Shown in pieces: positions 1 to 64,000 of a DNA stretch of 64,000 bases; within the stretch, counting starts at the first letter, position 1, and the number at the start of each line of letters is the position of its first letter. The notes beneath the pieces are model-generated. The model ran no database searches. It saw only the letters and a program-made list of their open reading frames with translations, and had not been told where the DNA came from. This DNA comes from Firmicutes bacterium AM55-24TS (GTDB lineage: Bacteria; Bacillota; Clostridia; UBA1381): assembly GCA_003460745.1 (NCBI GenBank), contig QTVU01000003.1:65754-129753 (forward strand). The letters run 5' to 3'. The position numbers and the translations under genes are program-made.

Positions 1-682
1 CGCAGTCATCACAATAAGCAATACCGTCCTCGCCTATTGGCGACTTAACCATAAATTCCTGACTTCCGCTGCCGCCCATAGCACCGCTGTCAGCGTCAAC
101 GATAGTGAAATCAAGTCCAAGACGGTTGAATATTCTGCAATATGCGTCATACATTTTTTGATATGACTTATCAAGTCCTTCTTCCGTAAGGTCAAAGCTA
201 TACGCGTCCTTCATTATAAATTCACGGCTTCTTATAATACCGAATCTCGGACGTCCCTCGTCACGATACTTGTGCTGAATTTGATATAAAGTCATTGGGT
301 ATTCTTTATATGAACGAACACTGTCAATTACAGTTTGAGTGAAAAGTTCCTCGTGTGTAGGACCAAGACAGAAATCACGGTCGTTTCTGTCTTTCATTTT
401 GAACATACTCGGTCCGAACACTTCCCATCTGCCCGAAGCCTGATAAGCCTCTGCCGGCAAAAGTGCAGACATCAAAAGTTCCTGTGCACCAGCGTTGTCC
501 ATTTCTTCACGGACAATCTGTTCAACCTTTTGCAAAGTGCGAAGTCCAAGCGGAAGATATGAGTATATACCCGCCGCAAGTTTTCTGATAAGACCTGCTC
601 TCAACATTAATTTATGACTTGTTATTTCCGCCTCTGCCGGTACTTCTCTAAGCGTCGGCATAAGCAAGTTAGACATTCTCAT
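1..682 (-). CDS. proS: Prolyl-tRNA synthetase, N-terminal part (runs off the window)
   Basis: Charges tRNA-Pro with proline in the cytoplasm. About 227 codons are visible. The protein begins [19 protein letters not shown] and includes the class II motif 2 stretch [17 protein letters not shown] with the substrate-binding patch CLGPTHEE before it. The C-terminal part, including any editing insertion domain and the anticodon-binding domain, lies outside the window. The start ATG at 682-680 has a GAGAGGAA ribosome site 8 bases upstream; a second in-frame ATG two codons later is less well placed. It follows argB by 20 bases with no terminator, so it is probably read from the argC promoter. Identity is clear; editing capacity cannot be judged here. 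Confidence 0.96.
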
Positions 683-702
683 TATATAAATTCCTCTCTT
701 TA

Positions 703-1575
703 TTAATATTTATCACTCTTAATAAGCGTGCCGATACCTGTCTTTGTAAAGATTTCAAGTAACAGGCAATGCGGTATACGTCCGTCAATGATATGCGCAC
801 CCGTAACACCGCCGTCGATTGATTCAAGACAGCCAAGTACCTTTGGTATCATACCGCCGCTGATGCTGCCGTCATGTATCATTTCATATATTTCATTTTT
901 ATGTATTTCGGCAATAACATTGCCGTCTTTATCCTTAATACCCTCAACATCAGTAAGCAAAATAAGTTTTTCCGCCTCAACAGACGCCGCAACTGCCGCC
1001 GCAACCGTATCTGCATTAATATTGTAGCTGTTACCGTCCTCATCTGTACCGATAGGAGCGATAACAGGGATATATTGATCCGATGACAATAAGTCAATCA
1101 AGCAATGCTTAACGTGAACAATATCGCCGACATAGCCTATATCAACCTTTTCGCCGTCCACTTCCGTATACTGCTTTTTACACTCGATAAAACTGCCGTC
1201 AATACCGCTGATACCGACTGCACGACCGCCGTTTGTATTAAGAAGTGCGACAATTTCTTTATTTGTTTTACCTATAAGTACCTGTTGAGCAGTCTGCATT
1301 GTAATATCGTCCGTCACACGCAAACCGTTTACGAATTTACTCTTTACACCGCGTTCGTTAAGTGCCTTTGAAATATCGGGACCTCCGCCGTGTACGACAA
1401 TCGGATTAAGTCCGATGAACTTCAAAAGAGTAATATCCTCCATTACGGAGTTCTTTAATTCTTCGTTTATCATAGCATTACCGCCGTATTTGATAACAAC
1501 GGTTTTGCCCGAAAATTTCTGTATATACGGAAGTGCTTCAATAAGTATTCCCGCTTTTTTTATAAGTTCTTGCAT
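703..1575 (-). CDS. argB: Acetylglutamate kinase
   Basis: Phosphorylates N-acetylglutamate in the second step of arginine biosynthesis, in the cytoplasm. The amino acid kinase fold shows [10 protein letters not shown] near the N-terminus (phosphate-binding Lys and Gly loop), VVHGGGPDI (substrate binding) and [10 protein letters not shown] towards the C-terminus. About 290 residues is normal for the family. An in-frame GTG lies at 1584, but it abuts the ribosome site AGAGGG; the ATG at 1575-1573, about 9 bases from that site, is the likely start. It is preceded by argC (stop at 1591) and followed by proS, all on the minus strand, which suggests co-transcription. Confidence 0.95.
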
Positions 1576-1590
1576 TACTTCCACCCTCTA

Positions 1591-2628
1591 TTATAAATAA
1601 AATCCCGGATTTGTAAGGGCTGTCTTTTCGTCCAAGCCGAATAACAAGTTCATATTCTGAACGGCTTGTCCCGCAGCACCCTTTACAATATTGTCAAGTG
1701 ACGATACGACTACGGCTCTTTGAAGTCTTTCATCATAGCACACGCCTATATCAACGAAGTTTGAACCTGCAACGTGTTTTGTTTCGGGCAAGTCGCCCAC
1801 TTCCTTAACTCTTACAAAAAATTCGTCTTTATAAAATTCCTTGTACATTTCCGTAAGTTCTTCCGCACTTGACTTTCTGTTTAGATTTACATAGATTGTC
1901 GAAAGTATTCCGCGTTTTTGCGGAATAAGGTGCGGCGTAAACGAAATCATTATTTCTTCACCTGCAACATTGCTAAGCTCCTGCTCGATTTCAGAAGTAT
2001 GACGGTGAGTTGCTACCTTATACGCTTTCATATTTTCAGTACATTCGCAGAAACTGTTTTGAAGTTTAAGACCGCGTCCTGCACCTGTAACACCGGATTT
2101 TGCGTCAACAATAATATTCTTTGTTTCAGCAATTTTATTTGCCAAAAGCGGAACTGTTCCGAGTATTGAACAAGTTGTGTAACAGCCGGGGTTACCGATA
2201 AGTCTTGCATTCTTAATCTTATCTCTGTGAAGTTCGGGAAGTCCGTAAACAGACTCCTTTAAAAGTTCGGGTGATGAATGTTTTTCACCGTACCACTTTT
2301 CATACACTGCCACGTCATCATATCTGTAATCACCGCTAAGGTCGATAACTTTAAGACCTTTTTCAAGTAATGACGGAATTACCGATTTTGACGCACCGTG
2401 CGGAAGTGCGGTAAATGCCACATCACAAGCACCGACCTTATCAAGGTCAAGTTCTTCACATTCCTTTTCAAGTACATGATTGAAGTTCTTATAAACATCA
2501 CTTATCTTCTGTCCCGCAAAACTGTGCGAACCGAGTATTTCAATACTTACCTCCGGATGTGATGTTAATAATCTTACAAGCTCAATACCTGCATATCCCG
2601 TTGCTCCGAGAACTGCCGCTTTTATCAT
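1591..2628 (-). CDS. argC: N-acetyl-gamma-glutamyl-phosphate reductase
   Basis: NADPH-dependent reduction of N-acetylglutamyl phosphate, third step of arginine synthesis. It has the N-terminal dinucleotide-binding motif GATGYAGIELVRLL, the catalytic cysteine in IGNPGCYTT (about residue 149), and the conserved HRHTSEIEQEL segment. The 345-residue length is typical. The ATG at 2628 is preceded by AAGGAAGGA. It is the first gene of an argC-argB-proS run, with a well-formed promoter at 2705-2733. argJ, argD and argF are not in the window, so the pathway is split in this genome. No convincing ArgR operator is visible. Confidence 0.96.
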   Translation of the reverse strand: MIKAAVLGATGYAGIELVRLLTSHPEVSIEILGSHSFAGQKISDVYKNFNHVLEKECEELDLDKVGACDVAFTALPHGASKSVIPSLLEKGLKVIDLSGDYRYDDVAVYEKWYGEKHSSPELLKESVYGLPELHRDKIKNARLIGNPGCYTTCSILGTVPLLANKIAETKNIIVDAKSGVTGAGRGLKLQNSFCECTENMKAYKVATHRHTSEIEQELSNVAGEEIMISFTPHLIPQKRGILSTIYVNLNRKSSAEELTEMYKEFYKDEFFVRVKEVGDLPETKHVAGSNFVDIGVCYDERLQRAVVVSSLDNIVKGAAGQAVQNMNLLFGLDEKTALTNPGFYL

Positions 2629-2704
2629 TTCGTATCCTTCCTTCCAAATAAAAAATAAGGCACTTTATCGTTTTTTTACCCTATTTTTTGCTACTATCTA
2701 ATTA

Positions 2705-2733
2705 ATTATAATACACATTTTGAAATTTGTAAA
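2705..2733 (-). promoter_or_regulatory. Promoter of argC-argB-proS
   Basis: Read on the minus strand: -35 TTTACA (2733-2728), 17-base spacer, -10 TATAAT (2710-2705). The start of transcription would fall near 2698, giving a leader of about 70 bases without an obvious attenuator. Confidence 0.75.
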
Positions 2734-2779
2734 GGGTAAAATGCCACATTATTGTAATATGCTCTTAACAAAAATCAAG

Positions 2780-2808
2780 TTGAATTGTCACAGATTTACT
2801 TGTATAAT
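2780..2808 (+). promoter_or_regulatory. Promoter of the secreted protein gene at 2847
   Basis: TTGAAT (2780-2785), 17-base spacer, TATAAT (2803-2808). It lies back-to-back with the argC promoter in the same 130-base gap. Confidence 0.65.
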
Positions 2809-2846
2809 GTATAATATTAAGAATTATGTAAACATAGGGGGGTGTG

Positions 2847-4097
2847 ATGTTGAAAAACAGAATATTCAGGTTGTTATCTGTTTTCTGTTCGATTGTAATT
2901 TTAATGTCCTGTCTTACATTCAGCACTGTTGTTGCTGATGAGCCTGTCGGCAAAATGGCGGCGGTATATGCTTATGTACTTAATAACTATTTGTACACTT
3001 ACAGTTCAATGCACACCGAAAACGCAGGTGATTCTCTTTCAATTTCGGAGGACAATATACCTAACGGCGTTGTGTACAGTGATATAGTAAATTTTGACGC
3101 AAATGAAAATCCGTATCTTGTTATTTTCCTTGCGGACAGCGGATACACTACCGCCTCATGTCACGTTTGGAAATATAACGAAGAAACGGAAAATGCGGAA
3201 CGTATCGCTATTTTAGACGTTAATTACAATCAAATACCGCTTGGTCAATCGGGTGTATTTTCTCTCGGTTCAAACGCTGAAAAACGTTATATAACATACA
3301 AGGTGTTTGAAGGTGACGAACTTGTTCACGCGGATTATTACACCGTTATCGACGGTGATGCGTTTGAATATGTAAACGCACCGCAGGTACTTTCGGAAAC
3401 AGGTGTTATGGACTTCAGTTCGGAATATTTCCACCCTAATGTTGACGTTTCTCATTATAACCAAAATATCGGCAACTTTTTCGACAAGCTGAAAAACTCA
3501 GCCGCAGACAGTGTTACATATGAGGACATTGCGGAACGTTTGAGCGATGAGGACGAACATCAGATTGAAGAAGTTCTTAAAAATGTAGTAAGCTATACCG
3601 ATTTTGATATTGCCAACTACACTACTATGGACGAATACCAAAACGCACTTAACGTCGAACCGAACGGTGACAGATTTTATCTGATTTCAGAGGCATATAA
3701 TCTTGGTGACGAGATTTATTACGTTCGTTTCTCTACCGACCGTTCATATTACAACTATGCACTTTTGCGCAGAAGTGATATGGCTGATAACGGTTATCAG
3801 ATTTTAAAGGTCAGAACAGACTGTATACCTCTTTCGGACAGAGAACTTAAACAGATAAAAGCCGATTACGACAGAAACACTTTACTTTATAAAAAATCAA
3901 AAGGTACTCTGAAGCTTTCAAAAACATCAAAGTATGATGACAGCGACGGTCTTTCAGAGCCTACAAAAGCACCGGCTATTCATATTGAGAAATCATTAAA
4001 GAGTTCAACCCGTCTGCCGGCAGTATGCTTGGGCGGCGGTATCGCAATAGCCTTGCTTACTGTTTTATGGGTTTACCTTTACAGTGACAACAATTAA
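2847..4097 (+). CDS. Secreted, C-terminally membrane-anchored protein of unknown function
   Basis: I do not recognise this 416-residue protein. It has a signal-peptide-like start (basic NRIFR, a hydrophobic stretch to about residue 28, then a VVADEP-like cleavage region), a long acidic, tyrosine-rich extracellular part without an evident enzymatic motif, and near the C-terminus a single hydrophobic helix (LGGGIAIALLTVLWVYLY) followed by five short polar residues. The topology is therefore outside with a C-terminal anchor. Start: AGGGGGG at 2836-2842 serves ATG 2847; an adjacent GTG at 2844 and TTG at 2850 are possible. It is a single-gene unit with its own promoter and a terminator at 4106-4130. 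A role at the cell surface is only an inference. Confidence 0.8.
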   Translation: MLKNRIFRLLSVFCSIVILMSCLTFSTVVADEPVGKMAAVYAYVLNNYLYTYSSMHTENAGDSLSISEDNIPNGVVYSDIVNFDANENPYLVIFLADSGYTTASCHVWKYNEETENAERIAILDVNYNQIPLGQSGVFSLGSNAEKRYITYKVFEGDELVHADYYTVIDGDAFEYVNAPQVLSETGVMDFSSEYFHPNVDVSHYNQNIGNFFDKLKNSAADSVTYEDIAERLSDEDEHQIEEVLKNVVSYTDFDIANYTTMDEYQNALNVEPNGDRFYLISEAYNLGDEIYYVRFSTDRSYYNYALLRRSDMADNGYQILKVRTDCIPLSDRELKQIKADYDRNTLLYKKSKGTLKLSKTSKYDDSDGLSEPTKAPAIHIEKSLKSSTRLPAVCLGGGIAIALLTVLWVYLYSDNN

Positions 4098-4105
4098 AAA
4101 CGAAA

Positions 4106-4130
4106 ATCCGATGGTATGAAACCATCGGAT
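4106..4130. terminator. Bidirectional terminator
   Basis: Ten-base stem ATCCGATGGT / ACCATCGGAT with a 5-base loop, A-rich before and T-rich after, so it can end transcripts from both the gene at 2847 (plus) and the one at 4138 (minus). Nearly the same stem recurs after metK at 12687-12716. Confidence 0.85.
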
Positions 4131-4137
4131 TTTTTGA

Positions 4138-5037
4138 TTATTTTTTATTTTTCTTTTTTAATTTCCACGTTTTTTCTTTAAGTTTTGCAAGCTGTTCTTC
4201 GTATCTTCTTGACGTCAAATTTGGGAATGCTTTAATAATACGTTTTTGGAATATATGCGTTTCTTTAACAAGATTATCGTACTTCGCTTTAAGTTCGTCC
4301 AAATCGTCCTTATGCTTTAACTTGATTTCTTCTTTCTTATGCTCGTACTTCTCTTTCATATCGTCCAAATTCTCACGAATTTCCTGTACGTTTTCACTGT
4401 TGTATATCTCAATGCCCTTTTTCATAATATCGTTGGCACCGTCATAAATATGTTCGCCGACTTCGTCGGAAACACTATGAATTTTCTTCGCAATATCATT
4501 CATAAGTTTAACACGTTTTGTAAGATTATTAATGGTTATAACGGTTATAATAACGTCAGCCACAAACACTGCCGCAAAAAATACAACTGCAACAAGTCCC
4601 AACATATGCGGTATAAATCTTACAAATCCGAGTATAACAGGGTGAATACCTTTCATAAGCGCGATACACACAAAACCCCAATATATCGAAAATTTAAGGC
4701 ATATGTAACCGCCTATGTTAAACGGCATATCCGTATAATCCCACCAACGTGCGTGAAATATTTTGTCGAGTGCAAAACCTGTAATCAGTTCCAATATTGA
4801 CGTAAGCAACGCTGAGCCGACAAAAAGTAAAAATATATTGTCTTTTATCGGCGTAAGACATAATACAACTATCACACCTCCGACACCGTATATCGGACAA
4901 ACAGGTCCGTTTAGGAAACCGCGGTTTATAAAATGTCCTTCATTCAGTCCGCAAAATACTACTTCGATACACCAACCGAAAAATGCGTAAATGAAGAATA
5001 GCCATAAAAGTTCATAAATTGAATAGCCTAATATCAT
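4138..5037 (-). CDS. CmpB-like polytopic membrane protein with a coiled-coil tail
   Basis: About 299 residues. The first half carries roughly five hydrophobic helices and the motifs FFGWCIEVVF, NRGFLNGPVCPIYG and WWDYTDMPFN, which mark the family called putative ABC transporter permease (CmpB, PF06541), common in Clostridia and of unproven function. From about residue 185 it is a highly charged, Lys/Glu-rich predicted coiled coil on the cytoplasmic side, ending in a poly-Lys tract. AAAGGAAC precedes the ATG at 5037. It starts 24 bases after the ClC gene ends, so the two probably share a promoter. No ATPase partner is encoded nearby. The family assignment is good; the transporter label should not be taken as function. 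Confidence 0.8.
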   Translation of the reverse strand: MILGYSIYELLWLFFIYAFFGWCIEVVFCGLNEGHFINRGFLNGPVCPIYGVGGVIVVLCLTPIKDNIFLLFVGSALLTSILELITGFALDKIFHARWWDYTDMPFNIGGYICLKFSIYWGFVCIALMKGIHPVILGFVRFIPHMLGLVAVVFFAAVFVADVIITVITINNLTKRVKLMNDIAKKIHSVSDEVGEHIYDGANDIMKKGIEIYNSENVQEIRENLDDMKEKYEHKKEEIKLKHKDDLDELKAKYDNLVKETHIFQKRIIKAFPNLTSRRYEEQLAKLKEKTWKLKKKNKK

Positions 5038-5061
5038 TTATTTGTTCCTTTCGTTATAAAA

Positions 5062-6327
5062 TTATTTCGTATCCTTATTTATGTATTCCGCTTTCAACTT
5101 CGAATACATAATCTTCTGACTGCTGTATAGTCCGTAATATCCCGACAGCATATAACTCACACCTGCCGCAATGGCAAAAAGTATAAAGCCTTTTGAGCCG
5201 AACAATTCAATACTTAAAACTATCGACGCAATAGGACAGTTAAGCACGCCACAGAACATTGCAATCATTCCGATTGCCGCCGCAAATCCCGGATTTAAAC
5301 CGAACAAATGACCGACAACACAGCCGAATGTCGCACCGATAAAGAATGTCGGAACAATCTCTCCGCCTTTAAATCCAGCACCGATTGTTATTGCGGTGAA
5401 CACGATTTTCAATACCCACGCCCAACCTTTTGCGTGACCGCCGACAACGGCATGTTCAATTATATCCATTCCCGAACCGTTATAATCTCGTGAGCCTGTT
5501 AAATATGTAAGTGCGATTATCGCCAACGCACCGACAACTACTCTTATATACGGATTTTTAAACCATATTTTTAAATATCTTGCCGTATAGTGCATTGTCG
5601 TACAGAATATTATGCTTAGTTCCGCACACAATGCCGAAATAAGTATTGTCTGTAAAATCGTTATAACGCCTGTTTGCGGAATAACGGTTATTGCGAATTG
5701 AGTAGGCTCAAGTCCGGCAAATCTTGTAACCAAAAATGCCGCAAGTGATGACATAAGACACGGCACAAGTGCCGAATAATACATAATTCCCACGCTTGTC
5801 ACACCGAGTGCAAACACAGCCGCCGTTATAGGTGTACCGAACAGAGCCGAAAACACCGCACTCATTCCGCACATTACAACCATATGCATATCTTTTTCAT
5901 CAAGCTTAAAAAGTCTGCCGATATTGCTTCCTATACTTCCGCCAAGCTGAAGCGCCGCACCTTCTCTGCCGGCACTGCCGCCGCAAAGATGAGTTATAAC
6001 CGTACTTACAAATATAAGCGGTGCAAGTGAAATAGGTACTTTTTCATCATTTCTTATTGATGAAATAACACTGTCCGTACCCTTGTTTTCAAGCATTTTA
6101 CACGCTTTGTACATTGCCACGATTATAATACCGCCTATCGGAAGAAACAGTACAAACCAATCGTGCATTGTAAAAATAATATTCGCATAATTTACACTCA
6201 TATGAAACACAGCGCCGACGCACCCACCAACCACTCCGATTATTATTGAAATCAACGCCCATTTCAAAAACGTAATAACGTAATTTGACGCAGATTTCAT
6301 TTTTCCAATCGCTATATCCTTTATCAT
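5062..6327 (-). CDS. ClC-family anion channel or anion/proton antiporter
   Basis: A 421-residue polytopic membrane protein. It has the ClC selectivity-filter segment GGSAGREGAALQLGG, with the gating glutamate in GREG, and the later GFKGGEIVPTFFIGATFG segment. The usual GSGIP motif is not apparent at the expected place (ENKGTDSVI is there instead). The GREGA and GGEIVP forms resemble the fluoride-exporting CLC-F branch, but that is an impression, not a proof. No CBS domains follow, as is normal for bacterial members. AGGGAG precedes ATG 6327. It has its own promoter and is followed by the CmpB-like gene. There is no fluoride riboswitch in the short leader. Confidence 0.88.
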   Translation of the reverse strand: MIKDIAIGKMKSASNYVITFLKWALISIIIGVVGGCVGAVFHMSVNYANIIFTMHDWFVLFLPIGGIIIVAMYKACKMLENKGTDSVISSIRNDEKVPISLAPLIFVSTVITHLCGGSAGREGAALQLGGSIGSNIGRLFKLDEKDMHMVVMCGMSAVFSALFGTPITAAVFALGVTSVGIMYYSALVPCLMSSLAAFLVTRFAGLEPTQFAITVIPQTGVITILQTILISALCAELSIIFCTTMHYTARYLKIWFKNPYIRVVVGALAIIALTYLTGSRDYNGSGMDIIEHAVVGGHAKGWAWVLKIVFTAITIGAGFKGGEIVPTFFIGATFGCVVGHLFGLNPGFAAAIGMIAMFCGVLNCPIASIVLSIELFGSKGFILFAIAAGVSYMLSGYYGLYSSQKIMYSKLKAEYINKDTK

Positions 6328-6361
6328 ATTTATCTCCCTGTTTCTTTTTATAATATATTAA

Positions 6362-6389
6362 ATTATATCATTTTACACCGTTTTTTCAA
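6362..6389 (-). promoter_or_regulatory. Promoter of the ClC gene
   Basis: Minus strand: TTGAAA (6389-6384), 16-base spacer, TATAAT (6367-6362). The leader of about 30 bases leaves no room for a riboswitch. Confidence 0.65.
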
Positions 6390-6425
6390 CATATTTATAT
6401 GCTAAATATTACTAATAAAATTTTT

Positions 6426-6454
6426 GAATATAATTTTCATCAATGTACAAAATA
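6426..6454 (+). promoter_or_regulatory. Candidate sigma-G promoter of the SASP gene
   Basis: GAATA (6426-6430), 17-base spacer, CAAAATA (6448-6454). This fits the sigma-G pattern (GHATR, 17-18 bases, CATWMTA) with one mismatch, and SASP genes are classic sigma-G targets. No good vegetative promoter is visible between it and the gene. Confidence 0.5.
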
Positions 6455-6526
6455 TTAGTGTAGTCGATACAATTCGACACAAAATTTTAAATAGATTAAG
6501 ACTTTGGTTTTAAGGAGGGAAACAAA

Positions 6527-6718
6527 ATGAGTAAAAACAAGATTCAAGTTCCTGAGGCAAAGCAAGCTATGGAACAGTTCAAAATGGAAGCAGCTAACGA
6601 AGTAGGCGTAAACCTAAAGCAAGGTTACAACGGTGACCTTACAGCAAAGCAAGCCGGAAGTATCGGCGGTCAAATGGTTAAAAAAATGATAGCTGATTAC
6701 GAAAGCAGAATGAAATAA
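6527..6718 (+). CDS. Alpha/beta-type small acid-soluble spore protein
   Basis: A 63-residue DNA-binding protein that coats and protects spore DNA in the forespore and is degraded at germination. The C-terminal signature GYNGDLTAKQAGSIGGQMVKK is the hallmark of SspA/SspB proteins. The upstream QFKMEAANEVG region sits where the germination protease GPR cuts, though it differs from the canonical EFASE-like site. An excellent AAGGAGGG precedes the ATG. It is a monocistronic gene with a sigma-G-like promoter and a strong terminator at 6764-6806. Confidence 0.96.
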   Translation: MSKNKIQVPEAKQAMEQFKMEAANEVGVNLKQGYNGDLTAKQAGSIGGQMVKKMIADYESRMK

Positions 6719-6763
6719 GACATTCTGAAAATAAACTTACTATCATAATTTAATCAAATCACA

Positions 6764-6806
6764 AAAACGGTGATTAAAAATGAAAATCATTTTTAATCAC
6801 CGTTTT
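6764..6806. terminator. Strong bidirectional terminator
   Basis: A perfect 20-base stem (6764-6783 with 6787-6806) closed by an AAA loop, flanked by A- and T-runs. It ends the SASP transcript and the convergent gene at 6808. Confidence 0.9.
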
Positions 6807-6807
6807 C

Positions 6808-8403
6808 TTATTTTTCAAATAAATACTGTTCCCCGTCAATACTCGCAAACGTGCCGTAAAGCTCTCCGTTTTCCTTAACTGCTTTAATATAATCACCGTA
6901 GTTTTCAAGTACAATGTTAATTACCTCATCATCGTTTTCCAAGGCAAAAAATCTACATATTTCGGGTGTATCAATATACGGAGCAAGTTTAATAATTTCG
7001 CCGTCCTTTATAGGTGTAAGATTATTTGTAAACTCAACACCGCTCATATGACGCATACAGCCCGTTATATCCGCATAATTACTGCACGCACCTCTTACGC
7101 TTTCAAACCATTCTACTGTTTTCACGTTTTTATAATAGCTTTCCGCACCGAGGAGATATGTATTTCTGTCAACATTGGTTACATCTTTATTATAATCCAA
7201 ATCCAAGATTTGCTTTACTATTTTCATATCGGTTTTTGAAGTATTTTGATATTCGTCAACAATTCCCCACCCCGATACAGTAAACAAAAGTGACAAAGCC
7301 GTTACCGACACCGCAACCGTAACGCATCTTATTTTATATGACAGGAGCATTAATATTTCTTCAATCAATATACCTATGCCGATAACGGCAAAATATACGG
7401 AACGCACCGTCACTCTTGTGTCTTCCAAAATATAAAACACAAACAGTCCGACAACTATCATAATTATTCCTATACAAACTTTTTTAAGACTGAAATTTCC
7501 GTTTTCCGAAACCATATATTTTGAAACCGCACCAAAAGACACAGAATATATTACCGTTGCAAAAAGTTGTATTATTGGCTTTTTATTCACCACAATCGAG
7601 AAACCTTGTTTTAAACCGATTAAAAACATTTTTAAATTTATCGTTGTTAAAACCTCTCCCGATTTGGCTGTGATTTTCGCGGTATGAGTGATAATGCCTG
7701 AAGTCAGCAAATGTCCTCTTGTTTCCATCTCCGCAGACGAGCCGTTACATAAATAATATATGCCTATCGCCAATATGTGTAAAAAAGTTATACCCAAAAT
7801 ACAATAATACTTTTTGTTTTTCTTCTTCAAAACAAGATAAGCCGATAAAAAAGCATATACAACAATAGCAGGCTCATAAAAACCGACCGTTATAAACCCG
7901 ACAATCCCGTATCCTATCAGAAATTGCTTGTTTTCTTCTTCCAAAAAGCCGTTTAGCATATAACACGAAATTCCAACAAAAAATATTGAGCCAGATATTC
8001 TGATTGACGCCGCAATCCAGTACGTTGCCTCAAAATTCAACGGCAGCAAGCACAGTAGCAATACGAATATTCCGCCAACATTATAATCATTCTTTCTGAG
8101 TACATACATCACCGACAGCACACCGACCACCATAAACACACTCAGCATAATTTCAACTGTCCATAAATGCTTGAACAACGGTGACGCAACAAATATATCT
8201 ATCAATCCAGCAATCGGTCTTATTGCGAACTTTTCATTCGGTACTATAAAATCGGCTACTTTGTTTTTGTATATATCTCCGTATAAAAACCAGTCGTCCA
8301 TTACAGGATAATACAAAGCATTATATGCAAATCTTTGTATAAATACAAGGCATATTGTTACAAAAAATAGAATACCGATATATTTTTCTTTCGTTTTATT
8401 CAT
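6808..8403 (-). CDS. Polytopic membrane protein, GT-C glycosyltransferase-like
   Basis: 531 residues with about ten or more hydrophobic helices and a soluble C-terminal domain of about 130 residues. After the first helix it has an acidic loop, PVMDDWFLYGD, which resembles the Asp-rich first extracellular loop of membrane glucosyltransferases of the GtrII/GT-C kind. I see no other diagnostic motif, so a role in adding sugars to a cell-envelope polymer is an inference. GGGGTG lies before ATG 8403. It is a single gene, diverging from the XRE regulator gene at 8526 and convergent with the SASP gene. Confidence 0.7.
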   Translation of the reverse strand: MNKTKEKYIGILFFVTICLVFIQRFAYNALYYPVMDDWFLYGDIYKNKVADFIVPNEKFAIRPIAGLIDIFVASPLFKHLWTVEIMLSVFMVVGVLSVMYVLRKNDYNVGGIFVLLLCLLPLNFEATYWIAASIRISGSIFFVGISCYMLNGFLEEENKQFLIGYGIVGFITVGFYEPAIVVYAFLSAYLVLKKKNKKYYCILGITFLHILAIGIYYLCNGSSAEMETRGHLLTSGIITHTAKITAKSGEVLTTINLKMFLIGLKQGFSIVVNKKPIIQLFATVIYSVSFGAVSKYMVSENGNFSLKKVCIGIIMIVVGLFVFYILEDTRVTVRSVYFAVIGIGILIEEILMLLSYKIRCVTVAVSVTALSLLFTVSGWGIVDEYQNTSKTDMKIVKQILDLDYNKDVTNVDRNTYLLGAESYYKNVKTVEWFESVRGACSNYADITGCMRHMSGVEFTNNLTPIKDGEIIKLAPYIDTPEICRFFALENDDEVINIVLENYGDYIKAVKENGELYGTFASIDGEQYLFEK

Positions 8404-8525
8404 TTTTACACCCCAAGTTATTTTTATAGTAACAATATTATATATCTATAAATATTATTTGTCAACTCTTTAGATATAATTTTTTTATACTATTGATGTT
8501 AAAATATATCAGTGAGGTGCTTTTT

Positions 8526-8816
8526 ATGAATGTAGGAGAACGAATAAAAGAATTACGCGAAAAACGTGGATTGACTGTCAACAAACTTGCTAATTTAGCG
8601 GGAATATCCCAAAGCTATCTGCGAGATGTCGAATTGGGCAATAAAAATCCCACCGTGGAAACATTGTCTTATTTTTGTGATGCACTCGGAATTTCATTAA
8701 AAGAATTTTTTTCAGAAAATGACAATGCCATAAACCCATTCCTTATGTCCGCAATCAATCAGCTTTCAAATCAACAACAATTAAAACTCGCAGAATTTTT
8801 GCAAACCTTAAAATAA
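8526..8816 (+). CDS. Small XRE-family transcriptional regulator
   Basis: 96 residues. An N-terminal helix-turn-helix of the Cro/C1 type (RIKELREKRGLTVNKLANLAG, ISQSYLRDVELGNKNPTVETL) occupies residues 5-60, followed by a short helical tail (SNQQQLKLAEFLQTLK) that could dimerise. GAGGTG 8 bases before ATG 8526 decides the start; an earlier in-frame ATG at 8493 has no ribosome site. It is monocistronic, divergent from the gene at 8403 and convergent with spoIIR. A link to sporulation is suggested only by position. The target is unknown. Confidence 0.85.
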   Translation: MNVGERIKELREKRGLTVNKLANLAGISQSYLRDVELGNKNPTVETLSYFCDALGISLKEFFSENDNAINPFLMSAINQLSNQQQLKLAEFLQTLK

Positions 8817-8853
8817 CATCATAAAGACGTCTAATCGACGTTTTTATGATGTT
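8815..8853. terminator. Bidirectional terminator between the XRE gene and spoIIR
   Basis: Near-perfect stem of about 17 bases (AACATCATAAA-GACGT with ACGT-TTTTATGATGTT) around a TAAT-containing loop, overlapping the ends of both convergent genes. Confidence 0.75.
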
Positions 8854-9461
8854 ATCTTTTGCTTTATTTCCTGAACTATTTCAACCAACTTAAATTTAAC
8901 AACAACTTCTTTATCGTTTTTGGTAATTATATCGTAAGTATCTTTATCAAGTTTTTCACGAAGAATTTTTTCGCTTTCTTTACTGAGCCGAACTTCCTCA
9001 CCCTCTTTAAAGCACAACGGCGGATACATAACGCACCACCAATTATGTCCTTCACCGCTGCCGAGAACAATCCTTACACCGTAATATTCGCCCGCCGGCA
9101 AAATCATTGACTTATATGTTTTTTCGGGAAATTCAAATTTACCGTATTCGGCGTGTGCCGTATATGAAAAACCGTTTTCACGAAGTACGTCATTCGCTAT
9201 ATCTTCAAATTCATTCAAATCGTTTATTATCTCATCGCGACATTCGTTTTTATCCGTTTTTGAAAGTCTGTCGCCGACATTTTTTAAAATTGCGTCACGC
9301 ACCTTTAATTTAACTGCTTGGTCGTTATCATCGTCACTGTCCGCGATAATATGTAATCTTATCAAATTATCCTGCAAATCCGCCTGTACACCGTCCGAAT
9401 ATGCAGTTACACAAACCGTCATACAAAGTGCCACCAAAAATACCGCTATTATCTTATTCAT
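8844..9461 (-). CDS. spoIIR: Stage II sporulation protein R
   Basis: The forespore signal that, secreted into the intermembrane space, triggers SpoIIGA to process pro-sigma-E in the mother cell. 205 residues with an N-terminal signal helix (about residues 3-20), then the family hallmarks NLIRLHIIADSD, KLKVRDAIL, LPAGEYYGVRIVLG and NWWCVMYPPLCF. GAGGT precedes ATG 9461. It is monocistronic; the upstream gap holds a sigma-F-like promoter, fitting its known forespore expression. SpoIIGA and sigE are not in the window. Confidence 0.95.
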   Translation of the reverse strand: MNKIIAVFLVALCMTVCVTAYSDGVQADLQDNLIRLHIIADSDDDNDQAVKLKVRDAILKNVGDRLSKTDKNECRDEIINDLNEFEDIANDVLRENGFSYTAHAEYGKFEFPEKTYKSMILPAGEYYGVRIVLGSGEGHNWWCVMYPPLCFKEGEEVRLSKESEKILREKLDKDTYDIITKNDKEVVVKFKLVEIVQEIKQKITS

Positions 9462-9497
9462 AATTAATACCTCACTGATTTAATCTTATATTGAAAT

Positions 9498-9524
9498 TAT
9501 TAACCTATTTTTCATCTCGCATAC
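9498..9524 (-). promoter_or_regulatory. Candidate sigma-F promoter of spoIIR
   Basis: Minus strand: GTATG (9524-9520), 14-base spacer, GGTTAATA (9505-9498). This resembles sigma-F sites (GYATA and a GGnnAnnA-type -10). spoIIR is a known sigma-F target in Bacillus subtilis. The -35 overlaps sequence that may serve the divergent sleB promoter. Confidence 0.45.
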
Positions 9525-9579
9525 ATATTTATTACGATTTTATGGAAATACTAAAGAAAAATCACAAGGAGGAAGTAAT

Positions 9580-10035
9580 ATGAAAAAATTAATATCTGTC
9601 GTTCTGGCATTTGCATTGATAACTTGCGGCGTCGTTTATTACACTAACGAAAACAACGCATATGCGGTAAGTGCCTCATCAAACGAAAAACAGCTTTTGG
9701 CAAGAGCGGTAAACGGTGAGGCACGCGGTGAGCCTTACGAAGGACAAGTTGCCGTTGCGGCAGTTATTTTAAATCGTGTACGTCATTCGTCATTCCCTAA
9801 CACAATTTCGGGTGTTATCTATCAGCCCGGTGCATTTACGGCGGTCAGTGACGGACAGATAAATGTTCCTATCGACGAAAATTCTACGGTTTACAAAGCC
9901 TGCAATGACGCTTTAAACGGTTGGGATCCGTCCGGCGGTGCGATATACTATTTTAATCCCGACACCGCCACAAATGCTTGGATATGGTCAAGACCGCTTA
10001 TAAAAACCATCGGCAAGCACAGATTTTGCAAATAA
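9580..10035 (+). CDS. sleB: SleB-type spore cortex-lytic enzyme (catalytic domain only)
   Basis: A lytic transglycosylase-like hydrolase that degrades spore cortex peptidoglycan at germination. 151 residues: a signal peptide (about 1-29), then the Hydrolase_2 domain with LARAVNGEARGEPYEGQ (catalytic Glu in GEA), AVILNRVRH, FTAVSDGQI and GGAIYYFNP. Bacillus SleB has an additional N-terminal peptidoglycan-binding domain; here it is absent, as in many Clostridia. AAGGAGG precedes the ATG. ypeB follows after 21 bases, and the two proteins usually depend on each other. Confidence 0.92.
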   Translation: MKKLISVVLAFALITCGVVYYTNENNAYAVSASSNEKQLLARAVNGEARGEPYEGQVAVAAVILNRVRHSSFPNTISGVIYQPGAFTAVSDGQINVPIDENSTVYKACNDALNGWDPSGGAIYYFNPDTATNAWIWSRPLIKTIGKHRFCK

Positions 10036-10056
10036 TATGAGAGAGAGGAAAATAAT

Positions 10057-11406
10057 ATGGAGAGAAAAAAAAGCATACACGTTTGGCTGTATACAATACT
10101 TATTGTAGGAATAATCGCCGCAGTCATATGGGGTGCTACCGCAACGAAAAATGCAAAAGCACTTGAAGTCACAACAGAAAATCAGTACAACAGAGCGTTC
10201 CACGAGCTTGTCGGTTATGTTGACGATATAGACACTCTTTTGAGCAAAACACAGCTTACAAAAAGTCCCGCACAGCTTGCAAAACTTTCAAGCGATATTT
10301 TTCGACAAAGTGCAGAGGCAAAGTCATGTCTTGGTCAGCTTCCCACATCAGAGGTACAGCTTGACAACACGTCAAAATTTCTTTCACAAGTCGGCGATTA
10401 CACCTATGTGCTTTCGCAGTCAATGATTAACGGCGAAGAAATTTCGCAGGAAGAATATGACAATCTTTCGTCAATGAACGAATATGCCGCAACACTAAAA
10501 AATACCCTTTCGGAAATAGAAACAAAAATTTACAACGGAGAAGTACGCATTTCACAGTCAAGGACAAGACAGCGCGGAACAGTCGCAGACGCGGCAGATT
10601 CAAACGTACTTGACGATTTGGCTAACGTAGAAAAATCGTTTGACGAATATCCGTCACTTATATATGACGGTCCGTTCTCGGAGCATATTGAAAACAGAGA
10701 GCCTGCACTTTTGAAAAACGCACACACAATTTCACAAGAGGACGCACTGAACACAGCTGAGAAATTTGTCGGTACAAAAGGATTGGCTTTTGAAAGTCTT
10801 TCGGAAAATACCGCAATACCGTCATACACATTTGTGAAAAACACCGACTCAAATCAAATTTCAATAAGTATAACAAAAGACGGCGGATATATTCTTTCAT
10901 ATCTGAACAGCAGAAATATTGAAGGCGAACGTCTTGACATTAATTCCGCAACAGACAAAGCGGCTGAATTTTTGCAGAAAAACGGTTTTTACAGTATGCA
11001 GAGCAGTTATTATGAAAAATCAGGCGGTATCGCAACGATAAACTTTGCATATGTACAGGACAACGTAACGTGTTACAGTGACCTTGTAAAAGTTCGTGTT
11101 GCACTCGATACAGGTGAAATTGTAGGTCTTGAAACAAACGGATATATTATGAATCACGCAGAGAGAAACTTATCAGCCCCTGCACTTTCCGTTGATGACG
11201 CAAAATCAAAAATATCCACAGGACTTGACGTGACCGCAACAAAACTTGCTCTTGTTCCGAAGGACAGTATGAGAGAAGTGCTTTGCTATGAATTTAAGGG
11301 TGTTTTTAACGGCAAAAACTTTTTAATCTATGTCAATGCCGAAAACGGTCGTGAAGAAGAAATATTCCTGCTTATCGAATCGGAAGAAGGAATTTTGACA
11401 GTATAA
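10057..11406 (+). CDS. ypeB: Germination protein YpeB
   Basis: Partner of SleB needed for its localisation and stability in the spore. 449 residues: a short cytoplasmic N-terminus (ERKKSIHVW), one transmembrane helix (about residues 10-30), a helical region to about residue 170, then PepSY-like domains in the C-terminal half (for example ISQEDALNTAEKFV and LSVDDAKSKISTGL). GAGAGAGG precedes the ATG. It is the second gene of the sleB-ypeB operon and is followed by the metK promoter. Confidence 0.93.
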   Translation: MERKKSIHVWLYTILIVGIIAAVIWGATATKNAKALEVTTENQYNRAFHELVGYVDDIDTLLSKTQLTKSPAQLAKLSSDIFRQSAEAKSCLGQLPTSEVQLDNTSKFLSQVGDYTYVLSQSMINGEEISQEEYDNLSSMNEYAATLKNTLSEIETKIYNGEVRISQSRTRQRGTVADAADSNVLDDLANVEKSFDEYPSLIYDGPFSEHIENREPALLKNAHTISQEDALNTAEKFVGTKGLAFESLSENTAIPSYTFVKNTDSNQISISITKDGGYILSYLNSRNIEGERLDINSATDKAAEFLQKNGFYSMQSSYYEKSGGIATINFAYVQDNVTCYSDLVKVRVALDTGEIVGLETNGYIMNHAERNLSAPALSVDDAKSKISTGLDVTATKLALVPKDSMREVLCYEFKGVFNGKNFLIYVNAENGREEEIFLLIESEEGILTV

Positions 11407-11415
11407 TTTAATATA

Positions 11416-11444
11416 TTGACTTTTTCGTGTATTTACGATACAAT
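11416..11444 (+). promoter_or_regulatory. Promoter of metK
   Basis: TTGACT (11416-11421), 17-base spacer, TACAAT (11439-11444). The leader of about 45 bases is too short for an S-box (SAM) riboswitch. Confidence 0.75.
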
Positions 11445-11497
11445 ATATAATAGTATATTATAGGTACATTGTAAATATAGGAAAGGAAATAAAACCA

Positions 11498-12681
11498 ATG
11501 AGTAAAAGATTATTTACTTCGGAATCTGTAACAGAAGGTCATCCCGATAAAATCTGTGACCAAATTTCTGACGCAATTCTTGATGAAATACTAAAAGAAG
11601 ATCCGATGGCAAGAGTCGCTTGCGAAACTACTTGTACAACGGGTATAATCTCAATTATGGGTGAAATTACAACATCTTGCTATGTTGATTTCCCTAAGGT
11701 TGCAAGACAGGTTGTTCTTGACATCGGATATGACAGAGCTAAATACGGCTTTGACGGTACAACTTGTGCCGTTGTTACGGCTATTGACGAACAGTCGCCT
11801 GATATTGCGCAAGGCGTTAATGACGGTTATGAAAACCGTGAACAAGGTGGTAATGACAACGAAAATTCAACAGGTGCCGGCGACCAGGGTATGATGTTCG
11901 GTTACGCTTGTGACGAAACACCCGAATTTATGCCAATGCCGATTTCTCTTGCACACAAAATGGCAAAGAAACTTACACAAGTAAGAAAAGACGGTATCCT
12001 TGATTATCTTCGCCCTGACGGCAAAACTCAAGTTACTGTTGAATATGATGACGATAAGCCTGTAAGAGTTGACGCAGTTGTTGTATCAAGCCAGCATTCT
12101 CCTGATGTTGATATTCAAAAGCTTCGTGAAGATATTAAGAGAGAAGTTATTTTAACAACTGTTCCGGCTGAACTTATTGATGAAAACACTAAGTTTTATA
12201 TCAATCCGACAGGCAGATTTGTTGTCGGCGGACCTAACGGTGACAGCGGTTTAACAGGAAGAAACTTATCGTTGACACATACGGCGGTTATGCAAGACAC
12301 GGCGGCGGTGCTTTTTCGGGTAAAGACCCTACAAAGGTTGACAGAAGTGCCGCATATGCATCTCGTTGGGTTGCAAAGAATGTTGTTGCGGCAGGACTTG
12401 CAAAGAAGTGCGAAGTTCAGCTTGCATACGCAATCGGCGTTGCACACCCTGTTTCAATAATGGTTGATACTTTCGGTACTGCAACAGTTGATGAAGATAA
12501 GATTGAACAGGCAATCGAAAAAGTATTTGATTTAAGACCGCACGCAATTATCAAACAACTTGATTTGAGAAAGCCTATCTATAAAAACCTTGCCGCTTAC
12601 GGTCATATGGGACGTGAGGACTTAGGCGTAAGTTGGGAAAAACTTGATAAAGTTGAAGAATTGAAAGCTGCAATTAAATAA
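11498..12681 (+). CDS. metK: S-adenosylmethionine synthetase (frameshifted in this sequence)
   Basis: Makes S-adenosylmethionine from ATP and methionine. The first frame begins [20 protein letters not shown] and contains [14 protein letters not shown] and [20 protein letters not shown], all strongly conserved. Just after LTGR the reading frame is lost around 12262-12264; shifting by one base restores [37 protein letters not shown] and the normal C-terminus to 12681. A single missing A in the short run AAGAAAC explains it. Repaired length is about 394 residues, normal for MetK. As the gene is essential and both halves are intact, an error in the sequence is more likely than a pseudogene. GAAAGGAA precedes the ATG. 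Confidence 0.93.
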
Positions 12682-12686
12682 CTAAT

Positions 12687-12716
12687 AAAATCCGATGGCA
12701 TTAACCATCGGATTTT
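12687..12716 (+). terminator. Terminator of metK
   Basis: Stem AAAATCCGATGG / CCATCGGATTTT with a 6-base loop, followed by T's. The stem core is the same as in the terminator at 4106-4130. Confidence 0.85.
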
Positions 12717-12726
12717 TTATGCACTC

Positions 12727-12755
12727 AAAAAGCACATCTTACGATGTGCTTTTTG
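12727..12755. terminator. Terminator of the alcohol dehydrogenase gene
   Basis: Stem AAAAAGCACATC / GATGTGCTTTTTG with a 4-base loop. Symmetrical, so it can also back up the metK terminator. Confidence 0.8.
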
Positions 12756-12775
12756 TAATACAAATAACTTTTCCA

Positions 12776-13957
12776 TTAGAAATCTACTTCTGTACCGTAG
12801 TATGTGCAAGTAAACAATTTCTCCATCTGTTCCGGAGTAATTGAACGTGGGTTTGAACCTGTGCAAGCATCACCTACTGCAAGTTCGGCGATTGATGACA
12901 ATTTTTCTTTAAATTCATCTTCCTTAACACCGAATTCCTGCAATGTCTTAGGGATATTCATAGCTCTGTTAAATTCTTCAATCTTAGCGATTAGAGCATT
13001 TACCTGTGCCTTTTCAGATGTTCCGCCAAGTCCTACACGTCTTGCAATATCTGCATAACGGTGCATAGCCTCTGGCTCGTGTGCGTTGTACTTAATTACA
13101 TACGGCAAATAAATTGCATTTGCACATCCGTGAGGAATATGACCTGTTGAGAATGCCGCACCTGTTTTATGTGCCATTGAGTGAACTATACCAAGCAAAG
13201 CATTTGAGAATGCCTGACCTGCAAGACATTGTGCATAGTGCATTTGTTCTCTCGCGCCCATATCGCACTTATACGACTGCGGTAAGTAATCAAACACCAT
13301 TTCTATTGCCTTAATTGCAAGAGGGTCTGTAAACGGTGAATTAAGCGTTGATACATATGCCTCGATTGCGTGAGTAAGTGCGTCCATACCTGTGTATGCA
13401 ACTTGCTTTATCGGCAATGATTCAACAAGCTGTGGGTCTACGATTGCAACATCCGGTGTAATCTCAAAGTCTGCAAGAGGATACTTGATACCCTTTGCAT
13501 AATCTGTGATAACCGAAAATGCAGTAACTTCAGTAGCCGTACCCGATGTTGACGGAATAGCTACAAATTTAGCCTTTTGGCGAAGTTTCGGGAATGAGAA
13601 AGGTGTACAGAGTTGCTCAAAAGTAACCTCAGGATATTCATAGAATGCCCACATAGCCTTAGCCGCGTCAATCGGTGAACCGCCGCCGATTGCTACGATT
13701 ACGTCTGGCTGAAAATCTGTCATAGCCTTTGCACCCTTCATAACAGTTTCAACTGACGGGTCAGGCTCAACGCCTTCAAACAACTGTACTTCCATTCCTG
13801 CTTCTTTTAAATATGCTTCTACTTTATCAAGAAAACCGCCGCGACGCATTGAACTGCCGCCCGATACGACGATAGCTTTTTTACCGTCAATATTCTTTAG
13901 GTTTTCAAGTGAATCCTTTCCGTAATACAAATCTCTTGGTAATGTAAATCTTCCCAT
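12776..13957 (-). CDS. Iron-containing alcohol dehydrogenase
   Basis: A NAD(P)H-dependent group III alcohol dehydrogenase of 393 residues, of the kind that reduces aldehydes to ethanol or butanol in clostridial fermentation. The Rossmann part has IVVSGGSSM and VIVAIGGGSPIDAAK; the metal site is seen as the Asp/His of the MDALTHAIEAY region, GIVHSMAHKTGA and IPHGCANA. The substrate (ethanol, butanol or another) cannot be read from sequence. AGGAGG precedes ATG 13957. It is monocistronic, with a promoter at 14024-14052 and a Rex-like operator at 13994-14011, implying induction when the NADH/NAD ratio is high. Confidence 0.92.
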   Translation of the reverse strand: MGRFTLPRDLYYGKDSLENLKNIDGKKAIVVSGGSSMRRGGFLDKVEAYLKEAGMEVQLFEGVEPDPSVETVMKGAKAMTDFQPDVIVAIGGGSPIDAAKAMWAFYEYPEVTFEQLCTPFSFPKLRQKAKFVAIPSTSGTATEVTAFSVITDYAKGIKYPLADFEITPDVAIVDPQLVESLPIKQVAYTGMDALTHAIEAYVSTLNSPFTDPLAIKAIEMVFDYLPQSYKCDMGAREQMHYAQCLAGQAFSNALLGIVHSMAHKTGAAFSTGHIPHGCANAIYLPYVIKYNAHEPEAMHRYADIARRVGLGGTSEKAQVNALIAKIEEFNRAMNIPKTLQEFGVKEDEFKEKLSSIAELAVGDACTGSNPRSITPEQMEKLFTCTYYGTEVDF

Positions 13958-13993
13958 AATAAATAACCTCCTCTAATAATAAGAAAAAAGTAG

Positions 13994-14011
13994 TTGTTAA
14001 ATTATTATCAA
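13994..14011. promoter_or_regulatory. Rex-like redox operator upstream of the alcohol dehydrogenase
   Basis: TTGTTAAATTATTATCAA matches the Rex palindrome TTGTTAAnnnnTTAACAA at all but one fixed position. It lies just downstream of the -10 box, overlapping the expected transcription start, where binding would block transcription. A further half-site TAACAA at 14014-14019 and flanking bases make a wider 10-base inverted repeat (13990-13999 with 14014-14023). Rex represses alcohol dehydrogenase genes in several Clostridia; its role here is inferred. Confidence 0.65.
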
Positions 14012-14023
14012 TCTAACAACTAC

Positions 14024-14052
14024 ATTATATCACTTTATATTCAGTTTTTCAA
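14024..14052 (-). promoter_or_regulatory. Promoter of the alcohol dehydrogenase gene
   Basis: Minus strand: TTGAAA (14052-14047), 17-base spacer, TATAAT (14029-14024). Confidence 0.75.
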
Positions 14053-14125
14053 TGATTTAAACCTATTTTACAAAAAATTTACCTTTTGCATAAATTTCTT
14101 GGTTTATTTTGTACACTTTTCAAAA

Positions 14126-15466
14126 TCATAAATTAAAAAATCTTGTTGCGATATTGAAAAATATCAAAATACTCGTTGCATCGACAATGGTCGTTATAAG
14201 CGGTGCCGCCATAACGGCCGGATCAAGTTTACAACGCTTTGCAAGCATAGGCAGTGAACAGCCTATAAACTGCGAAATTATGACTATAAATATAATCGAC
14301 AGACTCACCACAGTCGCAATTTGCAAATCACCTGACATTATCCATATTCGCACACCGTTTACGATTGCCAATATAACGCATATTACAAGCGAAATTCTGA
14401 ATTCGGTAAATATGACCTTTAAGAAGTCTTTCAGTTTAATTTCGTCAACCGACATTCCGCGAATTATCATTGTTGAGCTTTGCGAACCGCAGTTACCGCC
14501 CGTACTCATAAGCATAGGAATAAACGATACAAGCGCAGGTATCGCCGTACACGCGTCCTCATATTTTGTTAAAATAGTTCCCGTTATCGCCGCCGACAAC
14601 ATCAGTATCAACAGCCAAAAAATTCTGTTTTTGGCATGTTTAAAATCAGACGTTTTGAAATACGACTCCTCCGTCGGATTGATAGCCGCCATTCTTTCAA
14701 TATCCTCTGTCGCCTCGTCCTGCATAACGTCGATAGCGTCGTCAAATGTTACGATACCGACAAGTCTGCCCTCATCGTCAACAACAGGCATTGTTACAAA
14801 GTCGTATTTGTTCATATCCTTTGCAACGTCCTCTTTATCGCTCAAAGTATGCACGCATATTATGGTCTTATCCATTATATCGCACACTTTTTCATTCGGC
14901 TCGGCAAGCAAAAGATTTTTTACCGACAAATATCCCAACAGTTTTCTGTTATCATCAGTGACATAACAAGTATAAATCGTTTCAGCCTCATTGATTGTAC
15001 GTCTTATACGTTTGATTGCGTCACTGATTGTCATTTTCGGTCTAAGACTGATATAATCGGTCGTCATAAGACTTCCGGCACTGTCCTCGGGATATTTCAA
15101 TATCTCATTTATCATCTGACGCATATCAGGCTCTGTATTTTTAAGAATACGTTTCACCACATTTGCAGGCATTTCCTCAACAATATCCGCCGCATCATCA
15201 ACGTAAAGTTCATCAAATACTTCCTTGATTTCATTATCCGAAAAACCGCGTATCAAAAGTTCTTGCTCATCAGTGTCCATAAGTGCGAATGTATCCGCCG
15301 CCAAATCTTTCGGCAAAAGTCTAAATAAAAGCGGTAAACTGTCCGAAGAAACCTCTGAAAACATTGCCGCTATATCCGCCTCATTCATTGACGAAAGTAC
15401 ATCTCGAAGTGATGAATATTTTTTGTTTTCAAGTAATGTTTCGATTGTCTTAGCCAATGCTATCAT
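14126..15466 (-). CDS. mgtE: Magnesium transporter MgtE
   Basis: A Mg2+ channel of the inner membrane gated by cytoplasmic Mg2+. About 446 residues: a helical MgtE-N domain (to about 130; LPKDLAADTFALMD), a CBS pair (about 135-255; TDYISLRPKMTI, MPVVDDEGRLVGIV), the connecting helix, and five C-terminal transmembrane helices including the pore segment MLMSTGGNCGSQSSTMIIRG. AGGAG lies 8 bases before ATG 15466; upstream in-frame ATGs are too close to that site or without one. It is a single gene with a consensus promoter. The leader is too short for an M-box riboswitch. Confidence 0.95.
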   Translation of the reverse strand: MIALAKTIETLLENKKYSSLRDVLSSMNEADIAAMFSEVSSDSLPLLFRLLPKDLAADTFALMDTDEQELLIRGFSDNEIKEVFDELYVDDAADIVEEMPANVVKRILKNTEPDMRQMINEILKYPEDSAGSLMTTDYISLRPKMTISDAIKRIRRTINEAETIYTCYVTDDNRKLLGYLSVKNLLLAEPNEKVCDIMDKTIICVHTLSDKEDVAKDMNKYDFVTMPVVDDEGRLVGIVTFDDAIDVMQDEATEDIERMAAINPTEESYFKTSDFKHAKNRIFWLLILMLSAAITGTILTKYEDACTAIPALVSFIPMLMSTGGNCGSQSSTMIIRGMSVDEIKLKDFLKVIFTEFRISLVICVILAIVNGVRIWIMSGDLQIATVVSLSIIFIVIISQFIGCSLPMLAKRCKLDPAVMAAPLITTIVDATSILIFFNIATRFFNL

Positions 15467-15500
15467 TTTCATCACTCCTATCATTTTTAGTCCTATATAT

Positions 15501-15529
15501 AGTATAACCTTATTTTTGCTTTGTGTCAA
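15501..15529 (-). promoter_or_regulatory. Promoter of mgtE
   Basis: Minus strand: TTGACA (15529-15524), 17-base spacer, TATACT (15506-15501). Confidence 0.75.
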
Positions 15530-15595
15530 TTTTTAATTCCGATTTTTGTGTAAAATATATTTTTGAAAAGTTTTTTATTTTTTTCAAAAAAACTA

Positions 15596-15624
15596 TTGAC
15601 ATTTGTCTAAATATAAGTTATAAT
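15596..15624 (+). promoter_or_regulatory. Promoter of tRNA-Asp
   Basis: Perfect consensus: TTGACA (15596-15601), 17-base spacer, TATAAT (15619-15624), 20 bases before the mature tRNA. Confidence 0.85.
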
Positions 15625-15643
15625 AGTCAAGCAGTCAAGAGTT

Positions 15644-15720
15644 GGCCCGGTAGTTCAGTTGGTTAGAACGCCAGCCTGTCACGCTGGAGGTCGTGAGTTC
15701 GAGCCTCATCCGGGTCGCCA
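15644..15720 (+). tRNA. tRNA-Asp (GTC)
   Basis: A 77-base cloverleaf with encoded CCA. The acceptor stem is GGCCCGG / CCGGGTC (one G-T wobble), discriminator G, anticodon stem CCAGC / GCTGG, anticodon GTC at 15678-15680, and the T-loop GTTCGAG. It is a lone tRNA gene with its own consensus promoter and terminator. Confidence 0.97.
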
Positions 15721-15722
15721 AC

Positions 15723-15751
15723 AAAAAGGAAGTACGATGTACTTCCTTTTT
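15723..15751 (+). terminator. Terminator of tRNA-Asp
   Basis: 13-base stem AAAAAGGAAGTAC / GTACTTCCTTTTT with a GAT loop, followed by T's. Confidence 0.9.
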
Positions 15752-15771
15752 TTATTTTTAATTTCAGATAT

Positions 15772-15793
15772 AAAAAAAATGCCCTTATGGGCA
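15772..15793 (-). terminator. Terminator of the nusB to ybaK-like operon
   Basis: Minus strand: short stem TGCCC / GGGCA, ATAA loop, then eight T's. It lies just after the repaired end of the ybaK-like gene. Confidence 0.65.
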
Positions 15794-15797
15794 AATT

Positions 15798-16285
15798 CTA
15801 TAATGTAATGACATCAACTTGATTTCCGTGTTCTTTTATTATATCAATTAAATCTTCTGCTTTTAAATACACTGTTGCGGTATTATCATTCGGATGTACG
15901 GCTATTAAGTGTCCCGTTTTGCAAATTCTTTATCTATAAAAAATTTAACTTTTAACTCTTTATCGTTTAACAATCCGAACGGTGTAACCGCTCCCGGTAT
16001 CACACCCATTATACTTTTCAACTCGTCCTCTGATGCAAAGCTTAAAGCACGAGTATTATTTTCCTTTCTAAACTCCTTTAAATTAACCTTTTTATCGCCT
16101 TTTACGGTTATAAGATAATAATTTCTTTTCTTATCATCTCTGACAAAAAGATTTTTCGCTTCCGCTTCGGGATAAGGAATATCAATCTGCGACACTTCTT
16201 CCATATTATAAACCGCTTTGTGTTCGGTTACTTCGTGCAATACATCTTTTTCTTTTAAATAATCAAGTATTTCTTGTTTATTCAT
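15798..16285 (-). CDS. YbaK/ProX-type aminoacyl-tRNA deacylase (frameshifted in this sequence)
   Basis: A free-standing editing domain that hydrolyses mischarged tRNA, most likely Ala-tRNA-Pro or Cys-tRNA-Pro. The first frame gives 126 residues with KNLFVRDDKKRNYYLI, VIPGAVTPFGLLND and KFFIDKEFAKR, then ends at a stop in DT-stop. Adding one base in the G-run near 15913 (minus-strand CGGGA) continues into GHLIAVHPNDNTATVYL, then DLIDIIKEHGNQVDVITL, the expected C-terminus, ending at 15798-15800. Repaired length is about 162 residues, normal for the family. It is the last gene of the nusB operon, 3 bases after the DUF188 gene. Functional in the cell unless the shift is real. Confidence 0.88.
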
Positions 16286-16288
16286 ACT

Positions 16289-16735
16289 TTATCCCCTGTC
16301 CAAAATCGTTAAAAGATTTCGTTCAAACCGTTCGTCATCTTCTTTAGTTCTCTTTTTCGGGTTAAACGTCTTACCGCCTTTTCTGCCGGCTCGGCGTACT
16401 TTCTGTCCCAAAAACCTTTCAAACATAAGTTTATCGATATTATTGTTATCATAAATAAGTCCGCTGTTACCGATTGCATACGCACTGCGTCCGAGTGCAA
16501 GCGACGCAACGCCGTAATCCTGTGTAACAATGACGTCACCCTTTTCACTATCGTTTATCAGTGCAAGGTCAACCGCGTCCCTACCCTTACTTATTGTCAC
16601 AATCTTACTGTAATCCGAGCTTAAAATATGGCTTGAATCAATATACATAACAACTTCGATATTCTTCTGTTTTGCAACCTTTTCAATAATTTCTTTAACA
16701 GGACACGCGTCCGCATCAACAAGTATCTTCATCAT
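16289..16735 (-). CDS. YaiI/YqxD family protein (DUF188)
   Basis: 148 residues of the UPF0178 family, a PIN-like fold protein of unknown substrate. The N-terminal MKILVDADACPVKE, DVIVTQDYGVASLAL and the basic C-terminal KVRRAGRKGGKTFNPKKR are diagnostic, with conserved Asp residues that could bind metal. Two adjacent ATGs (16735 and 16732) are possible starts after AAGG. Its start overlaps the stop of the preceding yuiD-like gene, and it ends 3 bases before the ybaK-like gene. In the family the role is thought to be RNA-related, but this is not established. Confidence 0.9.
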   Translation of the reverse strand: MMKILVDADACPVKEIIEKVAKQKNIEVVMYIDSSHILSSDYSKIVTISKGRDAVDLALINDSEKGDVIVTQDYGVASLALGRSAYAIGNSGLIYDNNNIDKLMFERFLGQKVRRAGRKGGKTFNPKKRTKEDDERFERNLLTILDRG

Positions 16736-17178
16736 ACATACCTTATAATCGCAATTATTACGCCCAAAATAGCACCGGCAAAAACTTCAATCGGAGTATG
16801 TCCCAAAAGTTCTTTCAGACGTTTTTCTGTTTTTGAAAAATCGGCATTCATAACAGACTCAACCAATTTATTAAGTATAGCAGCCTGCTGACCTGCACTT
16901 CTTCTGACGCCTGCCGCATCATACATAACCACAAACGACATAACCGCCGATATTGCAAAAACCACACTGTCAAAGCCTTGCGTAAAGCCGATAGACATTG
17001 TAAGTGCCATTACAAAAGATGAATGTGAACTCGGCATACCGCCCGAACCGATTATTCTCTTAAAATCAAACTTCTTTTTATCCCAAACGAGTATCATCTT
17101 TAGTACCTGTGCCGCAAACCAACCTATAAGAGCCGTTATAAGCACCGAATTTGAAATAAGCTGTTGTAAATATGACAT
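16732..17178 (-). CDS. YuiD-like divergent PAP2 family membrane protein (DUF212)
   Basis: 148 residues with about four transmembrane helices. The phosphatase-like motifs GGMPSSHSSFV, AAGVRRSAGQQA and LGHTPIEVFAGAILG show the divergent PAP2/acid phosphatase family. It probably acts on a lipid phosphate; being next to ispA, an isoprenoid diphosphate is a reasonable but unproven substrate. AAAGGAG precedes ATG 17178. It is in the middle of the nusB operon. Confidence 0.9.
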   Translation of the reverse strand: MSYLQQLISNSVLITALIGWFAAQVLKMILVWDKKKFDFKRIIGSGGMPSSHSSFVMALTMSIGFTQGFDSVVFAISAVMSFVVMYDAAGVRRSAGQQAAILNKLVESVMNADFSKTEKRLKELLGHTPIEVFAGAILGVIIAIIRYV

Positions 17179-17190
17179 TAACTATCTCCT

Positions 17191-18075
17191 TTAGAATTTT
17201 CTATCAATTAAGTAATCTGTAAGATTTACAAGAAATTCCGCTTTTTCACCGAACATTTCAAGTGACTTCTTTGCTTTTTCCGAATATTCCTTTGCTAATT
17301 CCTTTGACTTTTCCAACCCTACAAGCTTTACATATGTATTTTTGTTTTCTTCCGCATCCGAGCCGATAGGCTTACCAAGCTCTTTTTCATCGCCTGTAAC
17401 GTCAAGAATATCGTCCTGTATCTGAAACGCAACACCGAGATTTTGAGCAAATTCATCAACGGCTTTTATTTCTCCGTCACTCGCACCGCCCATCAACGCG
17501 CCGACTGTGCAGGCACTTCTTATAATTGCGCCAGTCTTGTTAAGGTGAAGATATTTAAGTTCATCAAGGGTAATATCCTTACCTTCACTCTCCATATCTA
17601 CAATCTGACCGCCTATCATACCCTCTGTACCTGACGATACGGCAAGCATATTCATTGCTTTAATCGCCCTTTGAGGATTGTTGCCGTTGTACTGCGACAC
17701 CACTTCAAATGCCTTGTTCAAAAGTGCGTCACCTGCCAAAATAGCGGTTGCCTCACCGAATTTAATATGACTGGTCGGCATACCGCGTCGTAAATCGTCA
17801 TTATCCATTGCAGGCAAATCGTCGTGAATAAGCGAATATGTGTGTATCATTTCAAGCGCACACGCAAACGGAATAACCTCATTTACATCACCGCCGCACA
17901 TTTTACAAGTATTCATCATAAGTATCGGACGAAGTCTTTTACCGCCCGCAAAAACACTGTATCGCATTGCCTTGTATATAATATTCTGCGGATTGTCTTT
18001 TTCGGCAAGGTACTTATCAAGATAACCGTCTGTAAATTTAATCTGCTCTTTCAGCAATTCATTTATATTATTCAT
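17191..18075 (-). CDS. ispA: Farnesyl/geranyl diphosphate synthase (polyprenyl synthetase)
   Basis: Condenses dimethylallyl and isopentenyl diphosphates to the C15 precursor of undecaprenyl and quinone lipids. 294 residues. The motifs are GGKRLRPILMM, the first Asp-rich motif LIHDDLPAMDNDDLRRG and the second FQIQDDILDVTGD. The four-residue insert in the first motif (DDLPAMD) is typical of bacterial FPP synthase. ATG 18075 uses AGGTG as ribosome site; the upstream GTG at 18084 lies inside that site. It overlaps xseB by 8 bases, an arrangement (xseA-xseB-ispA) widely conserved in Firmicutes. Confidence 0.94.
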   Translation of the reverse strand: MNNINELLKEQIKFTDGYLDKYLAEKDNPQNIIYKAMRYSVFAGGKRLRPILMMNTCKMCGGDVNEVIPFACALEMIHTYSLIHDDLPAMDNDDLRRGMPTSHIKFGEATAILAGDALLNKAFEVVSQYNGNNPQRAIKAMNMLAVSSGTEGMIGGQIVDMESEGKDITLDELKYLHLNKTGAIIRSACTVGALMGGASDGEIKAVDEFAQNLGVAFQIQDDILDVTGDEKELGKPIGSDAEENKNTYVKLVGLEKSKELAKEYSEKAKKSLEMFGEKAEFLVNLTDYLIDRKF

Positions 18076-18298
18076 TGTCCGCACCTGTAAAGTCCTCTTT
18101 TACTATTTCTCCGTCATCATTTGTCATCAGTATAGAAACTTTCTTTTCTGCCGTGTCAAGCATTTTCTGACAGCTTTTCGATAATTTTATTCCCTTTTCA
18201 AAAAGTCCGAGGGACTCGTCAAGAGTCACGTCACCGTTTTCAAGCTGTTCAACAATTTCTTCAAGTTCAGCTATTGACTGTTCAAATGTCTTTGCCAT
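18068..18298 (-). CDS. xseB: Exodeoxyribonuclease VII small subunit
   Basis: Binds XseA to form the single-strand DNA exonuclease VII. About 76 residues: MAKTFEQSIAELEEIVEQLE, GDVTLDESLGLFEKGIKL, a predicted helical hairpin. The start at 18298 is set by AGGGAGA about 7 bases upstream (within the end of xseA); an in-frame extension to 18322 has no site. It lies between xseA and ispA. Confidence 0.94.
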   Translation of the reverse strand: MAKTFEQSIAELEEIVEQLENGDVTLDESLGLFEKGIKLSKSCQKMLDTAEKKVSILMTNDDGEIVKEDFTGADNE

Positions 18299-18300
18299 AT

Positions 18301-19485
18301 CTATTCTCCCTTTACTACACAATTTGTCTGTCCGTCTTTCATTCTAAGCGTAAATTCCATACCCTTTTCCATATCGTTCGCACTTCTTATAACAGTTCCG
18401 TCCTCTTTTGTCGGAATTGAATATCCTCTTGAAAGAGTTTGCAGAGGACTTAACGCGTCAAGCTTTGCAGCCTGTTCCGCAAGCTGACGTCTTAGCGACA
18501 TAGTTTTCATTTTAATGCAGTTATCCATAGATTTAACAAGTGAATCTATCTTCAAATAATAATCGTCAATCCTATCCTTAGGAGTACGCATTTTAAATCG
18601 TTTTAAAAGCAATTTACAGCTTTCGATACGCTTGACTATATTTTGAGAAATACGGTTTTTATCGGTATTTATTCTGTTTCTGAGTTCAATCACCGACGGT
18701 ACTGCTATTTCTGCCGCCGCTGACGGAGTAGGTGCTCTCAAATCCGCAACGAAATCGGCAATCGTAAAATCGGTTTCATGTCCGACAGCCGATATAATCG
18801 GTATTTTTGAATTAAATATAGCCCTTGCGGTTATTTCCTCATTAAATGCCCACAGATCCTCTATACTGCCGCCTCCGCGCCCGACAATCAGTGTATCAAC
18901 CTCATTTGTTGCGTTAAAGTATTCAATCGCTTTAACAACGCTTTCCGCCGCACCGACACCCTGTACCTGTGCAGGATATATCACAATTTCAGCCATAGGA
19001 TAACGTCTTGTTATAACATTTATAATATCCCTTACCGCCGCACCTGTTGAAGCTGTAACAACTCCGACACGTTTAGGGAATTTCGGAATAGGCTTTTTAT
19101 GTTCGGGACGGAAAAGTCCTTCTTCTTCAAGCTGTTTTTTTAGTTGTTCGTATGCAATATAAAGTTCACCCACGCCGTCGGGTATCATTTCCTCTATATA
19201 AAGCTGATACGAACCGCCTGCCTCATACACACTTATTCTTCCTCGTGCAAGGACTTTCATACCGTCGCTCGGTTCAAAGTTAAGCGACTGCGCACTGCCT
19301 CTGAACATTACCGCTTTAAGCACTCCGCCCTCGTCTTTAAGCGTTATATAAAGATGTCCGGAATAATGATGTTTAAAATTCGATATTTCGCCCTTTATCC
19401 AAACATTATTAAGTATTATATTATGGTCAAGTATTTTCTTTACATAACCGTTTATCTGTGAAACGGTAGCAATTTTAGGTTCCAA
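18301..19485 (-). CDS. xseA: Exodeoxyribonuclease VII large subunit
   Basis: Catalytic subunit of exonuclease VII. 394 residues: an N-terminal OB fold (VWIKGEISNFKHHYSGHLYI), then the catalytic core with GVVTASTGAAVRDI, VDTLIVGRGGGSIEDLWAFN and the SAVGHETDFTIADF motif, and a coiled-coil C-terminal region ending in LSRGYSIPTKEDG. The start is TTG 19485-19483 with AAGGAGG 7 bases upstream; that ribosome site is formed by the last codons of the tsaD-like gene, indicating translational coupling. Confidence 0.95.
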   Translation of the reverse strand: MEPKIATVSQINGYVKKILDHNIILNNVWIKGEISNFKHHYSGHLYITLKDEGGVLKAVMFRGSAQSLNFEPSDGMKVLARGRISVYEAGGSYQLYIEEMIPDGVGELYIAYEQLKKQLEEEGLFRPEHKKPIPKFPKRVGVVTASTGAAVRDIINVITRRYPMAEIVIYPAQVQGVGAAESVVKAIEYFNATNEVDTLIVGRGGGSIEDLWAFNEEITARAIFNSKIPIISAVGHETDFTIADFVADLRAPTPSAAAEIAVPSVIELRNRINTDKNRISQNIVKRIESCKLLLKRFKMRTPKDRIDDYYLKIDSLVKSMDNCIKMKTMSLRRQLAEQAAKLDALSPLQTLSRGYSIPTKEDGTVIRSANDMEKGMEFTLRMKDGQTNCVVKGE

Positions 19486-19487
19486 GC

Positions 19488-20426
19488 CTATGCCTCCTTA
19501 TGTGCCAGATGTGCAAGATATGCTGTTCCGACTGCATTATCGGTTGAATATTCCGCTTTCGCGAAGTATACATCACCGTCAAGTTTTTTTGTAAGTCCGT
19601 TTCTTATAATTCCGTTTGACGCAACACCGCCCACAATCAACACGCGGTGAGTGTTTGTGTCCGTCATTGCCTTATTTATCGTTTTAACAAGTGTATCACG
19701 AACATTTTCAAGTACGCCGAGTGCAAGAGCGGATTTATCGCATTTTTCACTCTCCGCCATGCGTGACGCTTTTGTTTCAACACCCGAAAAATTCATATAC
19801 GCACCGTCAACGGCTATCGGAAGTTTTTCACCTTTTTCAGTCTTTAGAGCAAGCTGTTCCAAAGCCTTACCGGCAGGAAAATGCAAACCCATTTTTACGC
19901 CCACTCTGTCAATAAATTGTCCGGCACTTATATCCTTACTTCCGCCGATAATTTCATTGTCAAAATTAAATTCGTTGTAACGGCTTTTCAAAATTTCCGT
20001 TGTACCGCCCGAAAGGTGTACCGATATAAAATCGTTTTCAAGCAATTCAAAAGAGCCGCTTGAATATATTCCCGCCATTATATGTCCGTCTTGGTGTGAA
20101 AATTCATACAAAGGCACACCCAAAGTATTAGCGACAACCTTTGCATACCCCTCACCTGCAAGGAATACAGGCATATATGATCCCTCTACACATCTCGGTC
20201 TTGTACTGACTCCAACAGCCTTAACATCTTTAAAATCAATCTGCTCCGACAATTTTTCATACATCACCGGCATTAATTTTATATGCTGAAAAACGCCGTC
20301 ACTTTGACGTATTCCTCTTTCACCGTCTTTTACGTATAAAATCTGTCGTACATTTATATCGGTTTTTCCGTCAGTCCACGCAGTTGACGTTGTGTAATTG
20401 CTTGTATCAAAGCCTATTGTACTCAC
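19488..20426 (-). CDS. TsaD/Kae1-like protein (paralogue, M22 fold)
   Basis: 312 residues with the Kae1/TsaD ASKHA fold: STIGFDTSNYTTSTAW at the start, the metal-binding pair in YEFSHQDGHIMAG (HxxxH), VHLSGGTTEIL, and ILIVGGVASNG near the C-terminus. It is shorter than canonical TsaD, and IRQSDGVFQHIKLMP replaces part of the conserved region, so it is probably a clostridial TsaD paralogue rather than the t6A synthase; a true tsaD would be expected elsewhere. The start is GTG 20426 overlapping the nusB stop (GTGA) with AAGGAG. Function unknown; the metal site suggests that ATP binding is retained. Confidence 0.85.
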   Translation of the reverse strand: MSTIGFDTSNYTTSTAWTDGKTDINVRQILYVKDGERGIRQSDGVFQHIKLMPVMYEKLSEQIDFKDVKAVGVSTRPRCVEGSYMPVFLAGEGYAKVVANTLGVPLYEFSHQDGHIMAGIYSSGSFELLENDFISVHLSGGTTEILKSRYNEFNFDNEIIGGSKDISAGQFIDRVGVKMGLHFPAGKALEQLALKTEKGEKLPIAVDGAYMNFSGVETKASRMAESEKCDKSALALGVLENVRDTLVKTINKAMTDTNTHRVLIVGGVASNGIIRNGLTKKLDGDVYFAKAEYSTDNAVGTAYLAHLAHKEA

Positions 20427-20836
20427 GCTAACTCCTTAAATACATTACCCAAAAGTCCGTTTACGAATGTAGGGTCACCGTCATCGCCGTAACGCTTTGC
20501 AAGTTCAACCGCCTCATTTATCGCAACTTTCGGCGGTACGTCGTCCATATACTTCATTTCAAATATTGCAAGCTTCATTATTGAAAGTGACGCTTTTGAA
20601 ATTCTTGAAAGCGTCCAACCTGCTTTCAAATACTTTGCAACCGTATCTTCAAGCTCGCTTTCGTGTTCTTTCACTCCGTCAATAATCTGTCTTATATAAC
20701 CGAGATTTGTTTCACATTCGGGACGTGCATTTAAAAGCTCCTCCAAAATTACGTCCATATCATCCTTGTGCATATTCATTTGGAACACTTGTGTAAAAGC
20801 AGCGTCCCTTGCTTGACTTCTCGTCTGTTTTTTCAT
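20423..20836 (-). CDS. nusB: Transcription antitermination factor NusB
   Basis: Binds boxA RNA with S10 for rRNA antitermination. 137 helical residues, with SQARDAAFTQVFQM, ASLSIMKLAIFEMKYMDD, VAINEAVELAKRYGDD and FVNGLLGNVFKEL. It is the first gene of the run to the ybaK-like gene, with TTGATT-17-TATAGT upstream; AAAGGAA precedes the ATG. The next gene overlaps it by 4 bases. Confidence 0.96.
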   Translation of the reverse strand: MKKQTRSQARDAAFTQVFQMNMHKDDMDVILEELLNARPECETNLGYIRQIIDGVKEHESELEDTVAKYLKAGWTLSRISKASLSIMKLAIFEMKYMDDVPPKVAINEAVELAKRYGDDGDPTFVNGLLGNVFKELA

Positions 20837-20886
20837 ATTTTTATTCCTTTCCCAAAATAATAAGGCTACTTAAATTCTATGTTAAA

Positions 20887-20915
20887 ACTATACCACAATA
20901 ACATAAAAAAATCAA
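20887..20915 (-). promoter_or_regulatory. Promoter of the nusB operon
   Basis: Minus strand: TTGATT (20915-20910), 17-base spacer, TATAGT (20892-20887). The -35 is also the 3' arm of the upstream terminator. Confidence 0.6.
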
Positions 20916-20946
20916 GCTTATGCCTATAAGACACAATCCTTGATTT
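20909..20946 (-). terminator. Terminator of the asp23-like gene
   Basis: Minus strand: arms AAATCAAG / CTTGATTT enclosing a smaller CTTAT / ATAAG hairpin, followed by a T-run. Confidence 0.6.
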
Positions 20947-20952
20947 ATTTTC

Positions 20953-21483
20953 TCAGTCTTGAATATCCTCATCGTCCATAGAATCTTCATCAGTGTCAAC
21001 AGTCGGTAAAGGTGTTTCGTTTACGTTGCTGTCAAGTTCGATTTTTTCTTCTTTTTCCTTTTCAAAGCTTACGCCTTCGATATGGATATTAACCTTTTGA
21101 ACATCAAGTCCTGTCATTGTTTCAACGCTGTTTTTAACGTTTTCTTGAATTTCCCAAGAAAGTTCCGGTATTCTTACACCGTAATCCACCACAATATAAA
21201 GGTCAATCGTTGCAGTTGTTTCGTTCATATCAACCTTAACGCCCTTTGACGGATTTTTCTTTGCACCAAACATTTCGGCAATACCGCCGGCAAACGTTCC
21301 GTACATTCCCGCAACACCGTCAATCTCTGTTGTTGCGATACCTGCGATTGTTGATACAACATCAACTGAAATTTTTATATTTCCGATTGGTTCTTCTTCA
21401 ACTTCTGCATTTGCAGTTGTTTCTTCGGCAGTTTCTTCGTTTATGCCGTCTTCGTTTTGAACATTCTTAATTTCTTCATCCAT
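20953..21483 (-). CDS. Asp23/Gls24 family envelope stress response protein
   Basis: 176 residues. The Asp23 domain (about residues 33-145) shows IKISVDVVSTIAGIATTEIDG, YIVVDYGVRIPELSWEIQENV and VQKVNIHIEGVSF. Both ends are acidic and probably disordered. Asp23 proteins form membrane-associated assemblies and are linked to cell-envelope stress; in Clostridia a copy upstream of nusB is common. GGAGG precedes the ATG. It has its own promoter overlapping the end of spoIIIAH and a terminator before nusB. Confidence 0.93.
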   Translation of the reverse strand: MDEEIKNVQNEDGINEETAEETTANAEVEEEPIGNIKISVDVVSTIAGIATTEIDGVAGMYGTFAGGIAEMFGAKKNPSKGVKVDMNETTATIDLYIVVDYGVRIPELSWEIQENVKNSVETMTGLDVQKVNIHIEGVSFEKEKEEKIELDSNVNETPLPTVDTDEDSMDDEDIQD

Positions 21484-21527
21484 AATGCTACCTCCGTAAA
21501 TTTTTCCGAATAAATTATTATATGTAT

Positions 21528-21556
21528 ATTATAACAGATAAATCACTTTACTTCAA
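21528..21556 (-). promoter_or_regulatory. Promoter of the asp23-like gene
   Basis: Minus strand: TTGAAG (21556-21551), 17-base spacer, TATAAT (21533-21528). The -35 lies inside the last codons of spoIIIAH, separating vegetative asp23 expression from the sporulation operon. Confidence 0.6.
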
Positions 21557-22199
21557 CTATTTTTATGTTTTGTGCTGAAATTTTAAGTTGTTCGGTTGCG
21601 ATTGACGTAAGTTTTACTACATCTTCGTCTGAAAATCCGTCTTTTCGTACCATAATATTTGCCTCACTGCCGTCTACATACACACATATTTCACTGTAGC
21701 CCTTTGACTGTGCGATACTTTCGATTTCCGATTCTTTCTGTACGTTGTTTGCCTCTTCAAGAATTTTGTCACCGGCTTTTTTACGAATATCAGCGTCAAA
21801 GCTTTCGTTTTCGGCAGTTTGATTTAATATTTCAAGTGACTTTGAACGTGATGTTTCTTTATTCATCTTTGCCTGTTCAAAATAATTGCCCGAATCCGAC
21901 GCGGTTTCTACCGTTACATTGCTTTCCTGACTGTCAGTTGCCTGTTCGCCGTTATCCTCTGTTACAGCCGTTTCCTCCGCTTGCTCGCCGTCGTTTTGTT
22001 CGGCGTTATCCGTTGATGTTTCCTCCGCTACCGTATCGGAAGAAACATACTGTGCCTCACCGAGTTTCTTGCCGGTTTCAACGTAGCTTTCGCCGTCCTG
22101 TACCCTTATTGTATCTTGATACGACCAATTCAAGTATCCGGCAACTCCTATAAGTACCACAAGCGATGCCGCTATTATCTCTTTCTTCTTCAAAACCAT
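21543..22199 (-). CDS. spoIIIAH: Stage III sporulation protein AH
   Basis: Mother-cell half of the SpoIIIAH-SpoIIQ channel that joins mother cell and forespore. About 218 residues: basic start VLKKKEIIAA, one transmembrane helix (to about residue 22), a long Glu/Gln/Thr-rich linker, and the C-terminal ring-building domain (YFEQAKMNKETSRSKSLEIL to IKIVEVK) of the YscJ/FliF-like fold. AAGGAGG before ATG 22199 decides the start; in-frame sequence upstream to 22292 lies in spoIIIAG. It is the last gene of the operon. Confidence 0.94.
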   Translation of the reverse strand: MVLKKKEIIAASLVVLIGVAGYLNWSYQDTIRVQDGESYVETGKKLGEAQYVSSDTVAEETSTDNAEQNDGEQAEETAVTEDNGEQATDSQESNVTVETASDSGNYFEQAKMNKETSRSKSLEILNQTAENESFDADIRKKAGDKILEEANNVQKESEIESIAQSKGYSEICVYVDGSEANIMVRKDGFSDEDVVKLTSIATEQLKISAQNIKIVEVK

Positions 22200-22200
22200 T

Positions 22201-22692
22201 TTATTTTTCCTCCTTCTTAAATATACATATTCTGTGTGCAGGCACGTCAAGTGATGCTGTAACCGCCTCGGAAATAGCACTTCTGACTGCACTATTTCCG
22301 CCCCCGTCGGCAGTCACGATAACACCTCTGACTTTTGGATACACCTCTTTTACCACCATAGGTTCACCGTCTGTCATAACAGCCTTTTTATCCTCGCTTT
22401 CTTCCTTTTCTCTTGATGAAACTTTCGTTTCGTAAGCAATATTCTTTTCCGAACTTGAATAATAGGTTATCATAACAGATACCTCTCCGGCACCGTCAAT
22501 CTGTGAAAGAATGTTCGCAAGCCTCTCTTCTTCATCTTCAACACTTGTTACGGCTGCCGTAGGTTGTACGTCAGCTTTTTTATTTTTGTCCACACTTGCC
22601 GCTGCCATAAGTACAACTCCAATTATTAATATTAAGCATATCAGTCTGTTATTCTTATTTTTGAATATTTTAAGTAAATCTTCCTTATTCAT
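22201..22692 (-). CDS. spoIIIAG: Stage III sporulation protein AG
   Basis: Forms a large ring in the space between mother cell and forespore. About 163 residues: a transmembrane helix (LICLILIIGVVLMAA, about residues 18-32), then the ring-building domain with LANILSQIDGAGEVSVMITY, VYPKVRGVIVTADGGGNSAV and ISEAVTASLDVPAHRI. It overlaps spoIIIAF. Two adjacent ATGs follow GAGGTG; I chose the second (22692) for spacing. Confidence 0.94.
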   Translation of the reverse strand: MNKEDLLKIFKNKNNRLICLILIIGVVLMAAASVDKNKKADVQPTAAVTSVEDEEERLANILSQIDGAGEVSVMITYYSSSEKNIAYETKVSSREKEESEDKKAVMTDGEPMVVKEVYPKVRGVIVTADGGGNSAVRSAISEAVTASLDVPAHRICIFKKEEK

Positions 22693-23134
22693 CATGCACC
22701 TCATAAGGTTTCAAACCGTATACCTCGCATATTCTGCTCCTTGCACGGTCCGTTAATTTATCCCCGTAAACGCGTACACTGTCTACCCCTGTAATCTCAC
22801 CATCGTCATTCACCATTATTTCACATTCCGCCGTAACCGATAATTTAAATTCTTTTTCCATTCGTGCTTTAATATCCTCGTTTATCCTGTTTTTCAGTTC
22901 TTCTATAACAAGTTCCGTCTGCATATTACTGCTGTCGGCTATGTTTTCCTGTACACTGTCAAAGCCGTCGAATATATCACTCTTTACGATAGCCGTCACA
23001 GGAGAAATGATACAGCTTATTATAACCAAACCTGTTATAACCTGTACATAACTGCGCCACTTTTCAGGTGCAATAATCCCAGCCATAGCCGAAAGCAAAG
23101 TCGCACCGATTATGGTTATGATATATTCTTTCAT
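22685..23134 (-). CDS. spoIIIAF: Stage III sporulation protein AF
   Basis: 149 residues: two N-terminal transmembrane helices (IITIIGATLLSAMAG and YVQVITGLVIISCIISPV), then a soluble domain with a ring-building-like fold (LSVTAECEIMVNDDGEI). It is part of the feeding-tube complex. ATAGGAGG precedes the ATG; the end overlaps spoIIIAG. Confidence 0.92.
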   Translation of the reverse strand: MKEYIITIIGATLLSAMAGIIAPEKWRSYVQVITGLVIISCIISPVTAIVKSDIFDGFDSVQENIADSSNMQTELVIEELKNRINEDIKARMEKEFKLSVTAECEIMVNDDGEITGVDSVRVYGDKLTDRARSRICEVYGLKPYEVHDE

Positions 23135-23137
23135 CGC

Positions 23138-24208
23138 TTATCCTCCTATGCCAGTGGCGGCTAACATAATACTTATATTAATCATAAAAAGTACCGCTAC
23201 CATAACCACTACCGCAAATATCGTTGTAACTGACTCCGACACCTCCCAAAGCATAGACGAAACACGTTTATCCGTAAGCGGTTCGGCTATTGATGATGTG
23301 AGTTTTAGCATTAACTGTATCACGCCGATTTTAAGTATCGGCAATACGCATATAACGCACATCACAATAATTCCCGATGTTCCGACCGCATTTTTCATAA
23401 GCCTCGTTCCGCTCACAACCGTTTCAAGCGTATCGGATAAAAACGTACCAACAACAGGAACAAGACTTCCTACCGCAAACTTAACAGCCTTACCGCTTAC
23501 CGCGTCAAGTGCGGGAGAAGAAAAGCCGTATATCGCACTTATACCGGTAAAAATCGTTATGATCGCCGCCATAAACCACTTTGAAATCGACTTAACCACC
23601 TTACAAAACCCCGAAAGCTGTACCTTGTCACTGATATTCCCTGCAACCGCAAGCACCGAGCTGAACGCTATAAGCGGTACAAGGCACTTCTCAATAATTA
23701 TCGACACAACATACACCGCCGCCGACATAACAGGCTGAAACGTCGACGCCGATACCGCTTTACCGCTTGTCGCAATCATAATCATCAACAGCGGTGAAAA
23801 TTTCGTTATAAAGTCCGTCATTGCCGTAACAACCGTTGTTCCGTACTCCATAGCCGTTCCGAAACATTTTATCGCCGCCGCCGACATGAGCGTAAAGCAG
23901 GCGAAAAACGCCGCCTCACTTGTCGATTTATTTCCGAACGATGTTGAAATAGTTGTTATAATCCCCGAAATCGCCGCTATTATAAAAAGTATTATTACAT
24001 CATCGGTACATTCCCTTATCTCCCCCATAATGTCGTCCGACAGCATATTTAATATATCAGTCGGATTTAACGACAAATCACCCGTCATACTCCTCTCCAC
24101 CGTTTGATTAAACAAATCCTCACCCTCAAGTGTCGGTACGTCCGCATAAGCGGTTATCGGCATTATCAGAGTAAGGATAATGATTATTTTACACAGCAGA
24201 AAGTGCAT
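23138..24208 (-). CDS. spoIIIAE: Stage III sporulation protein AE
   Basis: 356 residues: a signal-like N-terminus, a short extracytoplasmic segment (DLSLNPTDILNMLSDDI), then about seven transmembrane helices in a YedZ-like membrane domain. The conserved core includes SFGNKSTSEAAFF and LVPVVGTFLSDTLE. It is a membrane component of the SpoIIIA secretion-like complex. GGAGGTG precedes ATG 24208; the start overlaps the end of spoIIIAD. Confidence 0.94.
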   Translation of the reverse strand: MHFLLCKIIIILTLIMPITAYADVPTLEGEDLFNQTVERSMTGDLSLNPTDILNMLSDDIMGEIRECTDDVIILFIIAAISGIITTISTSFGNKSTSEAAFFACFTLMSAAAIKCFGTAMEYGTTVVTAMTDFITKFSPLLMIMIATSGKAVSASTFQPVMSAAVYVVSIIIEKCLVPLIAFSSVLAVAGNISDKVQLSGFCKVVKSISKWFMAAIITIFTGISAIYGFSSPALDAVSGKAVKFAVGSLVPVVGTFLSDTLETVVSGTRLMKNAVGTSGIIVMCVICVLPILKIGVIQLMLKLTSSIAEPLTDKRVSSMLWEVSESVTTIFAVVVMVAVLFMINISIMLAATGIGG

Positions 24209-24581
24209 TTACACACACCTCCAAAAATTCCGTAACTATCGGCAGAGTCAGTCCCAATATAAACACCTTTCCGGCAAGCTCTACCTTTAAAGCAATCGCC
24301 CCCTCGCCGCCGTCACGCAATATTTCCGCTCCGAACTGCGTTATATATGCCACACCGACCACTTTCATAACTGCCGTAAAATATCTTGTGTCCACACCGC
24401 TTTTCTCGGTTATAAGCGAAATCTGCGAAATTGCGGTTTCAAGCGTATCAAGCGTAAAAAACAATATCACCGTCACTGTCGCAAGTGCAACAAGCAAAGC
24501 ATATTCTTTTTTGTATTGTTTTACGGTCATTGACAAAATTCCGCCTATCAGCCCCACTCCTATAATCTTAAATATATCCAT
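24189..24581 (-). CDS. spoIIIAD: Stage III sporulation protein AD
   Basis: About 130 residues with four transmembrane helices (MDIFKIIGVGLIGGILS at the start), containing TRYFTAVMKVVGVAYITQFG. AGGTG sits 6 bases before ATG 24581; the in-frame GTG at 24590 is part of that site. A membrane component of the SpoIIIA complex. Confidence 0.93.
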   Translation of the reverse strand: MDIFKIIGVGLIGGILSMTVKQYKKEYALLVALATVTVILFFTLDTLETAISQISLITEKSGVDTRYFTAVMKVVGVAYITQFGAEILRDGGEGAIALKVELAGKVFILGLTLPIVTEFLEVCVNALSAV

Positions 24582-24590
24582 TCTTCTCAC

Positions 24591-24785
24591 CTAAAGACTA
24601 AAAATATTTTTCACCGTATCAAACAAATCTCCGATTTGCTGTGACAGTATAAAAAGTACTGCCACAAGTCCGGCTATCGTTGTAAGCAAAGCTTGTTCGT
24701 CACGTCCTGCACGCGTTAAAAGCTGATTCAATACCGCTACGATTATTCCGACACCGGCTATCTGAAATATCAAATCTACATTCAT
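24591..24785 (-). CDS. spoIIIAC: Stage III sporulation protein AC
   Basis: 64 residues with two transmembrane helices: VDLIFQIAGVGIIVAVLNQLL and a second after RAGRDEQA. It resembles a small export-apparatus subunit and is paralogous to the start of SpoIIIAD. GGAG precedes the ATG. Confidence 0.94.
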   Translation of the reverse strand: MNVDLIFQIAGVGIIVAVLNQLLTRAGRDEQALLTTIAGLVAVLFILSQQIGDLFDTVKNIFSL

Positions 24786-24798
24786 AACTATATCTCCA

Positions 24799-25290
24799 TT
24801 ATATCAGCATAATAACAATCAACAGTCCGACAAGTACACCGCCGTTTCTGTACATTTTTCCGAAACGGCTGTATTCGCTCTGTGCCTGTTTTTCCTGCTC
24901 GGCTATTATACTTTTTATATATTTTATATTCTTTATCTGGTCATCAGTATCCGTTCTTCCTATGTTTTTCCCAAGTGTCATAAGTATATCTTTGTCCGCG
25001 TCTTTTAATGACAGTTTAGTACTGCATTCATTCACCGCATTTGTCCAAGCCGTTTTTACGCCTTTTTCATCCATATTTTCTGCGGCGAATTTAAACAATC
25101 CACATTTGTCCACACGCATAAATGCTTGTTTCAACTTATTCATACTGAAATTTATTTCACTTTCGAGCATTTCAAGCGAAGTGATTATATTATTTAAACT
25201 TTCCGCCCTTATTTTCATTGCATAACTTATTTTAAACCCTAAATATCCACACGCAAAACCTGTCATTACCGCTCCGAGAATTTTCACCAT
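24799..25290 (-). CDS. spoIIIAB: Stage III sporulation protein AB
   Basis: 163 residues: an N-terminal transmembrane helix, a helical cytoplasmic domain (LEMLESEINFSMNKLKQAF, LGKNIGRTDTDDQ) and a C-terminal helix (VLVGLLIVIMLI). It has a GspF-like role in the complex, partner of the SpoIIIAA ATPase. It starts inside the last codons of spoIIIAA (ATGGTGA overlap). Confidence 0.94.
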   Translation of the reverse strand: MVKILGAVMTGFACGYLGFKISYAMKIRAESLNNIITSLEMLESEINFSMNKLKQAFMRVDKCGLFKFAAENMDEKGVKTAWTNAVNECSTKLSLKDADKDILMTLGKNIGRTDTDDQIKNIKYIKSIIAEQEKQAQSEYSRFGKMYRNGGVLVGLLIVIMLI

Positions 25291-26210
25291 TCCGTAAGAG
25301 CCTCCTCCACCGTTCCGATGCCCTTTCGCTTGCTTAACGTTATAATTAAATCGAAAAATTTCAGCATACGTTTTAAATCGTCGCGTCTTTTTATCATATC
25401 AATATTTCTTCCGTGTATCGTTGCAATAACCGCCGCACCGCTGTTTGTTATTCGTTCGATTGCGTCAATGTCCGACTGCTTGCCTATTTCATCTGTGACA
25501 ATTACATCAGGACTCATCGAACGCAATACCATAAGCATTCCCTCCGCCTTGTCCACGCCCTCAAGAATATCGGTTGAAAATCCTAAATCGAATGCACTTC
25601 TACCCTCACAAAGTGCCGCAATTTCACTCCTTTCGTCCACAACACTCACACGATACGACTTGTACGAAAGCTGACGTACAATATCTCTGAGCATTGTTGT
25701 TTTTCCTGCTCCGGGCGGTGATATTATAAGCGTGTTTTTTATTCCTCCGCCTTTTAATATCATCGGTACAACCTCGTTCGCCGCTCCGATAACTTCACCT
25801 GCAAGACGGTAATTCAGTCCCGATATATCCTTTATAAACGAAACCTTGTCCTCTTTTATAACCGCCGTACCCGTTATACCGATTCTGTGACCGCCGGCTA
25901 TTGTTATGTAACCGTTTTTTATTTGGTCACGCACCGAATATACAGACGAACTTGTTGCAATTTCAATCGCTTCATCTATATGCTCACGAGTGACTTTAAG
26001 CGTTGAATTCGGTATCGGCGTCAAGTTGCCTTTCGCGTTAAGATAAAACCGACCGTCACTGTAATTTATACAAAGCGGTTTGCCGAGCCTCATATGTATT
26101 TCACAAGCTCCGTCAAGATTTACGCCGTACATATATCGCCGTATCCCCTGTGGCATATAATTCAATATACTTTTTGAAGAAACAGCCGTTTCATTGTTTG
26201 CTATGTACAT
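25284..26210 (-). CDS. spoIIIAA: Stage III sporulation protein AA (ATPase)
   Basis: Secretion-type ATPase that powers the SpoIIIA complex in the mother cell. About 308 residues: an N-terminal domain ending near residue 130, then Walker A ISPPGAGKTTMLRDI, a Walker B-like DVIVTDEIGKQSD, and GAAVIATIHGRNI. GGAGG lies 8 bases before ATG 26210; the in-frame extension to 26288 lacks a ribosome site. It is the first gene of the eight-gene spoIIIA operon, normally under sigma-E. I could not identify a convincing sigma-E site in the 100 bases upstream. Confidence 0.95.
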   Translation of the reverse strand: MYIANNETAVSSKSILNYMPQGIRRYMYGVNLDGACEIHMRLGKPLCINYSDGRFYLNAKGNLTPIPNSTLKVTREHIDEAIEIATSSSVYSVRDQIKNGYITIAGGHRIGITGTAVIKEDKVSFIKDISGLNYRLAGEVIGAANEVVPMILKGGGIKNTLIISPPGAGKTTMLRDIVRQLSYKSYRVSVVDERSEIAALCEGRSAFDLGFSTDILEGVDKAEGMLMVLRSMSPDVIVTDEIGKQSDIDAIERITNSGAAVIATIHGRNIDMIKRRDDLKRMLKFFDLIITLSKRKGIGTVEEALTEW

Positions 26211-26305
26211 CTTCCTGTCCTCCATTCGTGTTTTGTATTTGATATATATTACTTTTCGGACACGTTTAGAACAGAAATTTTCATACAAATAATTTTACGC
26301 ACAAA

Positions 26306-26334
26306 AAAAGAGAATGTCATAGACATTCTCTTTT
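26306..26334 (-). terminator. Terminator between rpmF and spoIIIAA
   Basis: 13-base stem AAAAGAGAATGTC / GACATTCTCTTTT with a 3-base loop and A/T-runs at both ends. It separates ribosomal-protein transcription from the sporulation operon. Confidence 0.85.
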
Positions 26335-26350
26335 AATTTAACAAGCCGAA

Positions 26351-26533
26351 TTAATCCTCAACTTTTTTTATAACTTCCTTGCCGTTGTAATATCCGCAGG
26401 ACTTACAAACTTTATGAGGCATTTTAAATTCGTGACACTGTGGGCATTCAACCATATTTGGCACACTTAGCTTCCAGTTTGCACGTCTTTTATTTCTTCT
26501 GGCTTTTGAAACTTTACCCTTAGGTACTGCCAT
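26351..26533 (-). CDS. rpmF: 50S ribosomal protein L32
   Basis: 60 residues: [20 protein letters not shown] and a four-cysteine zinc ribbon (CPQC and CKSC). It follows the YceD-family gene, the usual bacterial pairing, and is closed by a strong terminator. The expected plsX neighbour is missing; the spoIIIA operon comes next. Confidence 0.97.
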
Positions 26534-26566
26534 GATTACACCTCCATAATTCTCTCTGACTTTATC

Positions 26567-27076
26567 TTACTTATCTTTTTCCATAATATCTACCAAAGCC
26601 GCCCAACGCGGATCTATGTTTTCCTGACTGCAGCCGCAATCGCCTTCGTTAAGGTCCGCACCGCAATGCTGACAAAGACCTTTACAGTCCTCACTGCACA
26701 GATACTTACCTTCAACATTCATAAGAAAATTGTTAGCTACTATATCATCAATATCAATTTTAACGTCCTCAAACAATATAACATCATCATCTGACGATAC
26801 ACTGCCGTCGTCCTGAGCAAGATTTTCGTCAATGTCAAAATCAATATCAACGACTATATCTTTCATACATCTTGCACACTGTGTAGTCATATGACCTGTA
26901 CAGTTAGCCTTTAATATCAAAGATTTTCCGTTGTTTGAAACACTGCCCGAAACCTTAACAGGCTCGTTAAAATGATACATTTCCCCAAGAAAATCGGTGT
27001 CAGACATTTCAACGTCACCGTTAATATCAATCTTTCCGCCAAGTTCCTTTAGAATTGTTGATACATCTATTGTCAT
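26567..27076 (-). CDS. YceD family protein (DUF177)
   Basis: 169 residues, the conserved partner of rpmF; in other bacteria YceD proteins bind 23S rRNA and help its processing. CTGHMTTQCARCMKDI in the middle and the C-terminal Cys-rich CSEDCKGLCQHCGADL, with DPRWAALVDI at the end, are typical. AAGGAG precedes the ATG. It begins 35 bases after rplL with no terminator, so it is probably co-transcribed with rplJ-rplL. Confidence 0.92.
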   Translation of the reverse strand: MTIDVSTILKELGGKIDINGDVEMSDTDFLGEMYHFNEPVKVSGSVSNNGKSLILKANCTGHMTTQCARCMKDIVVDIDFDIDENLAQDDGSVSSDDDVILFEDVKIDIDDIVANNFLMNVEGKYLCSEDCKGLCQHCGADLNEGDCGCSQENIDPRWAALVDIMEKDK

Positions 27077-27111
27077 AACATACTCCTTGATAAATACGAA
27101 TCAGAGCAAAA

Positions 27112-27483
27112 TTACTTTAATTCTACCTTAGCGCCTGCTTCTTCAAGCTTAGCTTTCATTGCTTCAGCATCTTCCTTAGCAACAGCTTCCTTAATTGTAC
27201 CAGGAGCACCGTCAACAAGAGCCTTTGCTTCCTTAAGACCAAGACCTGTAAGTTCTCTAACAACTTTGATTACGCCAAGCTTTGATGCGCCTGCTTCTGC
27301 AAGTACAACATCAAATTCTGACTTTTCAGCACCGCCTGCAGCAGCACCGTCAGCAGCACCTGCAACCATAACCGGTGCAGCAGCGCTTACGCCAAACTCA
27401 TCTTCCATCATTTTTACTAATTCAGCAACTTCAAGTAGCTTTAATTCCTTAATTGAATCAAGAATTGCATTCAAATCTGCCAT
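27112..27483 (-). CDS. rplL: 50S ribosomal protein L7/L12
   Basis: 123 residues: N-terminal dimerisation domain, an Ala/Gly-rich hinge ([20 protein letters not shown]) and the factor-binding C-terminal domain ([18 protein letters not shown]). AGGAGG precedes the ATG. Downstream is yceD, not rpoB as in most bacteria. Confidence 0.97.
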
Positions 27484-27524
27484 TTTAATTTCCTCCTATT
27501 AATTATAACTAATTTTCAAATAAA

Positions 27525-28124
27525 TTATTCAGCATCTGCTGTTTCTTCAGCCGGAGTTTCCTCAGCCGGTGCAGCTTCTTCAGCTGCAGGAGCTTCCTCA
27601 GCGCTCTTCTTTGCTATTAGGTCTGCGATTTCTTCGCCACCGTCAGCAATAGTTGCAAGCAATCTTGCAAGTGAAGAAATAGGTGAGTTCAAGCTTCCCA
27701 TCATCTTTGCGATCAATGTATCCATGTTTGGTGTAGCTGCAAGCTTATTAACCTCGTCAAGAGAAATTACAGCGCCGTCCATGAAACCTGTCTTAATTTC
27801 AAGCTTATCGTTTTCCTTAGCAAAATCAGCAATAACCTTTGCAGGTGCAACTGCGTCTTCTGAAGAAACAGCGATAGCTGTCGGTCCGTGAAGTGCTTCA
27901 TCAAGAGCATCAAGACCAACTTCCTTTGCAGCAAGACGAAGAAGTGTGTTCTTAATAACGAAATACTTAACGTTAGCTTCTCTAAGCTTTCTTCTAAGTT
28001 CAGTATCCTCTTCAACGTTCAAACCACGGTAGTCTACAAGCACGCCTGTCTGAGCAGCCTTCAAAATTTCAACTGTTTCGGCAACTTGTGCTTTCTTAGC
28101 CTCTAAAACCTTTTCACTTGGCAT
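27525..28124 (-). CDS. rplJ: 50S ribosomal protein L10
   Basis: Stalk protein that anchors L7/L12 dimers. About 199 residues: MPSEKVLEAKKAQVAETVEI, VLVDYRGLNVEEDTELRR, then a C-terminal Ala/Glu-rich tail (from about residue 170: EEAPAAEEAAPAEETP), longer than in E. coli but usual in Clostridia. AGGAGGTG precedes ATG 28124; the GTG at 28136 is part of that site. Expression is probably controlled by the L10 leader upstream. Confidence 0.96.
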   Translation of the reverse strand: MPSEKVLEAKKAQVAETVEILKAAQTGVLVDYRGLNVEEDTELRRKLREANVKYFVIKNTLLRLAAKEVGLDALDEALHGPTAIAVSSEDAVAPAKVIADFAKENDKLEIKTGFMDGAVISLDEVNKLAATPNMDTLIAKMMGSLNSPISSLARLLATIADGGEEIADLIAKKSAEEAPAAEEAAPAEETPAEETADAE

Positions 28125-28136
28125 AATTCGTTTCAC

Positions 28137-28308
28137 CTCCTGTAAGAATAATCACCTTTGAAAATCCAAAAGCAATGTCTTACATATAAAACAAAAAGCT
28201 CTCAGTCATAGACCAAGAGCTTTGTAATAGTCATTACTAAAACACCCTCGGTAGGACTTATGTCTGCAATGTACATTGCAAGCCGCCGACTGTCTACGGA
28301 TTTTCAAC
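28137..28308 (-). promoter_or_regulatory. Ribosomal protein L10 leader
   Basis: The 170-base leader of rplJ-rplL. On the minus strand it contains CCGTAGACAGTCGGCGG and CCTACCGAGG, the conserved strands of the L10-binding region, then an attenuator-like hairpin AAAGCTCT / AGAGCTTT (28223-28195) followed by TTGTTTT. Excess L10(L12)4 would bind and favour early termination. Confidence 0.8.
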
Positions 28309-28314
28309 TTTTAT

Positions 28315-28343
28315 AGTATAGCATACTTTAAACAGCTTGTCAA
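28315..28343 (-). promoter_or_regulatory. Promoter of rplJ-rplL
   Basis: Minus strand: TTGACA (28343-28338), 17-base spacer, TATACT (28320-28315). Confidence 0.8.
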
Positions 28344-28384
28344 TAGTTTTTTTTATTTTCATCAAAAAAATTTTAACAAAATGC

Positions 28385-28413
28385 AAAAACCGCTCATATT
28401 GTGAGCGGTTTTT
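28385..28413 (-). terminator. Terminator of the rpmG to rplA operon
   Basis: 12-base stem AAAAACCGCTCA / TGAGCGGTTTTT with a 5-base loop. It ends the operon just after rplA. Confidence 0.85.
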
Positions 28414-28430
28414 ATTGCTATTAAAATCAA

Positions 28431-29123
28431 TTAGCCAATTTTAGCTGCATTAATCTTTATACCAGGTCCCATTGTTGATGCTACAACAACGCTCTTTAGG
28501 TATTGACCTTTAGCAGCAGCCGGCTTAGCCTTAACGATTGCACTCATTAGTGCGTTAAAGTTTTCCTGAAGTTTTTCAGCACCGAATGATGCCTTACCGA
28601 TTGGGCAGTGAATGATATTTGTCTTATCAAGTCTGTACTCAATCTTACCTGCTTTAATTTCGTTTACAGCCTTTGTAACGTCCATTGTTACTGTGCCTGC
28701 CTTTGGTGATGGCATAAGTCCCTTAGGACCAAGTACCTTACCAAGACGACCAACAACACCCATCATATCAGGAGTTGCAACAACAACGTCGAAATCGAAC
28801 CAGTTTTCACCCTGGATTTTTGCTACTAAGTCAGCATCACCAACGTAATCTGCACCAGCAGCCTTTGCTTCGTCAGCCTTAGGACCCTTAGCGAATACCA
28901 AAACCTTTGAAGTCTTACCTGTACCATGCGGAAGTACAATAGCACCTCTGACCTGTTGGTCAGCGTGTCTTGAGTCAACACCAAGTCTGATGTGAGCCTC
29001 TACAGTTTCATCAAACTTAGCCTTAGCTGTCTTTGTAATAAGGTCCATAGCCTCATTTATATCGTAAAACTTTGATTTTTCAACAAGCTTTACGCTATCT
29101 TGATATTTCTTTCCTCTAAACAT
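28431..29123 (-). CDS. rplA: 50S ribosomal protein L1
   Basis: 230 residues: [40 protein letters not shown] and [10 protein letters not shown] are typical. It builds the L1 stalk and in many bacteria represses the L11-L1 mRNA. AAGGAGG precedes the ATG. It is the last gene of rpmG-secE-nusG-rplK-rplA. Confidence 0.97.
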
Positions 29124-29182
29124 TTCGTATCCTCCTTCGTGGTTAAACGAGATTTTATATCTCTCCCACTTCTCTTAACAAA

Positions 29183-29608
29183 TTAGTCACCGATTAGAAC
29201 GCCCATACTTCTGCAAGTACCTGCGATCATGCTCATAGCAGCCTCTACGCTTGCAGCGTTAAGGTCAGGCATCTTCTGTTCTGCGATAGCTTGAAGATCT
29301 GCCTTTGAAATTGTAGCTACCTTTGTCTTGTTAGGAACACCTGAGCCGCTTTCGATCTTACAAGCCTTCTTGATAAGAACTGCAGCCGGTGGTGTCTTTG
29401 TTACGAATGAGAAAGAACGGTCAGCATATACTGTAATAACTACAGGGATAATTAGACCTGCGTCCTTTGCTGTTTTTTCGTTAAATTCCTTTGCAAACTG
29501 CATAATGTTTACGCCGTGTTGACCTAGAGCAGGACCAACCGGTGGTGCCGGAGTTGCTTTGCCGGCAGGAATTTGTAATTTAATATAACCTGCAACTTTT
29601 TGTGCCAT
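29183..29608 (-). CDS. rplK: 50S ribosomal protein L11
   Basis: 141 residues from [18 protein letters not shown] to [10 protein letters not shown], with [26 protein letters not shown] precedes ATG 29608; an in-frame extension to 29683 overlaps the structured leader and is not used. Confidence 0.97.
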
Positions 29609-29654
29609 AATGGCCACCTCCTTGAATTTTTCATAGCATATCGCTATATGAATG

Positions 29655-29691
29655 TGGTAATTGCGGGCATAAAGCCCTCCCACTGTTACCA
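29655..29691 (-). promoter_or_regulatory. Structured leader before rplK, probable L1-binding site
   Basis: In the nusG-rplK gap, minus strand: outer stem TGGTAA / TTACCA, inner stem GGGC / GCCC, and between them the loop strand AGTGGGAG. GTGGGAG opposite an internal loop resembles the L1 target in 23S rRNA helix 77 and its mRNA mimics. The position before rplK-rplA fits autoregulation by L1. Recognised by eye only. Confidence 0.5.
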
Positions 29692-29742
29692 GAGGGATAT
29701 TATAAACAGCATTTGCTGTCTATATCAAAATAATTTGATTGA

Positions 29743-30267
29743 CTATTCCATATGTTCAACCTGTGTATAGTCAATTTCAACAGGGGTTTCACGTCCGAAC
29801 ATCGAAACAGCGACGTTAATCTTACGTGTTTCATTGTTAATGCTCGTAACTTTACCCGAAAAGCCTTCCATAGGGCCTGATTTAATTGAAACAAGATCTC
29901 CTACGGTAAAATCAATATCTTTCATACGAATAACTTCAACACCCATGCGTTCAACTTCTTCGTCCGAAAGCGGAACAGGCTTTGAACCCGGTCCCACGAA
30001 TCCTGTAACACCACGTGTATTTCTGACAATGTACCAGCTTTCATCAGTCATTATCATCTTGATAATAACATAGCCCGGGAAAATCTTGTGCTGAACTACT
30101 TTCTTCTTATCACCGTTTTCCTCAACGACTTCTTCGGTCGGCACCTTGACATCAAGAATTAAATCCTGCATACCACGGTTTTCAACAGATTTCTCAATAT
30201 TGGCTTTTACCTTGTTTTCATAACCCGAATATGTGTGTGCCACATACCATTTTGCTTCTTCTGCCAT
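29743..30267 (-). CDS. nusG: Transcription termination/antitermination protein NusG
   Basis: 174 residues: NGN domain beginning KWYVAHTYSGYENKVKANIE, with FPGYVIIKMIMTDESWYIV and RNTRGVTGFVGPG, then a KOW domain with GDLVSIKSGPMEGFSGKV. It couples RNA polymerase to Rho or ribosomes. AAGGAG precedes the ATG. Confidence 0.97.
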   Translation of the reverse strand: MAEEAKWYVAHTYSGYENKVKANIEKSVENRGMQDLILDVKVPTEEVVEENGDKKKVVQHKIFPGYVIIKMIMTDESWYIVRNTRGVTGFVGPGSKPVPLSDEEVERMGVEVIRMKDIDFTVGDLVSIKSGPMEGFSGKVTSINNETRKINVAVSMFGRETPVEIDYTQVEHME

Positions 30268-30302
30268 AACCGTTCTCCTTCCCTAACAATTCTTTTAATG
30301 AA

Positions 30303-30533
30303 TTATAATATGTTAGTTAATAGTTGGAACAATTTTGCAAAGCCAAAATCAAGTACGGACAAGATGATTGTAATTATTAAGATAAACACAATAATTACGC
30401 CTGTGTTATGAATAAGCTGTTCCTTGTCAGGCCATGTGACCTTTTTTAGCTCAGCCTTAGTATCCTTAAAGAATCTCTTGACTCTTGTACCAAAGCTTGG
30501 CTTATTTGCTTTAGATAAATTTGTATCAGCCAT
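30303..30533 (-). CDS. secE: Preprotein translocase subunit SecE
   Basis: 76 residues: an amphipathic region FFKDTKAELKKVTWPDKEQL followed by one transmembrane helix (TGVIIVFILIITIILSVLDF). Located between rpmG and nusG, as in most bacteria. Confidence 0.96.
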   Translation of the reverse strand: MADTNLSKANKPSFGTRVKRFFKDTKAELKKVTWPDKEQLIHNTGVIIVFILIITIILSVLDFGFAKLFQLLTNIL

Positions 30534-30559
30534 TTTTACACATCCTTACTCAATCAAAA

Positions 30560-30709
30560 TTACTTGGTTTCCTTGTGAAGAGTGTGCTTTCTGCAGAACT
30601 TACAATACTTGTTCATTTCAAGTCTGTCAGGGTCATTCTTCTTATTCTTCATTGTATTATAGTTTCTCTGCTTGCATTCGCTGCACGCTAATGTAACCTT
30701 TACTCTCAT
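30560..30709 (-). CDS. rpmG: 50S ribosomal protein L33
   Basis: A 49-residue protein: [19 protein letters not shown], ending [18 protein letters not shown], with the zinc-binding pairs CSEC and CKFC (C+ form). AGGTG precedes the ATG. It is the first gene of the rpmG-secE-nusG-rplK-rplA operon. Confidence 0.96.
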
Positions 30710-30738
30710 TTTTTACACCTCCGCATTTATATATGTTC

Positions 30739-30769
30739 AGCTCTCTTTTCAAGCATAAAAAAAAGAGCT
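30739..30769 (-). other. Leader hairpin before rpmG
   Basis: Inverted repeat AGCTCTTTT / AAAAGAGAGCT in the 70-base leader. In the direction of transcription no T-run follows, so it is not a simple terminator; on the plus strand it would resemble one. Confidence 0.4.
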
Positions 30770-30786
30770 TTTATTCGAGCAAAATT

Positions 30787-30815
30787 ATTATAACATTATT
30801 ACAATTATAAGTCAA
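30787..30815 (-). promoter_or_regulatory. Promoter of rpmG-secE-nusG-rplK-rplA
   Basis: Minus strand: TTGACT (30815-30810), 17-base spacer, TATAAT (30792-30787). Confidence 0.8.
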
Positions 30816-30908
30816 GCTATTTTTTCATATTTTTTCTTTTATTTTGTTTTTCACGTGTATATTTTCGCGATTTCCTGTATTTATGTACTTTTTTTTGTAC
30901 TTTAAATA

Positions 30909-30917
30909 TGATATAAT
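30909..30917 (+). promoter_or_regulatory. Extended -10 promoter of addB-addA
   Basis: TGATATAAT, an extended -10 (TGnTATAAT). No good -35 at the right distance. The gene starts about 30 bases later. Confidence 0.5.
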
Positions 30918-30950
30918 TACCTTAATATATATTACGAAAGGATTAAAATT

Positions 30951-33900
30951 ATGGGAGTCAGTATTATACGAGGCGCTATCTCCTCCGGCAAGAGTGATAT
31001 GTGCCTTAAACAAATAAGTGAAATACACGAAAATAATCCCGATTCAAAATGTATAATGATTGTCCCTGACCATTATTCATACGAAACCGAACGAAAATTT
31101 GTTGATTTTTTCGGCGGTATAGGACTTAACAATATTGAAGTTCTTACGCTAAGACGTATGTCCATAAACTTTTTAAGTGCCAAACAACAAAACCATCTTA
31201 CCGCCCCAGGTAAAATGATGCTTATATATAAGGCTGTTTCGGCGGCGTGTGACGAGCTTTTGAACGTAAAGGATATGGATATAAAACTTATCACCTCTAT
31301 GCGTCAGCAGGGTTTTCTTGACGTTATGTCATCACTGATAAGTGAAATGAAGCGTTACCTTATCACACCCGAAATACTTTTTGAAAAGGCAAATGCATTA
31401 ACGGACAACAAAACTTTAAAAAACAAACTGATTGCACTTTCAAACGTATTGGAGAAATATCTTTCTTACGTCGAAGAAAGTGGCTGTACCGACAGCGAGG
31501 ACGACCTTTTTTATCTTGCCAACCGTATCGAAAACGGCACCGAATTTGACGAAAACACTTATATATGGGTAAATCGTTTTGACAAATTTATGCCGCAGCA
31601 GATTTGCGTACTTGAGGCACTTCTGAAAAAAGGCGTACATATGACGATAAGTGTATGCTGTCCTGTTACAGAATACGAGAACGAACGCGAAATTTATCTT
31701 CAGACCGAAAAGACTGTACAAAAAGTTTACGAACTGTCACAAGTATACGGTTTTGAAAACGAATACACCGCCTCTGACGGGCTTCGTCACTTAAAAGGCA
31801 AGGACGACCTATACAAGCTTTTCAGATATTGGACAGAGGACTTTGTATATCCCGACAAGCCTAAAAATACGGCACTTTTCCAAAGCCGTGACACCTACGG
31901 CGAAATCGAACGAATTGCCTGCAAAATCGTTGACCTTGTCCGCGATGACGGCTATCGTTTTAAAGATATTGCACTGTTATGCGGTGATGAAAATGATTAC
32001 AGACATCTTATAGAGGCTGTTTTCTCCGAATACGAAATACCGTATTTCACCGACAGAACAATCCTTTTGAGCGACCATCCTATCGCAATGCAGATTTTAT
32101 CTTTATTCAGTATTCTTGAAGACGATTGGAGCTATGATTCTGTTTTTCGTTATCTTCGTGCCGGTTTTATTTACAGAAAAGAACAACACGGAAAGTTAAA
32201 ATTTTTCAAGTCGATTAATCAAGAAGAAATAGATATACTTGAAAACTTCGTGTTGAAGCACGGCATAAGAGGCGGTTCAAAGTGGCTCGGTGAAAAAGAG
32301 TGGCTTGGCGAAAACAATATCGTAGACACTGCTTTTCAAACAGAGTCTGAAGAAGATGCAAATGAAGTTATAGAAAAACTCCGTCACGAAATAGCCGCAC
32401 CGATTGCGTCATTCAAAGAAAAAACAAAAGGCAGAAAAACGGTCGTAGAATTTGCAACAGCATTGTTTGAATACCTTGAGGACATCAACCTGTATAGCGG
32501 ATTAAAATCCGACATCACAAAATTCCAAAAAGACGGCAAACTGAACGAATCCGAACAATTTACGAAAATATGGAACCTTATTCTTGATATATTAAATCAA
32601 GTCACAATCGCACTTGACGGTGACAAAATTAACATTTCGGAATTTGCGGAATATATAACGGTAGGTCTGTCGCAATGCGAAATACGCACTATTCCATCGG
32701 GTATTGACCAAGTGTATGTAGGAAGTGTGGAAAGGAGCAGTCATACAAGCGTTAAGGTAATGTTTATTGTCGGCGCAAAAAGCGGTACTTTTCCTACGGG
32801 TATTGCATCCGAGGGTTTTCTTTCAAACCGCGACAGATGCACTTTGCAGGAAGAATACGGCGTAGCTCTTGCACCCGATACTAAAAAGAAACTTGACGAA
32901 CAGTATTTTAAGGTTTACAGAGCATTATGCGCGGTAAGCGAAAAATTGTATTTCAGCTATTCAATTCAAAATGAAGAAGGCAAGTCACAATCACCGTCGC
33001 ATATGATAAATGACATAATGCGTAAATTCCCTAAAATGACCGTATCGGATAACCTTTTAAACGACCCATTGAAAGACGGAATTTACATTTCCACCCCGCA
33101 AGCAACAATACACAGAATGCTTATCAATATGTCCGACAGATTTAACGGCAGTAAAAATCAGTTATGGGAAATCGTATACGATTGGTACAAACACCAAACA
33201 AAATGGAAACCTATGCTTTCGCTTATGAAACGTGCCGATTATTACAGTGAACGCGGTGTAATGCTTGACAGCGATATATCAAATATGATGTATGACGGCA
33301 AAATCACATACAGTGCAACGCGTATCAACACCTATGCCGCTTGTCCGTTCCAATACTTTTTAAGATACGGACTTAACGCACAAGAGCGTGACGTATGGGA
33401 AGTCAATTCTTCAAATATCGGAACATATGCTCACGAAGTTATCAGAAAATTCTGCGATACCGTTGAGGACGGTGCAAATACCAACGATGATAAAATAGAA
33501 CGTTGGCGTAATTTGAGTGACGAAAAACGTGACGATATTATAGGCGGTATTATAAATGAATCGTGCAGCAATCTGCTGTCATCAGACGTTCGCGACAAAG
33601 AACGTACCGCGAATATTTTCACCCGTATGGGCAAAACAATTTCAAATGCCGCAATACTTGTTCAAAAAACACTTTCTGTCGGCAATTTTGCCGAGAACGG
33701 TATGGAATACGATTTTGAAGAAGATATTTCCGATACAGTCGCATTAAAAGGAAAAATCGACCGAATCGACATATGCCGCGACGGTGACAAATCATATCTT
33801 AGAATTATCGACTACAAGACAGGTAAAACGGTTTTTGATATAAAAAATATTTACAACGGCTATAATATGCAGATGGTTATATATGCCATTGCCGCAAAAA

Positions 33901-34451
33901 TAAAAAATTCCGACACTGATGTGGCAGGTATTTATTACACAGGTGTGCGTGATGAAATAAAGGAGCTTAACTCATCAACTACAGAGGACAATATAGTTGA
34001 GTCCAACAAAAGCGTACTAAAACTTGACGGTGTAACATTCACGGACGAAGACGAACAACTTCAAACAAAACTGCTTTACAATATGGATAACAAATTCCTC
34101 GAAAGCGGTCAGGTTTCATTCACAAACATAAAAACAGGTACAAAAACAGGTTTTAAAGAAGTTCACACCACAGATGAAATTAACGGTCTAATGAAATATG
34201 TGGCTGATACAATTATTGAAATGGACAGCAATATCAGAAACGGCAAAATAAGCCTTAGTCCGTACACCACATCAAATTCAAGTGTATGTGATTACTGTTC
34301 TTACTCCCCTGTCTGCAAATTCGACCAAGACAGCTGTACACCGCGTATTGCGGATTCATCGGTCAAAAAAGAAGATATTTGGGAGATATTAAAAACAAAA
34401 GGTGCGGCGTTAAAAAACAACAAATCGAAAGGAGTTGACGAAGATGCCTAA
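30951..34451 (+). CDS. addB: ATP-dependent helicase/deoxyribonuclease subunit AddB
   Basis: One half of AddAB, the double-strand-break resecting nuclease of Firmicutes. 1166 residues: a degenerate UvrD-like N-terminal half with a Walker A-like RGAISSGKSD, and a C-terminal RecB-type nuclease (RIIDYKTGKT near residue 955). The four iron-sulfur cysteines are present: AACPFQYFLRYG (about 798) and CDYCSYSPVC (about 1113-1122). AAAGGA precedes the ATG. addA overlaps its end by 8 bases. Confidence 0.95.
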   Translation: MGVSIIRGAISSGKSDMCLKQISEIHENNPDSKCIMIVPDHYSYETERKFVDFFGGIGLNNIEVLTLRRMSINFLSAKQQNHLTAPGKMMLIYKAVSAACDELLNVKDMDIKLITSMRQQGFLDVMSSLISEMKRYLITPEILFEKANALTDNKTLKNKLIALSNVLEKYLSYVEESGCTDSEDDLFYLANRIENGTEFDENTYIWVNRFDKFMPQQICVLEALLKKGVHMTISVCCPVTEYENEREIYLQTEKTVQKVYELSQVYGFENEYTASDGLRHLKGKDDLYKLFRYWTEDFVYPDKPKNTALFQSRDTYGEIERIACKIVDLVRDDGYRFKDIALLCGDENDYRHLIEAVFSEYEIPYFTDRTILLSDHPIAMQILSLFSILEDDWSYDSVFRYLRAGFIYRKEQHGKLKFFKSINQEEIDILENFVLKHGIRGGSKWLGEKEWLGENNIVDTAFQTESEEDANEVIEKLRHEIAAPIASFKEKTKGRKTVVEFATALFEYLEDINLYSGLKSDITKFQKDGKLNESEQFTKIWNLILDILNQVTIALDGDKINISEFAEYITVGLSQCEIRTIPSGIDQVYVGSVERSSHTSVKVMFIVGAKSGTFPTGIASEGFLSNRDRCTLQEEYGVALAPDTKKKLDEQYFKVYRALCAVSEKLYFSYSIQNEEGKSQSPSHMINDIMRKFPKMTVSDNLLNDPLKDGIYISTPQATIHRMLINMSDRFNGSKNQLWEIVYDWYKHQTKWKPMLSLMKRADYYSERGVMLDSDISNMMYDGKITYSATRINTYAACPFQYFLRYGLNAQERDVWEVNSSNIGTYAHEVIRKFCDTVEDGANTNDDKIERWRNLSDEKRDDIIGGIINESCSNLLSSDVRDKERTANIFTRMGKTISNAAILVQKTLSVGNFAENGMEYDFEEDISDTVALKGKIDRIDICRDGDKSYLRIIDYKTGKTVFDIKNIYNGYNMQMVIYAIAAKIKNSDTDVAGIYYTGVRDEIKELNSSTTEDNIVESNKSVLKLDGVTFTDEDEQLQTKLLYNMDNKFLESGQVSFTNIKTGTKTGFKEVHTTDEINGLMKYVADTIIEMDSNIRNGKISLSPYTTSNSSVCDYCSYSPVCKFDQDSCTPRIADSSVKKEDIWEILKTKGAALKNNKSKGVDEDA

Positions 34452-37400
34452 TTGGACAAAAGAACAAGAAAAAGCGATATATGAGCCGTCAGGCAAGAAA
34501 AACATACTTGTTTCCGCCGCCGCAGGCTCTGGTAAAACGGCGGTACTTGTCGAACGTATCGTAAATCTTATAACCAACTCCGAAAACCCTTTTCCGATAG
34601 ACAGTATATTGGTAGCAACGTTTACGGAGGCGGCGGCTACCGAAATGAAAGAAAGAATTATAAACAGAATTAACAAATCATATCGTGAGGCACTTGAAAA
34701 CGGTGATATTGCACAAAGCAAATATTTAAAAGAACAAATGCACCTTACAGCAGGTGCGGATATTAACACAATCGATGCATTTTGTTTGCGAGTGGTCAAA
34801 AACAATTTTCACGTTTTAGGTATTGATCCGAATTTCAGCATTATGGACACCAACGAGGACAAAATGCTCATTGACGATACATTAACCGATTTATTCGCGG
34901 CACTTTACGAAACAGAAAACGAAGAAAACAAAAATCGTTTTCAACACCTTGTAACAACTTACGCATCAAACCGCGATGATGAGGGATTGAAAAAAGTTAT
35001 ACGCAAACTTTACAACTTTATACAGTCATTCCCCGATCCGATAAAATGGCTTTACGACAAAGCGGCTATGTATGACAATAATATGTCGCAAAGTGTATGG
35101 TTTAAGGAAATATTTTTATCAGTCCACAAAGAGAACATTTTAAAACATCACGGCGAATTTTGGGACAAGCTGATAAAAGAAATGATTGGGATTGTAAAGA
35201 AAGTATATCCCGATACAGATACTTCCTTACCGCCGGTTTGTATTCCTGAATGTGAGCAATATTGGGGAAAGATGTGGGAGTACATATGTATATGCGCCGA
35301 CAGTGTAAAAGCATTAAAATCAGCTGAATCATTTGACGAAGTCGGCTCAGCATACGATACTTACATCGCCAAAACAAAGCTTGGAACAGCCGTAAGAGCA
35401 TACAAAAAAGCTGAATCGCCGATTGAAGAGTGGCAGTATTACTCGAACAAATATAACTCTATGCGTGAAGATTTACTTAGCAGTACATCTTACTTGCCTA
35501 ACGGCACTGCCGAGCAATTTAACAAGTATGTTCACTCGGAAGAATTGAAACAAACGATTGACGATATTGTTTGGATAACGGTTTTGTTCTCGGAACTTTA
35601 TGAGAATGCAAAAGCAAAAAAGAACGTCAAAACATTCTCCGATATTGAACATCTTGCCTATCGTCTTTTCAGCGAAAATGAGAATATAAGAAACGAATAT
35701 TCGCTGAAATATAACGAAATACTTATAGATGAATATCAAGATACAAACGGCTTGCAGGATTCGATTTTCACGCTTATTTCGAGAGATAATAAAAATATGT
35801 TTATGGTCGGCGACTTAAAGCAAAGTATATATCGTTTTCGCGGCGGTGACCCGACTATTTTCAAGAAAAAATACAGTCTTGACAGTGATGAAATCGAAAT
35901 TATACACCTTTCACAGAACTTTAGAAGTCGTATGCAGGTTATCGACAGTATAAATGACGTGTTCAGATTTAATATGTCGCAGGATGTCGGTGACGTTGAT
36001 TATAACGACACCGCCGCTTTGCAGCGTGAAGAAAGCCGCGAATGTTATATAAACACCGCTGAAAATGCCCGGAATGACTACAAATCCGAATTTTACTGTA
36101 TCGGAAAATCGAAGGATTCAAAAGAATCTTCTTCCGATTATCTTGAGGCAGTTACCGTGGCAAACAGAATAAAAGAGCTTGTTGACAGTCATTTCAAGGT
36201 TTATGACGGCAACGGAAAATATCGTGATTTGAAGTACAGCGATATAGTCGTTCTTATGCGTTCGACAAAAGTAAACGGCGAACTTTTGCAGGAAATATTA
36301 GAATCAAACAACATACCGTCATTTTTGCAAAAGGAAGAATATTTTGAAAAACGTGAGATAAAGCTTATGCTTACACTTATTTCACTTATCAACAATCACA
36401 TTCAGGATATTCCGCTTGTAAGCGTTATGCGTTCACCGATAGGTAATTTTACCGAAAACGAACTTTCAAAAATCAGACTTGAAAACAGAGCCTCATCTTT
36501 TTACAATGCCGTAAAATATTATAAATCGTCTTCCGATGATTTGACGAAAGAAGAACAGAAACTTTCAAAAAAATGCAAGAGCTTTCTAAAAGACCTTGAC
36601 CGTTGGCGCGGATATGTTAAGATGAAGTCAATCTCCGCGTTGATTTGGACGTTGTATGAAGAAACGGGTTTTTACGACTTTATGGGTGCTCTCGAAGGCG
36701 GTGACGAGGCACAGGCAAATTTAAAACTTTTATATGAACGTGCAAGAAAGTATGAGGAATCGGGCTTTAAGGGTATCTTCAACTTCATTCGATATATCGA
36801 AAGAATTGAAAAGAGAAACGAAGATTTAAGCGGCGCTCAGCTTATCAATGAAAACCACAATGTTGTACGAATTATGACAATACACAAAAGCAAAGGTCTT
36901 GAATTTCCTGTCGTATTTATTATGCGCACAACTAAAAATATGCTTGCCGCAAAACCTACGGAGGAACACAGAATACAACTTCACAAAGATTTGGGGATCG
37001 GAATTGATTATATAAATTATGAAAATTTATATTTAAAAAAAGCTGATGTTTACAAAATATATAAAGCGACAAAATCAATCCGAAACGCTTTCGGAAGAAT
37101 TGCGTCTTTTGTATGTCGCAATGACTCGTGCAAAAGAAAAATTAATTATTGTTTCGTCCGACAAATACAAAGATGAAAATGAGTTTAATCAAAAAATCCA
37201 AGAAGCAGTATATAATGCAAAGACAATGCCAAAGTACATCATCGCATCAAATGCAAAAAAATATTCCGATTGGCTGATTCCGTCAATAGGCATATCGTTA
37301 AATCACTGGAATTTCATACCAAGATTTCTTGCCAAAACCACTGTATCGGATGTCATCAAAGAAAAACAAGAAACGATAAAGGTCAAAAACATTGATGAAA

Positions 37401-38146
37401 TGCGTGAAAAAGTGCAAAAGCTCCTTGAATTTCATTATGAACGTCCGCAATCCGGCAACATTCCGACAAAAACATCCGTAACGGCAATAAAAGAAATGGC
37501 GGAAGAAGAACTTACACGAAAAAGTGACATTGAATACGAGCCGATTTATATGATACAAAAACCTGACTTTATGCGTACAGAAAAACTCGGTACACAAATC
37601 GGTACGGCGCACCATCAGCTTATGGCATTTTTCGATATTGAAAAGATTAAGACGCTTACCGAAAACAATTACGCCGACTTTGTCGCATCCGAGCTTGTCC
37701 GCGTCACAAATGACGGTCAGATTGACAGCAATGTTGTTTCGGATAAAAATATAGCCGATATGATATGCAAAAATGTCACAAGCTTTTGGAAAAGCGATAT
37801 GGGTAAAGAAGTTTTAAGTGCCAAAAAAGTATATCGTGAAAGTCCTTTTGAAATATCAATTCCGGCATATGAATACGACAACACTTTACCTGACGAGTAC
37901 AGAAACGAACAGATTATTTTACAAGGTATTATTGACTTATACTTTGAGGATAAAAACGGTGATATAATCCTTGTCGATTACAAAACCGACAAATGCACTT
38001 CCAAAGCAGAACAACTTGCAGTTGCAAAAAAATACGAAAAGCAATTAATTCTTTATGCACGTGCCATGGAAAAAATCTTAAAAAAATCTGTAAAAGATAA
38101 ATATTTGTATTTATTTTCTCCGCAAAGTGTGGTAAAATTAGATTAG
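34444..38146 (+). CDS. addA: ATP-dependent helicase/nuclease subunit AddA (frameshifted in this sequence)
   Basis: The helicase half of AddAB. The first frame (34444 to about 37050) has Walker A VSAAAGSGKTAVLVERI, NTIDAFCLRVV, the helicase motif IDEYQDTNGLQD, GDLKQSIYRFRGGDP and VRIMTIHKSKGLEFPVVF. Around 37035-37065 the frame changes; the second frame continues with ETLSEELRLLYVAMTRAKEK and the C-terminal nuclease (GIIDLYFEDKNG, VDYKTDK). The change equals one extra base or two missing ones; an A-run (37035-37041) and an ATATAT repeat (37048-37053) are candidate sites. Repaired length is about 1233 residues, normal for AddA. ATG 34444 is 10 bases after GGAG and overlaps the addB stop. Confidence 0.93.
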
Positions 38147-38168
38147 TAAAATTTTTTGAGGTGATATA

Positions 38169-38528
38169 ATGTCAAACTACGGCAATTTGAATATAAACAG
38201 AAATAAGAACAGAAAAGGCAAAAAAATTATTATCGCCTTGATTTGTATTGCGGTTTTAATACTTGCATTTATATTTTATATAGGTATTACAGTCGGAAGC
38301 AACAACGACAAATCCAACCAAATAGTCGACGCAATTCAAGAAAATACGGAATTAAAGTTAAAGGTAAACGAACTTAACGACCAGATTGCACAAATGCAGG
38401 AAGAAATAGATTCACTTCACGCAGAACTTGAGGCTATGCCGACGATTGAACCGACACTGCCGTCAGGCTCACCTGCTCCGTCAGTATCTCCTACTTCACC
38501 TATTTCACCGAGAATCGGTGTTCAATAA
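38169..38528 (+). CDS. Small single-pass membrane protein with coiled coil
   Basis: I do not recognise a family. 119 residues: a basic, Asn-rich cytoplasmic start (NINRNKNRKGKK), one transmembrane helix (IIIALICIAVLILAFIFYIG), a coiled coil (ENTELKLKVNELNDQIAQMQ and on, about residues 57-90) and a Pro/Ser-rich tail. The look recalls FtsL/DivIC-type or other small scaffold proteins, but there is no real evidence. GAGGTG precedes the ATG. It lies 22 bases after addA, so it is probably the third gene of that operon. Confidence 0.75.
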   Translation: MSNYGNLNINRNKNRKGKKIIIALICIAVLILAFIFYIGITVGSNNDKSNQIVDAIQENTELKLKVNELNDQIAQMQEEIDSLHAELEAMPTIEPTLPSGSPAPSVSPTSPISPRIGVQ

Positions 38529-38538
38529 AAATTAATAC

Positions 38539-38569
38539 AAAAGGTCTGTGGCTTTACCACAGACCTTTT
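38539..38569. terminator. Bidirectional terminator
   Basis: 13-base stem AAAAGGTCTGTGG / CCACAGACCTTTT with a 5-base loop, between the addBA operon and the convergent ridA. Confidence 0.9.
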
Positions 38570-38583
38570 AATTTGTTGTTTTA

Positions 38584-38955
38584 TTATAACTCTACAATAG
38601 TTTCAACTTCAAGAAGTACGTCCTTAGGAAGTCTTGCGACTTCTACGCATGAACGAGCCGGATAAGGCTCTGTAAAATATTTAGCGTATACTTCGTTAAT
38701 CTTTGCAAAGTCATTCATATCCTTAATAAATACTGTTGTCTTTACAACATTTTCAATACTTCCGCCGGCAGCTTCGATAAGGTTCTTTACGTTTGTAAGT
38801 GCCTGTTCTGCCTGTGCCTCAACGCCCTCAGGAATATCGCCTGTTGCAGGGTTAATCGGAATTTGTCCCGATGTGAACAGCATATTTCCGACAGTTATTG
38901 CCTGTGAATAAGGTCCGATTGCTGCCGGAGCATTGTTTGTCTTTGTTTCTTTCAT
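38584..38955 (-). CDS. ridA: RidA family reactive intermediate/imine deaminase
   Basis: Hydrolyses enamine/imine intermediates such as 2-aminoacrylate. About 123 residues with [44 protein letters not shown] and the Arg-containing [15 protein letters not shown] (substrate carboxylate binding). ATG 38955 follows AGAGG; an upstream ATG at 38964 overlaps that site. Downstream of the Yip1-like gene by 28 bases. Confidence 0.95.
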
Positions 38956-38983
38956 TTGTACCATTCCTCTCGTTTTATAAAAT

Positions 38984-39904
38984 TTATATGGTAATTAAAT
39001 AGCATACAACAGTGAAGAATACGAAATATCCAAGCATCATTGCATACAATACCTGACTTGGTGATTTAGAAATCCATTCTGTGCGCAGTGCCTCATAGGT
39101 AAGCACAGCCACGCTGACCGCGCCGCACAAAATCAATATCATAAGCGTTACAGGTGACAACATACTGAGAATTACGCCGATTGCACATATTGCCGTAAAC
39201 GGTATCCACGTTGACGCAAGACGTATTGAAAATTCCCAATATGCCGTTTTAAGACGCATTACAAATCTATTGATAAGCCAAAATATTCCCGAATACACGA
39301 AAAATAAAATCACTCCGCTTATCGCGCCGGATACCATGCAAAGTATGATTTGCAATACAAGACTGTAACCTGCACCGCCGTTAAAATTCATAAGTGATGT
39401 CAATATTTTAAGCGGGCCTACTCCGCCTCCTCTTAATATAAAGAACATACACAGCCACAATACAACTCCTTGAAGTGCCGCAATAGTCATTATTGCCGCT
39501 TTTCCGAGATGTGGCGGATTGGAAATTGTGTCAATCGGTGATTTTATAAATCTCACGATATATCTTCCCAACTCACCGAAAAATCCTTTCGGATTGATAT
39601 TTGACGTTCTTGTTGCTTTAGCTTTCCTTGCCGCTTTTCTCGCCTTATGCTTTATCTTTGCTCTTTCAAACTTGCTTTCCGTTCCGGCATAGCCTGTTTT
39701 GTAAGAAGTTTCGGTTTTATACGGATTACTGTAATTAGCCTGTGTTTTCTCTTGTTTTTTATCCGATTTTTTGTCTTCTGTTTTTGTTTCGTTTTTTCTT
39801 TCGGCAGATGATTGCTGTTTCCCCGCTCGGTGTGCAACACTCTGCGGACAATCGCAAACTTCGCCTTTTTCAAGTTCTCTGCCGCAATATATACAGCTTC
39901 TCAT
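38984..39904 (-). CDS. Zinc-ribbon Yip1-like membrane protein
   Basis: 306 residues in three parts: a small zinc ribbon ([16 protein letters not shown]), a long Lys/Arg/Glu/Thr-rich linker to about residue 100 ([16 protein letters not shown]), and a Yip1-type domain with five hydrophobic helices from about residue 125. Function unknown; such proteins are widespread in Clostridia. GAAAGGGTG precedes the ATG. Confidence 0.75.
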
Positions 39905-40023
39905 ATATACACCCTTTCATAATTTAAGTATATATAAATTATAAACCTGTAATAAATTGTTGTCAATGTGCCAAGTGTAAACAAAATGTTAATTATTTCA
40001 GAATACTTTTGACGGCGCCCGTC

Positions 40024-41670
40024 TTATTTATACAGTCGTGCCTCAAATGTTTTAATATCCGCCTGATGTTCGTCACGGACACGGTGGAATAATTTTATCG
40101 TTATACCGTCTATAACGGTTTCACATTCGGGAACTTCCTCATATGCCGTTGCAATATCCGCATAATTCATAAAACTGTTTACAGCCTCCTCAACAACCGT
40201 CTGACTGCCCTCTGCCAAGTGCGTCTGTGCAGGAGATGCGACAAGAACATAATTTACGGTATACAACGGTGTCAAATCCCTGTCACGCGAATCTACCTGC
40301 GGCAATGACACGATATAATTATCACGTATCGACTTTACTCCGAGTGACGGTTCTGCATTTATAAGTATATCCTCATTAAGCGTAAACGATGACGCAAGTA
40401 CGCCGAGCGTATCACCGTCATAAACGGTTGTGTCGATTTTTTTCTTTAACGCAAGAATTTCGTCCGTATCGTCTCTTGATACAGGCAGCATCGAAAAATT
40501 CGGTATCAATGCCATATGCTTAATTTCCTGTATATTATGCGGTTGTGTGCGTGGAATATATACATTCACCGAATGTACCAACGCCAAAAGCGATATTCCG
40601 ACCAAAGCCCATTCTTTTGTTATATGTCTTATTGATATAAGTGTAAGCATTATAAGTGACGGAATGTATAAAAGCAAATGTTGTTGTCCGTGTGTCTGAG
40701 TTGAAAGGAACATAAACAGGCACACTATCATCTGTACCCATATAAACAGCGTTCTTGTTTCTTTCTTTTTAACCGCCATAACCACTGACGAAACAGCAAG
40801 CACTCCAACGAATATTATACCGAAATATCTTGTTATAAGTTTCAAATCAATTCCCACCGAAAACTTATATCCCGAATAAAGATTGCCGTAATCTTTCATC
40901 AGTTTGTACACAAGGAAATCTCTGAAAAATACAACGAGTATCAATCCGACAACTGCGATTGTTACAATCGGTTTGTACCATTTTTTCTTAAACAGTACGC
41001 AATCCGCAAGCATTGCGGTTATAAACGATACCGTGAAAAACGCGTACCATCTTCTCCAAAGCATAAGTGCGACAAGCAGTACGCCGATTACCGCATACCG
41101 CCATATCGCGTCATCATCTTTGTCTTTTACAAAATACAAATTAAAGCATACAAGACACCCTAAAAGTCCTCCTATATCAACAAATCCGTTAAATGTCAAA
41201 AACACCATAGACGGACATATCATAAGCGAAATCACCGCTGCAATTTTAGGTGCTTTACTGACTTTTTTCGCCAACACATACACCATTGCAAATGACGTCA
41301 CTAAATATAAATTGACAAGTCCCAAAATATACGCAAGCCGTGACTCACCGAAAATTTTTACAACCAACGCCGACGGAAGTCCAGCTATATAGTTATAATC
41401 CTGTTCAGCAACGGAATTATAGACATTATGCCAAAAACCGCCTTCACTAAACGCTCCCGACGCAATTTTTCTTGCAATATCCCAATACGTCGAATCGTCC
41501 CAAAAATATATATAATTACTTTTTGTAATATAAATAATCGCCAAAATATTAAGCACCGCCCATACAACCGCAAAATAAATCAAAGTTTTATGATGTGGTC
41601 TTGCCGATTGTTTGCGTTGTGCAATTTCTTCAAGGTCATACTTATCGTTTAAAATCGCCCTGAATTTCAC
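40024..41670 (-). CDS. GT-C-like membrane glycosyltransferase
   Basis: 548 residues with about ten transmembrane helices. After the first helix it has IYFWDDSTYWDIARK, a WDD loop like the catalytic Asp pair of dolichol/undecaprenyl-sugar-dependent GT-C enzymes. The last 150 residues form an extracytoplasmic domain. Substrate unknown; envelope glycan modification is an inference. The start is GTG 41670 with AGGAGG about 10 bases upstream. It begins 18 bases after the SNF2 helicase ends, so the two are probably co-transcribed. Confidence 0.75.
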   Translation of the reverse strand: MKFRAILNDKYDLEEIAQRKQSARPHHKTLIYFAVVWAVLNILAIIYITKSNYIYFWDDSTYWDIARKIASGAFSEGGFWHNVYNSVAEQDYNYIAGLPSALVVKIFGESRLAYILGLVNLYLVTSFAMVYVLAKKVSKAPKIAAVISLMICPSMVFLTFNGFVDIGGLLGCLVCFNLYFVKDKDDDAIWRYAVIGVLLVALMLWRRWYAFFTVSFITAMLADCVLFKKKWYKPIVTIAVVGLILVVFFRDFLVYKLMKDYGNLYSGYKFSVGIDLKLITRYFGIIFVGVLAVSSVVMAVKKKETRTLFIWVQMIVCLFMFLSTQTHGQQHLLLYIPSLIMLTLISIRHITKEWALVGISLLALVHSVNVYIPRTQPHNIQEIKHMALIPNFSMLPVSRDDTDEILALKKKIDTTVYDGDTLGVLASSFTLNEDILINAEPSLGVKSIRDNYIVSLPQVDSRDRDLTPLYTVNYVLVASPAQTHLAEGSQTVVEEAVNSFMNYADIATAYEEVPECETVIDGITIKLFHRVRDEHQADIKTFEARLYK

Positions 41671-41688
41671 CTGACTCAGCCCTCCTGT

Positions 41689-44600
41689 TTAGCTAAATAA
41701 TGAAAGTATTTCTTCGTTAGAAAGACTTTTAAATGTGTCCGTATTAACGCGGACTATATCGTCTGCAAGATTTTTCTTGTTTTCCTGCAATTTAAGTATT
41801 TTTTCTTCTATTGTACCCTTTGCGGCAAGACGTATAACCTGTACCGCTTTTGTTTGTCCTATTCTGTATGCACGGTCGGAAGCCTGTTCCATAACTGCAG
41901 GATTCCACCATGGGTCATAGTGAATTACGGTATCCGCACCCGTCAGGTTAAGACCTACACCGCCTGCTTTAAGCGATATAAGGAACACGTTGTTTTCACC
42001 GCCGTTAAATCTGTCGGAAAGCTCCGCTCTCTCGTAAGACGGAGTTTTTCCGTCAAGGTAGAACGAATCTATCCCCACATTTTTCAGGCTCTCTCTTATA
42101 ATTGAAAGCATTGACGTAAACTGTGAAAATACAAGTATTCTGTGTCCCGACTCAACCGCATTCGTGACAAGTTCCATAAGCAAATCAAGTTTACCGCTGT
42201 CCTTATCATAGTTTTCGTCAAACAATGTAGGGTGACAACAAATCTGTCTTAGTCGCATAAGCAGTGTCAAAATACGCATTTTACCTTGACCGCCCTCGCC
42301 AAGCAACGCAAGCGTCTGATTTTTCGCAAGTGCAAGATACGATGTGTACATTTTCTTTTGTTCACCAGTAGCTCCGCATACATTGTGTTCTCGATTTTTT
42401 CCGGTAACTCGTTTAAAACATCGTTTTTCATACGTCTTAGCATAAACGGCTTTATCCTCGCTCTGAAACTGTCCGCCGTCATTTTGTCACCGTCTTTTAC
42501 AAGCGGCATTTCATATCTGTTTCTGAATTCGTGTGCCGAATACAAATATCCCGGCATTACAAAATCAAATATTGACCACAATTCAAGCAACGAATTTTCT
42601 ATCGGTGTACCGGTAAGGGCAAATTTATGCTCCGCATTTATTTTCTTGACGCTTCTTGCATTCATAGTTTTCGGATTTTTAATATGCTGTGCCTCGTCTA
42701 TAAAGCAATACGAAAATTCAAATTCTTTATAATGTGCAATATCGCGTCTTAAAAGCGGATATGACGTGATTACAAATTCATACTCACTGATAGTCTGTAT
42801 AAGTTTTTCTCTGTCCTCTTTTGCACCGTCAACTATTATGGTTTTGGCGTTCGGTGTAAATTTATTTATTTCGCTGAGCCAGTTATAAGTAAGTGCACTC
42901 GGTGCAACGATAAGCGTCGGTTTTTCGGGTTTTATTCCATGAATATACGCAATAACCTGCAACGTTTTACCAAGACCCATATCGTCCGCCAATATACCGC
43001 CGAAGCCAAGATAAGAAAGCTGGCTGAGCCATGCCATTCCGTCTTTTTGATAGCCGCGCAAAATGTCGCTGACTTCACTCGGAATTACAGGCTCTATATT
43101 TTTTATTTCCTCAATATATTTTTTAAATTCTTCATTCTTTTCAACAGATGAAAGAGAATTTAAGTAAAGTGCATGATACTTTGGAATTACTTTTTTACCG
43201 TTTTTAATATCTTCAAAAGAAAAATCAAGTTGATCAAGCAAATTGAAAATATCCTTTTGTTTACTGTTTTCAAGGTCGATAAAACTGCCGTTTGACAATC
43301 TGTAAAATCTTTTCTTCAGTTTAACCGCACTTAAAATTCCGCTGATCTGTTCATATGACAGATTACTTTCAAAGTCAGCCTCAAGCAAATCAACACCGCT
43401 GTTATATGTTACAGACGCACTTATATCCACTCGGTCCATAATCTTCAAGCCGGCAAATCTGTCGGAATAATAGAGCTTTGCTTTTTCTTTAAGTACAGGA
43501 ATTTCGTCCGATAGGAATAAATATATTTCTCTGTCCGATTTCAACATGAATGTACCGTCTTGTAAATTGAACATCTTAAATGACGAAAGCAAATCGTTTT
43601 CAATCTCATAGTCACGCACAACGATTTTGCCGTTACCGTTTACATCGTTCGGCAAACGTAATCCTATACTTCCGTAATTCGCCTTAACAACGGCAGTTAT
43701 ACCGCCTTGTGTCGCGTCAAAATACACTTCAAATGTCGGTTTCGCATCGACAATCATATCTTCGATACCGCGTGTTATAACGCCGTGCTTACTGCGTATA
43801 TCAGGTAAAACGTGAGTGGCAAACAAAATTGTATTGTCACCTTTAAAACTGATTTGTGTTCTGCCCTCTGTTGCAAGTGCATGGTATATCGGCATAAAAT
43901 ACTCACGCCATTCTTCGCTTGTGTGGTATATCGTGTTCTCGTAAAAGAACCACTCACCGTCATGCGTCAGTGCAAATCCTCTGTCACTGACAGACATATC
44001 AACTTCGCCGTCACCTGCGTCAACATCAATTATTATATCTGGATTGTCTTCTTCTATTCTTACATTGCCCAAAGAAAGCCCATCAAATACAACAGAAAAA
44101 TCAACATATTGCAGCAGAGGGAATATTCTCTTTGCCGCAAGTGAGCCGAAAGCAGTTTGATATGCCGCTTTCATATACATCTGAACATCTGCCGCACGAT
44201 TTTCGTATGTTTCCGCAAGTATTGCTATTATCTCGTCTTGATGTTTCGGAAATTCCGTTACTGCGGGATTATATGACGTGTATCTGTCAAATTTAAACTC
44301 CTTGCCTTTCAAATAACATTCCAAAAAATTTTCAATACCGTGTACTTTATTACCGCCGATTTCAACAGACATTGCATACGATACACCGTTTGTATTGTGC
44401 TTATTTATGTGCAGTGTAAACTTTGCATATAGTGGCTGTTTTTCGTATTTTCTTGACGCAAATTCACCGCAAAGCGTTTTTGCAATCTTATCGTTTTCAT
44501 CAACATAATCCGCACCCTCGTCAAGTTCCTTTTGACGTTGCTTTAATGTTGAAACAATATGTTTGCAAACAGAATTCATCGTTTCAAAATAAGGACAGGT

Positions 44601-44795
44601 ACAAAAACAATCCTCTACACCTTTTTCAGACAGTCTTACCTGCACATTGTAGAGTTCTTCCCCGTCAACTACGGCTGTTATTAAATTATCCTCACGTTTT
44701 CTTAAATGAACTCTGCCTTCTTTAAAGTATTCCAAGCCACGCTTGTAAATAGTCGCCGAGCAGGATTTTTTTATCATTGAATCTGTTATTTTCAT
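41689..44795 (-). CDS. SWIM-type SNF2 family helicase (frameshifted in this sequence)
   Basis: A DEAD/DEAH-box translocase of the Swi2/Snf2 class. The N-terminus has a SWIM zinc finger (CFCTCPYFETMNSVCKH). The helicase core has ILADDMGLGKTLQVIAY, FIDEAQHIKNPKTM and LTGTPIENSLLELW. At about 42361-42367 the frame is lost; one added base leads from MYAELLV into EQKKMYTSYLALAK, then LVFSQFTSMLSII, LISLKAGGVGLNLTGA and DRAYRIGQTKAVQV to the stop at 41689. Repaired length is about 1035 residues, normal for the family. It probably remodels protein-nucleic acid complexes; the exact role is unknown. A GAAGG site precedes ATG 44795. Confidence 0.9.
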
Positions 44796-44964
44796 ACCTT
44801 ACAGCCTTCCCGTTTTGAATATTGTACACCCATTCTGTATCTTATAATTATAGCACATTTTAACTTATGATACAATATTATTTTTATATAAAATACAAAT
44901 GGATTAAATTCATATAATATGCTAAAATTATGCGTGTAGAAAAAAACACGAAAGGACGAATAGT

Positions 44965-45786
44965 ATGGGAAAATTTGACGGAATACTTTTATGCACCGAC
45001 CTTGACGATACACTTCTTACAACCGATAAACGTGTATCGGACGAAAACAGTAAAGCTATTGAATATTTCAAGTCAGAGGGCGGACTTTTCACATTTGCAA
45101 CGGGACGTGTGCCACAAGGCGCAAAGTTGATGCTAAACTACGTTCACCCAAATGCACCTATGGTTTGCTTTAACGGTGCGGCAATATATGATTTTAATGA
45201 CGAAAAACTTTTATGGGCAAGCACACTTGATAAAGGCACTTTGAAATGCGTTGAATATATGGATAAAATGTTTGACTTTGTGGGAATTGAAGTTTGTACT
45301 TCGGATAAAATTTATTTCTGTAAAGTTAATCAAAAAGTAAGAGAACATCAAGTTCTTGAAGATTTACCCGATAATTTTCTTGATTATCACGATATAAAGG
45401 AAGATTGGGTAAAAGTATTGTTTATGGTTGAAGAAAATGAAATTCAGCAGATAAGAGATGCGATTGCAAATTCACCGTTTGTTAATGATTATGAATTTGT
45501 GCAGTCCAGTCCTTGGTACTATGAACTTTTGCCTAAAAACGCAAGTAAGGGTGAGGGGCTTATGCACCTTGCCGATTTGATGAATGTTGACAGAAGTAAT
45601 ACAATCGGTATCGGCGATAACGAAAACGATCTTGCACTTGTTAAAATGGCAAATGTCGGTGTTGCGGTCAGTAACGCCGTTGATGAAGTAAAAGAAGTCG
45701 CTGATTTTATAACGGTTGATAATAATTCCAGTGCCGTTGCGGCGGTGATTTATGCACTTGATGACGGGGAAATTAAATTTGAATAA
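44965..45786 (+). CDS. Cof-type HAD family hydrolase
   Basis: 273 residues of the HAD IIB (Cof) subfamily, phosphatases acting on sugar phosphates and similar metabolites. Motif I CTDLDDTLL (nucleophile Asp), motif II FATGR, and motif IV GIGDNENDLALV. AAAGGA precedes the ATG. It is a single gene ended by a terminator at 45793. A paralogue is at 51882. Confidence 0.92.
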   Translation: MGKFDGILLCTDLDDTLLTTDKRVSDENSKAIEYFKSEGGLFTFATGRVPQGAKLMLNYVHPNAPMVCFNGAAIYDFNDEKLLWASTLDKGTLKCVEYMDKMFDFVGIEVCTSDKIYFCKVNQKVREHQVLEDLPDNFLDYHDIKEDWVKVLFMVEENEIQQIRDAIANSPFVNDYEFVQSSPWYYELLPKNASKGEGLMHLADLMNVDRSNTIGIGDNENDLALVKMANVGVAVSNAVDEVKEVADFITVDNNSSAVAAVIYALDDGEIKFE

Positions 45787-45792
45787 CGTAAT

Positions 45793-45815
45793 AAGGGCGG
45801 TCATTGACCGCCCTT
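45793..45815 (+). terminator. Terminator of the HAD gene
   Basis: 11-base stem AAGGGCGGTCA / TGACCGCCCTT with a very short loop, followed by GTATTTTG. Confidence 0.7.
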
Positions 45816-45855
45816 GTATTTTGTGGTTGCCACCCCTCAGTCAACTTCGTTGACA

Positions 45856-45965
45856 GCTCCCCTCTATGGGAGCCATACGGAAAGCCTCTCCTTAAGGAGA
45901 GGTGGTACGAAGTGACGGAGTGGTGGCTTTTTAGGGACGTCCCCTACTCTCATTATCCATTATAG
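45856..45965. repeat. Tandem unit 1 (110 bases)
   Basis: Begins GCTCCCCTCTATGGGAGCC and ends TCATTATCCATTATAG. It differs from the next unit at about seven positions by eye. Confidence 0.8.
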
Positions 45966-46074
45966 GCTCCCCTCAATGGGAGCCTTACGGAAAGCTCTCC
46001 TTGAGGAGAGGTGGCACGAAGTGACGGAGTGGTGGCTTTTTAGGAACATCCCCTACTCTCATTATCCATTATAG
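45966..46074. repeat. Tandem unit 2 (109 bases)
   Basis: Begins GCTCCCCTCAATGGGAGCC and again contains GAAGTGACGGAGTGGTGGC and ends TCATTATCCATTATAG. A third, diverged start (GCTCCCCTTGAGGGGAGC) follows at 46075. Confidence 0.8.
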
Positions 46075-46180
46075 GCTCCCCTTGAGGGGAGCTGGCGGCA
46101 TTACCGCCTGAGGGGTGGCTTTGCGGGACGTCGCGAGCGCCGTTATCTGCTCTCTTTATCTATATCTTAGTCTACCAAAA

Positions 46181-46206
46181 CGGGCAACCAATGGTCGCCC
46201 CTACGG
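46181..46206. repeat. Short palindromic repeat GGGCaACCAATGGTCGCCC
   Basis: A near-perfect hairpin of a different type from the element before it, followed by CTACGG. The remaining bases to 46262 (the gap is about 475 bases in total) hold nothing recognisable. Confidence 0.6.
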
Positions 46207-46262
46207 ATGTGAACGGCTGTTATAACTTTCCTTAACGTCACCCTACGAATTATTGTTTAAAA

Positions 46263-46961
46263 TTATTTCTTATACAGCATATCAAGTTCATCTTTTGTCA
46301 ATTCACGGACTTCGCCTTTTTCGAGTGATTTATCAAGTTTCAAATTGCCGATTGCGACACGTTTCAGATACGTCACCGTCTTACCGACTCTTTCGCACAT
46401 ACGTTTTACCTGATGAAATTTACCCTCTGCAATTTCGATATAAGCCTCATTCGGATTTTCCGTTATTTCAAGCTTTGCACTTTTTGCGGTAAACTCTTTA
46501 AATTCCATACCGCCTGCGAATATTTCAACATCTTTTTCTTCCATAGGTTTATCAAGCACCGCGAAATATCTTTTATACACATCTTTTTTCGGTGATGTCA
46601 TTTCATGAGCAAATTGACCGTCATTTGTGAGTATCAAAAGCCCCTCCGTATCTATATCAAGTCTGCCTACGGGATATACCTCAAAATGTGCGTATTCCTC
46701 CGGAACAAATTCGGTTACAACGGGATACTTCTTATCATAAACAGCACTTACGCAGCCTTGCGGTTTATTTAGCATTAAATACACAAATTCACGATAAATC
46801 AATCTTTCGCCGTCAACCTCAACAATACTGTCTTCATCAGTCTGTTCCTCCGGCTTTTTACACACTTCACCGTCTATAAACACAAGACCTTGTTTTATTA
46901 GTTTTTTCACATCTTTTCTGCTTGCATATCCGCAGCCGGAAATATATTTATCTATACGCAT
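46263..46961 (-). CDS. RsuA/RluB-type pseudouridine synthase
   Basis: Makes pseudouridine in rRNA, most likely position 516 of 16S rRNA. About 232 residues: an S4 RNA-binding domain (MRIDKYISGCGYASRKDVKK), then the catalytic domain with YLMLNKPQGCVSA, the catalytic Asp in YPVGRLDIDTEGLLILTNDG, and KFHQVKRMCERVG. AAGGAG precedes ATG 46961; in-frame sequence up to 47009 lies within the upstream terminator. The RsuA-versus-RluB assignment is not certain. Confidence 0.92.
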   Translation of the reverse strand: MRIDKYISGCGYASRKDVKKLIKQGLVFIDGEVCKKPEEQTDEDSIVEVDGERLIYREFVYLMLNKPQGCVSAVYDKKYPVVTEFVPEEYAHFEVYPVGRLDIDTEGLLILTNDGQFAHEMTSPKKDVYKRYFAVLDKPMEEKDVEIFAGGMEFKEFTAKSAKLEITENPNEAYIEIAEGKFHQVKRMCERVGKTVTYLKRVAIGNLKLDKSLEKGEVRELTKDELDMLYKK

Positions 46962-46980
46962 ATATAACTCCTTAAGCAAA

Positions 46981-47006
46981 AAGGACGGCATAATAAAGCC
47001 GTCCTT
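46981..47006 (-). terminator. Terminator of the amino acid ABC transporter operon
   Basis: Minus strand: 9-base stem AAGGACGGC / GCCGTCCTT with an 8-base loop, followed by TTT. It lies 18 bases after the binding-protein gene and just before the pseudouridine synthase. Confidence 0.75.
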
Positions 47007-47023
47007 CAATTTTCAATTATCAA

Positions 47024-47809
47024 TTACTGATTGTTTTCAGCAAGCTTTTCGTCGTATTCCATTGCAAGCTGTTCAATTTCGCCTGAAGCTTTCATTTCTG
47101 AAAGTGTTTCGTTAATCTTGTCAAGAAGTTCTGTGTTACCCTTCTTAACTGCGATTGCATATTCTTCTGTTTCAAATGCCTGTGGGTCTTCAACAATCTT
47201 TAGACCGTTCTTTTCAGCAAGAGCCTTACCTGTTGCAGAGTCGATAACTACTGCGTCAAGCTTACCGTTCTTAACGTCTTGAACTATATCAATACCTCTG
47301 TTTGCTCTTGTAACCTTGTCTTCTGCAAGCTGTAAATCGTTTGTTACGATATTGTCGCCTGTGTAACCAAGAACAACGCCGACTGTCTTGTCATTCTTCA
47401 AATCTTCTGCACTTGTAATATCTGTGTTGTCAGGTGCAACAACGATAACCTGTGATGCAACATAGTATGGATCAGAGAAATCAACGCTTTGCTTTCTTTC
47501 GTCTGTAGCAGTCATACCTGCAACAACCATATCAACCTTACCTGTGCTTACAGATGCAACAAGTCCGTCAAATTCCATATCTTCAATTTGAAGTTCTTTA
47601 CCTACATTTTCGGCAATCTTATTTGCAATAGCAACGTCAATACCGTCAAATTCGCCTACAAGACCTTGTGATGTTGTGTATTCAAACGGTGGGAATGCTG
47701 CGTTTGTACCCATAATCAACTTATCACTGCTTCCGCAACCTGCAAGTGCTGCCACTGCCATAACTGATGCAGCTGCCAAAGCTACCACTTTCATTAAACC
47801 CTTTTTCAT
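47024..47809 (-). CDS. Polar amino acid ABC transporter, substrate-binding lipoprotein
   Basis: 261 residues: a lipoprotein signal peptide with lipobox AALAGCGSS (lipidated Cys about residue 25), then the family 3 solute-binding fold: GTNAAFPPFEYTT, MEFDGLVASVSTGKVDMV, GMTATDERKQSVDFSDPYY. The ligand is probably a polar or charged amino acid such as glutamine, arginine or cystine. It is the last gene of permease-ATPase-binding protein, with a terminator after it. Confidence 0.95.
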   Translation of the reverse strand: MKKGLMKVVALAAASVMAVAALAGCGSSDKLIMGTNAAFPPFEYTTSQGLVGEFDGIDVAIANKIAENVGKELQIEDMEFDGLVASVSTGKVDMVVAGMTATDERKQSVDFSDPYYVASQVIVVAPDNTDITSAEDLKNDKTVGVVLGYTGDNIVTNDLQLAEDKVTRANRGIDIVQDVKNGKLDAVVIDSATGKALAEKNGLKIVEDPQAFETEEYAIAVKKGNTELLDKINETLSEMKASGEIEQLAMEYDEKLAENNQ

Positions 47810-47868
47810 TTTTTGTATCCTCCTAAAAAATCACTTATTTTATATTTAACACATTCTGTGTTAGATAA

Positions 47869-48593
47869 CTACTTTAAAACTTTGCTCAAAAATTCTTTTG
47901 TTCTTTCGTTTTTCGGATTGCTGAACACTTCGTCAGGAGTGCCTTCTTCAAGTACATATCCGCCGTCCATAAACAAAACTCTTGATGCAACTTCGCGTGC
48001 AAATCCCATTTCGTGAGTTACAACAACCATTGTCATACCACCGTCCGCAAGGTCTTTCATAACAGAAAGAACTTCACCGACCATTTCAGGGTCAAGTGCC
48101 GATGTAGGTTCATCGAACAACATTATATCCGGCTGCATTGCAAGTGCACGTGCTATTGCAATTCTCTGCTGTTGACCGCCCGAAAGCTGTGCGGGATATG
48201 AGTCCTCTTTGTCCGCAAGACCTACTTTATTCAAAAGCTCACGTGCAAGCTTTTCAGCCTCTGCTTTCGGCATTTTCTTAACCTTAATCGGTGCAAGAGT
48301 TATATTATCAAGCACTGTAAGGTGCGGGAACAGATTAAACTGCTGAAACACCATACCCATTTTTTCACGAATTTTATTTACATTTGTTTTTGGAGCGGTA
48401 ATGCTTTCGCCCTCAATGAGAATTTCACCCTCTGTCGGCACTTCAAGCAAATTAAGACATCTCAAAAATGTTGATTTACCCGAACCCGAGGACCTATAAC
48501 AACAACCTTTTCGCCTTGTTTTATGTGCTGGTCAATTCCCTTTAATACTTCCAAATCTCCAAAATGCTTTTTTAAACCGGTAACCTTTATCAT
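47869..48593 (-). CDS. Polar amino acid ABC transporter, ATPase (frameshifted in this sequence)
   Basis: GlnQ-type ATPase. From ATG 48593 the first frame reads [20 protein letters not shown] and reaches VVVIGP; then one base is missing near 48490-48493 (minus strand GGTCCTCGGG). Adding it gives the Walker [19 protein letters not shown], after which the second frame runs through the signature [17 protein letters not shown], Walker [17 protein letters not shown] and [13 protein letters not shown]. Repaired length is about 241 residues, normal. The start overlaps the permease stop (ATGA). Identity is certain; whether the break is real is not. Confidence 0.93.
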
Positions 48594-49279
48594 CTCTTAT
48601 CCGCCTTTCTCATACCTTTTTCAACTTTAGAAAGCAACGTACTTATAATCTTTATAACAACATAATATATAACTGCTATTGACAAAAGAGGTATAAGGTA
48701 ATCATATGTAAGGCTCTGTACCTTTCTTGCCGCTCCGACAAGGTCGATATTCGCAATCATACCGATTACGGCTGTTTCTTTTATCAATACAACAAATTCA
48801 TTACCAAGCGCCGGCAGAATATTTTTCATAGCCTGCGGCATAACAATGCTTGCCATAGTCTGTTTATGCGTCATACCAAGCGAACGTCCCGCCTCAGTCT
48901 GACCGATATTTACGGACAATATACCGCCTCTGACGATTTCCGCAATATACGCACCGCTGTTTATACCGAATGCAATAAATCCGACTACCCACTTATCAAT
49001 ATGCACATTTGCAAAAATAACAAAATAAATTATAAGCAGCTGCACCATTGTCGGCGTACCGCGGATAATATCAATATAAATTCCCGAAACGGCTCTTAAA
49101 ATCTTACTTTTTGACAGACGCATAAGTGCCATCAGAATACCGATTACCAAACCCAACAATACCGAGAAAAGAGATATTAAAAGCGTATATCCCAATCCAC
49201 TAACAAACCACTGCCAACGTCCGTCTACCACAAATGTAGAGTTCAAGCGGTTTAACAAATCAACAACCCAAGCAGGCAT
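48590..49279 (-). CDS. Polar amino acid ABC transporter, permease
   Basis: 229 residues with about five transmembrane helices and the HisM/GlnP-type signatures DIIRGTPTMVQLLIIYF, FGINSGAYIAEIVRGGI and EAGRSLGMTHKQTMASIVMP (EAA loop, contact with the ATPase). TAGGAG precedes the ATG. It is the first gene of the transporter operon. Confidence 0.95.
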   Translation of the reverse strand: MPAWVVDLLNRLNSTFVVDGRWQWFVSGLGYTLLISLFSVLLGLVIGILMALMRLSKSKILRAVSGIYIDIIRGTPTMVQLLIIYFVIFANVHIDKWVVGFIAFGINSGAYIAEIVRGGILSVNIGQTEAGRSLGMTHKQTMASIVMPQAMKNILPALGNEFVVLIKETAVIGMIANIDLVGAARKVQSLTYDYLIPLLSIAVIYYVVIKIISTLLSKVEKGMRKADKR

Positions 49280-49318
49280 ATCTTCAACTCCTAATGTATT
49301 TTTATTTCAATACTCTAT

Positions 49319-49347
49319 ATAATATCAAAAATTGCCCTAAATATCAA
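49319..49347 (-). promoter_or_regulatory. Promoter of the amino acid ABC transporter operon
   Basis: Minus strand: TTGATA (49347-49342), 17-base spacer, TATTAT (49324-49319). Confidence 0.65.
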
Positions 49348-49397
49348 TACTTATTTGAAATTTTCTACATTTTGATGTATAACAATTCATTTTAGGA

Positions 49398-49426
49398 TTG
49401 CAAAAAGGTTAAAATAATGATATAAT
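49398..49426 (+). promoter_or_regulatory. Promoter of the microcompartment shell gene
   Basis: TTGCAA (49398-49403), 17-base spacer, TATAAT (49421-49426) with a TG just before the -10 (TGATATAAT). Confidence 0.75.
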
Positions 49427-49456
49427 ATATATAAGATTGGTTTAGGGAGGGATATT

Positions 49457-50167
49457 ATGAATAACGATATGTTCGGAAAATGCGGTATGACACAGTTTGT
49501 CGGTGTCGGCGTTTGCGATACAATCGGTCTTTATATCGCCAATATTGATGACGATTTAAGAAAACAAATGAATATCCCGGAAAAGTTCCACGCGGTCGGT
49601 CTTATCGGTTCCCGTACAGGTGCGGGAGCACAAATTCAAGCCGTTGATGACGCGGTTAAAGCTACTTCGACAGAGGTTATCTCTATCGAAATTCCGCGTG
49701 ATACAAAAGGTTGGGGCGGTCACGGAAACTTTATCATAATCGGCGGTGAAACACCTGCCGACGTTAAGAGAGCCGTTGAATTAGCGCTTGAATACATAGA
49801 CATAAATGCCGGCGAAATATACATAAGTGAAGCAGGTCACATGGAATTCCAGTACAGTGCAAGGTGCGGTGAGGCTATCAACAAGGCATTTGATGTGCCG
49901 ATAGGCAGACCGTTCGGCTTTGTATGTGCGTCACCTGCTCCGATTGGTATGGTAATCGCAGATATTGCGTTAAAATCTGCCGGTGTCGAATTGATAAAAA
50001 CACTTCGTCCGGACAGCGGTACAAGCCATTCAAATGAAGTGATTATAATTTTCACAGGTGAAGCGTCAGCGGTTAAAACCGCCGTCACAGACGCACGTTC
50101 CGCAGGAATGCAACTTCTGCGTTCACTCGGCTCTGAACCTTTGCCTGTAACAAAACCATATATTTAA
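49457..50167 (+). CDS. Bacterial microcompartment trimer shell protein (PduB/EtuB-like)
   Basis: 236 residues with two tandem BMC domains, the BMC-T type that forms pseudohexameric trimers with a gated central pore. Conserved stretches are PEKFHAVGLIGSRTGAGAQI, DDAVKATSTEVISIEIPRDT, KGWGGHGNFIIIGG, SEAGHMEFQYSARC and GTSHSNEVIIIFTGEASAV. These match PduB/EtuB rather than EutL. AGGGAGGG precedes the ATG. It is a single gene with its own promoter and terminator; there is no other shell protein, signature enzyme or BMC-H gene within the window, so it is an orphan here. If the genome holds a microcompartment operon elsewhere, this protein could add to its shell. Confidence 0.9.
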   Translation: MNNDMFGKCGMTQFVGVGVCDTIGLYIANIDDDLRKQMNIPEKFHAVGLIGSRTGAGAQIQAVDDAVKATSTEVISIEIPRDTKGWGGHGNFIIIGGETPADVKRAVELALEYIDINAGEIYISEAGHMEFQYSARCGEAINKAFDVPIGRPFGFVCASPAPIGMVIADIALKSAGVELIKTLRPDSGTSHSNEVIIIFTGEASAVKTAVTDARSAGMQLLRSLGSEPLPVTKPYI

Positions 50168-50174
50168 GCTAACA

Positions 50175-50204
50175 AAAAAATCACATCATATGATGTGATT
50201 TTTT
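50175..50204. terminator. Bidirectional terminator after the shell gene
   Basis: Perfect 14-base stem AAAAAATCACATCA / TGATGTGATTTTTT with a TA centre. Confidence 0.9.
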
Positions 50205-50219
50205 GAATATTATGTTTTT

Positions 50220-51818
50220 TTATTTTGAAACCAATACAAGCTCATCATTTTTTTCTATTATCGTACTTCCGACAGGAATAACGACATCATCACCGCGTTT
50301 TATCATAATCACAAGATAGCCCTCAGGAAATTCAATTTCAGCCATACTTTTTCCACGCCAATTTTTTCTGTCGTTCGCAGAAATCTCCCTAAAACGAACA
50401 TCACCGTTTATTCCGTGTGACGGTGCACCGAGAATTATCGTATCACCCTCATATATTACCGTTTCACCGTTCGGAATAATCGTTTCGTCATTTCTGTAAA
50501 TCGCCGCAAAAAGCATTTGCGGAGGAAGGGAAATATCCTTTACCGCACGGTCAATCCATCTGTTACCGCTGTCAATATTCAAGCGAATAAAATTAATTTC
50601 CGTTTCGTCCGAATAGTCGTTAAACGTTTTCAGTACAGAACCGGTCTTGTCAATCATATTCGTTTTACTTGCGACAAACGGAAGAAGCGACCCTTGCAGC
50701 GTAATTGAAAACAATACAACGCAAAATGCAATATGGAAAACGTCCTGCTCCATTGTCACACCGCCTACCATAGCCATTATTGCGAACACGATTGACGCCG
50801 CACCTCTGAGACCTGCCCACGACACAACAAGATATTGTGAAATTTTTGTTTTAAACGGTGCAAGCACAGTCGCAACCGCCAACGGTCTTGCAACGAATGT
50901 GATAAACAGTGCTATAAATATTGACGGCAACAAAACAGTTAATATTTTTGACGGGAACGACAAAAGTCCCAAAAGGAAAAATATAAGCATTTGCATAAGT
51001 CCGGTCATTCCATCAAAAAAATGTACAAGTGATTTTTTGTTATATATGTTCTGATTTCCCAAAACGATACCTACTATGTACGCACTGAGATAACCGTTTC
51101 CGCCGACCAATGTCGGCAATGCGTACGCAAGCACCGCCACTCCAAGCACAAACGCCGCATCAAAACCAGATGTATTAAAAGTGAAATATTTCATAAACCA
51201 TACTGCACCGAGTGCAATCAGAAAACCTATCAAAACACCGAAAACAATTTGTGCGGCGATACTGTAAACCATCTGTCCGACACTGTTTTCGCCCTTCATA
51301 AACGACAGAACTATAACGGTCAGCATATATGCAAACGGGTCATTACTTCCGCTTTCCATTTCAAGCATTGACGCAGTGTTATACTTCAAGTTAAGATTTT
51401 TTGAACGCAGTACCGAAAACACAGACGCTGCATCAGTAGAACTCATAACCGCACCGATAAGCATACTTTCGAGCAATTTTATTTTTAAAACAAAAAAACA
51501 AAACACTGTTGTAAGAGCCGCCGTGAAAATAACTCCCACGCTCGATAACAACAGTGCCTTTACTGCCACAGGTTTAGCCTCGCTTAATTTAGTGCCGAAA
51601 CCTCCGTAAAACATAATAAATACAAGCGCAACAGAACAAATCTGTTCTGCAAAGCTGTAATTTTCAAAAGGAATTTTAAGTATTCCGTCCGAACCGAACA
51701 CCATACCAAGTGCGATAAACGCAATAAGTACAGGCATTCCGATTTTGTTTGATAACTTATTTGCAAGTACGCAAATTATAATAACAGCCGCCGAAAGCAA
51801 CAGTGATATGTTAAACAT
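50220..51818 (-). CDS. CPA1-type K+ (or Na+)/H+ antiporter with a TrkA-C domain
   Basis: 532 residues of the NhaP2/CvrA type. About twelve transmembrane helices, including the transport-core MLIGAVMSSTDAASVFSVLR and MLEMESGSNDPFAYMLTV (the conserved ND pair) and VVSWAGLRGAASIVFAIMA; then a cytoplasmic TrkA-C domain (PNGETVIYEGDTIILG, IEKNDELVLVSK) that senses a ligand. The preference between K+ and Na+ cannot be read. AAGGAGG precedes the ATG. Confidence 0.92.
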   Translation of the reverse strand: MFNISLLLSAAVIIICVLANKLSNKIGMPVLIAFIALGMVFGSDGILKIPFENYSFAEQICSVALVFIMFYGGFGTKLSEAKPVAVKALLLSSVGVIFTAALTTVFCFFVLKIKLLESMLIGAVMSSTDAASVFSVLRSKNLNLKYNTASMLEMESGSNDPFAYMLTVIVLSFMKGENSVGQMVYSIAAQIVFGVLIGFLIALGAVWFMKYFTFNTSGFDAAFVLGVAVLAYALPTLVGGNGYLSAYIVGIVLGNQNIYNKKSLVHFFDGMTGLMQMLIFFLLGLLSFPSKILTVLLPSIFIALFITFVARPLAVATVLAPFKTKISQYLVVSWAGLRGAASIVFAIMAMVGGVTMEQDVFHIAFCVVLFSITLQGSLLPFVASKTNMIDKTGSVLKTFNDYSDETEINFIRLNIDSGNRWIDRAVKDISLPPQMLFAAIYRNDETIIPNGETVIYEGDTIILGAPSHGINGDVRFREISANDRKNWRGKSMAEIEFPEGYLVIMIKRGDDVVIPVGSTIIEKNDELVLVSK

Positions 51819-51847
51819 AAATACCTCCTTAAATACTTTTTATAGAG

Positions 51848-51861
51848 TTATGTTAACATAA
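51848..51861. other. Perfect 14-base palindrome TTATGTTAACATAA upstream of the antiporter gene
   Basis: It lies 30 bases before the antiporter start codon, in the 63-base gap after the HAD gene. It could be an operator or chance in AT-rich DNA. Confidence 0.35.
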
Positions 51862-51881
51862 AACTGACGATATTTCAAGCC

Positions 51882-52700
51882 TTAATTTTGTGTTTTTACA
51901 ATTTTTTCAAGTCTGTTTATGATATATGCGATAGCACTGCCGTTGTTAGACGGCGCTAAGTTGTCCGCAATTTTTTTCACGCTTTCTTCTGCGTTCTCAA
52001 CTGCATACGAAATTCCCGCTGCTTCCAACATTGAAATATCATTCATATTGTCACCGACAGCTATAATTTTGTTCTGCTCAATACCTATTTTTTTCGCCAT
52101 ATCAAGCATTCCCTTACCCTTTGAAACTCCGTTCGCAACAATGTCAAGATACTTGTCACCGCTTCTGACCGCATAGCCGTTATCATATTCGGCTCTGTAT
52201 ATCGGCTCGTACTTGTCAAGCAGTTCTCTTTCACCAATCAAAAGCACCTTTATCCAAGGTCTTTGCCAAATTTCATCGGGTAAACTATAAACAACCTCAT
52301 AGCTGCGTGTCAAAAATCGCTTTGTTTCCTCACATTCTCTGTAAACGTACACAATTTCATCACTGTACACTTCCAAACCTATTTGCGGAAAATCATCATA
52401 TACACGCTTTATTGCCTGTTTTCTGTTTTCCTCAATAAATCGTTCAAATACCGCACAATCTTTTTCATAGTCATATATCTTCGCACCGTTATGTAATACC
52501 GCCGGTGCATTTATGTGCAAATTCGGCATATATGCACGAACTGCCTCAACCATTCTTCCCGTTGCGACAGTAAACCGTCCGCCGTTTTTTATGAAATAAT
52601 CTATCGCTTGTCTGTTTTCTTCAGATATGGTGTGATTGTCATCAAGCAACGTTGCGTCCATATCCGAAACAAGCAAATAATCCGAAAATTTACCTTGCAT
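51882..52700 (-). CDS. Cof-type HAD family hydrolase
   Basis: 272 residues, HAD IIB: motif I SDMDATLLDD, FTVATGRMVEAV and motif IV AVGDNMNDISMLEAAG. AAGGTGG lies before ATG 52700, whose TAATG overlaps the stop of the GH13 gene, showing translational coupling; an in-frame extension to 52730 lies inside that gene. The coupling suggests a sugar phosphate substrate, but this is inference. Paralogue of the gene at 44965. Confidence 0.92.
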   Translation of the reverse strand: MQGKFSDYLLVSDMDATLLDDNHTISEENRQAIDYFIKNGGRFTVATGRMVEAVRAYMPNLHINAPAVLHNGAKIYDYEKDCAVFERFIEENRKQAIKRVYDDFPQIGLEVYSDEIVYVYRECEETKRFLTRSYEVVYSLPDEIWQRPWIKVLLIGERELLDKYEPIYRAEYDNGYAVRSGDKYLDIVANGVSKGKGMLDMAKKIGIEQNKIIAVGDNMNDISMLEAAGISYAVENAEESVKKIADNLAPSNNGSAIAYIINRLEKIVKTQN

Positions 52701-54634
52701 TATTTTTCCACCTTGTAAACCTTTATCCATAATCTCGGTATATCAATAAAATGAATACCGTCAGACGATTCAAGCAAGCTGTTATCGTCACTCGTTTGAC
52801 ATTTTAGTTTTCTCATACCGTATCTCGCAACATCTACACGTGCTCTTTCTTCTCTTGTACCCAGATTGGCAACAATAAGATATTTTTCATCATGATAACA
52901 ACGTACAAAACCGTACACGTGTCCGACTTTATGAACACATTCAAAATCGCCGATTGAGAATGCCTTTGAACTGTTTCTCAATTTAATCATATTCTTATAG
53001 CGTTGTCTGATTCTTCCGTCCTTGTCAACTTCGTCAACATTATCCCATGGATATGTCTGACGGCAGAACGGATCGCCATATCCCTGCATACCGATTTCGT
53101 CACCGTAATATATACAAGGCACACCAGGAAGCATCATCTGCAGTCCGACTACTAAAGTTGCTTTTTCCTTGGCAAGTTCAAGTGCATAGCCGTCAAGTTT
53201 AAAGCTCGCCTGAAAATCTTTTGATATTTCGTGTCTTGACGGTGCATCACCCATACGGGTCATTATTCTTTCGACATCGTGACTTGTTATTATATTCAAA
53301 AGCGAATAATAAGCAGGTGCAGGGTAATTTTCTTTAATGCTCATAAGACGTGCGTCAAATTCTTCAACGTCAATTCTTCCGCTTACCGCGTCAATCAACG
53401 CTCTGCGCATTGGGTAATTCATAACGGAGTCAAGCTCCTTACCCAAGAAATATTCACGTCTTTCACCGTAAGCGGACTTATTTGACGCGTCTTCCCAAAC
53501 TTCACCTATAATAACTGCATCTTTATCGGCTTTCTTTACGTTTTCTCTAAGTTCTTTAACGAAAAATCCCGGTAATTCATCAACAACATCAAGTCGCCAA
53601 CCCGACGCACCGTTCTTTATCCATCTTTTAACGATTGCATCTTTGTCCGAAAGCAAATACTTACGACATTCTTCACTGTGTTCTTCAATCTGCGGAAGTG
53701 TCGTCATTCCCCACCATGATTCATACACATCAGGCCAATCCATAAATCTAAACCAAGTGTAATACGGTGATTCCTTCGACTGATAAGCACCAATGCTGTC
53801 GTATTCGCCGTATTTATTAAAATAACGGCTGTTACTTCCCGTATGGTTAAATACACCGTCAAGAATTATGCGTATTCCCATTTCTTTTGCTTTTGAACAA
53901 AGCTCTTTAAATGTTTCCTCATCACCAAACATCGGATCGATTGTTTCATAATCGCCCGTATCGTATTTATGGTTTGAGTATGCTTTGAATATCGGATTTA
54001 AGTAAATTACCGATATTCCCAAATCTTTTAAATACGGCAATTTTTTAATTACACCTTTCAAATTACCGCCGAAAAAGTCATTTGCTTTATACTCACCGCC
54101 AAATTGTTCGGCTTTATAAAACGGTTGTTCGCCCCAATTACGCTTTATTATATCTGTACGATTTCCTAAAAATTCTCCGTTTTCGTTGCCGTTGCAAAAT
54201 CTGTCTACAAAAATTTGATATGCAATCCCCGTTTTAAACCAATCCGGAGTTTTGTAATCTTCGTTATAAACAGTTATCTGATACGAATTACTCGGTGAAT
54301 TAAAACACATTTCACCAATTCCGCCGAGTTGTTTTGAATTGTTGCCGTAATAAACCATACCTCTTTCGGTTTCAAGTTCAAAATAATACCAAACAAGTCC
54401 TGCTTTTTCAGGCATTTTCACGTTCACCGAATATATGCAGTGGTCACCGACATCAAAAATATACGGCATATCCTTTCGGACTTCGCCCTTGCCATCCTCC
54501 ATATAGACAAGACGAACCGCCGACGGAATACCTGCGCCCGACACAGCCAAACGCAATCTGACTTCACCGCCGCAAGTCACCGCTCCAAAAGGAAATCTAT
54601 AAAATTTTTCTCTGGAATTATGCTCTATATCCAT
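52700..54634 (-). CDS. GH13 alpha-glucosidase/neopullulanase-type hydrolase
   Basis: 644 residues: an N-terminal carbohydrate-binding beta-sandwich (to about 125), the catalytic barrel and a C-terminal beta domain. Catalytic regions: DGVFNHTG, GWRLDVVDE (nucleophile Asp), IIGEVWED (acid/base Glu) and ITSHDVERI. With no signal peptide it is intracellular and probably acts on maltodextrins or cyclodextrins released from glycogen. AAGGGG precedes the ATG. It sits just after the glgP terminator with no room for a promoter, so it is probably expressed by read-through from glgA-glgP. Confidence 0.93.
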   Translation of the reverse strand: MDIEHNSREKFYRFPFGAVTCGGEVRLRLAVSGAGIPSAVRLVYMEDGKGEVRKDMPYIFDVGDHCIYSVNVKMPEKAGLVWYYFELETERGMVYYGNNSKQLGGIGEMCFNSPSNSYQITVYNEDYKTPDWFKTGIAYQIFVDRFCNGNENGEFLGNRTDIIKRNWGEQPFYKAEQFGGEYKANDFFGGNLKGVIKKLPYLKDLGISVIYLNPIFKAYSNHKYDTGDYETIDPMFGDEETFKELCSKAKEMGIRIILDGVFNHTGSNSRYFNKYGEYDSIGAYQSKESPYYTWFRFMDWPDVYESWWGMTTLPQIEEHSEECRKYLLSDKDAIVKRWIKNGASGWRLDVVDELPGFFVKELRENVKKADKDAVIIGEVWEDASNKSAYGERREYFLGKELDSVMNYPMRRALIDAVSGRIDVEEFDARLMSIKENYPAPAYYSLLNIITSHDVERIMTRMGDAPSRHEISKDFQASFKLDGYALELAKEKATLVVGLQMMLPGVPCIYYGDEIGMQGYGDPFCRQTYPWDNVDEVDKDGRIRQRYKNMIKLRNSSKAFSIGDFECVHKVGHVYGFVRCYHDEKYLIVANLGTREERARVDVARYGMRKLKCQTSDDNSLLESSDGIHFIDIPRLWIKVYKVEK

Positions 54635-54652
54635 ATTTACCCCTTTATCGTA

Positions 54653-54678
54653 AAAGAAGTGACCTAAGTCACTTCTTT
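54653..54678 (-). terminator. Terminator (perhaps partial) between glgP and the GH13 gene
   Basis: 11-base perfect stem AAAGAAGTGAC / GTCACTTCTTT with a CTAA loop; on the minus strand only TTTT-type bases of the arm follow, so read-through is plausible. Confidence 0.7.
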
Positions 54679-54685
54679 ATTTTTA

Positions 54686-57199
54686 TTATTTAATTGGTGT
54701 CAAGTGCCAAATGTTCTTATTGTAATCTTCAATAGTTCTGTCACTTGAGAAGAATCCTGCACTTGCAGTATTCAAGATTGCCTTTTCAATCCACTTATCT
54801 CTGTCTTGATAATCAGCAGACATCTTTTCTTGAGTCTTCATATATTCTTCAAAATCTCTGATTACCATATATGTGTCAGGGAATCCGTAGTCACCGAACA
54901 ACAATGTTTGATACAAATCTCTGAACATTTGGTTGCTGCCCGGAACGATTGAACCGTCAACAAGCTGTTCAAGTGCGTGTCTTAGGCTTGCGTTTGATGA
55001 GTAGATATTCTTAACTTCATCAGTTCCCGCATACTTAACTCTTGCGGCAACTTCGTCAGCCTTTAGACCGAAGATATATATATTGTCTTCACCGACCTGT
55101 TCAAGCATTTCAACGTTTGCACCGTCAAGTGTACCGATTGTAAGCGCACCGTTAAGCATAAACTTCATGTTACCTGTACCCGAAGCTTCCTTACCCGCTG
55201 TTGAAATTTGTTCTGAAATATCAGCCGCAATGATAAGTTTTTCAGCGATTGATACGCTGTAATTTTCAAGGAATACAACTTTAATCTTATCCTTAACTCT
55301 CGGATCGTTGTTAATCATATCTCCGACTGAGTTAATAAGCTTGATAATAAGCTTTGCTCTTTTATAACCCGGAGCAGCCTTTGCACCGAATATATATGTC
55401 TTTGGATAGTAATTTTCAGCATATACGTTATCTTCAAGAATTCTGTTGTATTCTGCAAGAATATGAAGTACGTTCATCATCTGACGCTTATATTCATGCA
55501 ATCTCTTACACTGCACATCAAAGATAGAATCAGGATTTACAACTATATCGTTGTGTTCCTTAATATATTGTGCAAGTCTAACCTTGTTATTGCGCTTAAT
55601 TTCAGCAAATTGCTTCTTGAATGCAGGGTCTTTAGCATATTTCTTTAGCTTTGAAAGTTCTGAAGCGTCCTTGATCCAATTCTTACCTATCTTTGAAGAA
55701 ATAAGCTCAGTAAGTTCCGGGTTACAGTTAGCAATCCATCTTCTGAATGTAATACCGTTTGTGATTGCATAGAAGTGGTCGTTATTCATATTATAGTAAT
55801 CAGCAAAAATATCCTGTTTTAGAATATCTGTATGCAACTTTGAAACACCGTTTACTGCGAAACAGCTTGCAAGACACATATTAGCCATAAATATCTGATT
55901 ATCAGAAATAATTGCCATATACTTATGCTTAGCCGAATCGTTAGGATAAACTTCGTTAAGTCTGATCATAAGACGTCTGTTCATTTCTTCAACGATCATA
56001 TATACACGCGGAAGAATCTTTCTGAACATATCAAGCGGCCACTTTTCAAGAGCCTCGCTCATTACTGTATGGTTTGTGTATGCGAATACATGAGTTACGA
56101 TGTCCCATGCCTCATCCCAACCAAGACCTTTTTCGTCCATCAACAAACGCATCATTTCAGGAATAGCCATTGTAGGGTGTGTATCATTGATATGAATAAC
56201 GACCTTATCAGGCAATTTTGACCAATCTTGACCGTTTCTGTTTTCAAATTCTTTCAAAATCCACTGCAATGTTGCAGAAACAAGGAAATATTGTTGCTTT
56301 AATCTAAGTTCCTTACCCTCTGTATGATTATCTTCCGGATAAAGTACCTTTGAAATAACTTCTGCAAGTTCCTTTTCTTCAACGGCACGAACATAGTTAC
56401 CGCTGTTAAATTCCTGCATATTCATATGGTCAGGAGATTTTGAACTCCACAATCTTAATTTATTTACAATTTTTGAATCATAACCGCAAAGAGGTACATC
56501 ATAAGGCATAGCCAAAATTGTATGTGAGTTGTTGTAACGGCAAGTAAATTTACCGTCTACCCAATCAGTATAAACTTCACCGCCAAATTTAACTTCAACA
56601 GTTTCTTCAGGTCTTGCGATTTCCCACGCATTACCGTTATCAAGCCATGAATCAGGAAGTTCTGTCTGATAGCCGTCAACAATCTTTTGTCTGAATAAGC
56701 CGTATTCATAACGGATTGTACAACCATATGCAGGCAAATCCAATGTTGTAAGTGAGTCGATAAAGCAAGCTGCAAGACGTCCCAAACCGCCGTTACCAAG
56801 ACCTGCGTCATTTTCAAGTTCGGCAATTTCAGGAAGTGAGTAACCCAAATCATTTAAAACGTGCTGATATTCTTCAGTCTGCATAAGGTTTAAAATGTTT
56901 GTGCAAAGAAGTCTGCCCATAAGGAACTCAAATGATAAATAATAAAGTTTTTTTGCACCCATCTTCTTTACAGTCTGATGAGATACGGCCCACTTTTCCA
57001 TAATTCTGTCACGAACAGTAAGTGCACATGCAGTATAAACCATATGAGGAGTTGCATCCTCCATAACTTTACCGAAATGTCTGTTTACCTTACCTACAAT
57101 TTCCTTCTTCAATACTTCTTCAGACGCTGTCAATTTTTTTGTTGCTGTTGCTGTTGTTTTTGTATTTTTATTTTGTGCCATACTTTTAGCTTGTGCCAT
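54686..57199 (-). CDS. glgP: Glycogen phosphorylase
   Basis: Releases glucose-1-phosphate from glycogen using pyridoxal phosphate. 837 residues: LSFEFLMGRLL, NDAGLGNGGLGRLAACF, VVIHINDTHPTMAIPE and the cofactor site EASGTGNMKFMLNGALTIGT (Lys). The first 30 residues are a Lys/Thr/Ala-rich extension (KSMAQNKNTKTTATATKK) resembling the tails of GlgA and GlgB. AAGGGGTG precedes ATG 57199. It follows glgA by 60 bases. Confidence 0.96.
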   Translation of the reverse strand: MAQAKSMAQNKNTKTTATATKKLTASEEVLKKEIVGKVNRHFGKVMEDATPHMVYTACALTVRDRIMEKWAVSHQTVKKMGAKKLYYLSFEFLMGRLLCTNILNLMQTEEYQHVLNDLGYSLPEIAELENDAGLGNGGLGRLAACFIDSLTTLDLPAYGCTIRYEYGLFRQKIVDGYQTELPDSWLDNGNAWEIARPEETVEVKFGGEVYTDWVDGKFTCRYNNSHTILAMPYDVPLCGYDSKIVNKLRLWSSKSPDHMNMQEFNSGNYVRAVEEKELAEVISKVLYPEDNHTEGKELRLKQQYFLVSATLQWILKEFENRNGQDWSKLPDKVVIHINDTHPTMAIPEMMRLLMDEKGLGWDEAWDIVTHVFAYTNHTVMSEALEKWPLDMFRKILPRVYMIVEEMNRRLMIRLNEVYPNDSAKHKYMAIISDNQIFMANMCLASCFAVNGVSKLHTDILKQDIFADYYNMNNDHFYAITNGITFRRWIANCNPELTELISSKIGKNWIKDASELSKLKKYAKDPAFKKQFAEIKRNNKVRLAQYIKEHNDIVVNPDSIFDVQCKRLHEYKRQMMNVLHILAEYNRILEDNVYAENYYPKTYIFGAKAAPGYKRAKLIIKLINSVGDMINNDPRVKDKIKVVFLENYSVSIAEKLIIAADISEQISTAGKEASGTGNMKFMLNGALTIGTLDGANVEMLEQVGEDNIYIFGLKADEVAARVKYAGTDEVKNIYSSNASLRHALEQLVDGSIVPGSNQMFRDLYQTLLFGDYGFPDTYMVIRDFEEYMKTQEKMSADYQDRDKWIEKAILNTASAGFFSSDRTIEDYNKNIWHLTPIK

Positions 57200-57259
57200 A
57201 TTTATTTTACACCCCTTTAAAATTCTTCTTATTTCTTGCGAAGATTTCTTATCATCGGT

Positions 57260-59196
57260 TTATTTTACAGTCTTCTTTTGTGTCGTTTTCTTTGATGCCG
57301 TTGTCTTCGCTTTTGCACCTTCCTTAACCGTTTCGGCTTTAGTCGTTGTCTTTGCCGTCGACTTAGCCGATTCAGCCTTTTTAGGCTCTGTTTTTTCTGT
57401 TTTTGCCGTCTTTGCAGGCTCTGCCTTTTCAGCTTTTACAGGTTCAGCCTTTGCAGGTTCTTCTTTTACCGCTTTCTTTGCTGTTGACTTAGCCGTTGTT
57501 TTTTTAGTTGTAGTTTTCTTAGCCGCTGTTTTTCTTGTTGTTTTCTTCGTTGTTGTCTTTTTTGCAGCAGGGGCTTTTTCCTCCTCAAAAGGATTTTTAA
57601 CTTCAACTATTTCAGGCTCTTTTGCACCGTCTGCCGCAGCCTTTGCAGCCGCCTCGGCATCTGCCTTTATACTGTCCTCAAAAGTTTCCTTTTTTTCTTG
57701 TTTCTTTGTAGTTTTTGCGGCTGTCTTTCTGGCAGGCTTTTTCTTTTCAGGTAAATCATATATACCTGTAAGTTCTTGATACAAGTGAATATATTTATCA
57801 GCCGATACATTCCATGAGTAATCTACTGCCATACCGTTATCAACGATTTTCTTCCACTCGTCTTTTCTGTCATAGTAAATCTGCATTGCATACCAAATAA
57901 TATTTATCATTTCGTCTGCATTGTAGTTTGCGAATGAGAAACCGGTTCCCTCGCCTGTATATTCATTATATGGAATAACAGTGTCTTTAAGTCCGCCTGT
58001 TTCACGAACAATCGGAACAGTACCGTATCTCATACTGATAAGTTGTGACAAACCGCAAGGCTCAAATCTTGACGGCATTAAAAATGCGTCACTTGCCGCA
58101 TAAATTTTACGTGCCATATCATTTGAAAAGTAAATTTGTGCCGAGAATCTGTCAGGATACTTCCAAGCATAATGTCTGAAAAGATTTTCATACTTTTCGT
58201 CACCTGTACCAAGTACAACTACTTGACAGCCACCGTTGCAAAGTTCCTCAATCTTGTAAGCTACAAGGTCAAAACCTTTTTGGTCTGTAAGACGTGATAC
58301 AATACCAATCATCATCTTATCGGCATTCACTTCAAGACCTAATTCTTCCTGCAACTTTTTCTTGTTCTCAGCCTTTTTCTTGTGAACTGTTTTTGCTGTA
58401 TAGTTTTGATAAATAGACTGATCTGTATTCGGATCCCAGTCAATATAAGAAATACCGTTTACTATACCCAAAAGGTCGTTCTGTCTTGCACGAAGAAGAT
58501 TGTGAAGTCCTTCTCCGTATTCTTCTGTTGTGATTTCGTTTGCGTAAGTTGAGCTTACCGTAGAAACCTTGTTTGCATAAACCATACCGCCCTTTAACAA
58601 GTTTGCGTCCTTGTAGAATTCAAGCTTGTCGGAAGTAAAGTAATAGTCGCTTATACCCATTGCGTCCTTAATCTTGTTGAAATCCCATCTTCCCTGGAAC
58701 TTCAAGTTATGAATTGTCATAACAGTCTTGATACCCTGATAGAACGGATTATCCTGGAACGTATCAAGGAATACAGGTATCGGTCCTGTCTGCCAGTCGT
58801 TACAGTTAATAACGTCCGGTCTGAAATCTATTGTCGGCAAAATTGACAATACAGCCTTTGAAAAGAATATAAACTTTTCACAATCAAGGTGTATAAAGTC
58901 ATAAGCTTATCGCCGTTAAAGTAAAACTCGTTGTCTATGAAATAGAACTTACAGCCGTTATACTCCAACTCGAAAACACCGACATACTGTTTTCTCCAAG
59001 CCATATCAATATAGATATGGTCAATATATTTCATCTTGTCCTTATATTCTTGCGGTATACAGTTGTACAGCGGTAAAATCACTCTTGCGTCAACGCCTTT
59101 TTCGTTAAGCGCTGCAGGCAAAGAACCCGCTACATCACCAAGACCTCCTGTTTTAACAAAAGGTGCCGCCTCCGAAGTAGCAAATAAAACTTTCAT
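57260..59196 (-). CDS. glgA: Glycogen synthase with a long Lys/Thr/Ala-rich tail (frameshifted in this sequence)
   Basis: Transfers glucose from ADP-glucose to glycogen (GT5). The N-terminus reads [18 protein letters not shown]; the frame is lost near 58904-58909 (minus strand GATAAGCTT), and adding one base gives [19 protein letters not shown], then [34 protein letters not shown] and ETGGLKDTV. Repaired length is about 645 residues. Normal GlgA ends near residue 480; here about 163 more residues follow, rich in KKTT, TAKK and AEPAK repeats with one acidic segment. The start ATG has AAAGGAA. Own promoter at 59225-59253. Confidence 0.94.
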
Positions 59197-59224
59197 AACA
59201 AATTATTCCTTTCTATATGCTTAA

Positions 59225-59253
59225 ATCTTATCTCTATAAGAATTATTTGTCAA
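59225..59253 (-). promoter_or_regulatory. Promoter of glgA-glgP
   Basis: Minus strand: TTGACA (59253-59248), 17-base spacer, TAAGAT (59230-59225). A hairpin AGAACTG / CAGTTCT at 59285-59311 upstream may end the glgB-glgC-glgD transcript. Confidence 0.6.
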
Positions 59254-59341
59254 TAAATATTCTTAAATTCCGTAAAACTTCAACAGAACTGCTCAATTTT
59301 TGAACAGTTCTATTATATATTTGTCATTAAAATCTTTATTA

Positions 59342-60460
59342 TTAAATCTTCGTTCCTTTTGATATTGCAAGAGGATAGCTCTCTTGTCCTATAAGTTTTC
59401 TTCCTTTTGTTATATCAACTTCCTTATCAAATACAACATGACTAAGTTCAACGTCCTCTTCAATCACAGAATCCTGCATAATGATTGAATTTTTAATGAC
59501 CGCACCCTTTGCGACTTTTACACCTCTTGAAAGTACACTGTTAATTACAGTACCCTCAATTACACAACCGTCTGAAATAAAGCTGTTCTGTACAGATGCG
59601 TCACTTCCGTATTTAGTCGGCGACTGGTCTTTTGTCTTTGTGTAGATAGGATTTTTAGGATTAAACAATTCACGTCTTATGTCCGAATTTAAGAAATTCA
59701 TATTATTTCTGTAATATGCTTTAAGTGAATCAATCTTATCAGTATAACCCGTATACTCATATCCGTAAATTCTAAGGCCTGTCATTTTCTTAACAAGTGC
59801 ATCCTTTACGAAATCTCGGTCGCCTCTTGCACTGCATTCATCAACAATACTTTCAAGCAAAGCCTTTTCCATAACGTAAACATCCATACTTGCCATACTC
59901 GACTTTGGATAATACGGCTGAACCTCAATATCTGTAATACGATTTTCCTTGTCAAGTTCAAGCGTTGTAAATCTTGAAATTTCTCTTTCAGGCATACCTT
60001 TCATATCTTTATAAAGAATTGTAACGTCTGCCTGACTTTCGATATGATTTTTTACAACTTCTTCAAAATCAATATTGTAGATGCTGTTACCGAGCGACAA
60101 TATTACATATGTCTGCTGACTTCTGTGAATAAAGTCACTTATACCTGCAAGTATATCTATATTACCCTTTATTGAACCGTATGATACCTTTTCCAGATTC
60201 GGAGGAAGTATATTAAGTCCCCAATTCTTTCTGTCAAGGTCCCAAGGCTTACCCGATTTAATGTGGTCCATCAAAGATGAGTAATTTGCCTCTGTTGCAA
60301 CACCGATATTTGTTATACCCGAGTTTGCCATACACGAAAGCACGAAATCTATTATTCTGTATCTTCCTGCGATAGGAAGTGCTGAATTTGCTCTTATATC
60401 TGTAATCGGAGGTATTCTGTCATTACTTGTCAGAATAATACCCATAGTATCTCTTCTCAT
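59342..60460 (-). CDS. glgD: Glucose-1-phosphate adenylyltransferase, GlgD subunit
   Basis: About 372 residues of the nucleotidyltransferase and left-handed beta-helix folds. The catalytic signatures are degraded: GIILTSNDRIPPITDIRA stands where GlgC has [12 protein letters not shown], and SLGNSIYNID where GlgC has SGDHIYKMH. GlgD is known as a regulatory partner that raises GlgC activity in Firmicutes. ATG 60460 follows GGGG by about 10 bases; an alternative ATG is at 60445. It overlaps the end of glgC. Confidence 0.93.
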   Translation of the reverse strand: MRRDTMGIILTSNDRIPPITDIRANSALPIAGRYRIIDFVLSCMANSGITNIGVATEANYSSLMDHIKSGKPWDLDRKNWGLNILPPNLEKVSYGSIKGNIDILAGISDFIHRSQQTYVILSLGNSIYNIDFEEVVKNHIESQADVTILYKDMKGMPEREISRFTTLELDKENRITDIEVQPYYPKSSMASMDVYVMEKALLESIVDECSARGDRDFVKDALVKKMTGLRIYGYEYTGYTDKIDSLKAYYRNNMNFLNSDIRRELFNPKNPIYTKTKDQSPTKYGSDASVQNSFISDGCVIEGTVINSVLSRGVKVAKGAVIKNSIIMQDSVIEEDVELSHVVFDKEVDITKGRKLIGQESYPLAISKGTKI

Positions 60461-60477
60461 TGGCTCTGTCCCCTTTC

Positions 60478-61683
60478 CTATGCTTCTACCATACTGCCCT
60501 TGCAAATATCTTCTTCAACGCCGACTTCGGCACCGCTTTCGATAAGAACAAGATCATTGGTACACAATTTTGATGCATATTTGTTATCGTCCGAAGAATT
60601 AACTCCGACTTTCGCACCGTCACCTATAACTGCGTCTGCACCTATAACAGCTTTTTCAATTACAACATTCTTTCCGATTTTCGCACCCGGCATAATTACC
60701 GAATCACTGACAACACTGCCTTCTCCGAGTTCAACACCGCCGAAAATAACCGAATGTTTTATTTCGCCGTCAATAAAGCAGCCCTCTGTTACGGTTGAAT
60801 TTGTTATCTTAGCATTTTGTCCAACATAATGAGGAGCAAGTGCCATATTTCTTGAATAGATACTCCAACTTCTGTCGTTTAGATCAAACTTAGGTGGTTG
60901 GTCAACAAGATCCATATTTGCCTCCCACAAGCTATGAATTGTGCCGACATCTTTCCAATAGCCCTCAAATCTGAATGATACCATCTTTTCGCCGTTTTCA
61001 AGCATTGTAGGAATTATATTCTTACCGAAGTCATTTGCAGAACTTGGGTCACGTTCGTCAGCCTCCAAATACTTTTTAAGCACTTCATATGTAAATATGT
61101 AAATACCCATTGACGCAAGATTACTCTTAGGCTCTGCCGGTTTTTCTTCAAAGTCTGTGATAGTACCCTCTTCGTCAACGTTCATTATACCGAATCTGCT
61201 TGCCTCCTCCCAAGGTACAGGCATTACGGCAATAGTTACAGCCGCACCCGATTCCTTGTGTGCCTTCAGCATTTCGCCATAGTGCATTTTATAGATATGG
61301 TCGCCTGAAAGTATAAGAACGTTTTCAGGTTTAAAGCTTTCAAGAAAACTTAAGTTTTGATAAATGGCATTTGCCGTACCTTTATACCATTCACCCGCTT
61401 TTGCACTTTGGTATGGAGGAAGTACATAAACACCGCCATGACTTCTGTCCAAATCCCAAGGGTTTCCGTTACCGATATATCTATTTAGTTCCAACGGTTG
61501 GTACTGTGTAAGAACACCTACCGTATTAATTCCTGAATGTACACAATTTGAAAGCGGAAAATCTATGATTCTGTACTTTCCGCCGAAAGGCACTGCCGGC
61601 TTAGCAACATTTTTTGTCAACGCACCAAGTCTTGAGCCTTGACCGCCTGCAAGTATCATTGCAACGCAATCCTTTGATACCAT
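60478..61683 (-). CDS. glgC: Glucose-1-phosphate adenylyltransferase, catalytic subunit
   Basis: Makes ADP-glucose, the first committed step of glycogen synthesis. 401 residues: [71 protein letters not shown] and GYWKDVGTI, then a hexapeptide beta-helix. AGGGAG precedes the ATG. It lies between glgB and glgD in one transcript. Confidence 0.97.
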
Positions 61684-61731
61684 AAAATCATCTCCCTATA
61701 ATTTTTCTGATTAGATTTTTATTAAAACCGA

Positions 61732-63807
61732 CTATTTAGCCGATTTATTTGTCCTTGTTGATGTTTTCTTCGCAGCGGTCTTTGTCGCGGTTGTTTTTTT
61801 AACCGCCGCTTTTTTCGCCGTTGCACTTTCGGTTTTATCTGTTGGTTTTTTAGCAGTTTTTGATGCAGTCGTTTTCTTTTTGCTTGCCGCAGTTTTGTCC
61901 GCCGGCTTTTTCTTTAGGAACATAACCGAATTGCCGTCGATAGCAACTTCAATAGTGTACATCATATCTGAAAACTGCATATTCTTTGTCTTGTATACTT
62001 TCTTTGTAATACGTTTGTTTCCGCCGTACTTGACAGCACTCGAATGGAATACTACTTCATATTCGCCCGCAAGCGGAACACCGATTTTATATATCGGTCT
62101 TTCGACAGGTGTGAAGTTTGCAACCACTACAACATTATCAGCTGCGTGTCTGCCGCGTCTTATATAGGAAAGAACACTGTTTTCACTGTCAGCCTCATTA
62201 ACCCATCTGAAGCCGTCCCAACTTGTATCAAGTTCCCATAAAGCCTTGTTTTCCATATAGAAATGGTTAAGGTCTTTTACATACTGATGCAATCTCTTAT
62301 GCTTATCTATTTCAAGTACGTTCCATTCAAGTTGGTCGTCATAACGCCACTCAAGCATTTGACCGAATTCACCGCCCATAAACAACATTTTCTTTCCCGG
62401 CATTGTCATATAATAGCCGAGTAATGTTCTGTATGCCGCAAATTTTTCGTCATACTCACCGAACATCTTGTTAAGCATAGAACCCTTGCCGTGTACCACT
62501 TCATCATGTGACAAAGGCAAAATATAATTTTCGGAATAAGCATACATCATCATAAATGTAAGCAAACTGTGATTGTCCTTACGGAAATACGGATCCATAC
62601 CCATATAACGAAGTGTATCGTTCATCCAGCCCATATTCCACTTGTAATTAAAACCAAGTCCGTCATTTTCAGGCGGTGCGGTTACAAGCGGCCAAGCCGT
62701 AGATTCTTCCGCAACCATCATAAAGTTAGGGAATTCCGTCCCCATAATCTTGTTAAGCTTTTTAAGAAAATCAACTGCCTCAAGATTACCGTTTCCGCCG
62801 TATTCGTTCGGAACCCACTCACCGTCATTTCTCGAATAATCACGGTAAAGCATTGAAGATACCGCATCAACTCTTATTCCGTCAATGTGATACTGTTCTG
62901 CCCAAAAATACGCTGATGAAATAAGGAATGAAATAACTTCGCTCTTTGAATAGTCAAAAACCATTGTTCCCCAATCCTTATGCTCACCCAATCGCGGATC
63001 GGCATATTCATAAACAGGAGTTCCGTCAAACATTCTCAGTCCGTGTGCGTCACGCGGAAAATGAGCAGGTACCCAGTCCATTATAATTCCGATATGATTT
63101 TTGTGACACTTATCTATAAGATATTTCAAATCTTCACTTTCGCCGTATCTTGTCGTAGCTGAGAAAAATCCCGTTACCTGATACCCCCAGGAGCCGTCGA
63201 ACGGATATTCGGTGATAGGCATAAGCTCTATATGCGTGTAACCCATCTTCTTAACATAAGGAACAAGCTCGTCCGCCAGTTCACGATACGTATAAAAACT
63301 TCCGTCATCATGTATTTTCCATGAGCCGATGTGGATTTCGTATATATTCATAGGCTCCGTCAAAGTGCTGTTTTTACCGCGTGCACTTATCCAAGCCTTA
63401 TCGCCCCATTTGTAATTATTTGAAATATCCTTTGTTACGGACGCAGTACCCGGTCTCAGTTCACTCTTTACAGCATACGGATCGGCTTTGTAATAAGTTT
63501 CTCCGTTCTCAGCCTCAATAGCATACTTATACAGCATTCCTTCTTCTATATCTGTAAAAAAGCCATACCAAACTCCGCTTGTTTCTATTCTTTCAAGCAT
63601 TTTGTCATAGCCGTTCCAATCGTTGAAATCGCCCACGACTCTAACACTTACGGCTTTAGGTGCCCAAACGGCAAATCTCCAACCGTCAACGCCGTCTATT
63701 TTGACTTTATGTGATCCAAGCATTTCATATGACTTAAAATTGTCACCGGAATTAAATAAGTACGTTTGAAAACGACTTATATTCGCCCAGGTCTTTTCTT
63801 CTGTCAT
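61732..63807 (-). CDS. glgB: 1,4-alpha-glucan branching enzyme with a Lys/Thr/Ala-rich tail
   Basis: Introduces alpha-1,6 branches into glycogen (GH13_9). 691 residues: an N-terminal CBM48 module (FAVWAPKAVSVRVVGDFNDW), the barrel with DWVPAHFPRD, GIRVDAVSSMLYRD (nucleophile), MMVAEESTAWP (acid/base) and LPLSHDEVVHGKGS, then a C-terminal beta domain. The last 60 or so residues are a basic tail (KKPADKTAASKKKTTASK and on) with no counterpart in standard GlgB. AGGGAGGG precedes the ATG. First gene of glgB-glgC-glgD. Confidence 0.96.
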   Translation of the reverse strand: MTEEKTWANISRFQTYLFNSGDNFKSYEMLGSHKVKIDGVDGWRFAVWAPKAVSVRVVGDFNDWNGYDKMLERIETSGVWYGFFTDIEEGMLYKYAIEAENGETYYKADPYAVKSELRPGTASVTKDISNNYKWGDKAWISARGKNSTLTEPMNIYEIHIGSWKIHDDGSFYTYRELADELVPYVKKMGYTHIELMPITEYPFDGSWGYQVTGFFSATTRYGESEDLKYLIDKCHKNHIGIIMDWVPAHFPRDAHGLRMFDGTPVYEYADPRLGEHKDWGTMVFDYSKSEVISFLISSAYFWAEQYHIDGIRVDAVSSMLYRDYSRNDGEWVPNEYGGNGNLEAVDFLKKLNKIMGTEFPNFMMVAEESTAWPLVTAPPENDGLGFNYKWNMGWMNDTLRYMGMDPYFRKDNHSLLTFMMMYAYSENYILPLSHDEVVHGKGSMLNKMFGEYDEKFAAYRTLLGYYMTMPGKKMLFMGGEFGQMLEWRYDDQLEWNVLEIDKHKRLHQYVKDLNHFYMENKALWELDTSWDGFRWVNEADSENSVLSYIRRGRHAADNVVVVANFTPVERPIYKIGVPLAGEYEVVFHSSAVKYGGNKRITKKVYKTKNMQFSDMMYTIEVAIDGNSVMFLKKKPADKTAASKKKTTASKTAKKPTDKTESATAKKAAVKKTTATKTAAKKTSTRTNKSAK

Positions 63808-63874
63808 ATATTTCCCTCCCTTTTCAGTAAATTAAAATATACATATTTCCTTACTGATTTATCTTGTTGCAACT

Positions 63875-63903
63875 ATTATATCACACTTATTTTTGTTAGT
63901 AAA
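63875..63903 (-). promoter_or_regulatory. Promoter of glgB-glgC-glgD
   Basis: Minus strand: TTTACT (63903-63898), 17-base spacer, TATAAT (63880-63875) with TG before the -10. The rest of the window to 64000 holds nothing I recognise. Confidence 0.7.
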
Positions 63904-64000
63904 GACCATAAGTGAATAAATTTTTTAAATTTTTTTGTGCTATTTTACATAAAATTTACGTTTACGACGTTTTTACGCAATTTCCAGTCTTATTTTACAG

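Follow-up and report, generated by a model that had tools for sequence, protein, structure and literature searches.

Why should enzymes that build and branch a neutral polymer end in long stretches of lysine, threonine and alanine? The question is raised by the glycogen genes of the window, the 64,000-nucleotide stretch of DNA analysed here, where a first-pass annotation had described histone H1-like tails of about 163 residues on glycogen synthase (GlgA) and about 60 residues on the branching enzyme (GlgB), together with an N-terminal tail of about 30 residues on glycogen phosphorylase (GlgP).

The extensions at the glg locus

The synthase is encoded on the minus strand in two pieces, the C-terminal 529 residues in one frame (57260..58849) and an N-terminal piece in a different frame (58828..59196). 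The frame is broken in the window and intact in G001, the nearest relative genome examined, and in P0002, a near relative of the window GlgA with 658 amino acids. In the 529-residue piece the synthase core extends to residue 364; the remaining 165 residues (365-529; 57260..57757 with the stop codon, minus strand) have a pI of 10.0 and a net charge of +23, are rich in K, T and A and are histone H1-like in composition. This tail consists of a basic linker, a conserved 33-residue segment (57587..57685, minus strand) predicted to form a helix followed by VxNPF, and a long basic linker. Its repeats are of the KKTT/TAKK and not the KPAA type, and D and E make up about 15 per cent of it, partly as acidic blocks. 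In the AF2 model of P0002, pLDDT was below 40 across the last ~118 residues. P0002 scored 636 bits in the NCBIfam GlgA test (NF001898 / TIGR02095; cut-off 603) over residues 1-477 of 658, and the 529-residue piece of the window has the GT5 Pfam domains above cut-off.

GlgB (1,4-alpha-glucan branching enzyme, 691 aa; 61732..63807, minus strand) is encoded in an unbroken frame. It scored 897.9 bits against NF008967 (cut-off 577; residues 11-636 of 691) and contains CBM_48 and Alpha-amylase domains (CBM48 and GH13) that pass their cut-offs. The three best NCBIfam models stop at residues 632-636, and the 59 residues left after 632 (61732..61911 with the stop codon, minus strand) have a pI of 10.7, a net charge of +17 and 1 per cent hydrophobic residues; rich in K, T and A, they were assigned to the disordered type from composition alone. 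Ordinary GlgA and GlgB and those of the window thus have catalytic domains that score above curated cut-offs alike, to which the window enzymes add about 165 and 59 C-terminal residues, respectively. The cores have pI values of 5.2 (GlgA of G001) and 5.4 (GlgB), as against 10.0 and 10.7 for the tails.

These lengths agree with those first proposed, except that the GlgA tail does not consist of KKTT-type repeats throughout, a conserved acidic segment lying within it. The GlgA of G001 is encoded without a break, and 179 of its 659 residues form a tail of like kind, therefore the frame break in the window did not create the tail. Sequence error as the origin of the tails, which the first-pass annotation had thought unlikely for GlgB, is ruled out by the intact GlgA of G001 and of the protein clusters and by the unbroken GlgB frame.

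The case for GlgP (837 aa; 54686..57199, minus strand) did not hold up. Its N-terminal arm of about 27 residues contains K, T and A, but position 11 of the glycogen phosphorylase model NF011562 corresponds to GlgP residue 24, so that 13 residues are in excess, and position 3 of the broader model TIGR02093 to residue 28, which would leave about 25 extra. Muscle phosphorylase (2pyd) has 30 residues before the aligned part, compared with 36 in the window GlgP, and the GlgP of most relatives has about 10-25 residues ahead of the core if translation begins at the likely start codon. The arm is short and variable, and its identity as an H1-like tail is not convincing. GlgD (59342..60505, minus strand) and GlgC (60478..61683, minus strand) have no tail, either in the window or in the relatives compared. 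Of the three enzymes said to share an extension, two are left: the tails of GlgA and GlgB are basic, predicted to be disordered and unusual among the proteins examined.

Distribution of the tails

Of the window's 113 frames of at least 100 aa, GlgA and GlgB alone end in such a tail. With a somewhat stricter rule, the same two proteins were the only ones among 2007 frames of G001; this survey covered 1.235 Mb, about 40 per cent of the 3.1 Mb, with the glg locus included by design and a few kb counted twice. That basic tails are a general habit of the genome was thus not borne out in the part surveyed. A scan of G001 DNA for KKxxKK codons, which is a weak test, gave 22 matches compared with 32 in the reversed control; four of the 22 were in glgA or glgB, and three others that were inspected were not K/T/A-rich. 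In other genomes, selected sites among the matches listed were inspected. Among 20 selected sites in relatives, four (G016, G026, G048 and G035) encode proteins that are SCP2-like or resemble these, each with a K/A-rich tail, one corresponded to two other G026 proteins, and two were G016 frames whose K-rich stretches lie elsewhere than at the C-terminus. In the relatives, such basic ends are not exclusive to glycogen enzymes. The GlgA tail used as query in six genomes found nothing beyond GlgA at E<=0.001; the next match in G001 was GroEL (E=0.01), which was taken as chance. The same query missed the GlgA of G064.

The tails were followed through the 70 genomes, less seven (G034, G047, G052, G053, G057, G062 and G065), of the family to which the nearest relatives of the window belong, which we infer to be the Monoglobaceae. 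Its members are mostly gut bacteria. A basic tail was present in 55 of 60 GlgA frames and in 25 of 60 GlgB frames. The 60 GlgA frames include that of the window and two from G056, one with a tail identical to that of G064 (likely contamination); missing are G017 and G027 (C-terminus off the contig ends), G021 and G059 (no match) and G004 (frame open). In this count the GlgA of G038, whose segment sits in an adjoining short frame, was scored as having no tail, and that of G007 as tailed though just 16 residues extend beyond the core. For GlgB, G004, G006 and G014 were left out and G031 was cut. The protein alignment covered 95 of 122 proteins.

Tails of at least 40 aa were found in 56 of the 60 complete GlgA frames, and all 56 are net positive (+7 to +26), with linkers that vary freely in length and order. 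The GlgA tail is a long, basic, predicted-disordered C-terminal extension in the inferred Monoglobaceae. When GlgA and GlgB were compared in pairs (n=56), both were tailed in 22, GlgA alone in 30 and neither in 4, and there was no pair with the tail on GlgB alone. The GlgB tail, the shorter of the two, tracks genus, being present in 17/17 members of g1 (window counted) and in 0/14 of g9.

The statement that standard members of these families lack tails proved too broad: 29 of 69 GlgB proteins taken as outside the family have a basic tail, compared with 4 of 598 neighbouring genes in the named loci (Fisher p 1.6e-27, a statistic that ignores relatedness). Of 44 loci outside the family, 16 combined a tailed GlgB with a tailless GlgA, 1 showed the reverse, none had both tails and 27 had neither; the last figure means that glycogen is not generally tail-dependent. 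The tail is mostly on GlgB outside the family and on GlgA within it, a swap between lineages. Set against the refuting condition of the first-pass annotation, tails on a single enzyme at random, the outcome is mixed: strict co-occurrence of the two tails was not found (see the pair counts above), but the tail follows genus or lineage on GlgA versus GlgB and is not randomly distributed.

The helix-VxNPF segment

The segment is present in 40 of 60 GlgA tails and is net acidic in 35 of the 40, the window's included. Of the 70 family genomes, 41 gave a match to its profile at E<=1e-7, at one place per genome and always in GlgA. In the AF2 model of P0002 its helix comprises residues 506-524, and a Pfam scan of the G001 GlgA returned nothing at E<=1 over its position. 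Several genera lack the segment or have a changed form of it while their GlgA keeps the basic tail. It probably docks on a partner protein or back onto GlgA; being conserved, confidently found in one protein only and unmatched in Pfam, it is a clear target for partner identification.

Possible functions of the tails

The reading we prefer, as a serious possibility somewhat short of probable, is that the tails tether the glycogen-bound enzyme, and with it the particle, to the DNA of the nucleoid or to some other polyanion. The catalytic cores (and the CBM48 domain of GlgB) would hold GlgA and GlgB on growing glycogen particles, from which the basic tails would project to contact a polyanion, most probably the nucleoid DNA. 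A particle loosely held at the nucleoid would not clump at the poles and would be divided between the daughter cells. The helix-VxNPF segment, carried by the basic linkers, would act apart from them as a dock for a partner protein or for GlgA itself. The tail could be on GlgA or GlgB depending on lineage because either enzyme could mark the particle. Speaking for this reading are the uniformly positive charge of the GlgA tails of at least 40 aa, the scarcity of such ends among the other proteins surveyed, the swap between lineages, the HC2 scores given below and the pairing of acidic cores with basic tails.

Attachment to the nucleoid had been among the first suggestions and is the one of them for which close precedents exist. 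Excerpts of PMC9239181 describe AlgP of Pseudomonas aeruginosa, a polyphosphate granule protein with a K/A-rich, H1-like C-terminal domain of 154 aa and KPAA repeats, which is required for normal spacing of the granules, tethering being the authors' speculation. PhaF and PhaM combine a granule-binding part with a histone-like basic C-terminus (excerpts of PMC3574117 and PMC13052382); both use histone-like domains to bind DNA, and they position PHB granules (PMC13052382, excerpt), and PhaF is mostly disordered without ligands (PMC3574117 and PMC13052382, excerpts). The K/A-rich disordered C-terminal tail by which proteins of the PhaF/AlgP/PhaM type are recognized was found here in composition and charge and in the AF2 model of P0002. 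The differences are that AlgP is a separate DNA-binding protein, whereas the present tails are part of an enzyme, synthase or branching enzyme, that acts on a neutral polymer, and have KKTT/TAKK repeats and an embedded conserved segment; and that the phasin domain of PhaF is missing, a Pfam scan (E<=1) having detected none on GlgA or GlgB, where granule binding would be through the GT5 or GH13/CBM48 cores. The glycogen-enzyme tails may work like the known kind of granule tether on a new cargo, without being phasins. HC2 (PF07382, H1-like nucleoprotein; cut-off 40) scored 27.4 (P0035), 25.8 and 11.2 bits on the GlgA of three of seven relatives and, for the window, 13.4 bits on a fragment that has the GlgB tail at its end, with no match at E<=1 on whole window GlgA, window GlgB or G001 GlgA; the composition is similar, but scores under the curated cut-off are no evidence of common descent.

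Little is known about how bacterial glycogen is positioned and divided. In E. coli csrA mutants, excerpts of PMC4836754 report granules taken as glycogen at the poles and GlgA-GFP collecting at old poles; old-pole cells ceased dividing, and few csrA glgA cells did so. Counting against a tether are the acidic blocks and the KKTT/TAKK repeats of the window GlgA tail, the lack of HC2 matches on the whole window proteins, the K/A-rich ends of some other proteins in relatives and the loci with neither tail. A review, too, describes bacterial glycogen as having no protein content to cluster particles (PMC11046441, excerpt); the words "disordered" and "lysine-rich" do not occur in the 300,000 characters of its text that were available. 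The word glycogen is absent from the available portion of a 2025 review of bacterial organelle positioning (PMC13052382). Tails of this kind on GlgA or GlgB were not described in the titles and abstract openings of literature on glycogen enzymes with basic tails and on granule tethers, nor found in that on Monoglobus pectinilyticus glycogen and on PhaF/PhaM. Were glycogen tethered to the nucleoid by the tails, the rule that holds for PHA and has been proposed for polyphosphate would also apply to a widespread bacterial carbon store. Since the tail is part of the enzyme, the idea can be tested by simple truncation, and the swap between GlgA and GlgB allows it to be tested by comparison. A more far-reaching version, to which we give little weight, would see in H1-like tails on a polymer-building enzyme a nucleoid-coupled glycogen partition system of these and other bacteria, mostly Bacillota. 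The tails would have arisen repeatedly, on GlgA in this family and on GlgB elsewhere, and a dedicated putative receptor would recognize the VxNPF segment.

A pure tether needs no conserved helix-NPF segment. One explanation, unlikely in our estimate, makes the segment a docking site between pathway enzymes: the tails would drive an enzyme-glycogen condensate by complex coacervation with each other and with the acidic cores of GlgC, GlgD and GlgP, so that ADP-glucose is channelled. GlgC, GlgD, GlgP and the GH13 protein do have pI values of 5.0-6.2 and net negative charge, the segment was confidently found in GlgA alone, as expected of a specific docking ligand, and the AlgP tail is discussed as a phase-separation element (PMC9239181, excerpt). 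However, slightly acidic cores are commonplace, GlgD is near neutral (-2), and genera without an intact segment retain the basic tail (see above).

About equally doubtful is that the basic stretches serve solubility or spacing and recognize no particular target, a tolerated, neutral lengthening of the C-terminus in which the segment alone is functional. The freely varying linkers and the many homologues without a tail are compatible with this, and low-complexity DNA can grow by slippage. Weak 15-base periods are indeed visible in the tail DNA, but the only repeats in it are degenerate and its synonymous codons mixed, which argues against a recent microsatellite origin. The positive net charge of 56/56 tails of at least 40 aa and the lack of such tails on other frames in the surveyed part of G001 also speak against an indifferent spacer.

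Somewhat less likely again, the polyanion bound by the tails could be other than DNA, with polyphosphate the foremost candidate and RNA or an anionic membrane as alternatives, so that glycogen would be linked to that store or surface. Polyphosphate condenses with polycationic peptides and proteins, and the lysine-rich domain of AlgP is a candidate for such contacts (PMC9239181, excerpt). A PP_kinase domain was found in 7 of 9 relatives searched; G016 and G026, tailed on both GlgA and GlgB, gave no match in a search for this domain alone in genomes 90-91 per cent complete. Polyphosphate from PP_kinase may therefore not be required, which somewhat weakens it as the sole target.

Microcompartment targeting peptides usually take the form of a short helix on a flexible linker. 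That the helix-NPF segment is one is very improbable, as the expected co-occurrence with shell genes was not found: of the 15 family genomes searched that lack the full segment, 14 (e.g. G007, G010, G011, G054 and G058) have shell domains, and G039 (genome 91 per cent complete) has the segment but no shell domain. Shell domains as such were found in 35 of 39 genomes searched (9/9 and 26/30; 2 of the 39 outside the family), and the window has a solitary PduB-like shell gene at 49457-50167.

Basic tails on the window's GlgA and GlgB

The glycogen genes of the window form a minus-strand cluster of glgB (61732-63807), glgC (60478-61683), glgD (59342-60505), glgA (57260-59196, its frame broken in two), glgP (54686-57199) and, after glgP, a GH13 gene (52700-54634). 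The first-pass annotation had described K/T/A-rich, H1-like C-terminal extensions of about 163 residues on GlgA and about 60 on GlgB, and both were recovered: approximately 165 and 59 residues, respectively, lie beyond the catalytic core. The two tails are basic (net charge +23 and +17), abundant in K, T and A, and contain few hydrophobic residues (6% and 1%). Among the 113 window frames of at least 100 aa, only GlgA and GlgB have a C-terminus of this type.

Sequence error as the source of the tails could be ruled out. In G001, the nearest genome compared (61% of sampled words in common with the window), GlgA is a single intact frame of 659 aa with a tail of the same kind, full-length tailed GlgA is found in protein clusters, one of which (P0002) has 375 member sequences, the K, T and A codons of the tails are mixed, and the DNA repeats are degenerate. 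The frame break in the window glgA is at 58828-58906, where G001 and the protein clusters have one intact frame. Elsewhere in the window an AddA-like helicase (34435-38146) and an SNF2-type helicase (41689-44795) each come as two overlapping frames, and the sequence at the end of a MetK-like frame (11498-12460) is odd (names assigned by eye from translations); these are consistent with further frame errors.

Distribution of the tails within and outside the family

The family of G001, which we infer to be Monoglobaceae, comprises 70 genomes in 17 genera, and glg DNA was covered for 63 of them. Sixty complete GlgA frames were obtained (window included, one genome entered twice). A tail of at least 40 aa was present in 56, all net positive; our rule for a basic tail was passed by 55/60 GlgA and 25/60 GlgB frames. 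The expected co-occurrence was seen in part: 22 of 56 GlgA-GlgB pairs had both tails, but 30 had only the GlgA tail (GlgB only, 0; neither, 4), and the GlgB tail tracked the genus (17/17 in g1, which includes the window, and 0/14 in g9). GlgC and GlgD had few extra residues at most, except for 17 in GlgC of G030. The N-terminal tail of about 30 residues ascribed to GlgP held less well. The window protein starts 13 residues ahead of model NF011562 and 25 ahead of the broader TIGR02093. Most family members have about 10-25 residues before the core, and these are only mildly K/T-rich. Small proteins with K/A-rich tails of about 55-85 aa by eye were seen at L310 (2119-2625, G016), L313 (2098-2646, G048), L311 (G026) and L324 (G035); the two scanned, L310 and L313, matched Pfam Alkyl_sulf_C and SCP2, and the others were similar by eye. 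None of this type was found in the examined part of G001.

One scan for GlgB relatives gave 80 named loci, of which 7 (L003-L009) were taken as family and 73 as outside. Outside the family, basic tails occurred on 29/69 complete GlgB, at odds with the earlier statement that standard members lack them, and on 2/48 complete GlgA. At the 44 outside loci with both genes, 16 had the tail on GlgB only, one on GlgA only, none on both and 27 on neither. Across all 80 loci, 4/598 other frames of at least 200 aa passed the rule, three of which look spurious; the Fisher value for GlgB tails against these frames (p = 1.6e-27) is only a guide, because the loci are those closest to the window GlgB and are related to one another. 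Some GlgB tails were very long: that of L062 has 270 aa with EEVKAAPKAEVK repeats, that of L081 has 208 aa and is K/T-rich, and that of L058 has 94 aa, largely acidic and K-rich at the end. In L034 and L017 (MAGs titled Succiniclasticum and Selenomonadales) the GlgA tail measures 189 and 179 aa, respectively, and is K/T-rich or K/A-rich in places.

A class-wide GlgA search gave a match in 112/147 genomes. The outside-family frames read were 25 from loci, with tails of 0-10 aa, one further with 3 aa, and four GlgA of f38, a distant family of the same class (L400-L403). The f38 tails are K/A-rich, 69-106 aa long, and lack the NPF segment described below; judged from these and the family tails, basic GlgA tails therefore appear to have more than one origin.

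A conserved segment inside the GlgA tail

The GlgA tail contains a conserved segment (57587-57685, minus strand, 33 residues in the window) that had been overlooked. Its end pattern, [VIA]x[ND]P[FY], was present in 40/60 tails, and in these 40 conservation extended to positions not imposed by the pattern: F at -31 (33), D at -24 (30), E at -10 (30), P at -9 (33) and I/V at -7 (37). F506, P528 and P536 of P0002, all within the segment, were at least 90% conserved in an alignment of 95 GlgA, picked by full-length similarity to P0008, itself segment-bearing. The AlphaFold2 model of P0002 has one helix here (506-524), with 10-residue block means of 61, 75 and 61 across 501-530; the flanks (494-503 and 538-658) are below 50. 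Cut as 39 residues, the segment was net acidic in 35/40 tails and was flanked on one or both sides by a basic linker.

A segment profile matched 41/70 family genomes at E≤1e-7, in one place each, which was always GlgA or, for G038 and G004, a short frame adjoining it; the best match elsewhere in any family genome had E=0.005. GlgA of genera g12 and g15 has a related yet different segment (five genomes matched weakly, with E between 7e-4 and 0.04). When 5.8 billion proteins were searched with the segment region, 7 of 498 candidates, whose lengths were broadly similar to that of GlgA, matched, all being GlgA or pieces of it by domains or sequence. The NPF segment points to a docking role and is not accounted for by the tethering proposed below.

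A putative glycogen tether

There is precedent for storage granules tied to the nucleoid through H1-like lysine-rich protein ends (PMC9239181, PMC13052382). Normal size, number and spacing of polyP granules are reported to depend on the AlgP C-terminal domain, tethering being speculation by its authors (PMC9239181). PhaM and PhaF are described as binding DNA through histone-like domains and positioning PHB granules (PMC13052382), and PhaF as largely disordered without ligands (PMC3574117). Unpositioned glycogen can be costly, as judged from E. coli csrA mutants, in which granules taken as glycogen are reported to be polar, GlgA-GFP collects at old poles, and old-pole cells cease dividing, a fate shared by few csrA glgA cells (PMC4836754).

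By analogy, the basic tails may form a glycogen tether: GlgA and GlgB, acting on glycogen, would serve as particle-bound anchors, and a basic tail on either could play for glycogen the part that PhaF plays for PHA. Lineages differ in whether GlgA or GlgB bears the tail, in keeping with an interchangeable anchor of this kind. Three points count against tethering: a review describes protein content to cluster particles as absent from bacterial glycogen (PMC11046441), a Pfam scan of the full-length window GlgA and GlgB gave no match to the H1-like HC2 (PF07382) at E≤1, and many organisms have no tail (27 of the 44 outside loci counted above). Alternatively, the tails could form enzyme condensates, bind another polyanion or be plain spacers. 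Membership of the phasin family was ruled out, as the Pfam scan found no phasin domain on GlgA or GlgB, and the HC2 scores of the tails stayed under the cut-off of that family. The working principle of a granule tethered by an H1-like end is already known; no description of glycogen as cargo or of fusion to the synthase was found in open-licence papers.

Two further features of the window were noted. A lone PduB-like microcompartment shell gene (49457-50167, plus strand; 324.6 bits vs 310) lies about 4.5 kb from glgP, and G001 has a similar frame on its glg contig (C8), separate from the principal group of shell genes (C20). A ribosomal protein L10 leader (28183-28317; 47.7 bits vs a gathering score of 44) is located upstream of an L10-like gene (27525-28136).
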